Source of the DNA: a candidate division WOR-3 bacterium
GTDB lineage: Bacteria; Hydrothermota; Tepidihabitantia; Tepidihabitantales; Tepidihabitantaceae
Reading direction: 5' to 3'
Assembly: GCA_016867815.1 (NCBI GenBank)
Contig: VGIR01000025.1
Location: 1 to 36,251, forward strand
DNA: 36,251 nucleotides
The notes beneath the pieces were generated by a model. That model did not search any database. It had not been told where the DNA came from and worked only from the letters and a program-made list of their open reading frames with translations. The position numbers and the translations under genes are program-made. The stretch's first letter is position 1; every line of letters begins with the position of its first letter. Of the stretch, positions 1-36,251 are shown in pieces.

Positions 1-138
1 GTCTGCCACCTCGTCCCGCAGCCAGGACAAGTCCAACACTCGGTCAACCCGTTTCAGTACATGGTCGTCGGGCACCAGGTCCCGAAGCGGACAGGCGACG
101 AAGATGTCCTCACGCCAGCGGTCCTGATTACCTACCAT
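1..138 (-). CDS. IS1182-family transposase, N-terminal fragment (cut by window edge)
   Basis: Reading down from the ATG at 138 gives 46 open codons that run off the window edge. The fragment contains the motif LVPDDHVLKRVDRVLDLSW, which matches the N-terminal DUF772-type domain of IS1182/IS5-like DDE transposases (usual form LVPxDHxLRxIdxvvDfs). An AAAGGA Shine-Dalgarno sequence lies about 11 bases before the ATG. The catalytic DDE residues would lie outside the window, so it cannot be told whether the element is intact. Family assignment rests on a short segment. Confidence 0.72.
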   Translation of the reverse strand, partial: MVGNQDRWREDIFVACPLRDLVPDDHVLKRVDRVLDLSWLRDEVAD

Positions 139-202
139 TGTCAGTGGAGTCCTTTCGGTTGGGCGTCACCATCCCTTCAGACGCTCCAGCCGTCAGAAAG
201 AT

Positions 203-225
203 GTCAAGACTTTTTCAACAGCCCC
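203..225. repeat. Candidate terminal inverted repeat of the IS element
   Basis: The stretch contains GACTTTTTCAACAGCCCC, a sequence type often seen at the ends of IS1182-like elements (read inward as GGGGCTGTTGAAAAAGTC). It lies about 65 bases upstream of the transposase start, the distance expected for an IS end. The other end is outside the window, so pairing could not be tested. Confidence 0.45.
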
Positions 226-387
226 AGTGTCCCTGTTTTCCCCCGGGTTGAATCGCTCCTCGCATCCTCAACCGGTTCGCGGATGACTACCCTCCGGGTA
301 GCTTGGGGGCAGACCACCCGGCGGGAAGATGGTGCTCTTTTTCACAGGTAGGGGGGTGCAGACGCCATAAGTATATGAAGGGCAGGG

Positions 388-455
388 CGGAAAACGGGGA
401 CTGTACCGCGCTAAGTCTGACGCAAGCGCTCCGAGGGACTGTCCCCAGTTTTCCG
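388..455. repeat. REP/MITE-like imperfect palindrome
   Basis: The arm at 388-407 (CGGAAAACGGGGACTGTACC) is nearly the reverse complement of the arm at 435-455 (which reads GGGACTGTCCCCAGTTTTCC and one more base). A smaller inner inverted pair GCGCT/AGCGC lies between them. Palindromes around GGGGACTGTCCCC with flanking AAAAC/GTTTT are typical of repeats moved by Y1 (IS200-like, RAYT) transposases. No such transposase is in the window, so the element would be non-autonomous. Confidence 0.6.
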
Positions 456-531
456 CGAGAAGCAGCCCGAAGTCCGAAGAGAACCATTGCCACCAGGACA
501 CTAGGTCACCAAGGTCCGGCGGGAAGGAGAA

Positions 532-558
532 GCGGCCGGCAGGTTCTCTGCCGGCCGC
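532..558 (-). terminator. Strong hairpin, probable terminator of the minus-strand cluster
   Basis: A perfect 11-bp GC-rich stem (532-542 with 548-558) encloses a 5-base loop. It lies about 55 bases beyond the stop of the two-CW gene in the direction of transcription and is followed on the minus strand by the moderately T-rich TTCTCCTTCCC. The U tract is weak, so this may be an RNA-stabilising hairpin rather than a classical intrinsic terminator. Confidence 0.55.
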
Positions 559-612
559 CCTGCCAACGTCAGTCGAGCGGGAGCGGCTTGCTCTGTGCCG
601 TGCCGCCTGCGG

Positions 613-951
613 CTATCGTCCGACTCGGAGTTGCCGGCGTCCGGCCTTCGGCAGCCGGTAGTCCGCGCAGGGCTCGGTCTGCTCCTCTGCCAGGACGAGC
701 TGGCAGAAGTCACATTTCAGGCAGGTTTCGAGTTTCACCGCGTAGGTTCCCTGTTGCCGTCCGCCGCAGAGCGTGCCGGCAACCGCCCAGCAGACTCGAC
801 CGGCCCTGGTGCCGCGGTTGATGCCGTCCGCGCCGACGTCGGTGGCTGCCGGGCAGGTCAGCTCGGCACCGGGGCCGCGACCGCAATTCTTGAACTCCCA
901 GCAGTTGAGCGGCCGCGGCCTGCGACTGCGGACGACCTTCTTCGCTGGCAT
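613..951 (-). CDS. Two-CW domain cysteine-rich protein
   Basis: A 112-residue protein with the paired C-W motif layout: LNCWEFKNCGR near residues 15-25, then GRVCWAVAGTLCGG, then CLKCDFCQLV. This pattern of about eight cysteines with two Cys-Trp pairs is the two-CW domain, a small probably metal-binding module often found near redox and sensor proteins; its biochemical role is not established. It has no signal peptide or membrane helix and is the last gene of the flavin cluster, starting a few bases after the membrane protein gene ends. An accessory redox or metal sensor is an inference. Confidence 0.72.
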   Translation of the reverse strand: MPAKKVVRSRRPRPLNCWEFKNCGRGPGAELTCPAATDVGADGINRGTRAGRVCWAVAGTLCGGRQQGTYAVKLETCLKCDFCQLVLAEEQTEPCADYRLPKAGRRQLRVGR

Positions 952-955
952 CCGA

Positions 956-1444
956 CTATGCGGTGGCCTTGGACGGCTTGCCCCACCAGAGGTTCGCCAG
1001 GTCGAGGACCAGGACCAGGCCGAAGAGCGTGGCCATCAGGAAACCTGCGCCCATGAAGAGGTAGGCGAACCCGGTCGCGGCGTAGCGCGTGAGCCACATC
1101 CCGCCGGCGTCGAGCACGGGCAGAGAGAAGGCGAGAAACCCGAACAGGCCCTTCAGCTTGGGGCCGTAGGTGGAGAACATGAAGAAGAGCATTACCCACA
1201 TGAACATCATCGCCCAGCCGCCGAGGTGGGTGTGAGTCACGCCGACCAGGTCGCCGAATTCCTTGGCGTAGATCATCTTTTCTTCAGAGCCGCGCTCGTT
1301 CTCGATTGCGCCCTGCACGGTGAACTTTGTCTTGTGGTAGATATTGAGAACACCGACCAGATAGGTGAGTCCGATGAGCAGCAGGAAGAAGGTAATCGTG
1401 ACCTTGGCGTATCTCGGCAGTGCCGGCAGAGAGTATCCGTTCAT
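956..1444 (-). CDS. Four-helix membrane protein with His-Thr-His motif, unknown function
   Basis: A 162-residue protein with about four hydrophobic segments (residues ~14-34, ~74-92, ~98-112, ~122-150). Its only histidines are H37 at the end of helix 1 and H71/H73 in VTHTHLGG before helix 2. They could bind haem or metal, but this was not shown. The start has a good AAAGGA Shine-Dalgarno. It follows the FMN-binding protein gene by 18 bases. That context (ApbE homologue, FMN-binding protein, barrel protein) suggests a membrane electron carrier in an extracytosolic flavin system. I do not recognise a named family. Confidence 0.7.
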   Translation of the reverse strand: MNGYSLPALPRYAKVTITFFLLLIGLTYLVGVLNIYHKTKFTVQGAIENERGSEEKMIYAKEFGDLVGVTHTHLGGWAMMFMWVMLFFMFSTYGPKLKGLFGFLAFSLPVLDAGGMWLTRYAATGFAYLFMGAGFLMATLFGLVLVLDLANLWWGKPSKATA

Positions 1445-1462
1445 CTCCGTTCCTTTCCCGCG

Positions 1463-2086
1463 CTACTGCTCCGGCGCGAGGTAGACCGCCTCGTAGAGGG
1501 CGATTGCTTTCTTGACCGCGAAGGCGGTCGCGCGCGAAGAGATGGTCGCGCCGGACACGGCATCGACGTCCTTGCCGACGGACAGCGCGCTCTTGCTGGT
1601 CTTGCCGATGAACTGCTCGAGGAAACGCCGGGTCGATATCGGCCGGCCGCGCTGCTCGACGTAGGACATCACAGCCATGTTCGTGACTTTGCCCGTCAGG
1701 TCAAGTGCGACGATGTAGTGCACCGGGCCCCACTTGCCGGGCTGCATCTCCATTACGGCAACGCCGGTCTTTTTCCCGTCCTTCGTGCCGAAGTAGAACG
1801 TCACCGTGTCGTTCACCGCGACATCGTCGGTCTTCGCCCCGGCCGGGTACATCGTCCACTTGCCGCCGCAGACGGCCTTGACCGCCGCGATCTGTTCGGC
1901 GGTTAGTGCCGTGGCCTCGGGCAGGACCTTGCCGGCGTCGGGGAACATTGCCTTCAGCGCCGCGTCGTGGTTCAGAAGTACCACCGCGCCGGCCGGGCCG
2001 GCAAACACGACCAGCAGTAGCGCCGTAATCAACCATCCATATCTCTTCACTATTCGCTTTCCTTTCTTCGCGTACACTGCAATCAC
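1463..2086 (-). CDS. FMN-binding domain protein (NqrC/RnfG-like, covalent flavin)
   Basis: A 207-residue protein with one N-terminal membrane segment (about residues 17-38) and an extracytoplasmic FMN-binding domain. The attachment motif DAVSGATISS is at residues 176-185; in this family FMN is linked by ApbE to the threonine (T181) through a phosphoester bond. GTG at 2086 overlaps the stop of the ApbE gene (GTGA). An internal GTG at 2050 has a better Shine-Dalgarno (AAAGGAAA) and may be the true start, leaving the membrane anchor complete. It is separate from the nqrC copy at 12100 and probably carries electrons outside the cytoplasmic membrane. Confidence 0.88.
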   Translation of the reverse strand: MIAVYAKKGKRIVKRYGWLITALLLVVFAGPAGAVVLLNHDAALKAMFPDAGKVLPEATALTAEQIAAVKAVCGGKWTMYPAGAKTDDVAVNDTVTFYFGTKDGKKTGVAVMEMQPGKWGPVHYIVALDLTGKVTNMAVMSYVEQRGRPISTRRFLEQFIGKTSKSALSVGKDVDAVSGATISSRATAFAVKKAIALYEAVYLAPEQ

Positions 2087-3204
2087 CGACCGGCAGGGGA
2101 AGTGGCTATTCCCTGCAATAGCGTGCTGTCCAGGGCGCTGGCCAGGCCGGGCGTGCAGAATGCTCGCATACTATCGTTGATCAATATCGCTTCCATGCCG
2201 CCGGTCTTCTCGACCAACGGCAGGGCGGCCACACCACGGAGGAATAGTATCTTGGACCAGCCTTGCGCCGTCAGCGGATCACGCATCACGATGGTCGTGC
2301 TTATCGTGCCCCGCTGGGGCCAGCCCGTTGCCGGGTCGATTATGTGGCAATAGCGAACGCTCTCCGCGGGGACCTGACCGGAACCCGCCGCGGCGTTCTG
2401 GAGCGTGTCCCGAGGCGGGCCCCAGAAGAAACGCTCGTAGTCACCGGAAGTGACGACCGCCAGGTTCGATGCCGCGATCAGCCCGACAAGACCGTCGCTT
2501 CGGGGTGAACGGATGCCGACCTTCCAGTTCTTGCCGCCCTTCTTGCCCATGGCGTAGACGTCGCCGCCGAGGTCGATGAGCGCGGAATCGACGCCCTCCT
2601 GCCGCAGCACGCGCGCCGCTTCGGCGAGGCCGTAGCCCTTGGCGATGCCGCCCAGGTCGATGGCAACATCCGGCCGGAGTTTGGTTACCCGGCCCGGTTC
2701 GAGTACGAGATTCCTGTAGCCGACGAGCTTGAGACAGGAGTCTATCGACCGCTGAGAAGGTACTGCCTGGCGGTCGCCGTAGAAACCCCACAGCTCCACC
2801 AGCGGCTTGATGGTGATGTCAAATGCGCCTCCCGAGACTTCGCTCACCGCGACCGCAGCCTTGACGACCTCGACCACCTCCGGGTCGGTAAGGGGCGTGT
2901 TGTTGACGTTGAAGGCGTAGACCGGGCTGGTCGAGTCCAGGAAGTTGAACTTGTGAGATATCTCCTCCAGCCGTCCGAAGGCGGCCGCAATTGCCTTGTC
3001 CGCAGTCTGCGCCGGACCCGTCGCCTGGATCGTGACGTAAGTGTCCATCATCAGCCGGGTCTGCTTGCGGACATCGGTCTTGCCCTGGCGGCAGGAGGGA
3101 AGCAGAAGGCCTGCCGCCAGGGCTACCAAAAGAGCGCTCCACGCCACCAGGTACGGCCTGCGAGGCGCAGCAGACCGCGGGCGGCGAGCGCTCATACGAC
3201 GCAT
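2083..3204 (-). CDS. apbE: ApbE-family FAD:protein FMN transferase homologue, lipoprotein
   Basis: A 373-residue ApbE homologue. The N-terminus has a hydrophobic stretch ending in the lipobox LLPSC (C38), so it should be a lipoprotein facing the periplasm. Family motifs include MDTYVTI (53-59), IDLGGIAKGYG (182-192), LIDLGGDVYA (209-218), VTSGDYERF (251-259) and HIIDPATGWP (287-296). ApbE moves FMN from FAD onto a threonine of NqrB/NqrC/RnfG-type proteins; the next gene encodes such a target. The C-terminal metal-site segment, usually ADALSTAL-like, here reads AQGWSKIL (313-320), so the usual Asp and Thr appear as Gln314 and Lys318 and activity is uncertain. Confidence 0.9.
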   Translation of the reverse strand: MRRMSARRPRSAAPRRPYLVAWSALLVALAAGLLLPSCRQGKTDVRKQTRLMMDTYVTIQATGPAQTADKAIAAAFGRLEEISHKFNFLDSTSPVYAFNVNNTPLTDPEVVEVVKAAVAVSEVSGGAFDITIKPLVELWGFYGDRQAVPSQRSIDSCLKLVGYRNLVLEPGRVTKLRPDVAIDLGGIAKGYGLAEAARVLRQEGVDSALIDLGGDVYAMGKKGGKNWKVGIRSPRSDGLVGLIAASNLAVVTSGDYERFFWGPPRDTLQNAAAGSGQVPAESVRYCHIIDPATGWPQRGTISTTIVMRDPLTAQGWSKILFLRGVAALPLVEKTGGMEAILINDSMRAFCTPGLASALDSTLLQGIATSPAGR

Positions 3205-3211
3205 CTCTGGT

Positions 3212-4420
3212 TTAGAAGACAGTCCGCCAGCCCAGGGTTATGCGGTTGAAGTCGAGCTTGCAGAGGGTGCCGTCGCCGACTTTCCACAGACCCTTGTTGT
3301 ATTCCAGCATCAGCGCGGAACCCGGGATGACCCAGTACTGCACCGTGGCGCCGATGGTCGTGTAGCTTTCGCCGATTGCCTGTCCATTGTGCATGTTGGT
3401 CACGTTGCTGCTGCCCGTGGTGTAGCCGAGCTTGCCCCAGGTCGTCCAATCCGGGCTGCTCTGGTCGTAGACCAGATTGAAGCCCAGCTTGTCCGGGATG
3501 ACGTTCACGCCGGCTGTAACGTACCATGCCGTCGGCTTGCGGGTGTAGGTCGTGGTGTCAATCCCGCCCTCGGGCTTGTGGTTGAACACCGGGACTCCGG
3601 CCCAGCTTCCTCCGAAGCACTCCCCGCGGAAATAGACCGGTCCGAAGTCGCCGCCCAGCCCGACCGCGTAGCGCGACCACGGCTCCAGCGCACCGTCCGC
3701 GCCTTCCTTGCCGAAGCCGTAGGACCCGAGCAGGCGCAGCTTCCAGAAGGTCGGCGCAACGTGGAACAGCAGCGACTTGTTGCTGTTGTCGTCGCCGATC
3801 ATCTGTTCGCCGGCCAGCAGGTACGCGTAGGCGGGAATCGAGAAGCCGCCGCCCGGCTCGAACGACCTGTAGAGCTCGATGCCGAGGTCGTGCCACTCGC
3901 CGCCATAGGCGTTGGCCGACGACTTGTGCATCCGGTTGTGTTCCTGGTAGCTCTTCTTCTCGCCGTAGTCCTCAGAGAAGATGGGGCGAATAATGCCGGT
4001 CGTCATCTGCACCTGCCACGGCAGCATCAACGCGATGTTGGCCTCAGGGAAGCTCACCGCTTTCAATGTGCCTGTGCCCTGCTGGGTACCGAGCTTCTTG
4101 CCCAGCGACGGCGTGGCGCCTGTGGCTGTGCCGCCGCAGTCGGCCAGGACGTTGATCGAGATATCGTTGGTCAACTGAGCGTTGAAGTAGAGGCCGACAC
4201 CGTGCGACATCAGGTACGTGTTCACACGTCCGGTGGTGTCGTACGCGGTCGCAACCGGGTTGCCGGCCGAATCGCGGCTCGGCTGAATGCCGGACCCGCT
4301 GCTTACATCGAAAAGGACCCAGCCGATGTCGCCGCCGAAGTTGAGTTGGGCGCCCATCGCTCCGGTTGCCGCCAGGGCCGTGACCAGCACGGCGGCAAGC
4401 AGCACTTTCTGTTTGGTCAT
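3212..4420 (-). CDS. Outer-membrane beta-barrel protein (porin-like)
   Basis: The ATG at 4420 has a strong GGAGA Shine-Dalgarno and begins a clear signal peptide (MTKQKVLLAAVLVTALAATG, then AMGA); the longer open frame upstream has no such features and is ignored. The 402-residue product alternates polar and aromatic residues in short strands, is rich in Gly, Tyr and Trp, and ends ITLGWRTVF with a terminal phenylalanine, the usual insertion signal for outer-membrane barrels. The substrate is unknown. It ends 7 bases before the ApbE homologue begins, so it may be the outer-membrane part of the same flavin or electron-transfer system. Confidence 0.72.
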   Translation of the reverse strand: MTKQKVLLAAVLVTALAATGAMGAQLNFGGDIGWVLFDVSSGSGIQPSRDSAGNPVATAYDTTGRVNTYLMSHGVGLYFNAQLTNDISINVLADCGGTATGATPSLGKKLGTQQGTGTLKAVSFPEANIALMLPWQVQMTTGIIRPIFSEDYGEKKSYQEHNRMHKSSANAYGGEWHDLGIELYRSFEPGGGFSIPAYAYLLAGEQMIGDDNSNKSLLFHVAPTFWKLRLLGSYGFGKEGADGALEPWSRYAVGLGGDFGPVYFRGECFGGSWAGVPVFNHKPEGGIDTTTYTRKPTAWYVTAGVNVIPDKLGFNLVYDQSSPDWTTWGKLGYTTGSSNVTNMHNGQAIGESYTTIGATVQYWVIPGSALMLEYNKGLWKVGDGTLCKLDFNRITLGWRTVF

Positions 4421-4694
4421 CCTATCTCCTTCTCCTCGGGGAGTTGCGGTCTTGCCCGGCATGCAGAATCCGCCGAATTGGAGGATGCGCCTCGACATGT
4501 ACCCGGGTTCTTCCTTGCTGGCTTTCTGCCGCCATTGCCCAAGCCTACGCGAGGGTCTGCGGTCAGACGGAAAGACATCGGGCAATGAACATCACGTTTC
4601 GTGCCACCCCGGCGCGCCCGTTTACAGGCTGGTTGTGGCGTCGAAGGCCGTCCAACCGGGCAGTAGGTGGCGGTAATCCGCCATTCCGGCGGGG
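4421..4694. other. Intergenic interval between transporter fusion and barrel gene
   Basis: No gene is supported. A small hairpin (TGGCGG, loop TAAT, CCGCCA at 4668-4683) lies about 12 bases after the stop of the transporter fusion, but no U tract follows. The promoter of the barrel/ApbE/FMN group is probably here, though no clear -35/-10 pair was seen. Confidence 0.4.
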
Positions 4695-5951
4695 CTATTC
4701 CTCGCGAGACCCGGCCGCCGGGGCTGCGGCGGTGGCGGCGGCCAGCAGGTAGAGTTCGGCCACGATGTCGCCGGGAAAGTGCAGCGCCCGGTCGAACCAG
4801 CCGCGGCGGTTGCTGCCTTTCTTGATGAGCTGCCTGACGTTCTGCCAGAAAGCCGGGAAGTAGGCCCAGGACAGGGCCAGCGAGCGCGCCAGCCATCCGG
4901 GCCGGATGCCGAAGATGCGCAACGGCGCGAGCAGACGCTCGAGACCCATGGCTACTTCCACGGGAGCGGTTGTCTGCGCCAGGAGCGCGGTCGCGAGGAA
5001 GAGGAGCAGCATGCGGGCGGTGAAGATGGCGCCGTCATGCAGCCCTGCCTCGGTGATCCGCAGGGGGCCGAACTCCCAGAGAACCTTGCCCCAGGGAGAG
5101 AAGATGACCGGCAGCAGGAACGACATCAGCAGTAGTGCCCAGATGCGCCCGAACCCGGCCGCGAGCCGGCCGAGTCCGACCCGACCCGCAAACGTAAGGA
5201 TAGCGAGCAGGCCGAAAACTGCCACGTAGAGCCGATAGTCGGAGAAGATGACAACGAGGAGCCCGATCGCGATCACAGCCGCGACCTTGAAGTCCGGGCG
5301 CAGCCGCCCAAGGAGACTCTGGGGACTTCGGGTTTCCGGGGGGCTGGGGTTCGGGTACTTGAATCCCGGAGTCCCTGGCTCCTTGATCCCTGCTCCGGAC
5401 TCCAGCCTCCGCACTGCCTGGATCGCTATGACCCCGGTCAGGACACCGGTCACAACGGCGGAGAGCCCGAGCCAGGGCCAGAGCCAGAGGACGCCGCTGC
5501 TGCGAATGAACAGCAGGTAGACCAGGGCCACTTGGGCCGCAATGTGGCTGACCGCTCCGCCGACACTGATGCCGACTAGTCCGAACGAGAACATGCCGCG
5601 GCCCGAGAGTTGAAAGAGCAGAATCATGACCAGGGCGCTCACCACGCCGCCGGAGAAGGAGAGAACGAACGTGGGCGTCAGGAACGTCCCCATGACCATC
5701 GAGCTGACCAGGGTTCGGAGCACCGCGAGTTCCACGGCGCTGGCCGGGCCGATGTAGACCATGGCGATAACCGTGATGATGTTGGCGAGCCCGAGTCGGA
5801 CCCCGGGGATAGGGTGCGGCAGCAGCGACTCGGCAACCTGCAGTACCGATGCACAGGCCACGAGCAGCGACAGCCGTACAATCCTGGACGATTGTCGATT
5901 GTCGATTGTCGATTGTCGATTCCCGGTCAATCGAAACTCGTCACTCGCCAT
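4695..5951 (-). CDS. Fusion of Gx transporter (HepS1-like) and EcfT/CbiQ transmembrane protein
   Basis: ATG 5951 has a good Shine-Dalgarno (GAGGA, about 8 bases upstream) and gives 418 residues. Residues ~24-182 are a Gx-transporter domain (LLPHPIPGVRLGLANIITV, LRTLVSS, GTFLTPTFVLSFSGG), an ECF-S-like membrane family once named heptaprenyl diphosphate synthase component I. Residues ~218-400 look like an EcfT/CbiQ T component with several helices and a cytoplasmic coupling region. The two are normally separate genes. The linker (about 183-217, rich in Pro, Gly and Ser) is encoded by sequence like the intergenic word repeats of this genome. No ECF ATPase lies nearby. Substrate unknown; a role in flavin or quinone supply is inference. 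Confidence 0.8.
   Translation of the reverse strand: MASDEFRLTGNRQSTIDNRQSSRIVRLSLLVACASVLQVAESLLPHPIPGVRLGLANIITVIAMVYIGPASAVELAVLRTLVSSMVMGTFLTPTFVLSFSGGVVSALVMILLFQLSGRGMFSFGLVGISVGGAVSHIAAQVALVYLLFIRSSGVLWLWPWLGLSAVVTGVLTGVIAIQAVRRLESGAGIKEPGTPGFKYPNPSPPETRSPQSLLGRLRPDFKVAAVIAIGLLVVIFSDYRLYVAVFGLLAILTFAGRVGLGRLAAGFGRIWALLLMSFLLPVIFSPWGKVLWEFGPLRITEAGLHDGAIFTARMLLLFLATALLAQTTAPVEVAMGLERLLAPLRIFGIRPGWLARSLALSWAYFPAFWQNVRQLIKKGSNRRGWFDRALHFPGDIVAELYLLAAATAAAPAAGSREE
5301..5405. repeat. Word-repeat tract inside coding sequence (linker)
   Basis: A low-complexity tract of GACTC/CTGG/TTCGGG-type words, including GAGTCCCTGGCTCCTTGATC, resembles the intergenic repeat tracts elsewhere in the window, but is in frame and encodes the linker between the Gx and EcfT domains. 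Confidence 0.5.
5889..5921. repeat. Tandem 7-mer repeat (CGATTGT, about 4.7 copies)
   Basis: Four full copies of CGATTGT and a partial fifth run head to tail. They lie within the first ~20 codons of the Gx/EcfT fusion gene. Because 7 is not a multiple of 3, gain or loss of a unit would shift the frame between the start codon and the first membrane helix. Confidence 0.85.
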
Positions 5952-5962
5952 TCGACAATTCC

Positions 5963-6346
5963 TCAATAGCTCTCGGCATCGTAGTCGCGGGACGCGCCTC
6001 TGACTTCGATCAGCACCCGGTTCGGAATGCACACTATGGTGCGGCCCGGAGTCCGTACCCAGCCGGCGTGCTTGCAGACTCCCTTGGGGCAGTCCGACTC
6101 GGCCACCCGGATGGCGCCGCCTCTGACCTCGATGCTCATCTCCGGTCCTGCCCTGTCGCCGATCGCTATCGTCTGGTCGCGGTCAAGCTGGTACGTGCCC
6201 ACCAGCCGGTTGTTCTGGAAGATGCGGGCGATCGGCCGCTCGCCCGCGGCCCGCGCCGCCCGGATCAGCGCCCATCCGGGCAGAGCCAGCAACGCAGCGA
6301 TGAGCAGGACGTCGAGTACCGTGAGTCTGCCAAGGTCACGCTTCAA
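5963..6346 (-). CDS. NusG domain II-like membrane-anchored protein
   Basis: A 127-residue protein with one N-terminal membrane helix (about residues 9-30) and a NusG_II domain (PF07009 type) with the family's conserved tail: ESDCPKGVCKHAGWV, then a third cysteine in IVCIPNRVLIEVRG (C86, C91, C106). The start is TTG at 6346, 12 bases after the kinase gene. This family very often lies beside Gx transporters, ApbE and Rnf/Nqr genes, as it does here, but its exact role is unknown. It ends 11 bases before the ATG of the transporter fusion, so the two are probably co-expressed. Confidence 0.86.
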   Translation of the reverse strand: MKRDLGRLTVLDVLLIAALLALPGWALIRAARAAGERPIARIFQNNRLVGTYQLDRDQTIAIGDRAGPEMSIEVRGGAIRVAESDCPKGVCKHAGWVRTPGRTIVCIPNRVLIEVRGASRDYDAESY

Positions 6347-6358
6347 GTTGTCCAGAGT

Positions 6359-7726
6359 CTAGGCGGGTTCGGGCTTGCCTGCAATCGGGACGGTGAAGAA
6401 GAACCGGCTCCCCTTTCCGGCCTCGCTTTCAACCCGCACGGTTCCGCCCTGCGTTTCCACCAGCCGCTTCACCAGCGAAAGCCCCAGCCCCGGCGCCAGT
6501 CGATCCGTCTTCTTTGCCTCGTCTCCCCGGAAGAAGATGTCAAAGACGTGCGGCAGGTCGCGTTCGGGAATGCCCATCCCCGTATCGGCCACCTCGACTT
6601 CCACAAAGCCCTCTGACTGCCGCGCGGATACCGTCACGCTGCCCCCGGGCCGGTTGTACTGAATGGCATTGGCCAGCAGGTTCCGAACCGTGAACTCAAG
6701 GTACCGGGCGCTGGCCTGAGCGGGTGGCAGATCCGCTGGCAGCTCCACCCGCACACTGACGCCGCGCTCGCGGGCCAGCGCCGCGTACTCGGCGGCGGCG
6801 GCTTCCACGACCTCGGCGACCGGTACCGGTGCGGTCTCGACGTTCGTGGTGCCCAGCTCCAGCTGGTGCAGGTCGAGCAGATCGCCGATCAGCCGCAGCA
6901 GCCCGTTGATACGCTGGCGCGCACGGTCGATGAGCGCCGGCCGCTCGTCCGGACTCACCCGTTCCACGACCTCAAGCAGGCTGGCCGCGGCCGCGGCCGG
7001 CGACCGGAGTTCGTGGGTAACGGTGATGACGGACTGAACCCGGTTTCGGTCCGCCTCGAGCAGCTTCCGGTTGGCCTGGGCCAGCTGGTTCGTGCGCCGG
7101 CTCAGGCGGCGGCTGATGGCGGCGGTGAAGTAGCGGACGATGTATAGCGTGCTGCCGAAGACGATTATGTTGGCAAGCACCGGCCCCAGTGACTGGTAGG
7201 GTGAGACGGCGTAGAGCCCGGTCAGGGGGAAGCGTGCAATCACTCCCGTCCAATCGAGCAGCACCATTGCCGTGTACAATCCGAAGGCCAGAGTGGCGAT
7301 GACCAAACTGCCTGATTCCGGGAAGATGAAGGCGGCGATGGCGGTGTGAAAGACGAAGTAGAAGCTGAATGGGTTCTCAATCCCACCGGCGAAGTAGAGC
7401 AAAAGCACAAGAGCGATGAGGTCGATCACTATCTGGGTACGGGCGAGTCCGGTCAGACGTTCGGCCGTTGACGTCCGTCGCAGCCGCACCCGGAAGAAGA
7501 CGTTGGCCGCCACGACACCGGCGGTCACAGCGAGCAGCGGCATCGGGTCGAACCGGAGACGCAGCAGGTACCACGCCGCCGGCAACGTGGCCAGCACGCC
7601 GGCAATGGCCAGCCAGCGCAACCGTATGAACCAGGCCAGCTGGCGGAAAGCCTCGTCGGCTCGCCCCGGGCTACCGGGGCTATTCGGCTGATTCAAGCAG
7701 GTGCGCCACTTCCCGAAGCAGGACAT
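6359..7726 (-). CDS. Membrane sensor histidine kinase
   Basis: A 455-residue kinase with about six N-terminal membrane helices (~38-200), a HisKA domain with phospho-acceptor His238 in VTHELRSP, and an HATPase_c domain with N box ([10 protein letters not shown]), G1 box (VADTGMGIP) and a [10 protein letters not shown]-type G2 box. The nominal ATG at 7726 overlaps the preceding regulator by 47 bases and has no Shine-Dalgarno; TTG 7696 would shorten the protein by 10 residues and is equally possible. It probably pairs with the receiver-only regulator just upstream. The signal is unknown; its place in the nqr-men cluster suggests redox or energy state. Confidence 0.88.
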
Positions 7727-8081
7727 CGGCCGGCACCGGCTTATCCAGGAACTTCTCTACGGGCAGGAATTCGCCGTCGGTTTCCGGCGAGAAGCGCAGC
7801 GGCGTGGTCTGGTGAATCGCGGTGACCATCAGGATCGGCGTCTTCGCGTAGTGCGGGTCTTTCCTCACCTGGTATGAGACGTCGAACCCGGCCGAGCCAG
7901 TCTCCATCATGACATCCAGCACGAGCAGATCCGGCCGGAACTCCCGTATCCTGGCCGATGCCTCCGCTGCCTTGGTGCACGCCTCGACTTCGTAGCCCGC
8001 TCCGGCGAGAACCGCCCGGGTCGCGGTGATGAAGTCAGCGTCGTCGTCAACGATGAGAATCCGCTTTCCCTTGGTTGTCAT
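7680..8081 (-). CDS. Receiver-only response regulator
   Basis: A 133-residue CheY-like receiver domain: acidic pocket DDD (12-14), phospho-acceptor D56 in LLVLDVMM, the switch threonine in LMVTAI and the conserved lysine in FLDKPV. There is no output domain, so it acts through a partner or in a phosphorelay. It overlaps the kinase gene downstream and its ATG overlaps the stop of the polyprenyl synthase gene. Confidence 0.9.
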
Positions 8082-8884
8082 TTTCCATCCTCCATAACTG
8101 ACGATAGCAGCCGCCCCAGCCCCCCGGCGACCCGAGGCGGGACGTGCTTGAGTGCGCGGCGGGCAGCGAAAGCCGCGTCGCCGGCAGCATCGCGGCAGTA
8201 CTTGACGCCTCCGCGCCGGGCGAGCGCTCGCTGGATCGCCCCCGGGCGCTCATCTTCGAGGTCCTCTGCGTCGTCCAGCAGCTGGTACGCGAGCCCGAAC
8301 TGCCGCCCGAATTCCTCCAGCGCGGCAAGCTCCGCACTGGCAGCCTTGCCCAGCAGGCCGCCGGTACGGCCGCAGAAGGCAAACAGGGAGGCCGTCTTCT
8401 TGTTGATGATATCGAAATACTGCTTCTGCGAACAGCTGGCGCCGGCGCCGATTCGTGCCTCCAGCCACTGCCCCTCGCACATCGTCCGCACCTCGCGCAC
8501 CAGCAGGTGCACAAGGCCGGGAGTATGCAGTTCCTCCAGCGCGGCCAGCCCCTGTACGAACAGCAGGTCGGCAAAGATCACCGCCGGCTTGACGCCGATG
8601 ACGCGGTGCAGCGCCGCGCCGTCGCGTCGCCGCAGGGCCGAGTCGATCACGTCATCGTGGATGAGCGAGGCCGTGTGGACGATCTCGACGATGGCTGCGG
8701 CCAGCACCGCGTCACGGTCGGGCCGCTCTCCGGTCGCGCCCGCAGCCAGCAGGAGCATGGCCGGACGCAGCCGCTTTCCCCGCAGCAGCACCGAGAAACG
8801 ACCGGTCGTCCGGTTGGCGATCTCCGCTTCGACGGCGTCGAGACCGCGGCGGATCGGCCGGTAGGCCGGACTCACTTCCTTCAT
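8078..8884 (-). CDS. Polyprenyl diphosphate synthase
   Basis: A 268-residue trans-prenyltransferase. It has the substrate-binding RGKRLRPAM segment (35-43), the first aspartate motif DDVID (77-81) followed by RRRD, and the second motif DDAED (204-208). It makes the long-chain prenyl diphosphate tail, here probably for menaquinone since a MenA-like gene precedes it. The family is usually about 320 residues; this one is short mainly after the second motif. ATG 8884 overlaps the stop of the prenyltransferase gene. Product chain length cannot be told by eye. Confidence 0.88.
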   Translation of the reverse strand: MKEVSPAYRPIRRGLDAVEAEIANRTTGRFSVLLRGKRLRPAMLLLAAGATGERPDRDAVLAAAIVEIVHTASLIHDDVIDSALRRRDGAALHRVIGVKPAVIFADLLFVQGLAALEELHTPGLVHLLVREVRTMCEGQWLEARIGAGASCSQKQYFDIINKKTASLFAFCGRTGGLLGKAASAELAALEEFGRQFGLAYQLLDDAEDLEDERPGAIQRALARRGGVKYCRDAAGDAAFAARRALKHVPPRVAGGLGRLLSSVMEDGK

Positions 8885-9792
8885 AGCCAGGCCGCCAGCG
8901 TCATGAAGACGCCGGTGGCGAGATGGGTGAGAATGATGGCCGCGTTGGCCGGCAGCAGCCGGGGCCGGTCGGCGTGGAACCGGTGGGCGCGGATGGCAGC
9001 GAACAGCGCAACCGGAACAGTCAGGAGGGCGAGCAGAGAGGCGGGAGCGAGGACTCCGGTCAAGACCAGGACGCCGATGAGTCCGTACGTGACAAGAAGC
9101 GTGGTGCTGAGCAGACGGCTCGCGGCCCGAGTCCCCATGACGACCACCAGGGTGCGCTTGCCGACTGCGCCGTCCGCCTCGACGTCCTGGAACTCGTTGA
9201 TGAACAGGACGAGACCCATCAGGAGTCCGATCGGCAGGCTCGCGATCAGGGCCGGAAGGGAGAGAGCTCGCGCCTGCACGAAGTACGCGCCGAAGGCGAC
9301 GACGGGTCCGCACCCGAGCACGCAGACGATTTCGCCCAGCCCGCTGCGTGAGCCGAGCCGCAGCGGCGGGGCCGTATAGAACCAGGCGATGACGAGGCCG
9401 ATGACGCCAACGACCAACAGAACCGAGCCGCCCGTACGGACGTTGAGATAGAGTCCGATTGCCGCGCAGAGCACGAGGCTCGTGATGCTTGCGTTCCGTA
9501 CCTGCCGGGGCGACAGCAGGCCATCCTGGATGACCTTGCTGCCTCCCGAGAACGGTGTGGCTTGCGTCAGTTGGTCGTCGCCGCTTCGGTAGTCGAAATA
9601 GTCGTTGGCCAGATTGCAGCCGGCATTGGCCAGTGCCGTTCCGATCATGGTAAGCCAGAACAGACCCCAGCTGAACGGATAGCCCGCAAAGCGTGCATAC
9701 GCCGCGCCGAATGCCGCAGGCACCAGCGTGCCGACGAAGAACGGCGCCCGAAGCGCGCGAAGCCAGACCGCCGGGCGTGATGCACTATGCAT
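8881..9792 (-). CDS. menA: UbiA-family prenyltransferase, probably MenA
   Basis: ATG 9792 gives 303 residues, the usual length for 1,4-dihydroxy-2-naphthoate polyprenyltransferase. Both Mg-prenyl-diphosphate motifs are present: N(60)LANDYFDYRSGDD and N(199)EFQDVEAD (N/DxxxD type). About eight to nine membrane helices are apparent. MenA joins the prenyl tail to DHNA to form demethylmenaquinone. A following polyprenyl synthase and a preceding Nqr complex fit quinone supply to that pump. No other men gene is in the window, so another UbiA-type substrate cannot be excluded. Confidence 0.82.
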   Translation of the reverse strand: MHSASRPAVWLRALRAPFFVGTLVPAAFGAAYARFAGYPFSWGLFWLTMIGTALANAGCNLANDYFDYRSGDDQLTQATPFSGGSKVIQDGLLSPRQVRNASITSLVLCAAIGLYLNVRTGGSVLLVVGVIGLVIAWFYTAPPLRLGSRSGLGEIVCVLGCGPVVAFGAYFVQARALSLPALIASLPIGLLMGLVLFINEFQDVEADGAVGKRTLVVVMGTRAASRLLSTTLLVTYGLIGVLVLTGVLAPASLLALLTVPVALFAAIRAHRFHADRPRLLPANAAIILTHLATGVFMTLAAWL

Positions 9793-9811
9793 ATTGCATT
9801 GTGCCTGAGAA

Positions 9812-10882
9812 TCAGAACTTGTCGAAGTAGATATGCTCGGCCGCGATGCCCAGGCGGGGCAGCACCCGCATTGCCGCGTCAATCATCGGCGGCGGGCCGC
9901 AGAGCACGGCTTCTTTGGCGCCGTTCGGGTTCACGTGCCGGGCGGCTACCTGAGTCACGAACCCGACGTCGCCGGTCCAATTGTCCTCGGGCCGCGGTTC
10001 CGAAAGCGCCGGGAAGTAGCGGAAGTTGGTGAACTTCCTCTCCAGGTCGCGGAAGACGTCGACGTAGAACAGGTCGCGCCGGGTCCGTGCTCCAAAGAAG
10101 AGAGTCGTCTTGCGCGGCATGCCCTGCTCGGCGAGGTGCATTACGATCGAGCGCATGGGCGCCATTCCCGAGCCGCCGCCGATGGCGACGATTTCGCGAT
10201 CTGAGTCCTCGCGCAGGAAGAAATCGCCGAACGGCCCGGTCAGCCTAACCCGGTCGCCCACCGCCAGTGCCTTGTGGATCCAGCCGGTGCAGAGCCCGCC
10301 CGAGACGTAGCGAATGATGAGCTCAAAGACGTTACGGCCCGACGGTGGGCTGGCAATCGAGTAGGCGCGAAACTGGTCAGTGCCGGGAACGAGCAGCTGT
10401 ACGTACTGGCCGGGCTTGAAGTCGAGGGCAGTCCCGCCAAGGTCGAAGCGCACCAGCTTGGTGTCGTACGTCAGGGACTCGAGGGCGGAGACCGTGCCCT
10501 CGTACTCTTTTGCCGCGAGCATGCTCTCGGGCAGGGTCACTTCGATGTTCCGCTGGACACGGACCTGGCAGGCGAGCCGGATGCCCTGCTCGCGTTCCTG
10601 CCGCGTCACGAACACCGTCTCGGTCGGCAGCATCTCGCCCCCGCCGGAGACGACCCGTATCTTGCAGAGCCCGCAGGTCGCCTTGCCGCCGCAGGCCGAG
10701 GGGACGAACAGCTTGTTCTGGTTCAGTGTCGATAACAGGGTGTCGCCGCCCTCAACCTTGATGGTGCGTGACTTGTTGACAGTTATGGTGCACTCTTCGT
10801 GGCTGACGAGGAACCGCTCGGCGACAAGCAGGGCAACCGCGATTACGAGGATCAGCCCGCCGACCAGGATGACAGTTATCAC
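9812..10882 (-). CDS. nqrF: Na+-NQR subunit F (NADH-oxidising flavoprotein)
   Basis: The GTG at 10882 overlaps the nqrE stop (GTGA) and gives 356 residues. One N-terminal helix is followed by a plant-type [2Fe-2S] domain (CGGKATCGLC and a later Cys in RLACQ), an FAD domain (RAYSIAS) and an NAD domain (GGGSGMAP, GARTRRDLFY, CGPPPMID). NqrF takes electrons from NADH and passes them through FAD and the 2Fe-2S centre to the membrane subunits. This subunit distinguishes Nqr from Rnf, which uses RnfB instead. The longer open frame upstream is out-of-frame nqrE sequence. Confidence 0.93.
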   Translation of the reverse strand: MITVILVGGLILVIAVALLVAERFLVSHEECTITVNKSRTIKVEGGDTLLSTLNQNKLFVPSACGGKATCGLCKIRVVSGGGEMLPTETVFVTRQEREQGIRLACQVRVQRNIEVTLPESMLAAKEYEGTVSALESLTYDTKLVRFDLGGTALDFKPGQYVQLLVPGTDQFRAYSIASPPSGRNVFELIIRYVSGGLCTGWIHKALAVGDRVRLTGPFGDFFLREDSDREIVAIGGGSGMAPMRSIVMHLAEQGMPRKTTLFFGARTRRDLFYVDVFRDLERKFTNFRYFPALSEPRPEDNWTGDVGFVTQVAARHVNPNGAKEAVLCGPPPMIDAAMRVLPRLGIAAEHIYFDKF

Positions 10883-11469
10883 TGGATTGCCACCATGCCA
10901 GAGAAGCCGATGAAGGCGAGCGCAAGGATCCCCGCGATGACCATCGTGATTCCGGCTCCGCGCAGATCCGCAGGAACATCTCCGACCAGCTCCAGGCGCT
11001 CGCGAATCCCGGCGATGATGGTCGTTGCTACGCCCCAGCCGACGCCCGTGCCAATGGAGAACGTCACCGTTTGCCAGAGATTGTATTCGCGCAGCATGAC
11101 GAAGAGCGATACCGCGAGGACCGCGCAATTGACGGTGATCAGCGGAAGAAAGACGCCGAAGCTTGCGTGCAGGGCCGGAAAGAAACGGGAGACGAGCATC
11201 TCGACCAGCTGCACGGCGCTGGCGATGACGATGATGAAGACCAGGAACGACATCACCTCGGAGTGGGTAGGGACCAGCAGGAAGCGGTAGATTATCCAGT
11301 TGAGCGGGCCGATGATGGCCAGTACGAAGGTGACCGCTACGCCCATGCCGGTCGCGGTATCCACCCGGCGCGACATCGCCAGCATCGGGCACATGCCGAT
11401 CAGGTAGGTGAGCGCGATGTTGTGGGTGAAGACCGCGGCGACGAGGATGACGAGCGGGTTGAGCGTCAT
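10879..11469 (-). CDS. nqrE: Na+-NQR subunit E
   Basis: A 196-residue integral membrane protein with six hydrophobic segments and NqrE/RnfA-family motifs such as FTHNIALTYLIGMCP near the N-terminus and PLITVNCAVL in the middle. The conserved cysteines (GMCP and NCAVL) are those that hold the intramembrane iron centre shared between D and E. Its start is 4 bases after nqrD and its stop overlaps nqrF. Confidence 0.93.
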   Translation of the reverse strand: MTLNPLVILVAAVFTHNIALTYLIGMCPMLAMSRRVDTATGMGVAVTFVLAIIGPLNWIIYRFLLVPTHSEVMSFLVFIIVIASAVQLVEMLVSRFFPALHASFGVFLPLITVNCAVLAVSLFVMLREYNLWQTVTFSIGTGVGWGVATTIIAGIRERLELVGDVPADLRGAGITMVIAGILALAFIGFSGMVAIQ

Positions 11470-11473
11470 GGCC

Positions 11474-12103
11474 TTACTCCTGCTCCGCCGGTTTGAGTTT
11501 TGCCACCCGGCGGAAAACCCAGTAGTAGATCGCGAGCAGGAACCACGCGCCCTGGGCCATCGTGATCACCACCCAGGGCGGGAAATCCAGCGGCATCACC
11601 CGGACGTTCAGGAGCGTGCCGAAGCCGAGGATTTCGCGGATGATCCCGAGGATGACAAGGGTGTAGAGGTAGCTCATGCTCGAGCCGAGCCCGTCAAGGA
11701 ACGACAGCCAGGCGCCGTTCTTGATGGCGAACGCCTCCTGCCGACCCATGACGATGCAGTTGGTTATGATCAACCCGACGTACGGTCCGAGCTGGGAGCT
11801 GATCAGAGGGAAGTTCGCCTTCAGGAACTGATCGACGATGATGACGAAGGTCGAAGTCACGATCATGTAGGTTATCATCCGGTACTGCGGCGGTATCAGC
11901 TTCCGCATTAGGGCGATCAACGAAGACGAGATGGTAACTACGAAGACCACGCCGAGTCCCATGGCGATGGCGTTCTCCAGCTTGTTCGAGACGGCCAGCA
12001 CCGAGCAGAGCCCAAGTAGCTGGTAGGTGACCGCATTCTCCTTGAAGAACCCGGCAATGAAAGTCCGCCAGGGCCGGGTGTAGGCGATGCGACGGAGATT
12101 CAC
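11474..12103 (-). CDS. nqrD: Na+-NQR subunit D
   Basis: A 209-residue membrane protein of the NqrD/RnfE family with the conserved LLGLCSVLAVS and GLIITNCIVMGRQEAFA segments, whose cysteines pair with those of NqrE around the membrane iron centre. The start is GTG, overlapping the nqrC stop (GTGA). The C-terminus is soluble and charged. Confidence 0.93.
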   Translation of the reverse strand: MNLRRIAYTRPWRTFIAGFFKENAVTYQLLGLCSVLAVSNKLENAIAMGLGVVFVVTISSSLIALMRKLIPPQYRMITYMIVTSTFVIIVDQFLKANFPLISSQLGPYVGLIITNCIVMGRQEAFAIKNGAWLSFLDGLGSSMSYLYTLVILGIIREILGFGTLLNVRVMPLDFPPWVVITMAQGAWFLLAIYYWVFRRVAKLKPAEQE

Positions 12104-12681
12104 TGCGCCTCACCCTTTGCCGTCCGCAGCCGCAGCGCGGCAGCGCTGACGATCGTCACCAGTGCCTGCGAACTGAGCGTCGCACCGGAGATGGCATCTA
12201 CCTCGTTGGGCAGCGACGCCTTGTGACGCAGCGCGAGGTCGAGCGGCTCGGTCGCGGTCTTGCCTCTATAGGTAGCGAGATAGCCGGGCTCCTTGATCCG
12301 GTCGCCGAGCCCGGGCGTCTCTTCCTGTGAGAGCACGCGGACGCTGGCGATATGCGTGACGGCCGAGTCGAAGGTCGCGATACCTTCAATCATTCCCCAG
12401 AGGCCGCGACCCCTGAATTCGTAGATAACCAGCGTTTCGGCGACGAACCACGCCTCTCCACTGCCGGTCTCTTCCCTTACCTGTCGCTCAAAGACCTCCC
12501 TGAAGTCGGCCTGGGTCCAGGGGATGCCGGCCGCGGTCAGGACATTGGTCTTCAGCCGGGTCTCGCGGAAGCGCCTGACCGCCGGCGCCGAGTAGCTCTG
12601 CGCGGCCAGGAGCATCGCCACCGAAACCACGCCGAGCACGACAATGAAGAGGAGATCGAGCAGCTTGCGCTTCAGGTTCAT
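12100..12681 (-). CDS. nqrC: Na+-NQR subunit C (covalent FMN)
   Basis: A 193-residue protein with an N-terminal membrane helix (about 8-27) and a periplasmic FMN-binding domain. The attachment motif is DAISGATLSS with FMN expected on T168, and the family ETPGLG motif is at 121-126. The order after nqrB and the ATGA overlap are typical. It is somewhat shorter than Vibrio NqrC (about 257 residues), closer to RnfG in length. Confidence 0.92.
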   Translation of the reverse strand: MNLKRKLLDLLFIVVLGVVSVAMLLAAQSYSAPAVRRFRETRLKTNVLTAAGIPWTQADFREVFERQVREETGSGEAWFVAETLVIYEFRGRGLWGMIEGIATFDSAVTHIASVRVLSQEETPGLGDRIKEPGYLATYRGKTATEPLDLALRHKASLPNEVDAISGATLSSQALVTIVSAAALRLRTAKGEAQ

Positions 12682-13775
12682 GCTGCGAGCCTTCGCACCT
12701 TCGTGGTCGCCCGCCGGTATGAGATGTTGACGACCGTGCTGTCGATCAGCGGGGTGACGGCGTTCATCAAGAGGATGGCGAACATCACGCTCTCAGGCAG
12801 GCCGGACAGGGCGCGGATCAACACGGTCAGGATCCCGAGCATGAGGCCGTAGACCCATCGGCCGGTGAAGGTGAACGGCGACGTCACCGGGTCATTGGCC
12901 ATGAAGAAGGCTCCGAACATCAGCCCGCCGGAAAGGAGCTGGAACCAGACCGGCGCGACCCGCCCGGGCATCAATCCGCGCAGGACCAGCGCCGAAACCG
13001 CCACGCTCCCGAGGTAGGACACCGGCACTCGCCAGTCCCCGGCCCGGGTCAAAACGACGAACAGCCCGCCGAGCAGGATGCCGATGCGGAATGTCTCGCC
13101 CACGCACCCGGGCGCGTGGCCCAGCAGCAGCGATATCGGATCGGCGGAGATGAGCTGCGAGCCTTTGAAGTCGATCAGCGGCGTCGCCTGGGTCGTGGCG
13201 TCAACCGTCCATTTCACGAACCCGCCCGCTCCGCCCCAGTGCATCTTGCCCCACATCGTCGCGAAGTAGCTCGGGAAGGCGAGGCTGACGAAGAGCCGGC
13301 CGACCAGCGCGGGGTTGAAGATGTTGCGCCCGGTCCCGCCGAAAACCTCCTTGCCGAAGAAGGTCCCGAAGAAGATGCCGACCGCGACGATCCAGAGCGG
13401 CGTCGTCGGCGGCAGCACCAGCGGGAAGATGAGGCCGGTGACAAGGAAGCCTTCGTGGATCGGCTTGCGGCGGGCCATCGCGAACGCGACCTCGACCATT
13501 CCGCCGACCGCATAGGAGGTGGCGATCATCGCCGCCACGTACCAGCCGTAGAAGTAGATGCCGGCCAGGGCGGCCGGGACGAGGCCGATGATGACCAGCG
13601 ACATCATCCGTTTGATGTCCATGCCGTCGGACAGGAATGGCGCGGCCTTGGCCGTTTTGTCCGTGCCGAGCAGCGCCTCGTCGAGCGCCTCGGTCACCGG
13701 CTGGAGCCGCTTGAGCGGCCCCCTGCTGGTCAGCGCGTTGAGCCGGACGACGATGGCGTGCAGCAGCCTGCTCAT
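12678..13775 (-). CDS. nqrB: Na+-NQR subunit B
   Basis: A 365-residue membrane protein of the NqrB/RnfD family with about ten helices. Conserved segments include KPIHEGFLVTG, GGTGRNIFNPALVGR and MANDPVTSPFT. It is the main ion- and electron-carrying membrane subunit, with covalent FMN and a riboflavin site. The expected FMN attachment segment reads DATTQATPL (192-200), so the residue before AT is Gln rather than the usual Gly. The start overlaps the end of the A-subunit gene. Confidence 0.92.
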   Translation of the reverse strand: MSRLLHAIVVRLNALTSRGPLKRLQPVTEALDEALLGTDKTAKAAPFLSDGMDIKRMMSLVIIGLVPAALAGIYFYGWYVAAMIATSYAVGGMVEVAFAMARRKPIHEGFLVTGLIFPLVLPPTTPLWIVAVGIFFGTFFGKEVFGGTGRNIFNPALVGRLFVSLAFPSYFATMWGKMHWGGAGGFVKWTVDATTQATPLIDFKGSQLISADPISLLLGHAPGCVGETFRIGILLGGLFVVLTRAGDWRVPVSYLGSVAVSALVLRGLMPGRVAPVWFQLLSGGLMFGAFFMANDPVTSPFTFTGRWVYGLMLGILTVLIRALSGLPESVMFAILLMNAVTPLIDSTVVNISYRRATTKVRRLAA

Positions 13776-15274
13776 CGGATGCTCTTCACCCCCTTGTACT
13801 CCTCGATGCCCTTGAGGTCAAACCTCGGTACGACACACGACGAGTTGTCGCAGCCGACCTCGACCAGCTGCGTTCTGGCATCGGCGATGCGGCGGGCGAG
13901 CGGAATCTTGGATGGGCACACGAGGGTGCAGAGGTTGCAGTCGATGCAGTTGAACGCGCCGTAGCGCACCAGGGTCTCATCAATGTTGCGGCGCGACTGG
14001 CGGTAGATGAGCTGCGGGATGATGCGCACCGGGCAGGCCCGGGCACACCAACCGCACTGGATACAGGGCCGCTCTTCACCGTGCCGGTTGGTATTTGCGG
14101 CCTTCTTCACCGGCAGCCAGGCGGGAACGAAGCTGCGCGAGAACGACTCGCTGTGCAGTCCGGGACGAGCGAATGCGAACGGCAGCCGCCGATTATCGTC
14201 GGGCACGGCAATTGCCATCGTCGCTGTACGATCGATCGGTCGCGTGAGATCGTCGATTGCCTGACCGGACAGGATGCTGTCGAGCACGATCTTCTGCATG
14301 AGGTCACCGGACTTGAGCCGGCCGGCGACGACCTGCTCGAAAGAACTGCCGATCCGCACCCGCCGGTATCCGGGTTTCCGGAATCCCGGGCCGGCAAGCG
14401 CGACCAGTCGCTCGATGACCGGGCGACCCTCGACCACGGCGTCACGCGCCGCCAGGACCGCCTGAACGTCGGCAACGACGACTCCGATGTTGGCCGCCGC
14501 GAAGCCGAAGGGAAAGTCCTCTTTGAGCACGGACCTGACCAGCATCTCGGTGAATTCCTGCGGGTAGCGGGGCTCGAGCGCGTGAATGGTCGTCTTGGGG
14601 TTCCCGGCAAGCGCTCGGGTCAGGCTGCGGACCAGGACGCTCGCCTCGTCGCTGACCGCCACATGGAAGCCGGCATTCGGAAGTACACGTCCGAGGATGG
14701 CGAGGCCCGTGGCAAACCCGGGCAACTCGCTTTCGCCGAGCAGCACGGCCGGGTTGGGTTTAAAGACGTCGGCGCCGACAAGGGTGACGATGACATGCCG
14801 CACCGACTCCGGTCCGATGACCGCCGAACGGTACCGGGTCGGGATGCCTTCGCGCGCCAGACCGGTTACGCCCGAGCGGTAAAGCAGGTCCTCGATTGTC
14901 TCGGGGCCCAGGCTCTGCCAGTCCGGGGATGCACCGTCGAGTCTGGTCCACGCGTCGGTGCCGTCGCCGTCGATTATGGCGGCGGCGACTTCACGGCCGC
15001 GGACTGTGACCCGGGTGATCTGCGCGACCGTGCCGCTGATCGTAGCGTGGACCGGCGAAGAGACCGTAGCATCGTCCCGGCCGATGACCTGGCCAGCGAA
15101 CACGCGCTCGCCCGGCTTGACCAGCGGCTCGAGCGGCACGCCGTAGCCCTGCAGCATGGGGATGACCACCCGGCGCGGCAGGCCGGGCGTCTCAACATCC
15201 GCCTGCGGCTGGCCCGCGTAGTGCCGGAAGCGCAGCCCGCCGCCGAACGTTCGGCGTCCCAGTATCCGGGTCAT
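13772..15274 (-). CDS. Nqr/Rnf-type subunit A with two [4Fe-4S] clusters (RnfC-like)
   Basis: A 500-residue protein in the nqrA position. The N-terminus is RnfC-like (VVIPMLQGYGVPLEPLVKPG, SSPVHATISGTV), as is the segment from YPQEF to VRIGSS. The C-terminus has two complete CxxCxxCxxxCP motifs, C404-C414 (CIQCGWCARACP) and C443-C453 (CIDCNLCTLVCP), typical of RnfC and absent from classical NqrA (about 440 residues). The glycine-rich loop of RnfC (GLGGAGFPT type) reads GLAREGIPT. It heads an operon ending in nqrF, with no RnfB gene. It might take electrons from a ferredoxin or act as an electron relay to quinone; neither is shown. Annotation pipelines could name it nqrA or rnfC. Confidence 0.88.
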   Translation of the reverse strand: MTRILGRRTFGGGLRFRHYAGQPQADVETPGLPRRVVIPMLQGYGVPLEPLVKPGERVFAGQVIGRDDATVSSPVHATISGTVAQITRVTVRGREVAAAIIDGDGTDAWTRLDGASPDWQSLGPETIEDLLYRSGVTGLAREGIPTRYRSAVIGPESVRHVIVTLVGADVFKPNPAVLLGESELPGFATGLAILGRVLPNAGFHVAVSDEASVLVRSLTRALAGNPKTTIHALEPRYPQEFTEMLVRSVLKEDFPFGFAAANIGVVVADVQAVLAARDAVVEGRPVIERLVALAGPGFRKPGYRRVRIGSSFEQVVAGRLKSGDLMQKIVLDSILSGQAIDDLTRPIDRTATMAIAVPDDNRRLPFAFARPGLHSESFSRSFVPAWLPVKKAANTNRHGEERPCIQCGWCARACPVRIIPQLIYRQSRRNIDETLVRYGAFNCIDCNLCTLVCPSKIPLARRIADARTQLVEVGCDNSSCVVPRFDLKGIEEYKGVKSIR

Positions 15275-15331
15275 CGCTGCCGGCCGTCAACGGTCCGGCT
15301 CTGACTCACTTTCATCGTAAACCACCAGCAG

Positions 15332-15348
15332 GGCAAGTAGCGTGCCAG
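15332..15348 (-). promoter_or_regulatory. Sigma-54 promoter of the nqr operon
   Basis: On the minus strand the sequence reads CTGGCACGCTACTTGCC, which fits the sigma-54 consensus YTGGCACGNNNNTTGCW except for its last base, with exactly 10 bases between the -24 GG and the -12 GC. Transcription would start near 15321, leaving a leader of about 47 bases before the A-subunit ATG at 15274. The adjacent upstream genes encode a sigma-54 activator and kinase. Confidence 0.78.
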
Positions 15349-15432
15349 CGGCGCAGGTTGTCGCATGACGCTCATGTCAAGCGGACGGCCTCTTCCGGTG
15401 GGACTGGTTGCCTCCCGGCTCCGCACAGGGTG

Positions 15433-15448
15433 TGGCGGGAAACCGCCA
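15433..15448. promoter_or_regulatory. Palindrome: possible activator site or 3' hairpin
   Basis: TGGCGG-GAAA-CCGCCA is a perfect 6-bp inverted repeat. It lies about 110-125 bases upstream of the predicted sigma-54 start site, a normal place for an enhancer-binding site. It is also about 30 bases past the stop of the sigma-54 regulator gene, so it could instead be an RNA hairpin at that transcript's end. A second palindrome, GGAGT-C-ACTCC, lies at 15462-15472. Confidence 0.4.
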
Positions 15449-15478
15449 GTTGAGAGGTCAAGGAGTCACTCCGAGAGC

Positions 15479-16891
15479 CTAACTCTGGGGATCCTCGGGA
15501 GTCCGGGGTTTGGACCTCGTGGCCTGCGGCTTGTGGCCCCGCGCCGCCCTGATGCCGAGCTTCTTCATCCGGTCGCGCAGGGTACCGCGGGCGAGGTGAA
15601 GGTGCATGGCCGCACGGGAGATGTTGCCATCGGAGGCGGCCAGTGCTTTGACGATGGTCTGCCGCTCGATGCCGGCCAGCTCGTCCCGCAGGGCGACTTT
15701 GAGCGTGCCGGAGCGGATGGACACGGTTTCGAGAAAGTCATGGGGAAGATGCGGCGGTTCGAGGACCTGGTCCTTCGTCATTACCAGGGCCGCCTCGACC
15801 ACGTGTTCGAGCTCGCGGATGTTGCCCGGCCAGGAATAGCGGCACAGGACGTCGAGCGCCGCCGAAGAGAACTCGCGGCCTTCAAGCCGGTCGTGCTTGC
15901 GCACGAAGTGCTCGACCAGTACAGAAATCTCGTCCTTGCGCTCGCGCAGCGGCGGCATCCGCAGGGTGACGGTGTTGAGGCGGTAGTACAGGTCCTCGCG
16001 GAAGCGTCCTTGAGCTACGAGCTGCGGGATATCCTGCTTGGTCGCGGCCACGACCCGCACGTCGGCCCGCAGCATCTTCTCGCCTCCGACCCGCTCGAAC
16101 TCGCGACTCTGCAACACCCGGAGCAGCTTGGGCTGCACCGACAGCGGCACGTCGTCCACCTCGTCCAGGAACAGCGTGCCACCCGCCGCCAGTTCGAACC
16201 GACCCGGCCGCGCCCGGATCGCGCCCGAGAACGCTCCCTCCTCATGGCCAAACAACTCGCTCTCGATCAGCGACTCGCGCAGCGTCACGCAGGACACCTT
16301 GACGAGCGGCCCCTGGCGACGCGGGCTGGAGTAGTGAATCGTCTCCGCCACCAGCTCCTTGCCCGTGCCGGTCTCACCGACCACGAGCACGTTCGCATCC
16401 GAGTCGGCCACCACGCAAATCTGCTCGAACAGCCGGCGCATCGAGCGCGACCGGCCGACCATACTGTGCAGCTTGTACTCAGAGTCCAGCGCCTGTCGCA
16501 GCGCCGCGTTCTCGCTCGACTTGGCCCGGTACTCGAAAAGCCGTTCGATCTTCACCAGCAGCTCGTCGGTCGTGAACGGCTTGGTCAGAAAATCGTACGC
16601 GCCGCCCCGCATCGCCTCCACTGCGGTCTGTACCGAGCCGTAGGCGGTCATCATCACAATCGATGTCTCGGGCCTCACCTGCCGGGCCTGGGCGAGTATC
16701 GTCATGCCGTCCATCCCGGGCAGCTTCATGTCCACCAGGGCGACGTCCCAGAACTCGTCGCGGAGCAACTGGAAGCCCTCGGTGCCGTCCCCGGTTCCGC
16801 GCACCTCGTAGCCAGCGTCGGTCAGCGCGTCGACCACGGTAAGGCGTTTCAGCTCCTCGTCCTCGATCACCAGCACGCGGCGCCTGACCAT
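15479..16891 (-). CDS. Sigma-54-dependent response regulator (NtrC family)
   Basis: ATG 16891 gives 470 residues: receiver domain (1-120; acidic pair E10/D11, phospho-acceptor D54 in ALVDMKLPG, K104), AAA+ domain with Walker A GETGTGKE (172-179), Walker B GGTLFLDEVDD (237-247), and a Fis-type helix-turn-helix near the C-terminus (NISRAAMHLHLARGTLRDRM). The sigma-54 contact loop is GAFSGA (219-224) instead of GAFTGA. It starts 2 bases after the kinase stop, forming a two-component pair, and sits directly upstream of a sigma-54 promoter that drives the nqr genes. Confidence 0.93.
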   Translation of the reverse strand: MVRRRVLVIEDEELKRLTVVDALTDAGYEVRGTGDGTEGFQLLRDEFWDVALVDMKLPGMDGMTILAQARQVRPETSIVMMTAYGSVQTAVEAMRGGAYDFLTKPFTTDELLVKIERLFEYRAKSSENAALRQALDSEYKLHSMVGRSRSMRRLFEQICVVADSDANVLVVGETGTGKELVAETIHYSSPRRQGPLVKVSCVTLRESLIESELFGHEEGAFSGAIRARPGRFELAAGGTLFLDEVDDVPLSVQPKLLRVLQSREFERVGGEKMLRADVRVVAATKQDIPQLVAQGRFREDLYYRLNTVTLRMPPLRERKDEISVLVEHFVRKHDRLEGREFSSAALDVLCRYSWPGNIRELEHVVEAALVMTKDQVLEPPHLPHDFLETVSIRSGTLKVALRDELAGIERQTIVKALAASDGNISRAAMHLHLARGTLRDRMKKLGIRAARGHKPQATRSKPRTPEDPQS

Positions 16892-16893
16892 GG

Positions 16894-17610
16894 CTAGCCC
16901 CGCGCCCGGTTCCGCGGCAGTCGCAGCGTGAAGGTCGAGCCCTTGCCGACTTCGCTCCTTACCGTGATTCCGCCCTGGTGCTGCTCGGCTATGCTCTGGG
17001 AAACCGCCAGGCCCAGTCCGGTACCGGTGCCCTGCTTGGTGGTGAAGAACGGATAGAATATCCGGGCGAGGTCCTCCGCGGGGATGCCGCGGCCGGTGTC
17101 GCCGACGCTGAGTTTGACCCACTCGGCATCGGCTTCGGTCGTTACCGCGAGCGTCCCGCCTGCGGTCATGCTCTCGATCGCGTTCTGGAGCAGATTGACG
17201 ATGATCTGCAGTATGGCGGGATGGTCGACCTGCACAACGGGCAGGCCTTTTTGCAGACTGCGCTTCAGCCTTATCCCGGACCGCGCCCGACGGTAATCGA
17301 CAAAGAAGAGCGACTTTTCCACCAGTTCATTCAGGTTGGCGTCCACGAGCGCCGGTGGGTTCTCGCGGGCGAGCCCGAGCAGTCGCTTGGTCAGCGTGGT
17401 CACCCGGAACAGCTCCTGCTCGGCCAGGGCCAGGTATTCCTTTTCGCGCTTTGCGTCCAGCTTGCCCGACCGCACGGTCCGGATGCAGTTGATGACTCCG
17501 TCCAGCGGGTTGTTGATCTCGTGCACCAGTCCGGTCACAAGCTTCGCACACATGATCCAGTCCTGCGTCTGCTCCAGCCCTTCATTGCTGGCTTTGGGCA
17601 ACTTCGCCAT
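16894..17610 (-). CDS. Soluble sensor histidine kinase (NtrB-like)
   Basis: From ATG 17610 the product is 238 residues, with HisKA phospho-acceptor H30 in GLVHEINNPLDG, N box (NLLQNAIESM), G1 (VGDTGRGIP), F box (FYPFFTTKQ) and G2 (GTGLGLAVS). It lacks membrane helices and an obvious input domain, so it is probably regulated by a partner protein or by an undetected N-terminal module. The frame stays open to 17790, adding 60 residues without recognisable features. No clear Shine-Dalgarno precedes ATG 17610. It is the cognate partner of the following sigma-54 regulator. Confidence 0.85.
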   Translation of the reverse strand: MAKLPKASNEGLEQTQDWIMCAKLVTGLVHEINNPLDGVINCIRTVRSGKLDAKREKEYLALAEQELFRVTTLTKRLLGLARENPPALVDANLNELVEKSLFFVDYRRARSGIRLKRSLQKGLPVVQVDHPAILQIIVNLLQNAIESMTAGGTLAVTTEADAEWVKLSVGDTGRGIPAEDLARIFYPFFTTKQGTGTGLGLAVSQSIAEQHQGGITVRSEVGKGSTFTLRLPRNRARG

Positions 17611-17855
17611 TGCCGACAGTCTATAGTGATCTGCGGAGAATGCCAGTGCGTCAAACCCGCGGGACGCAGCGAGACCCGGGCAGCCCCGGATCTCGCAGAA
17701 AAGGACCGGTTGGGTCTCCTCGATGGTTGTCGGCCTGCTTACTGCCCGGAAACCGACACCGAAGGGCCATCCCCGATCCAGTGCACGCATGTCCCGCCTT
17801 CGATAACTACCCGGTCTGCTGCACCGCAGCCCCGGATTGCCACTGCGGGGTCCAG

Positions 17856-18254
17856 CTATCGGTACCGGTTGAAGTATTCCATCAGGCTCGACGATGAGAA
17901 CACGCCCAGCCCGAGCAGAACTACCCAGGCGATCATGACGATGATGGTCACTGCGAATGAGACGATTATCAAGATGCCGGAAATGGTGAAATAGGTCTTG
18001 AGCTGGCCGGTCACGCCTTCGAGCGAGGCGGAGTCACCTCTATCAGCGTACTCCCCGGCCTTGGACCCGGCCTTGGTCAGAACCACGCCCATCCAGATAG
18101 GCAGCCACGCGATGGGCAGCCCGAAGATGGTGAGCGCCTGCAGGCAGCCGCCGACTATGGTCATGATGCCAATGAACTTCATCCAGCCGGCCATGCCCTT
18201 GGCGTTCTTGCGGGCCTGGGCGTCGGATGCGGACAGAACAGCACTAGCTTCCAT
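17856..18254 (-). CDS. DUF5362-type membrane protein
   Basis: A 132-residue protein with two hydrophobic regions (about 25-60 and 90-120) resembling DUF5362: WMKFIGIMTIVGGCLQALTI, then LPIWMGVVLTKAG, then LKTYFTISGILIIV. The function of the family is unknown. The ATG is preceded by a clear AAGGAG. It is monocistronic by position, divergent from the bL27 gene, and the ~245 bases after it hold no gene. Confidence 0.75.
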   Translation of the reverse strand: MEASAVLSASDAQARKNAKGMAGWMKFIGIMTIVGGCLQALTIFGLPIAWLPIWMGVVLTKAGSKAGEYADRGDSASLEGVTGQLKTYFTISGILIIVSFAVTIIVMIAWVVLLGLGVFSSSSLMEYFNRYR

Positions 18255-18281
18255 GGTGTCTCCTTGTGTTTGGACACCAAT

Positions 18282-18309
18282 ACGCTAGAGCTACGCCTCG
18301 CAAAGTCAA
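18282..18309 (-). promoter_or_regulatory. Possible sigma-70 promoter of the DUF5362 gene
   Basis: On the minus strand, TTGACT (18304-18309) and TAGCGT (18282-18287) are separated by 16 bases. The -35 element is good and the -10 is poor. Confidence 0.35.
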
Positions 18310-18328
18310 GGCTGGGACGGGCCTGGGT

Positions 18329-18357
18329 TTGACTCTGCCGCCGCTCGCGGATATAAT
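18329..18357 (+). promoter_or_regulatory. Sigma-70 promoter of rpmA
   Basis: TTGACT (18329-18334), a 17-base spacer and a perfect TATAAT (18352-18357) lie about 38 bases before the rpmA start. This is close to the ideal housekeeping promoter and fits a highly expressed ribosomal protein gene. Confidence 0.85.
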
Positions 18358-18395
18358 GCCCTTCCTGTACATAACCTGCTCAAGGAGAACATCAT

Positions 18396-18653
18396 ATGGC
18401 ACACAAGAAGAGCGGCGGCTCAGGTAAGAACGGCCGCAACAGCCCGGGCCAGCGGCTGGGAGTGAAGACATTCGGCTCAGAGCGTGTGACGACCGGCTGT
18501 ATCATTGTCCGGCAGCGCGGCACTCGCATCCTGCCCGGCGCAAACGTTGGCCGGGCCAAAGACGACACCTTGTTTGCCCTGGTCGACGGCACGGTGAAGT
18601 TTGAGCGCGCGAGCAAGGACAAGCGGCGGGTGACGGTAGTTCCCACGGCGTAG
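18396..18653 (+). CDS. rpmA: 50S ribosomal protein bL27
   Basis: An 85-residue protein with the bL27 pattern: [20 protein letters not shown], then [24 protein letters not shown], and DGTVKFE. bL27 reaches the peptidyl-transferase centre through its N-terminal tail. A strong AAGGAG precedes the ATG. Unusually, rplU (bL21), its normal upstream partner, is not adjacent; the gene has its own promoter and stands alone. Confidence 0.97.
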
Positions 18654-18659
18654 GATAGT

Positions 18660-18748
18660 GCAGAATTCAGAAACCAGAAACCAGAAATCAGAATCCACAG
18701 TCCGGAAACTCTGGTTTCTGGATTCTAGGCTCTGGATTCTGAATTGTC
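18660..18748. repeat. Hairpin-forming word-repeat tract after rpmA
   Basis: Short words such as CAGAAACC and CAGAATC repeat on the left and their complements on the right. CCAGAAACCAGA (18674-18685) is the exact reverse complement of TCTGGTTTCTGG (18710-18721), and the flanks CAGAATTCAG/CTGAATTG pair roughly. It could end the rpmA transcript. Confidence 0.7.
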
Positions 18749-18760
18749 CGGCTCCGTAGT

Positions 18761-19417
18761 ATGCGCATAAAGTGGCTCGGCCATTCGGCGTTTCTGTTGA
18801 GTGCTGCGGACGGCACAGCCATCATCACCGACCCCTACCTGTCAGGCAGCTTCAACGGCGAGGTCAAGTACGGCTCGATTCACGATGCCGCTGACGTCGT
18901 CACCGTCAGTCACCATCACCAGGACCACGACGGGGTATCCGGCCTTCCCGGCAAGCCGAAGGTGATTGAGGGGAGGGGCAGCCACAAGGTCGGGTCGGTC
19001 AGCATAGTCGGAGTCGAGACGTTCCATGACGAGAACCAGGGCGCGGGGCGCGGCAGGAACACGGTCTTCGTGTTCGACGCGGATGGGGTGAGGGTCTGCC
19101 ACTGCGGGGACCTCGGGCACGTACTGACCGCGCAGCAGGCCAGCGCTATCGGCAAGGTTGACGTGCTGCTCGTGCCGGTGGGCGGCACCTTCACGGTCGA
19201 CGCGGCCGGGGCGCGAAAGGTCGCGGCTCAGCTCGCGGCCACGGTCATCATCCCGATGCACTACAAAACCGACAAGCTGGGGTTCCCCATCGCCGGCCTT
19301 GAGGATTTCACGCAGGGCGAGCAGAACGTGAAGCGGGTCGGCTCGGCCGAGGTGGAGCTGAGCGCCCACAAGCTCCCGCCGGAGCCAGAGATCTGGGTTC
19401 TGGACCACGCACTCTAG
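18761..19417 (+). CDS. MBL-fold metal-dependent hydrolase (UlaG/UPF0173-like)
   Basis: A 218-residue single-domain metallo-beta-lactamase-fold protein. Metal-binding motifs are GHSAFLL at the N-terminus, SHHHQDHD (the HxHxDH signature), a histidine/aspartate region CHCGDLGH and the late PMHYKTDK histidine. Members of this group hydrolyse phosphodiester or lactone-like bonds, but the substrate is not predictable here. No strong Shine-Dalgarno is visible at ATG 18761. The gene lies between two word-repeat tracts and may be transcribed with the fumarase genes. Confidence 0.87.
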   Translation: MRIKWLGHSAFLLSAADGTAIITDPYLSGSFNGEVKYGSIHDAADVVTVSHHHQDHDGVSGLPGKPKVIEGRGSHKVGSVSIVGVETFHDENQGAGRGRNTVFVFDADGVRVCHCGDLGHVLTAQQASAIGKVDVLLVPVGGTFTVDAAGARKVAAQLAATVIIPMHYKTDKLGFPIAGLEDFTQGEQNVKRVGSAEVELSAHKLPPEPEIWVLDHAL

Positions 19418-19448
19418 GAAATGACGAAGTCCGAATGCCGAATGACGA
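19418..19448. repeat. Short word-repeat tract (GAATGACGAATG type)
   Basis: Near-identical words (CGAATGCCGAATGACGAATG) fill the gap before the fumarase gene. The tract even supplies the first possible fumarase start codon. Confidence 0.55.
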
Positions 19449-20306
19449 ATGGGGACTGAGGAGATGAAAGAGATTCAGTTCGACAGGATCAAGGACGCCG
19501 TAGCGAAACTGTGCATCGACGCCAACTGCCTGCTCGGCGATGACGTGGTGCAGGCGCTCAAGGACGGCCTGAAGATCGAGGAGTCGCCCGCCGGCAAGGA
19601 CATCCTGAACCAGCTGCTCGAAAACGAGCAGATTGCCCGCAAGGAGATGATGCCCATCTGCCAGGACACCGGTTGGGCAGTAGTCTGGCTGAAACTGGGC
19701 TCCGGAGTCAGGGTACAGGGCGGCGAGCTCTACGATGCTGTCCAGCAGGGCGTGGCCAAGGGCTACAAGGACGGATACCTGCGCAAGTCAATAGTCAAAG
19801 ACCCGCTCCGGCGCGAGAACACCAAGGATAACACGCCGGCAATCATCTACGCCGACATCGTGCCCGGCGATGGGCTGGAGATTACCGTCCAGCCCAAGGG
19901 CGGCGGCTCTGAGAACATGTCCGAGGTAAAGATGCTCTCGGCCTCGGACGGCGCCGAGGGCATCAAGAAGTTCGTGGTCGACCGGGTGGCGCGGTCAAAA
20001 GCGAATCCTTGCCCGCCGGTTCTGGTCGGCGTCGGCATCGGCGGCACGTTCGAGAAGTGCGCGATGCTCGCCAAGCACTCGCTGCTGCGGGAGGTCGGCT
20101 CAATCCACCCCGACCCGTTCTACGCCGCGATGGAGAAGGAGCTGCTCGAGCGTGTGAACAAGCTGGGCATCGGGCCCCAGGGTCTCGGCGGACGCGTAAC
20201 CGCGCTGGCGGTCTTCGTCGAGGCTTTCCCATGCCACATCGCGACTATGCCCTGCGCCGTCAATATCAACTGCCACGCGGCACGGCACCAGACGGTGACG
20301 CTCTAG
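19449..20306 (+). CDS. Class I fumarase, alpha subunit
   Basis: A 285-residue catalytic N-terminal subunit of the two-subunit iron-sulfur fumarate hydratase. Cluster-binding cysteines are C71 in MPICQDTGW, C204 in GGTFEKCAML and one of the late cysteines in HIATMPCAVN (C269). It converts fumarate and malate in the TCA or reductive TCA pathway. Start: ATG 19449 arises from a repeat tract; ATG 19464 is preceded directly by GAGGAG, which is too close for a normal site, so the start remains open. The beta subunit follows within 10 bases. Confidence 0.93.
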   Translation: MGTEEMKEIQFDRIKDAVAKLCIDANCLLGDDVVQALKDGLKIEESPAGKDILNQLLENEQIARKEMMPICQDTGWAVVWLKLGSGVRVQGGELYDAVQQGVAKGYKDGYLRKSIVKDPLRRENTKDNTPAIIYADIVPGDGLEITVQPKGGGSENMSEVKMLSASDGAEGIKKFVVDRVARSKANPCPPVLVGVGIGGTFEKCAMLAKHSLLREVGSIHPDPFYAAMEKELLERVNKLGIGPQGLGGRVTALAVFVEAFPCHIATMPCAVNINCHAARHQTVTL

Positions 20307-20314
20307 GAGGCGAC

Positions 20315-20866
20315 ATGGCAAAGAAGATCACCGCCCCTTTGACCGCGGAGACCGTCAAAGACCTGCGCGCCGGAGACTCGGTCCTGATATCGGGCACCAT
20401 CTATACCGGCCGGGACCTCGCCCACAAACGGTTGACCGACTCGCTCAAGGCCGGGGAGAAGCTGCCCTTCGACCTGGCCGGCGCGGTCATCTACTACGTC
20501 GGGCCGTCACCGGCCAAGCCGGGGCAGGTCATCGGCTCGGCCGGGCCGACGACCAGCTATCGGATGGACGCGTATTCGCCGCAGTTGATGGAGAATGGCC
20601 TGCGCGGCATGATCGGCAAGGGCAACCGGACACCGGTGGTGCTGGACGCGATGAAGCAGCACGGCGCGGTCTACTTCGCCGCGGTCGGCGGCGCGGCCGC
20701 GCTTATGGCCCGGACCATCAAGGCGGCCAGGGTTATCGCCTACGATGACCTCGGTCCCGAGGCGGTGCGCGAACTGACGGTCGAGGATTTCCCGGCCATC
20801 GTCATCAACGACATGTACGGCGGCGACCTCTACGAACAGGGAGTCGCCAAGTACAAGAAAGACTGA
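20315..20866 (+). CDS. Class I fumarase, beta subunit
   Basis: A 183-residue FumC-terminal-type subunit, from ATG 20315 with a perfect AGGAGG 4 bases upstream. Recognisable motifs: LRAGDSVLISGTIYTGRD, YYVGPSPAKPGQVIGSAGPT, RMDAY, GKGNRT and the C-terminal FPAIVINDMYGGDLY. It supplies the substrate-binding half of the fumarase active site and completes the heteromer with the alpha subunit. Confidence 0.94.
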   Translation: MAKKITAPLTAETVKDLRAGDSVLISGTIYTGRDLAHKRLTDSLKAGEKLPFDLAGAVIYYVGPSPAKPGQVIGSAGPTTSYRMDAYSPQLMENGLRGMIGKGNRTPVVLDAMKQHGAVYFAAVGGAAALMARTIKAARVIAYDDLGPEAVRELTVEDFPAIVINDMYGGDLYEQGVAKYKKD

Positions 20867-20869
20867 CCC

Positions 20870-21643
20870 ATGGCGCAAGTCAAAGGACAAAAGGCAAAGG
20901 TCAAAGGTCAAAAGGCAGCAGCGTCGTCTGCCCCTAGTCCCCAGCCCCCAACCCCTGACCCTTCCTCGTTGATCACCATCTACGTGATGGGCGAGGCCTA
21001 CGTGGTGCCGAAGGACCTGACCATCATGAAGGCAATGGAATACGCCGGGTTCCGGTTCATCCGCGGGTGCGGATGCCGCGGCGGATTCTGCGGAGCGTGC
21101 GGCACGGTCTTCCGTACCAAGGACTCGTACAAGTTGAAGGTTGGGCTCGCCTGCCAGACCGTGGTCACGGACGGGATGTACCTGACCCAGATTCCCTTCT
21201 ACCCGGCGAACAAGAAGGAGTACGACATCGCCAAGGAGCCGGCCAATACCCAGGTGTTGGTTCGCTTCTACCCCGAGGTCATGCGCTGCATCTCCTGCAA
21301 CTCGTGCACCAAGATCTGCCCGCAGGACATAGACGTAATGGGCTACATCAACGCTGCTATCCGCGGTGACATCGAGAAGGTCGCGGACATGTCGTTCGAT
21401 TGCATTATGTGCGGCCTCTGCGCTACCCGCTGTCCGGCCGAAATCGTCCACTACCACGTCGGCCTCCTGGCGCGGCGGCTGTACGGGGCAAAGGTGGCGA
21501 AGAAGTCAGCGCACCTCGCCGAGCGCATGAAGGAGATCAAGGCGGGCAAGTTCGAGCCCGGCCTCGACAAGCTCTGTGGGATGGACGAGAAAGAGCTGTC
21601 CGCGCTCTTCTATGACCCGAAGGTAAGGGATGTCGAGCCATGA
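20870..21643 (+). CDS. Fumarate reductase/succinate dehydrogenase-like iron-sulfur subunit
   Basis: A 257-residue protein with an N-terminal [2Fe-2S] ferredoxin domain (C67, C69, C74, C77 in CGCRGGFCGAC; C95) and two [4Fe-4S] motifs (C140-C150, CISCNSCTKICP; C178-C188, CIMCGLCATRCP). It would transfer electrons between the flavoprotein encoded next and an unknown partner. The first ~34 residues (Lys/Gln-rich then Pro-rich) come from a word-repeat tract and are atypical, so the start may be later, for example TTG near 20970; neither start has a good Shine-Dalgarno. No membrane anchor gene follows, so the complex may be soluble. Confidence 0.85.
   Translation: MAQVKGQKAKVKGQKAAASSAPSPQPPTPDPSSLITIYVMGEAYVVPKDLTIMKAMEYAGFRFIRGCGCRGGFCGACGTVFRTKDSYKLKVGLACQTVVTDGMYLTQIPFYPANKKEYDIAKEPANTQVLVRFYPEVMRCISCNSCTKICPQDIDVMGYINAAIRGDIEKVADMSFDCIMCGLCATRCPAEIVHYHVGLLARRLYGAKVAKKSAHLAERMKEIKAGKFEPGLDKLCGMDEKELSALFYDPKVRDVEP
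20877..20969. repeat. Word-repeat tract forming the N-terminus of the iron-sulfur subunit
   Basis: GTCAAAGGACAAAAGGCAAA-type words followed by CCCCAGCCCCCAACCCCTGA-type words. Both are low-complexity motifs like the intergenic tracts, yet here they are in frame within a gene. Confidence 0.55.
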
Positions 21644-21646
21644 GAA

Positions 21647-21745
21647 CTGGACCAATGCAGAAGTCAAAATGCAGATATCAATGTGCAAAATGGCCCGGCC
21701 GGAACAATCTGCAGTCTGCAACCTGCAATCTGCAATCTGAATTGT
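21647..21745. repeat. Word-repeat tract before the flavoprotein gene
   Basis: TGCAGAT/TGCAAAAT words on the left and ATCTGCAGTCTGCAACCTGC words on the right are roughly complementary and can fold back. The tract fills the 117-base gap between the iron-sulfur and flavoprotein genes. Confidence 0.6.
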
Positions 21746-21760
21746 CGGGAGGGTTCTAGC

Positions 21761-23401
21761 ATGTATCCCGCTTCAATGCAGGATTCCATCAAGCGGCTCG
21801 ACGCGACCCGCGACGCGCGCATCAAACAGGGCAAGATTCCCCTGCTCGGCGCCGACGGCAAGAAAGAACTGCTCAAGGGATTCCACCCCGACTACATCGA
21901 GAGCTCGATGCGGGCGCTGGCCGTCGGCCCGAACAAGGGCGACCGCACCCCGCACGAGATCGCCGACGTGCTCGAGGCATGGCCGATTGCAGATACGGCC
22001 AGGTTCGATACCGAGCACCCGAAGTTCGACGTGGACGTGCTGATCATCGGCGCGGGCGGGGCCGGTGTTTCCGCGGCGCTGGTGGCCGCGGCCCGCGGCG
22101 CGAAGGTGCTCACCGTGACCAAACTCCGCATCGGCGACGCCAACACGATGATGGCGCAGGGCGGAATCCAGGCCGCGGACAAGGCGAACGACTCGCCGGA
22201 GCGTCATTACCTCGACGTGATGGGCGGCGGCCACTTCAAGAACATTCCGGAGCTGGCGCGCTCTCTCGTTTCCGACGCGCCGGGCGTCATCGAGTGGCTG
22301 GAAGAGCTCGGTGTCATGTTCGACAAGGATGCCGACGGCACCATGATATCGATTCACGGCGGCGGCACTTCGCGCAAGCGGATGCACGCGGCCCGCGACT
22401 ACACCGGCGCGGAGATAATGCGCACCCTGCGCGACGAGTTCCGCAACCAGAACCTCGAACTGCTGGAGTACTGCGCCGCGGTCGAACTGCTGACCGACGA
22501 GAAGGGTGCCTGCACCGGCGCGGCGTTCGTGAACCTCGAGACGCAGGAACACTTCACCGTCCGGGCGAAGACCACAATCATCGCCACCGGTGGCTGCGGC
22601 CGCCTGCACGTCCAGGGCTTTCCCTGCACCAACCACTACGGCGCGACCGCGGACGGGCTGGTGCTCGCCTACCGGGTCGGGGCGAAGCTGGCGTTCATGG
22701 ACACCATCCAGTACCACCCGACCGGTGCTGCCTACCCGGAGCAGATCTTCGGCCTGCTGATTACCGAGAAAGTGCGCGGCGTCGGCGCCCACCTCGCGAA
22801 CAACGAGGGCAACCGGTTCATCTACGAGCTGGAGAGCCGCGACATCACCGCTTCCGCCATCATCCGCGAGTGCCAGGGGCGTAACCTGGGCGTGGTCACA
22901 CCGACCGGCCGCCTCGGGGTCTGGCTCGACACGCCGCTCATCGAAGTGCTCAAGGGCGCGGGCGCGGTGAAGAAGAACCTGCCGGCGATGTACCACCAGT
23001 ACGAGCGGTTTGGCATCTACATGGACAAGGAGCCGATCCTCACCTACCCGACCCAGCACTATCAGAACGGCGGCATTCTCATCGATCAGTCCGGACTGAC
23101 CGAAGTGAAGAACCTGTACGCGGCCGGCGAGGTCGCGGGCGGCATCCACGGCCGGAACCGGCTGATGGGAAACTCCCTGCTCGACATCCTCGTGTTCGGA
23201 CGCCGGGCCGGAATCGCCGCGGCGGAAGCGGCGAAGTCCATCAACCTCGACGGCAGCGGGTTCGCGCACGTCTCGGCCTACACCACCGAACTCAAGGCCG
23301 CCGGGGTGCCGGCGGAGCGCCGTTCGCCGATGCTCCTGCCCGAGTACCGCCGAGCCGAGTTCAAGACGCCGTTTCCTTTCGCCGCTCTCGGCTGCGAGTA
23401 G
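21761..23401 (+). CDS. Fumarate reductase/succinate dehydrogenase-like flavoprotein
   Basis: ATG 21761 has a GGGAGGG Shine-Dalgarno and gives 546 residues. After a ~90-residue N-terminal extension comes the FAD fold (VLIIGAGGAGVSAAL, 93-107), AQGGIQA (132-138), the catalytic region with YHPTGAAYPEQ, and the late FAD motif AAGEVAGG followed by GRNRLMGNSLLD. Where SdhA/FrdA carry the His that binds FAD covalently (SHT), this protein has ANT (N128), so FAD is probably non-covalent, as in TfrA or L-aspartate oxidase. It pairs with the preceding iron-sulfur protein to interconvert fumarate and succinate; the direction is not known. Confidence 0.88.
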   Translation: MYPASMQDSIKRLDATRDARIKQGKIPLLGADGKKELLKGFHPDYIESSMRALAVGPNKGDRTPHEIADVLEAWPIADTARFDTEHPKFDVDVLIIGAGGAGVSAALVAAARGAKVLTVTKLRIGDANTMMAQGGIQAADKANDSPERHYLDVMGGGHFKNIPELARSLVSDAPGVIEWLEELGVMFDKDADGTMISIHGGGTSRKRMHAARDYTGAEIMRTLRDEFRNQNLELLEYCAAVELLTDEKGACTGAAFVNLETQEHFTVRAKTTIIATGGCGRLHVQGFPCTNHYGATADGLVLAYRVGAKLAFMDTIQYHPTGAAYPEQIFGLLITEKVRGVGAHLANNEGNRFIYELESRDITASAIIRECQGRNLGVVTPTGRLGVWLDTPLIEVLKGAGAVKKNLPAMYHQYERFGIYMDKEPILTYPTQHYQNGGILIDQSGLTEVKNLYAAGEVAGGIHGRNRLMGNSLLDILVFGRRAGIAAAEAAKSINLDGSGFAHVSAYTTELKAAGVPAERRSPMLLPEYRRAEFKTPFPFAALGCE

Positions 23402-23457
23402 CGGCCATCGTCAAGGTTACGCCTCCGGATCCGACGCAGGCGACGCCTGCGATTGAA

Positions 23458-24423
23458 GTGAGCGGGCTGACCCGCCGGTTCAAGTCGTTCACCGCTGTTG
23501 ACAACATCTCCTTCACCGTCAACACCCGCGAGGTGTTCGGGTTCCTCGGGCCGAACGGCGCGGGTAAGACCACGACCGTGCGGGTTCTGTGCACGCTAAT
23601 CCGTCCCAGCGCGGGCACGGCTCACGTGGCCGGGTTCGACGTCGTACGCCGGCACAACGACGTCCGCCATTCCATCGGCATCATCTTCCAGGACCCGTCG
23701 CTCGACGACCGGCTGACCGCGCGCGAGAACCTGCGCTTCCACGCGATGATCTACAAGGTGCCGCAGGCCGAAGTGAAGGAGCGCATCAGCCGCGCACTCG
23801 ACTGGATGGAACTGACGGATCGGGCCAATGACCTGGTCCGCAACTTCTCGGGCGGGATGAAGCGCCGGCTGGAAATCGCCCGCGGGTTGCTGCACGCACC
23901 CAAGGTGCTGTTCCTCGACGAGCCGACCCTCGGGCTCGACCCGCAAACCCGCTCGCGCATATGGGAGCGCCTGCTGGCGCTGCGGCAGGAGCACGGCATG
24001 ACCCTCTTCCTGACCACCCACTACATGGACGAAGCCGAGAACTGCGACCGAATCGCCATCATCGACCACGGCCGGATAATCGCGCTCGACACCCCGGCCA
24101 GACTCAAGGCGCAGGTGCAGGGCGACCTCGTCCGTCTCGAAACCGCAGACGACGCCGCCGCCGAGGCCGAAGTGAAACAGCGCTACGGCGTCGAGGTCGT
24201 CAGAGACGCTGTTGGGCTCCACTTCGAGGTTGAGAACGGCGCCGCGTTCGTTCCCGGGCTGCTGCGGGAGTTCTCGGTGGCGGTGCGGACGGTGAGCGTG
24301 CGGCCGCCGACCCTCGAGGACGTGTTCCTCAAGATGACCGGCCGGGAAATCCGCGACGACGAGGCGAGCAACCACGAGAAGCTGAAGGGCCGGCTCAAAC
24401 GGATGGGGAGAGCGTGGAGATAG
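23458..24423 (+). CDS. ABC transporter ATP-binding protein (DrrA-like)
   Basis: A 321-residue ATPase: Walker A GPNGAGKTT, Q-loop region FQDPSLDD, signature FSGGMKRRLEIARG, Walker B LFLDEPTLGLDP, and the switch histidine in TTHYMDEAE. A C-terminal ~80-residue accessory domain ends in PTLEDVFLKMTGREI, typical of the antibiotic/polysaccharide exporter branch. GTG 23458 is the first plausible start, without a clear Shine-Dalgarno; the frame is open upstream (AIEV precedes), so the real start may be a little earlier and non-canonical. Confidence 0.93.
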   Translation: MSGLTRRFKSFTAVDNISFTVNTREVFGFLGPNGAGKTTTVRVLCTLIRPSAGTAHVAGFDVVRRHNDVRHSIGIIFQDPSLDDRLTARENLRFHAMIYKVPQAEVKERISRALDWMELTDRANDLVRNFSGGMKRRLEIARGLLHAPKVLFLDEPTLGLDPQTRSRIWERLLALRQEHGMTLFLTTHYMDEAENCDRIAIIDHGRIIALDTPARLKAQVQGDLVRLETADDAAAEAEVKQRYGVEVVRDAVGLHFEVENGAAFVPGLLREFSVAVRTVSVRPPTLEDVFLKMTGREIRDDEASNHEKLKGRLKRMGRAWR

Positions 24424-24429
24424 GTAACA

Positions 24430-24521
24430 ACCGAAGTCAGAAAGCAGAGATCAGAGTGCAGGATGCAGAACTCGGTAACACTCTTAATTCTGCAGTCTGC
24501 CTTCTGACTTCTGCCTTCGGT
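24430..24521. repeat. Hairpin-forming word-repeat tract inside the ABC operon
   Basis: The outer arms ACCGAAG (24430-24436) and CTTCGGT (24515-24521) pair exactly. Between them, AGTCAGAAAGCAGAGATCAG-type words face their rough complements (TCTGCCTTCTGACTTCTGCC). Confidence 0.7.
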
Positions 24522-24526
24522 CGAAG

Positions 24527-25279
24527 ATGATGGATATCGCCTGCATCCGCATGGTCTGGCAGCGGGACATCATCCGTTACTTCCGCGAGAAGAGCCAGCT
24601 CTACGGCTCGCTGACGCGGCCGGTGCTCTGGCTGTTCGTGCTGGGCATGGGCCTGCGCGGCTCCGCCGGGCAGATCGGCGACGTCAACTACACCCAGTTC
24701 ATCTTCCCGGGCATCATCGCGATGACCGCCATCTTCACCTCGATCCAGTCGGCCATCAGCATCATCTGGGACCGCGAGTTCGGGTTCCTGAAGGAGATTC
24801 TCGTGGCGCCGGTCCCGCGCACTTCGATTGTCATCGGCAAAGGGCTGGCCGGCACCACGCTGTCGCTCATCCAGGGCTGCATCATCCTGCTGCTCGCGCC
24901 GCTGGTACACGTGAACATCCCGCTGGCCAACATCGTGCCGCTCGTCTTCGTGCTCGCGCTGCTGTCGTTCGGCCTGACCGGTATCGGCATCGTCATCGCG
25001 GCGCGGATGACATCGTTCCAGGGGTTCGGCACGATAATGAACTTCATCATCATGCCGATGTGGTTCCTCTCCGGTGCGCTCTTCCCGGCGCGCAACCTGC
25101 CGTCCTGGCTCAGCGTGCTGGTGCGACTGAACCCGCTCACCTACGGCGTTGACCTCGTGCGGAGGCTCGTGCTCGGGTTCTCCTACCACCCGCCCGCGTT
25201 CGACTTCTTCTTCCTCGTCGTGTTCGGCGCGCTCACCACCGCGGCCGCGGTCTTCTTCTTCAACCGGGGCGAGTACTAG
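24527..25279 (+). CDS. ABC-2 type transporter permease
   Basis: A 250-residue permease with six membrane helices and the ABC-2 layout: an N-terminal cytoplasmic coupling helix (RDIIRYFREKSQLYG), YTQFIFPGIIAM, then WDREFGFLKEILVAPV, and MPMWFLSGALFPARNLP before the last helix. It forms an exporter with the ATPase encoded immediately upstream. Two ATGs are adjacent (24527, 24530); both follow the repeat tract and neither has a strong Shine-Dalgarno. The substrate is unknown. Confidence 0.92.
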   Translation: MMDIACIRMVWQRDIIRYFREKSQLYGSLTRPVLWLFVLGMGLRGSAGQIGDVNYTQFIFPGIIAMTAIFTSIQSAISIIWDREFGFLKEILVAPVPRTSIVIGKGLAGTTLSLIQGCIILLLAPLVHVNIPLANIVPLVFVLALLSFGLTGIGIVIAARMTSFQGFGTIMNFIIMPMWFLSGALFPARNLPSWLSVLVRLNPLTYGVDLVRRLVLGFSYHPPAFDFFFLVVFGALTTAAAVFFFNRGEY

Positions 25280-25282
25280 GCG

Positions 25283-25858
25283 GTGAGCGGATCAAGCGTC
25301 CTCAAACGCCTCGCGACTCTTGCCGTCGTGCTGAGTGCGGGCGGAATCGCTGCGCTGGCCACGACGCGGGCGACGCCAACCTGGTACCAGACACTGAAGA
25401 AGCCCTGGTTCGACCCGCCGGAATGGCTCTTCGGGCCGGCGTGGATGACTCTCTACCTGCTGATGGCGGTCGCGGCGTTCCTCGTCTGGAAGCAGGGCAT
25501 CGGCATGCCCGGGGTCAAACTCGCGCTCGCGGTGTTTCTCGTCCAGCTCGTGCTGAACGCGCTCTGGTCGGTCTTCTTCTTTGGTCTGCGCTCGCCGCTG
25601 GCGGGTCTCGTGGACATCATCGTTCTCTGGCTCGCCATCCTGGCTACCATCATTCTCTTCCTTCGCATCTCGGTGCCGGCCGGCGTCCTGCTCCTGCCCT
25701 ATCTCGGCTGGGTCAGCTTCGCTGCCGCCCTCAATGCCGCCATCCATGTACTCAACCGCTGGGAGGGTAGCGGCAGGGACGGACCGCACCTGTCGCCAGC
25801 CGGACTTTACCCGCCCGCTACGTCGTCTAAGATTAGGAACCTAGGAGTCATACTATGA
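25283..25858 (+). CDS. tspO: TspO/MBR family protein
   Basis: A 191-residue membrane protein with five helices and the TspO signature region TWYQTLKKPWFDPPEWLFG followed by PAWMTLY, then LNALWSVFFFGLRSPLAG and LPYLGWVSFAAALN. TspO binds tetrapyrroles and related ligands. The C-terminal ~30 residues are a non-conserved extension. The GTG start lies 3 bases after the permease stop, and its stop overlaps the ATG of the next gene (ATGA). Confidence 0.92.
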   Translation: MSGSSVLKRLATLAVVLSAGGIAALATTRATPTWYQTLKKPWFDPPEWLFGPAWMTLYLLMAVAAFLVWKQGIGMPGVKLALAVFLVQLVLNALWSVFFFGLRSPLAGLVDIIVLWLAILATIILFLRISVPAGVLLLPYLGWVSFAAALNAAIHVLNRWEGSGRDGPHLSPAGLYPPATSSKIRNLGVIL

Positions 25859-27363
25859 GCAAACACAGATTCGTGTCCGCTGCAATCGGAGTTGCCCTTG
25901 GGGCGGTGCTGATCTGCCTGTCTATCGGATGTCGCACTCCCGTCCGCACCGGCGAGACGCTGCTGGGTGTGCTGCCGGCCGGCTGGCACACCGTCGGCAC
26001 CAAGGTCTCCAAGGACGGGCTCCACATAGTGCAGGTGATGGTCCAAGAGGACGAGAAGCAAGAGATGGTCCCAAACGGCAAGCAGCGCGTGGTCGTCGAC
26101 GGCAGGCCTGGCCCGGAGTACGACGGGATCCTCCGGGGCTGGCCGGTGTTCAGCTCGAACGGCAAGCACTATGCCTACGCTGCGCTCAAAGGCGGCAGCC
26201 GGTTTGCTGTGATTGACGGCCAGCCCGGGCCAGACTACGACGGTATCCTTGAGGGTACTCCCGTGTTGAGCCAAGACGGTGACCGTTCCGCCTATGCCGC
26301 CATCAAGAATGGTAGCTGGACGGTCGTGGTCGACGGTCGGCCCGGTCCGGAGTACGACGCGGTCTCGGACATCGCCTTCAGCCCGGACGGCAAACGCCTG
26401 GCATTCCGAGCAGAGAAAGACGGCGCGCACTTCGTCGTGGTTGACGGCCGCCCCAGCCCGGCGTATGACGGAACCGGCAGCGGGACGATTGTCTTCAGCC
26501 CGGACGGGAAGCGACACGCCTACGCAGCCCGCAAGGGGCAGAAATGGCTGGCGGTCGTGGACGATCAGCCCGGACCGGAGTATGACGGAGTCACGGCAGT
26601 AGTTTTCAGCCCGGACGGCAAGCGCGTGGCCTACAGTGTCATGGCTGGGAACAAATGGGTGGTTGTGGTTGACGACCGGCCCGGGCCGGCGTATGACGCA
26701 ATCGTGCAGGGCACGCTGCTGTTCAGCCCCGAGGGAACACGCGTGGGGTACATCGCCCAGGCCGGCGCCAAGCAACTCGCAGTCGTCGACGGTCAGCCCG
26801 GTCCGGAGCACGACGCGGCCCGGAGCCTGGTCTTCAGCCCGGACGGCAAGCGGGTGGGATACATCGCGCGGAGCGACACCGGGCAGTTTGCGGTGATAGA
26901 TGGACAATCCGGACCTGCGTTTGACCGATACGATCAGGGCGGACTGGTCTTCAGCCCGGACAGCAGGCGGGTCGCGTACCACACTATCAGCGGCGGCAAG
27001 ATGCTGGTCGTGGTTGATGGACAGCCCGGCCCGTTGTATGACGCAACCAGGGATCCGATCTTCAGCCCGGACAGCAAGCGCGTGGCCTATGCAGCCTGGA
27101 ACAACAATGAGTGGCTGGTCGTGCTCGACGGCGAGCCCAGGCCGGAGTCGGGCCGGACCGTCCAGACCATGCCGGTTTTCAGCCCGGACAGCAAGCACCT
27201 GGCGTATCTGGTGATGGAAGGGCACAAGTGGCTCGCGGTCGTCGACGGCCGGTCCGGACTCGGGTATGACGCGATGCCGGCGCAAGAACCGGCATTTCTC
27301 GGCGGCGGCGCGATTGAATTCCTGGCTCTGCGGGGGGACAGCATATTCCACGTGCGGCAGTAG
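25855..27363 (+). CDS. Beta-propeller repeat lipoprotein (11 VVDGxPGPxYD motifs)
   Basis: A 502-residue protein with a signal peptide and lipobox (LSIGC, Cys about residue 26). The rest is a series of about ten TolB/WD40-like repeats of 37-40 residues, each with FSPDGKRVAY and V(V/A)VDGxPGPxYD; the latter motif occurs 11 times, degrading in the last two copies. The length fits one or two propeller rings on the membrane surface. The ligand is unknown. AGGAG precedes the ATG. The DNA copies differ at many synonymous sites, so the expansion is not recent. Confidence 0.82.
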   Translation: MSKHRFVSAAIGVALGAVLICLSIGCRTPVRTGETLLGVLPAGWHTVGTKVSKDGLHIVQVMVQEDEKQEMVPNGKQRVVVDGRPGPEYDGILRGWPVFSSNGKHYAYAALKGGSRFAVIDGQPGPDYDGILEGTPVLSQDGDRSAYAAIKNGSWTVVVDGRPGPEYDAVSDIAFSPDGKRLAFRAEKDGAHFVVVDGRPSPAYDGTGSGTIVFSPDGKRHAYAARKGQKWLAVVDDQPGPEYDGVTAVVFSPDGKRVAYSVMAGNKWVVVVDDRPGPAYDAIVQGTLLFSPEGTRVGYIAQAGAKQLAVVDGQPGPEHDAARSLVFSPDGKRVGYIARSDTGQFAVIDGQSGPAFDRYDQGGLVFSPDSRRVAYHTISGGKMLVVVDGQPGPLYDATRDPIFSPDSKRVAYAAWNNNEWLVVLDGEPRPESGRTVQTMPVFSPDSKHLAYLVMEGHKWLAVVDGRSGLGYDAMPAQEPAFLGGGAIEFLALRGDSIFHVRQ

Positions 27364-27584
27364 TCAGGCAGGACCCAAACGGCCCTCCCCACGCGGGGTT
27401 TGACGAGCATGTCTCTCCCCATTCCCGACCATTGACTCCCCGGGCATGCCAAGTCCGTTGCGAAGCACTGTGATCCCGCCTAATCGGTAGTTCAGGTCTC
27501 GTCCAGACACATTCTTCGGTGGTTATGCACAGGTTACTCACCGCCAGTTCCTGTGAATTGGTCTCGACAGGGGCCGCCAGGTAG

Positions 27585-27771
27585 TACGACCTGCTCTCGG
27601 CGTCTCGTGACGTCGCCACTTGCCGTCGTCCCTTGTCAATGGCGATGTCCGATGCCGCAGGATTGGGATGGGTTCCGACGGAGGTGCGCCGCGGTGAACA
27701 GCGGTGTCTATTTCTGCCGGCTTTCCGCGTCCGGGCAGACGGCCACGGCGCGTATCGTCGTCAGTCGCTAG
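27585..27771 (+). pseudogene. Remnant of a T9SS-type C-terminal sorting/FlgD-like domain
   Basis: The end reads NSGVYFCRLSASGQTATARI then VVSR and a stop, matching the end of type IX secretion C-terminal domains (SGVYFYRLxAGxxxxTRKxVLxR). Preceding pieces of the same domain are in different frames: WDG at 27664 is in frame, a piece like SDGGAP is one frame off, and LVNGDV (27632-27649) in another frame. No start or upstream domain remains. This pattern indicates a decayed gene for a secreted protein rather than an expressed small protein. Confidence 0.6.
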
Positions 27772-27847
27772 GCTCGTCCGAAAGTCCTTGCCCTGCCCGG
27801 GAAACCGGGCGGGGCGCCGTTTCTCCGGCCGCCGGTCGGGAAACGAG

Positions 27848-27869
27848 ACGGGCGGGTTGCCCCGCCCGT
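27848..27869 (-). terminator. Hairpin after the RRM gene
   Basis: A perfect 9-bp stem ACGGGCGGG/CCCGCCCGT with a 4-base loop lies 20 bases past the stop of the minus-strand RRM gene, followed on that strand by CTCGTTTCCC. The U tract is short. Confidence 0.6.
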
Positions 27870-27888
27870 TCGTTGAAATCAGCCTGGT

Positions 27889-28206
27889 CTACCAGCGGTT
27901 GCCGGAAGAGCGGTCGCCCGAGCGCCCGCCGCCGTAGCCACCGCGCGAACCACCCTCGGTGCGCTCGCGCGCAACGTTGATGGTGAGCGGGCGGTTGTCC
28001 ATCGAGTGGTTGGCGAGGGCCGCGATCGCGGCGGTGGCCGCGTCGGCGTTGCTCATCTCGACGAATGCAAATCCCCGGGAACGGTCCGTGAACTTGTCTT
28101 TCACTATGCTGACTGACGCGACTTCGCCATGCGTTGCGAACAACTGGCGGAGCTGGTCTTCGGTTGCGCTGAAGGGAAGATTCCCGACGAAAATGCGCGT
28201 ACCCAT
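27889..28206 (-). CDS. RRM-domain RNA-binding protein, glycine-rich tail
   Basis: A 105-residue protein made of one RNA recognition motif with RNP2 (RIFVGNL) and RNP1 (RGFAFVEM), then a Gly/Arg/Ser tail (GGSRGGYGGGRSGDRSSG). Bacterial proteins of this kind, as in cyanobacteria and many FCB-type lineages, bind RNA and are often cold-induced. A GGAGG sequence precedes the ATG. The transcript appears to begin about 154 bases upstream, giving a long leader. Confidence 0.95.
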   Translation of the reverse strand: MGTRIFVGNLPFSATEDQLRQLFATHGEVASVSIVKDKFTDRSRGFAFVEMSNADAATAAIAALANHSMDNRPLTINVARERTEGGSRGGYGGGRSGDRSSGNRW

Positions 28207-28366
28207 TATAGAACCTCCGAACTCATTGTGCTTGGGTCGTTGCGGGATCTAAGAGACAGGTGAAACGAAGCTCACGAACTCATTAGGCCTGAACGGGACA
28301 CAAGCGGTTACGGGGCCATATCTTGTATAGCGTCGGTGGCGAGGCCCCCGTTGCGACCGACAGGAT

Positions 28367-28394
28367 ATAATAGCAGGAAAAGCATCCGTGTCAA
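28367..28394 (-). promoter_or_regulatory. Sigma-70 promoter of the RRM gene
   Basis: On the minus strand a perfect TTGACA (28389-28394), 16-base spacer and TATTAT (28367-28372) predict a start near 28360. The leader to the ATG at 28206 is about 154 bases and contains a possible long-range GGGGCC/GGCCCC pairing. Confidence 0.75.
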
Positions 28395-28424
28395 TGCGAG
28401 TCGGGCCGAAGCAACGGCGTAGTG

Positions 28425-29840
28425 CTAGCCGGCGATCTGCAGGTTGCCGACGCGGATCGCGGACGGGCCGTAGTAGCCGTCCTGGGACATGGTCTCGGTT
28501 GAGAGCTTCATGTCGGTCAGGGAGTCGAACCAGTTGCCGACGAGAAGGCCGCCCTTGAAATGTCGCTCGTCGCCGTCCTCCCTGATCTTCCCGAGGCGTA
28601 TCTCGGATGCGAAGTCGCCCGAGGTCGGGTCGGCGCGGAAGTCCGAGAAAGACCGGACGATTATCGTCCTTCCGGGTCCGAGGAGTTCAGCGGTCCGGTG
28701 CGGTCCCGCCGGCACAACCGTGTTGCCCGTGGGTCCGGCCGGCTTCGCGCCCTCGGCGAGCAGCCCCAGGTAGTGGTAGTAACGCAGTCCACCGAGGATC
28801 TCGTCGTAGCAGCCTTCCTTCAGCAGACAGGCGCGGCGCGCCGGCAGGGCTTCGCTTTCGACGCGCGAATCCGGGCCAAAGGGCACCAACGGGTCGGAGT
28901 AGATGGTCAGCGCATCGCCCGCGAGCGGCTTGTCGCCCCAGGCCGGCCTGCCCTTTGCGTAGCGCGACATCTTCTCGTACACCGCGCGGCCGGCGCAGTG
29001 CCAGGAGAGAGGCTGATAGTCAAGCTTCATGAAATCGTGGGCGGCGTCGCCGACAAGCACCACCGGACCCGTGTGCTGCGGCGGCGGACCGGCTTGGCAG
29101 ATGCCGCGCGCGTGGTCCGCGCCCGCGGTGACGAGTACCTGCGGGTCGAGGTCGCGCAGCCGGCGGGCGTGGGGGCGGGCCGTGTGCTCAGCCACCTTGT
29201 CCCCGAACCGGGCGATGAAACAGACCTCGGCATCGGTGCGGGTCGAGTTATACTCGTGGGCGATTCCGGTGCTGGTTTCGATCCGGCTGCGGATCTTTCT
29301 CACGAACACCTCGAGGTTCGATACGTCAGTGCCGAACTCAGCGGCGGCGGCAGTCAGAACCGCGTCCGCGAACCGCTGGACGCGGGCCAGCAACGCGGGC
29401 GGCGACAGTTCCAGCAGCTCGTGGTCGGCGATTTCTACCGGCGGAAAGAGCGCGCCGGGGTCGCTGATCGGGTAGGGTTTGTTCGGCTGTCCGCAGGCGG
29501 CCGTGGCCAGCGAGGTCAGAGTTGCTTTCACCGCCGACTCCTCGTCGGACACGAACTGGCCGACCGCCTCACCCATGTACTCATTGCCGTCGGCCTGGTG
29601 CCGGCCATAGACGGTCACCCAGACTTCCTCGCCCGGCGCGGTTATGACCTCGCGCGGGTGCGGGTTCGGCTGGCGCACGAACTTGCCTTCGCGGGTCGTG
29701 TAGATGCCGGGCAGGCGGATAGTCGTGGTCGCTTCGGTCTCGGTGCGGCGCAGGGACCACCCGGCAACTTCGAGCCCGCGCTCCGCCGGAAGGGCCAGCG
29801 CGCTTCCGGCCACGATCGACTTGATCTTGTTGAAGTCCAT
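28425..29840 (-). CDS. TldE/PmbA-type metalloprotease-family subunit
   Basis: A 471-residue PmbA/TldD-family protein without an HExxxH motif, as expected for the non-catalytic TldE-like partner. The family C-terminus is present (GGLLVGNWFDSLTD, then GPSAIRVGNLQIAG). It lies 3 bases after the tldD-like gene and probably forms the heteromer that degrades or trims peptides. The N-terminal half is divergent. The 218 bases beyond its stop hold only the promoter and leader of the RRM gene. Confidence 0.85.
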   Translation of the reverse strand: MDFNKIKSIVAGSALALPAERGLEVAGWSLRRTETEATTTIRLPGIYTTREGKFVRQPNPHPREVITAPGEEVWVTVYGRHQADGNEYMGEAVGQFVSDEESAVKATLTSLATAACGQPNKPYPISDPGALFPPVEIADHELLELSPPALLARVQRFADAVLTAAAAEFGTDVSNLEVFVRKIRSRIETSTGIAHEYNSTRTDAEVCFIARFGDKVAEHTARPHARRLRDLDPQVLVTAGADHARGICQAGPPPQHTGPVVLVGDAAHDFMKLDYQPLSWHCAGRAVYEKMSRYAKGRPAWGDKPLAGDALTIYSDPLVPFGPDSRVESEALPARRACLLKEGCYDEILGGLRYYHYLGLLAEGAKPAGPTGNTVVPAGPHRTAELLGPGRTIIVRSFSDFRADPTSGDFASEIRLGKIREDGDERHFKGGLLVGNWFDSLTDMKLSTETMSQDGYYGPSAIRVGNLQIAG

Positions 29841-29843
29841 GTC

Positions 29844-31274
29844 TCACCCCAGCTTCATGCGGCACCGGATGTAGGGGCCGCCCGAAGATACGCGGACGTA
29901 TTCCTTGTGACCTTTGCCGCAACTGCCGCCCGAGCTGACATCGAGCTCACTCGTGATACCGTCGATGCTCGCCAGCACGTCCGGTACATACCCGGTCAGG
30001 CCGACCTGGTAGTAGAGCTTCCCGGTCAGCTTCCCGCCCTTGATTTCGCGGCCGCGGAGCGCCTGGAGCTGCACGCCCCAGCCGAGCGGGTCTTCCATCC
30101 CGCTGGTCAACTGCTCGATGAGGACGGCGTCGCCGGAGTCGGCAATCAGCTCATCCTTCGTCTTCCCGCCCTTCTCCTGCGCGAGCGGCAGGAAGTAGGT
30201 GTTGGTCATCCGCGCGTAGATGGGGTGGTCGTAGTCCTGGAGCCGGCCGTTGGCCGAGAGCTTGAGGCCCGGCAACCGGTCGCGCATGTGCAGGTAGGAG
30301 TAGAGGTCAGTCATCAGCGTCGGCTGCAGGATACCGTCCTTGACCAGTACGGCCGGCTCTTCCGCCAGCACCCCGTCGTCCGAGAAGAAGATGGAGCCGT
30401 GCCGGCCGGGCAGGCCGCCGAAGTCGACGATGTTCACAAGGTCGGATCCGACGCGCCTGCCGACGTAGAGCGCGGCCCGGGCCGTACCCCGCATCAGGGC
30501 GTCCATCTCGCAGCCGTGGCCGAAGGACTCGTGGGCGAGCGTGCCGGTGATATCGGGGTCGAGGATGACGCGGTACTCGCCGGGCGGCACCTTCTCCGCA
30601 GACAGATACTGCACCGCCAGCTCTGCCGTTTCGCGGATGACTTCATCCGTGATGCACGCCGCCTCGTGACCGGGGGCGACCGATCCCTTGAAGTTCATCA
30701 CCTGCTTCTTGCCGTCCGAGGCAAGCGGGACGAGATAGAAGCCGACGTTGGAGACATCCGAGGAGAGCAGGCGGCTCCGGTTGCAGAAGAGGCGGTATTC
30801 GCGTTCGTAGACGTAGACCGCGCGCGGGGCGACAATCCGCTTGTCGAACCTCGCGAGCTGCTCGAACGCGTGGCGGCAGATTTCCTGCCGCTGCGACGCG
30901 GTCACCTGCTCCGGGTCCTGCTGGAACTCGCTCCGGAAGTGACGGTCGAGCTGCGCGCCCGGGTCCGGCATCGGGCCCTGTTTGACGCGGATGGACTCAG
31001 CCAGTCCGCGCGTCAGCCGGAGCAGGTAGTCACGGTCATCCACCCGGCTCGTTGCCACCGAGTGGAAAGTCGCGCCGTCCCAGACCGAGATGCGGATCCC
31101 GGGGCGGGGCGGCACCGGGTTGGTGCGCTCGTCGGCCGGGCTCTTGGCGACCGTCTCGCCTGCGGACTGTGTCACGAGCGCGGTGGCGTACGGCGCCTTC
31201 GTCTCCGCCTCGGCGACGAGCTCCGGCAAGAACCCGCGCAGGGTTTCGAGCGCGGGCGGGAGATTGTGGCTCAT
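29844..31274 (-). CDS. tldD: TldD-type metalloprotease
   Basis: ATG 31274 with a clear AAAGGAG gives 476 residues; the longer open frame upstream overlaps the acetyltransferase gene and is rejected. The zinc motif H248-ESFG-H253 is present within GTLAHESFGHGCEMD, together with family features SDDGV, TNTYF and the C-terminal GSCGKGHKEYVRVSSGGPYI segment. TldD cleaves unfolded peptides inside the heteromer with TldE, for example in maturation of modified peptides or antitoxin turnover. No precursor peptide gene is recognised nearby. Confidence 0.92.
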   Translation of the reverse strand: MSHNLPPALETLRGFLPELVAEAETKAPYATALVTQSAGETVAKSPADERTNPVPPRPGIRISVWDGATFHSVATSRVDDRDYLLRLTRGLAESIRVKQGPMPDPGAQLDRHFRSEFQQDPEQVTASQRQEICRHAFEQLARFDKRIVAPRAVYVYEREYRLFCNRSRLLSSDVSNVGFYLVPLASDGKKQVMNFKGSVAPGHEAACITDEVIRETAELAVQYLSAEKVPPGEYRVILDPDITGTLAHESFGHGCEMDALMRGTARAALYVGRRVGSDLVNIVDFGGLPGRHGSIFFSDDGVLAEEPAVLVKDGILQPTLMTDLYSYLHMRDRLPGLKLSANGRLQDYDHPIYARMTNTYFLPLAQEKGGKTKDELIADSGDAVLIEQLTSGMEDPLGWGVQLQALRGREIKGGKLTGKLYYQVGLTGYVPDVLASIDGITSELDVSSGGSCGKGHKEYVRVSSGGPYIRCRMKLG

Positions 31275-31279
31275 TGGCG

Positions 31280-31807
31280 TCACTCCTTTCGGGACAGAAT
31301 TCCAGCCGGGCTGGCAAAGCCCATGGTCATCAGCGGCTCGAAGCCGAGTTTCTGCCAGCAGGTTCCGCTGGGAGGGTTGTTGTTCGCCCAGTCGAGCATC
31401 ACCATCGACACGCGGTGGGTGGCAAGGAACTGCGCGGCGGCGCGGGTCAGCCCGGTCATCACGCCCCGTTCGCGCCATTCCGGGTCAACCCACGCGTCGT
31501 CGATGCGGCCGAACGGGCGTGGGTCCAGGTTGGGGTTGTCCAGGATACGCGCCAGCAGCATCCCAACCGGCTTGCCGCCCGGTGCGGCAGCGACGAAGAC
31601 ACGGTTCTCATCTCGCTCCATCACCTTGGCGTAGAACTCCTCCAGCGTGTCTATCAACTCCTGGCTCAGGCGCCAGACGCGTGGGTCCCGACCCATGAGC
31701 AGGTCCTGCAGGGCGATGCGCATCCGCTTCAACTCGGGCAGGTCACGCGTTCCGGCGCGACGGATGGAGAAGTTCACCTTTGAGTTCGACGGCCGGGGTT
31801 TCTTCAA
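31280..31807 (-). CDS. GNAT-family N-acetyltransferase
   Basis: A 175-residue GNAT protein. The acetyl-CoA-binding region is around IDDAWVDPEWRERGVMTGLT (motif A, R/Q-x-x-G-x-G/A variant), followed by MLDWANNNPPSG and the usual ending WQKLGFEPL. The start is TTG 31807, with AGGA 8 bases before it, just after the DUF362 gene. The acceptor molecule is unknown. The gene is within the DUF362-GNAT-tldD-tldE run, probably one transcript. Confidence 0.88.
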   Translation of the reverse strand: MKKPRPSNSKVNFSIRRAGTRDLPELKRMRIALQDLLMGRDPRVWRLSQELIDTLEEFYAKVMERDENRVFVAAAPGGKPVGMLLARILDNPNLDPRPFGRIDDAWVDPEWRERGVMTGLTRAAAQFLATHRVSMVMLDWANNNPPSGTCWQKLGFEPLMTMGFASPAGILSRKE

Positions 31808-31817
31808 TGTCGCGGTC

Positions 31818-32927
<1,110 letters not shown>

Positions 32928-32935
32928 GCGCGGTC

Positions 32936-32963
32936 ATTATAGCACGTTCGATTCCGGCCGCAA
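32936..32963 (-). promoter_or_regulatory. Sigma-70 promoter giving a nearly leaderless DUF362 transcript
   Basis: On the minus strand TTGCGG (32958-32963), 16 bases and a perfect TATAAT (32936-32941). The -10 element ends only 8 bases before the ATG at 32927, so transcription should begin at or next to the start codon. Confidence 0.6.
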
Positions 32964-32964
32964 C

Positions 32965-33250
32965 CCGCGGCGGGATCGGATTTCTTCACTCGGACGCCAA
33001 GGCACCCGCGCTCAGGAGAGCCGCCAACTACGTCCCCGGGAATTCCCGAAACCCCGACCATCTCAGCCACGGCGGGATGGAGGCTGGGACTTAAGCCAAT
33101 CCCGGAGTCGGGCTCCGAGGTCTTTCGCCGCTGACGTTCCGGCTGAACCCGGACTGCGACGCGGCGCGCCGCAGAAGCGTCCACGCGGGTGGAGGCGGGT
33201 GACGGTTCCGTATCTCCGTTCCTGACCGCGCGGCCGGCTCAGGGGAACCG
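32965..33250. other. Gene-free interval
   Basis: No supported gene. The small open frames in this stretch have no start signals or recognisable sequence, and their composition is that of high-GC random frames. Confidence 0.45.
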
Positions 33251-33257
33251 ACGGGGC

Positions 33258-33285
33258 TTGACCTGGAGGGCCTGCTGTCTAGGAT
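33258..33285 (+). promoter_or_regulatory. Possible promoter of the small secreted protein gene
   Basis: TTGACC (33258-33263), a 16-base spacer and TAGGAT (33280-33285) lie about 100 bases before the ATG at 33384. Confidence 0.4.
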
Positions 33286-33383
33286 TACGCATAGACGACA
33301 GCGAGTCCTGCCGGAGGTGAGGCGCAGTCCGGCTGGCTGGGGCTGAGCCGCGGCAGGGAGAAAGGCAAGACAGGAGGCAAGAG

Positions 33384-33767
33384 ATGCGACGATTGCTGCT
33401 GATAGCCGCGCTGCTGGTCGGTTCGGTCGTGATCATGGCCTCGAGGTGTGCTGGCGGTCACGGCACCAAGATATTCATAGCCAACTGGACCCAGTACCCA
33501 TTTCACCCCAACGGCGGCGACCGGCTGGACCTCGGCTGCTCGCGTGATGTCCTCACCCTCAAGCATGGGACTACCGAGGAGATAGCCATCAAGCGCAACG
33601 GCGTGACAGTAGTCACCGTGATCGTCAAGTCGCTGGTCGCCGAGGCCAGCCCCAATGACTACGAAGCAGGGATCAGACTGGAGGAACCCAACACCGTCGG
33701 GCAGTTTGCCGTTTCGTGCGACGCAGCCGACATTGTCCTGGCGACGCTGCGGCACCCGAGTCCCTGA
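33384..33767 (+). CDS. Small secreted protein of unknown function
   Basis: A 127-residue protein with an N-terminal signal segment (RRLLLIAALLVGSVVIMAS) and a small, probably beta-rich mature part. C22 follows ASR, which is not a good lipobox, so periplasmic or membrane-anchored location is more likely than lipoprotein. It has three cysteines in the mature part (C22, C52 and C111). A perfect AGGAGG precedes the ATG. No family is recognised. It is the only plus-strand gene in this part of the window apart from the partial gene at the right edge. Confidence 0.68.
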   Translation: MRRLLLIAALLVGSVVIMASRCAGGHGTKIFIANWTQYPFHPNGGDRLDLGCSRDVLTLKHGTTEEIAIKRNGVTVVTVIVKSLVAEASPNDYEAGIRLEEPNTVGQFAVSCDAADIVLATLRHPSP

Positions 33768-33977
33768 CGGCGCGGAGAGAGGTCAGGCCCGCCGCAGCGC
33801 GTCGTCTCACCTGAGCCCAGGCGAGGGCTTGCTGCTCGCGCTCCGGCGCAATCCTCCCCCAAGCCTTGGGTACGACCTAGACCCTGGCTTCCCGGCTACG
33901 GCGCGTGGCGGGTCAAGCGGGCGGGCGGAAATGGGGCGTGGCCCGATGCCCTTGATACCCTCCACGTGCTCGACGGT

Positions 33978-34400
33978 CTATTCGTCCGTGTGTCTGTCTA
34001 GCAGTTCCTGAATCCGGTCGGAAAGAGCGTCGGCGCGGCGCTGCAGCTTGCTGCCGTCGCGGGCATGATTGCTGGCCGAAGCGACATAGCCCTGAAAGTC
34101 CTCCCAATCCACCAGGGTCATGCTCAACTCCGGCCTCTTGGCCTTGTCAAGAGCCTTCGTCTGCTTCTCATTCAGCCCCATAGATATCGTCCAGTCATCA
34201 AGGATCAGCCGCCGCTCCTTGTCGCTGAACTGGAGTCGAATCTTCACACCGGGCAGGACGCGTATCACACCTCGGGACTGGCTCTCCAGTGCGACCAAGT
34301 CGAGGTAGGACTTTATGTCCGCCTTGGTCGGTCCTTCTCGCCTCACTCGTCTGGTCGCGCCCTTGCCCTTCCTGCCGCTCTTCTTCTCTCCTGCCTTCAT
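33978..34400 (-). CDS. Small basic protein of unknown function in the defence island
   Basis: ATG 34400 has an AGAGAGGA Shine-Dalgarno and gives 140 residues; an upstream ATG at 34490 lacks one. The N-terminal 25 residues are strongly basic (KAGEKKSGRKGKGATRR), suggesting nucleic-acid contact, and the rest looks mixed alpha/beta (IRVLPGVKIRLQFSDKERR, then a helical tail). No domain is recognised. It follows the split nuclease gene by about 140 bases. Confidence 0.6.
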   Translation of the reverse strand: MKAGEKKSGRKGKGATRRVRREGPTKADIKSYLDLVALESQSRGVIRVLPGVKIRLQFSDKERRLILDDWTISMGLNEKQTKALDKAKRPELSMTLVDWEDFQGYVASASNHARDGSKLQRRADALSDRIQELLDRHTDE

Positions 34401-34539
34401 CGAATCCTCTCTTGCGTCTTCATTCCTCAAATCCTCATGCCTCTGCCTCACAGTTTCGGCTGCGGGAAACCATGCAATCATGGAATCCAACTCCCGATGT
34501 GCAAGGATGACTTCCGACCGGTCGCGACCGCACGGGCAC

Positions 34540-35067
34540 CTACAGCCTTCCTCGGAATGCGCGGGCGAGGGTGGGTGGTCTCAGCGCCCGGACCAAATCC
34601 TTGGGGTGCTCCACGTACCATGCGCGTAGGCGCAGCGCTGCAGATAGACCCTGCAGGGCGGCCTCGCGCTGCGGTTGGAACTCGGCCGTCCCGTCCAGTT
34701 CCGGCACAGCAAGAGACACCGCGAGACTCTTGCCGGCCTGCCTGAGTGTCATATCCGGTCCCAGGAACGGCCCTATGGTCGGCACGATGGCGTCGGACTT
34801 CGCCGCCAGACCGGAGAACTGAAGGTCAACCCTGCCGTACGGCCACTTGTGCCAGAGTTCGCGTCGCGGCAGGTCGTGCAGCCGGGGTACTGACCTGTTG
34901 AACGAAACCCAAGTGCTGTTCAGTGGCTTCTTCCCCGGCCGTTCCATCTTGAGAAGCGGGGCCTCGGCTCGGGCAAGTGCGTAGTACTCGGCCCAGAACT
35001 TCGTAAGAGCAGGATGCGGCACGGCGGTGTAGCCACGCCGCCAGCGTTCAACCGCTTGCCTCAGCAT
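34540..35067 (-). CDS. PD-(D/E)XK nuclease-family protein, C-terminal part (frameshifted)
   Basis: This 175-residue frame is the continuation of the nuclease gene upstream. Reading its frame back past its first ATG gives ELALRYDHRLE, which joins directly to the N-terminal part if one base is removed from the run of five G (35100-35104). It contains PLNSTWVSFNR and HKWPYGRVDLQF, features I associate with the C-terminal domain of full-length PD-(D/E)XK proteins of about 345 residues. On its own it is unlikely to be a functional gene. Confidence 0.6.
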   Translation of the reverse strand: MLRQAVERWRRGYTAVPHPALTKFWAEYYALARAEAPLLKMERPGKKPLNSTWVSFNRSVPRLHDLPRRELWHKWPYGRVDLQFSGLAAKSDAIVPTIGPFLGPDMTLRQAGKSLAVSLAVPELDGTAEFQPQREAALQGLSAALRLRAWYVEHPKDLVRALRPPTLARAFRGRL

Positions 35068-35074
35068 CTCCAGT

Positions 35075-35575
35075 CTATGGTCGTACCGCAGGGCTAGTTC
35101 CCCCGCTGCCTGAGGCTTGCCCCCTGAGGTACTTCATCACGTCCTCATACGATATGGCTGCGTCGAACTCCTCGCTCGTCGAGGTCGAGCCGATGTAGCC
35201 CGACGGTGCAAGCAACACGGGCAGCGCCTCATCGTACTTGTGCTGCTCAACGAGTTCGCGCGCCCTGAGGACGTATCGTTGCGCCTGATCCGGCTGGAAT
35301 GGCGCATCCAGTTTGTTCTCGACCAGAACAAGGACGCGAGTCCCAGCGGCAGCGAAGCTCACCTCTACGTCTGTTTCCCCTGCGTGCTTGCCAACTCCGG
35401 ATACGCTGTGCCGCACGCGAAACGACGACAGCCTCTGCCATGGTGCACGTCCCAGAGCCAACGCCAACTGCGACAGAAACCACTCGCGAAAGCCCTCCGA
35501 GCACTTCAACTCCTCAACCAGCAGCAAGTCGACGTCCCGTTCGGTCACGCTTTCAAGCGTCAGGTCTTCGTTCAC
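35075..35575 (-). CDS. PD-(D/E)XK nuclease-family protein, N-terminal part (frameshifted)
   Basis: A 166-residue frame from GTG 35575, which overlaps the stop of the preceding gene (GTGA). It holds the nuclease core: GETDVEVSF (D69) followed by LVLVENKLDA (E86, K88), the D-(x)n-E-x-K arrangement of PD-(D/E)XK nucleases, then a conserved-looking PDQAQRY helix. The last eight residues come from a shifted frame and end early. Restoring one base would give about 344 residues. Its place after a type I restriction gene suggests a defence role. Confidence 0.7.
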   Translation of the reverse strand: MNEDLTLESVTERDVDLLLVEELKCSEGFREWFLSQLALALGRAPWQRLSSFRVRHSVSGVGKHAGETDVEVSFAAAGTRVLVLVENKLDAPFQPDQAQRYVLRARELVEQHKYDEALPVLLAPSGYIGSTSTSEEFDAAISYEDVMKYLRGQASGSGGTSPAVRP

Positions 35576-36045
35576 AGTTCCCCTTTGAAAGCGCGGTCGA
35601 GGATGGACGGCATCAGGGCATCAAGCTCCTTCTGCGTCTCCGCCTGCAACCGCTTCAACTCATCTACCTTTGCCTGCAGGGCGTCCAGGTGGTCAACGAT
35701 TCGCTTCCGCGTCGCGAGGTCGGCTATGGGCACGCTCTCCCTCTTGATGTCCTCCGCGTGGACATTCTGATTGGCTCCACCGTGGACCTTCACTCCTGTC
35801 TCAGTCTGGGAACGCGGGCACTGAAAGGAACAGCGAAGGAAGTCCGATCGGTAGCTGGTCTTGAATCGAAACCTAGTCAGGCACGATGCAAAGACGCAGT
35901 CTCCGTTCTCGGTGGCGAGCGCGAGACGTCCCGCGCCCAGGTTCACCAGCAACCGGTCCTGCACTATCCAGCCCGCGGCCGCGAGCTTCTCGTCTGTCTT
36001 CTCGCGCGGCGCGGCTTCGGGTCCGAGTGACGATAGCGGTGACAA
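35572..36045 (-). CDS. Truncated type I restriction specificity (HsdS-like) protein with HsdR-like start
   Basis: A 157-residue frame from TTG 36045, with a strong AAGGAG about 7 bases upstream. Residues ~45-157 are the end of an HsdS subunit: CLTRFRFK, GGANQNVHAEDI (end of a target-recognition domain), VPIADLATRKRIVDHLDALQ and the helical spacer ending LMPSILDRAFKGEL. Residues 1-30 (AAPREKTDEKLAAAGWIVQD) instead resemble the N-terminus of type I HsdR proteins. The two meet in RLLVNLGAGRLALA, which fits both. Full HsdS is about 400 residues, so this is a deletion product, though it keeps translation signals. Confidence 0.65.
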   Translation of the reverse strand: MSPLSSLGPEAAPREKTDEKLAAAGWIVQDRLLVNLGAGRLALATENGDCVFASCLTRFRFKTSYRSDFLRCSFQCPRSQTETGVKVHGGANQNVHAEDIKRESVPIADLATRKRIVDHLDALQAKVDELKRLQAETQKELDALMPSILDRAFKGEL

Positions 36046-36161
36046 GTGCCGTTCTCCTTATCCGAAGAAACGTAGGATATTCCCGCAAGCAAGGGAAGTC
36101 AAGCAGTGTGTTTCGGCCTGGCCCGAATCGGAACAGATCGGCTTACTACGGAGAGCACTAA

Positions 36162-36251
36162 ATGTTTGACAGCTTGAGGTCATGTTGCCGCATATCGGAC
36201 GTGCTCTTCCGCAAAGTAACTCCTGACCACTTCTGGCTGGCGTTGCCGGCT
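36162..36251 (+). CDS. Possible gene start, cut by the window edge
   Basis: ATG 36162 is preceded by GGAGAG at a suitable distance and stays open for 30 codons to the window end (MFDSLRSCCRISDVLF...). It is divergent from the restriction fragment. No family can be recognised from so few residues. Confidence 0.35.
   Translation, partial: MFDSLRSCCRISDVLFRKVTPDHFWLALPA

Follow-up and report, generated by a model that had tools for sequence, protein, structure and literature searches.

Six contiguous genes on the minus strand, named A to F in the following, occupy positions 15274-9812 of the window, that is, of the whole stretch of 36,251 nucleotides which was analysed from a candidate division WOR-3 bacterium (phylum Caldifarciminota in current NCBI naming), and encode a pump of the NQR/RNF type. 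Gene A (13772-15274) specifies a dicluster subunit of 500 residues which, by its domains and its place in trees, lies between RnfC and NqrA, a single protein combining the RnfC_N, NQRA_SLBB and 4Fe-4S (Fer4) dicluster domains of Pfam. It is followed by homologues of RnfD/NqrB (gene B, 12678-13775; NQR2_RnfD_RnfE, PF03116, and alignments), RnfG/NqrC (gene C, 12100-12681; FMN_bind, PF04205, alignment and lengths), RnfE/NqrD (gene D, 11474-12103) and RnfA/NqrE (gene E, 10879-11469), the last two assigned by the Rnf-Nqr family (PF02508) and a tree, and by a short NqrF (gene F, 9812-10882; Pfam and NCBIfam), whose Fer2, FAD_binding_6 and NAD_binding_1 domains correspond to [2Fe-2S], FAD and NADH and whose GTG start overlaps the stop codon of E. 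With NCBIfam models, A scored 225.2 bits for rnfC (cut-off 245.95) and 115.6 bits for nqrA (cut-off 321.05), below both, and F scored 294.0 bits for nqrF, one under its cut-off of 295.

The flanking genes, all on the minus strand as well, are of regulatory and biosynthetic types. A candidate sigma-54 promoter, TGGCACGCTACTTGC (15333-15347, minus strand), precedes A and is the only exact match to the -24/-12 consensus in the window, and directly upstream Pfam recognised a sigma-54-dependent response regulator (15479-17122) and a histidine kinase (16894-17790); sigma-54 control of the operon is a candidate, as read from sequence. On the other side, F is adjoined by a MenA-like prenyltransferase of the UbiA type (8881-9834; Pfam, with NCBIfam scores below the cut-offs), next to which lies a polyprenyl diphosphate synthase (8078-9040; Pfam, NCBIfam), the starts of both being uncertain. 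An ApbE flavin transferase (2083-3204; PF02424, NCBIfam) likely attaches the FMN of B and C. The Rfam search of the window gave zero matches.

No RnfB was found in the domain search of the operon. In the assembly (3.37 Mb, 215 contigs), the genome outside the window contains one RnfC_N gene, two Rnf-Nqr membrane genes and one RnfB-type gene, the single match to PF04060 genome-wide, all of them lying on contig C8 in a single, complete rnfCDGEAB operon, which has its own RnfC and RnfB. Therefore, the operon of the window represents a second, separate complex, and the six-gene complex devoid of RnfB put forward in the original prediction is borne out. The opposite case, in which A would fall firmly inside RnfC and RnfB would be supplied from elsewhere, does not correspond to what the genome holds, namely an RnfB within its own complete Rnf operon and an A outside RnfC. 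An ordinary Rnf with a distant RnfB could point to the gene on contig C8, but this gene is part of that complete operon; an assembly artefact, in turn, is contradicted by the same gene order in two other genomes (G005 and G227), by genes A-D in a third (G191) and by a GC content which is even throughout the window, so that both explanations are scarcely credible.

Subunit characters between RNF and NQR

Subunit A carries two CxxCxxCxxxC motifs, CIQCGWCARACP and CIDCNLCTLVCP, whose eight cysteines (C404-C453) span 14065-13916 on the minus strand and are predicted to bind two [4Fe-4S] clusters. Both motifs had been predicted to be intact, and the sequence confirmed this with identical coordinates (13916-14065). 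Sequence comparison places the eight cysteines at the RnfC positions. They are invariant in all four hybrid A proteins (the window, G005 of the same genus, and loci L147 and L148 of a second phylum), which are about 30% identical between phyla, and are included in the 102 invariant columns of the 464 in their alignment; conservation reaches 39-41% in the ferredoxin domain vs 30% in the remainder. It could be argued that these clusters serve mainly in folding and stability without conducting electrons during turnover, the complex then being a plain NADH:quinone oxidoreductase. In fact, a stabilising role is attributed to canonical NqrA, which functions without cofactors (PMC12174285), and the quinone-site features of B described below would suit such an enzyme. 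Nevertheless, eight invariant cysteines at this level of identity, in what is the best-conserved part of the protein, exceed the needs of a relict, and even if a structural role could also yield such conservation, this explanation is considered unlikely.

The remainder of A combines features of both families. The two FMN/NAD loops of RnfC have degenerate counterparts at residues 134-148 and 163-180 (14735-14875, minus strand; alignment with RnfC and NqrA), where GLGGAxFPT and NGxECEPxxTADHR of RnfC become GLAREGIPT and LVGADVFKPNPA in the window. This degeneration extends to all four hybrids but is milder in L147 and L148, which keep EPF and in which, judging from these residues, FMN may not have been lost from A; NAD is probably no longer bound by A. 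Moreover, a linker of about 35 residues (approximately residues 362-396; 14087-14191, minus strand), which in the alignment is common to NqrA and missing from RnfC, leads into TNxxGExRPC where NqrA has NGGxRxM. In some canonical NqrA proteins, one or two cysteines persist where A has C449 and C453, a remnant such as cluster loss would be expected to leave. The AlphaFold model of A (mean pLDDT 60) is usable for residues 30-350 approximately and unreliable from residue 360, including the cluster domain; both with the model and with the sequence, PDB matches were RnfC first and NqrA next.

As regards the other subunits, the alignment matches an N-terminal extension of B to the pair of amphiphilic helices in NqrB and shows, at the G140/G141 position, VGG in the window and G005 or VGL in L147 and L148, the latter as in Bacteroidota NqrB, followed in each case by EG[FA] as the counterpart of E157-G158. 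Extension and motif are missing from the Rnf and A-less rows compared in the alignment. In Vibrio cholerae NqrB, their counterparts form the quinone site, 11.6 Å from riboflavin (PMC10643135), and B may thus carry NQR-type quinone-site features, although the extension is no more than suggestive of such a site because it may also serve to hold A. The insertion of approximately 50 residues of NqrB is absent from B in the alignment. C is RnfG-sized in the hybrids (193-202 aa vs 243-283 in NqrC), lacks the NqrC insertion and, in the window, has SGAT as flavinylation motif. Alignment and lengths further show that F is devoid of the insertion of about 40 residues of canonical NqrF; thus, the expectation of a canonical NqrF as last gene held for the NqrF type and not for the canonical form. 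The FMN-threonine motifs of B and C are present in the window, as are all four membrane cysteines expected for the [2Fe-2S] cluster of D and E, both characters being common to the hybrid, Na+-NQR and RNF; G005 has Thr in place of one of these cysteines.

When these characters are set against the known systems, the hybrid agrees with Na+-NQR (NqrABCDEF, as in V. cholerae) in its six subunits, gene order, NADH input through NqrF and absence of RnfB, in the linker of A and in the extension and VGG/VGL motif of B. Unlike it, the hybrid has an intact dicluster in A, while NqrA is without redox cofactors (review PMC12174285; structure paper PMC11889175), and it lacks the insertions of NqrB and NqrF and has the smaller C. 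With RNF (RnfABCDGE) it shares the dicluster at the RnfC position, the RnfC_N domain, the size of C and an RnfD-like B devoid of the NqrB insertion, but it has NqrF instead of RnfB, the RnfC FMN/NAD loops are degenerate and A lies outside the RnfC clade. A third group, the A-less NqrBCDEF systems, has already been noted in Pseudothermotoga, Clostridium ultunense and Izimaplasma (PMC4148951, PMC5924567, PMC6256511), and is also represented on an Ilyobacter plasmid and, by NqrF, in 17 genomes of the class to which the window belongs. These systems resemble the hybrid in the short NqrF, the RnfG-sized C and the absence of RnfB and of the NqrB insertion; they differ in that A was not found and in that B, in the rows compared, has neither N-terminal extension nor VGG/VGL. 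By its predicted proteins, therefore, the hybrid is of the NQR type in F and in the absence of RnfB and departs from NQR in the cofactor-free A and the insertions, and it is set apart from RNF by RnfB, the FMN/NAD site and its position in trees.

Distribution and evolutionary position of the operon

Among 60 relatives, a matching A was found only in G005, at 62% identity, on contig CAIVTL010000278.1 (locus L009), where the order A-B-C-D-E-F-UbiA-polyprenyl synthase is the same as in the window. NqrF occurs in 19 of the 147 genomes of the phylum, of which two are the hybrids and the remaining 17 carry an operon reading B-C-D-E-F wherever it is uncut by a contig end; at these 17 loci neither A query gave a match, and no A was present upstream in the five loci that were read. 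A second phylum, reached by way of a 'Deltaproteobacteria' MAG, yielded hybrid A proteins in two of the 395 genomes sampled, these matches being full-length at about 300 bits and all others giving 174 bits at most. These two genomes, G191 and G227, are the only ones of their class in the sample. G227 (L148) contains the complete operon A-F without RnfB; in G191 (L147) genes A-D are followed by the contig end, and a canonical Rnf with RnfB lies on a separate contig (L149). For the sigma-54 site, L147 and L148 showed no exact equivalent, and the contig of G005 starts at A, so that the gap before A lies outside its sequence.

The operon type is thus found in four genomes, all of them drafts, in two phyla, and the architecture represents more than chance, because it recurs in three genomes other than that of the window and the eight cysteines are invariant in all four. 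A contig scan with six peptide patterns, which retrieved L009 and L010 only, reaches close relatives and missed the hybrids of the second phylum; therefore, the true distribution may well exceed four genomes. L010, the Deltaproteobacteria match, was rejected as a hybrid, being an ordinary Rnf with RnfB, and the same applied to Gemmatirosa (L104) and Persicobacter (L105), which appeared as possible hybrids from tblastn positions and turned out to be ordinary Rnf.

The separate placement of the subunits in trees, as the original prediction had proposed, left A outside both RnfC and NqrA, and D and E outside the A-less and canonical NQR systems. In the A tree, RnfC and NqrA each formed one clade (100/100 each) with the hybrids outside both; the N-terminal part of A alone gave the same result, and the ferredoxin domain alone, with the lesser power of its 70 columns, likewise fell outside both families, with 95/92 for its separation from RnfC. 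The B+D+E tree separated the NqrF-bearing systems from Rnf (100/100) and grouped the A-less and canonical NQR systems to the exclusion of the hybrids (89/94). In the joint tree of D and E, which is self-rooting since these subunits are paralogues, the hybrids lay outside the A-less plus canonical NQR group in both halves (91/86 in D, 93/78 in E), and the nearest Rnf proteins in the D half were RnfE of Gemmatirosa and Persicobacter. In the best trees, therefore, the hybrids branch outside canonical NQR. AU tests left unrejected the hybrids with canonical NQR (p-AU 0.26), the hybrids as one clade (0.48) and the window plus G005 on the Rnf side (0.24), and on a smaller set they also leave other orders unrejected. 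Accordingly, neither the placement of the hybrids before canonical NQR nor the sequence in which these two and A-less NQR branched is firm. Independently of the branching order, a dicluster is present in a deep NqrF-bearing pump lineage and absent from the canonical NqrA proteins examined, and it is very probable that this lineage has retained it.

A secondary origin, by which a canonical NqrA-type subunit would have regained the ferredoxin domain of RnfC by recombination, was also considered, given that a genuine RnfC is encoded in the same genome and that the ferredoxin domain of the hybrids is on average nearer to RnfC than to NqrA. Against this, the domain taken alone lies outside RnfC (95/92), the NqrA-like linker continues directly into the cluster domain, the core subunits branch outside canonical NQR and not within it, and the type is found in two phyla. 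When each part of A was given its own tree, a domain-swap origin found no support, and we regard the secondary chimera as very improbable. The term hybrid suits the characters of the complex, but none of the tests speaks for an origin by recombination.

According to the accepted model (PMC4014512), NQR derives from a duplicated RNF, in which rnfB was lost, NqrF was recruited and the cofactors of RnfC were lost later. The hybrid is a transitional form of the kind that this model predicts, and both the trees and the characters shared in the four genomes lend good support to the suggestion that the operon descends from an Rnf-to-Nqr intermediate. No description of a dicluster NqrA or of a hybrid operon was found in the open-access papers searched. 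A living NqrF pump with the clusters of A in place represents the missing step of the NQR-origin model, and suggests an order of events in which the gain of NqrF, the degeneration of the FMN/NAD site and the origin of the quinone-site features came first and cluster loss came after. The role of the cofactor-free NqrA is still unexplained (PMC12174285); expression of a single operon would make it possible to test how NQR originated, why NqrA was retained and in which direction electrons run through the dicluster.

Proposed electron path and acceptors

The reading we favour, and consider reasonably probable as a whole, is that of an early-branching, NQR-type, redox-driven ion pump in whose A subunit both [4Fe-4S] clusters of RnfC persist, on the exit side of the electron path. 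By homology with NQR, electrons from NADH would enter at the FAD and [2Fe-2S] of F, pass to the [2Fe-2S] cluster between D and E and proceed through the FMN of C and the FMN of B to the riboflavin of B, their flow being presumably coupled to the export of Na+ (or H+). From riboflavin they would be taken up by a quinone-type carrier at the NqrB-like site of B, by a cytoplasmic acceptor through the clusters of A, or by both; neither outlet seems to have been lost in the hybrid. The exit-side mechanism in this precise form is held to be slightly better than an even choice.

The original prediction had contemplated two entries, NADH at F and a ferredoxin-like donor at A; both would deliver electrons to the riboflavin of B and from there to quinone. 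With an intact, conserved dicluster and a degenerate FMN/NAD site, the clusters could be free to meet a soluble partner, and the quinone-site features of B also speak for such a route. Nevertheless, entry through A gained no direct support: the corresponding two clusters of RNF adjoin the riboflavin of RnfD at the exit end of the path (PMC9588780, PMC11889175), where the nearest RnfC cluster lies 11.7 Å from the flavin (PMC9588780) and electrons flow from riboflavin to the clusters, not the reverse. Electrons from A would, moreover, skip the steps at D/E and C to which pumping is tied, and a gene for a dedicated donor was not recognised nearby. Because of the position of the RNF clusters and of this bypass of the coupled path, exit via B and/or A is the likelier direction, and dual entry appears improbable.

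Concerning the acceptor, neither MqnA/MqnD nor MenD was found in the genome, and for this reason quinone is uncertain in this role. A prenylated carrier is suggested by the MenA-like prenyltransferase and the polyprenyl synthase next to the operon, both kept in G005, and our guess is that a quinone head group taken up from other cells would reconcile these prenyl genes with the missing MqnA/MqnD and MenD. A more speculative extension, to which we give little credence, would make the complex a three-way pump in which NADH delivers electrons at F, quinone interacts with B, and A communicates with a carrier of the cytoplasm, either iron-sulfur or low-potential; the riboflavin of B would be the branch point, pumping would be tied to electron bifurcation or confurcation between these three pools, and the ancestral state of NQR would have been preserved. 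Finally, a tie between the operon and the fumarase/fumarate-reductase-like cluster at 19449-23401 was rejected, the flavoprotein of this cluster being present in six of six genomes of the genus and the hybrid in two.

Features of the hybrid subunits

In the window, as well as in G005, the second species of the genus carrying the same hybrid operon, subunit A bears an extra C-terminal tail (13775-13864 in the window), where the motif CDNSSC (C475, C480) is conserved between the two. This tail with its motif is absent from RnfC, from NqrA and from the other two hybrids (L147 and L148, the loci of genomes G191 and G227). Four cysteines are predicted to ligate the [2Fe-2S] cluster in the membrane; in the E subunit of the G005 hybrid (locus L089, 3841-4431), one of them is replaced by Thr (VNC to VNT).

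Genes surrounding the pump

Outside the A-F operon, the gene adjoining ApbE (1463-2086) encodes a further FMN_bind protein, which contains the flavinylation motif SGAT; a similar protein is encoded in the G005 locus (L089, 11687-12274). A MenA-like prenyltransferase and a polyprenyl synthase (8078-9834) adjoin the pump; despite these prenyl genes, neither MqnA/MqnD nor MenD was found when looked for in the window's genome. Downstream of the pump (4695-6346) lie genes for a protein with NusG domain II and for an ECF-like fusion of Hpre_diP_synt_I and CbiQ, their order being kept in G005. In G227, which belongs to a second phylum, the hybrid operon has multihaem cytochrome c-type genes on both sides (L148, 1084-1998 and 7864-8862). 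The cluster at 19449-23401 encodes fumarase alpha/beta together with an iron-sulfur protein and a flavoprotein resembling fumarate reductase. A link between this cluster and the pump was rejected, since all five remaining genomes of the genus have the flavoprotein (87-90% identity), which therefore does not track the hybrid.

Operons lacking an A subunit

Five-gene nqrBCDEF operons without recognisable A or RnfB occur within the class to which the window belongs, in families other than its own (L071-L088), where NqrF was found in 17 genomes, and likewise on an Ilyobacter plasmid (L106, 3077-6932); the B subunits that were aligned lack the N-terminal extension. A-less NQR has already been reported for a few genomes (PMC4148951, PMC5924567, PMC6256511). 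Genome G047 carries two such operons (L075, L076, L078). One of them encodes B, D and E proteins that nearly match their counterparts in G053, a member of a different genus, which suggests a recent transfer. Directly upstream of one A-less nqrB is a gene which, judged by eye, resembles a flavodiiron protein (L085, 7547-8755).
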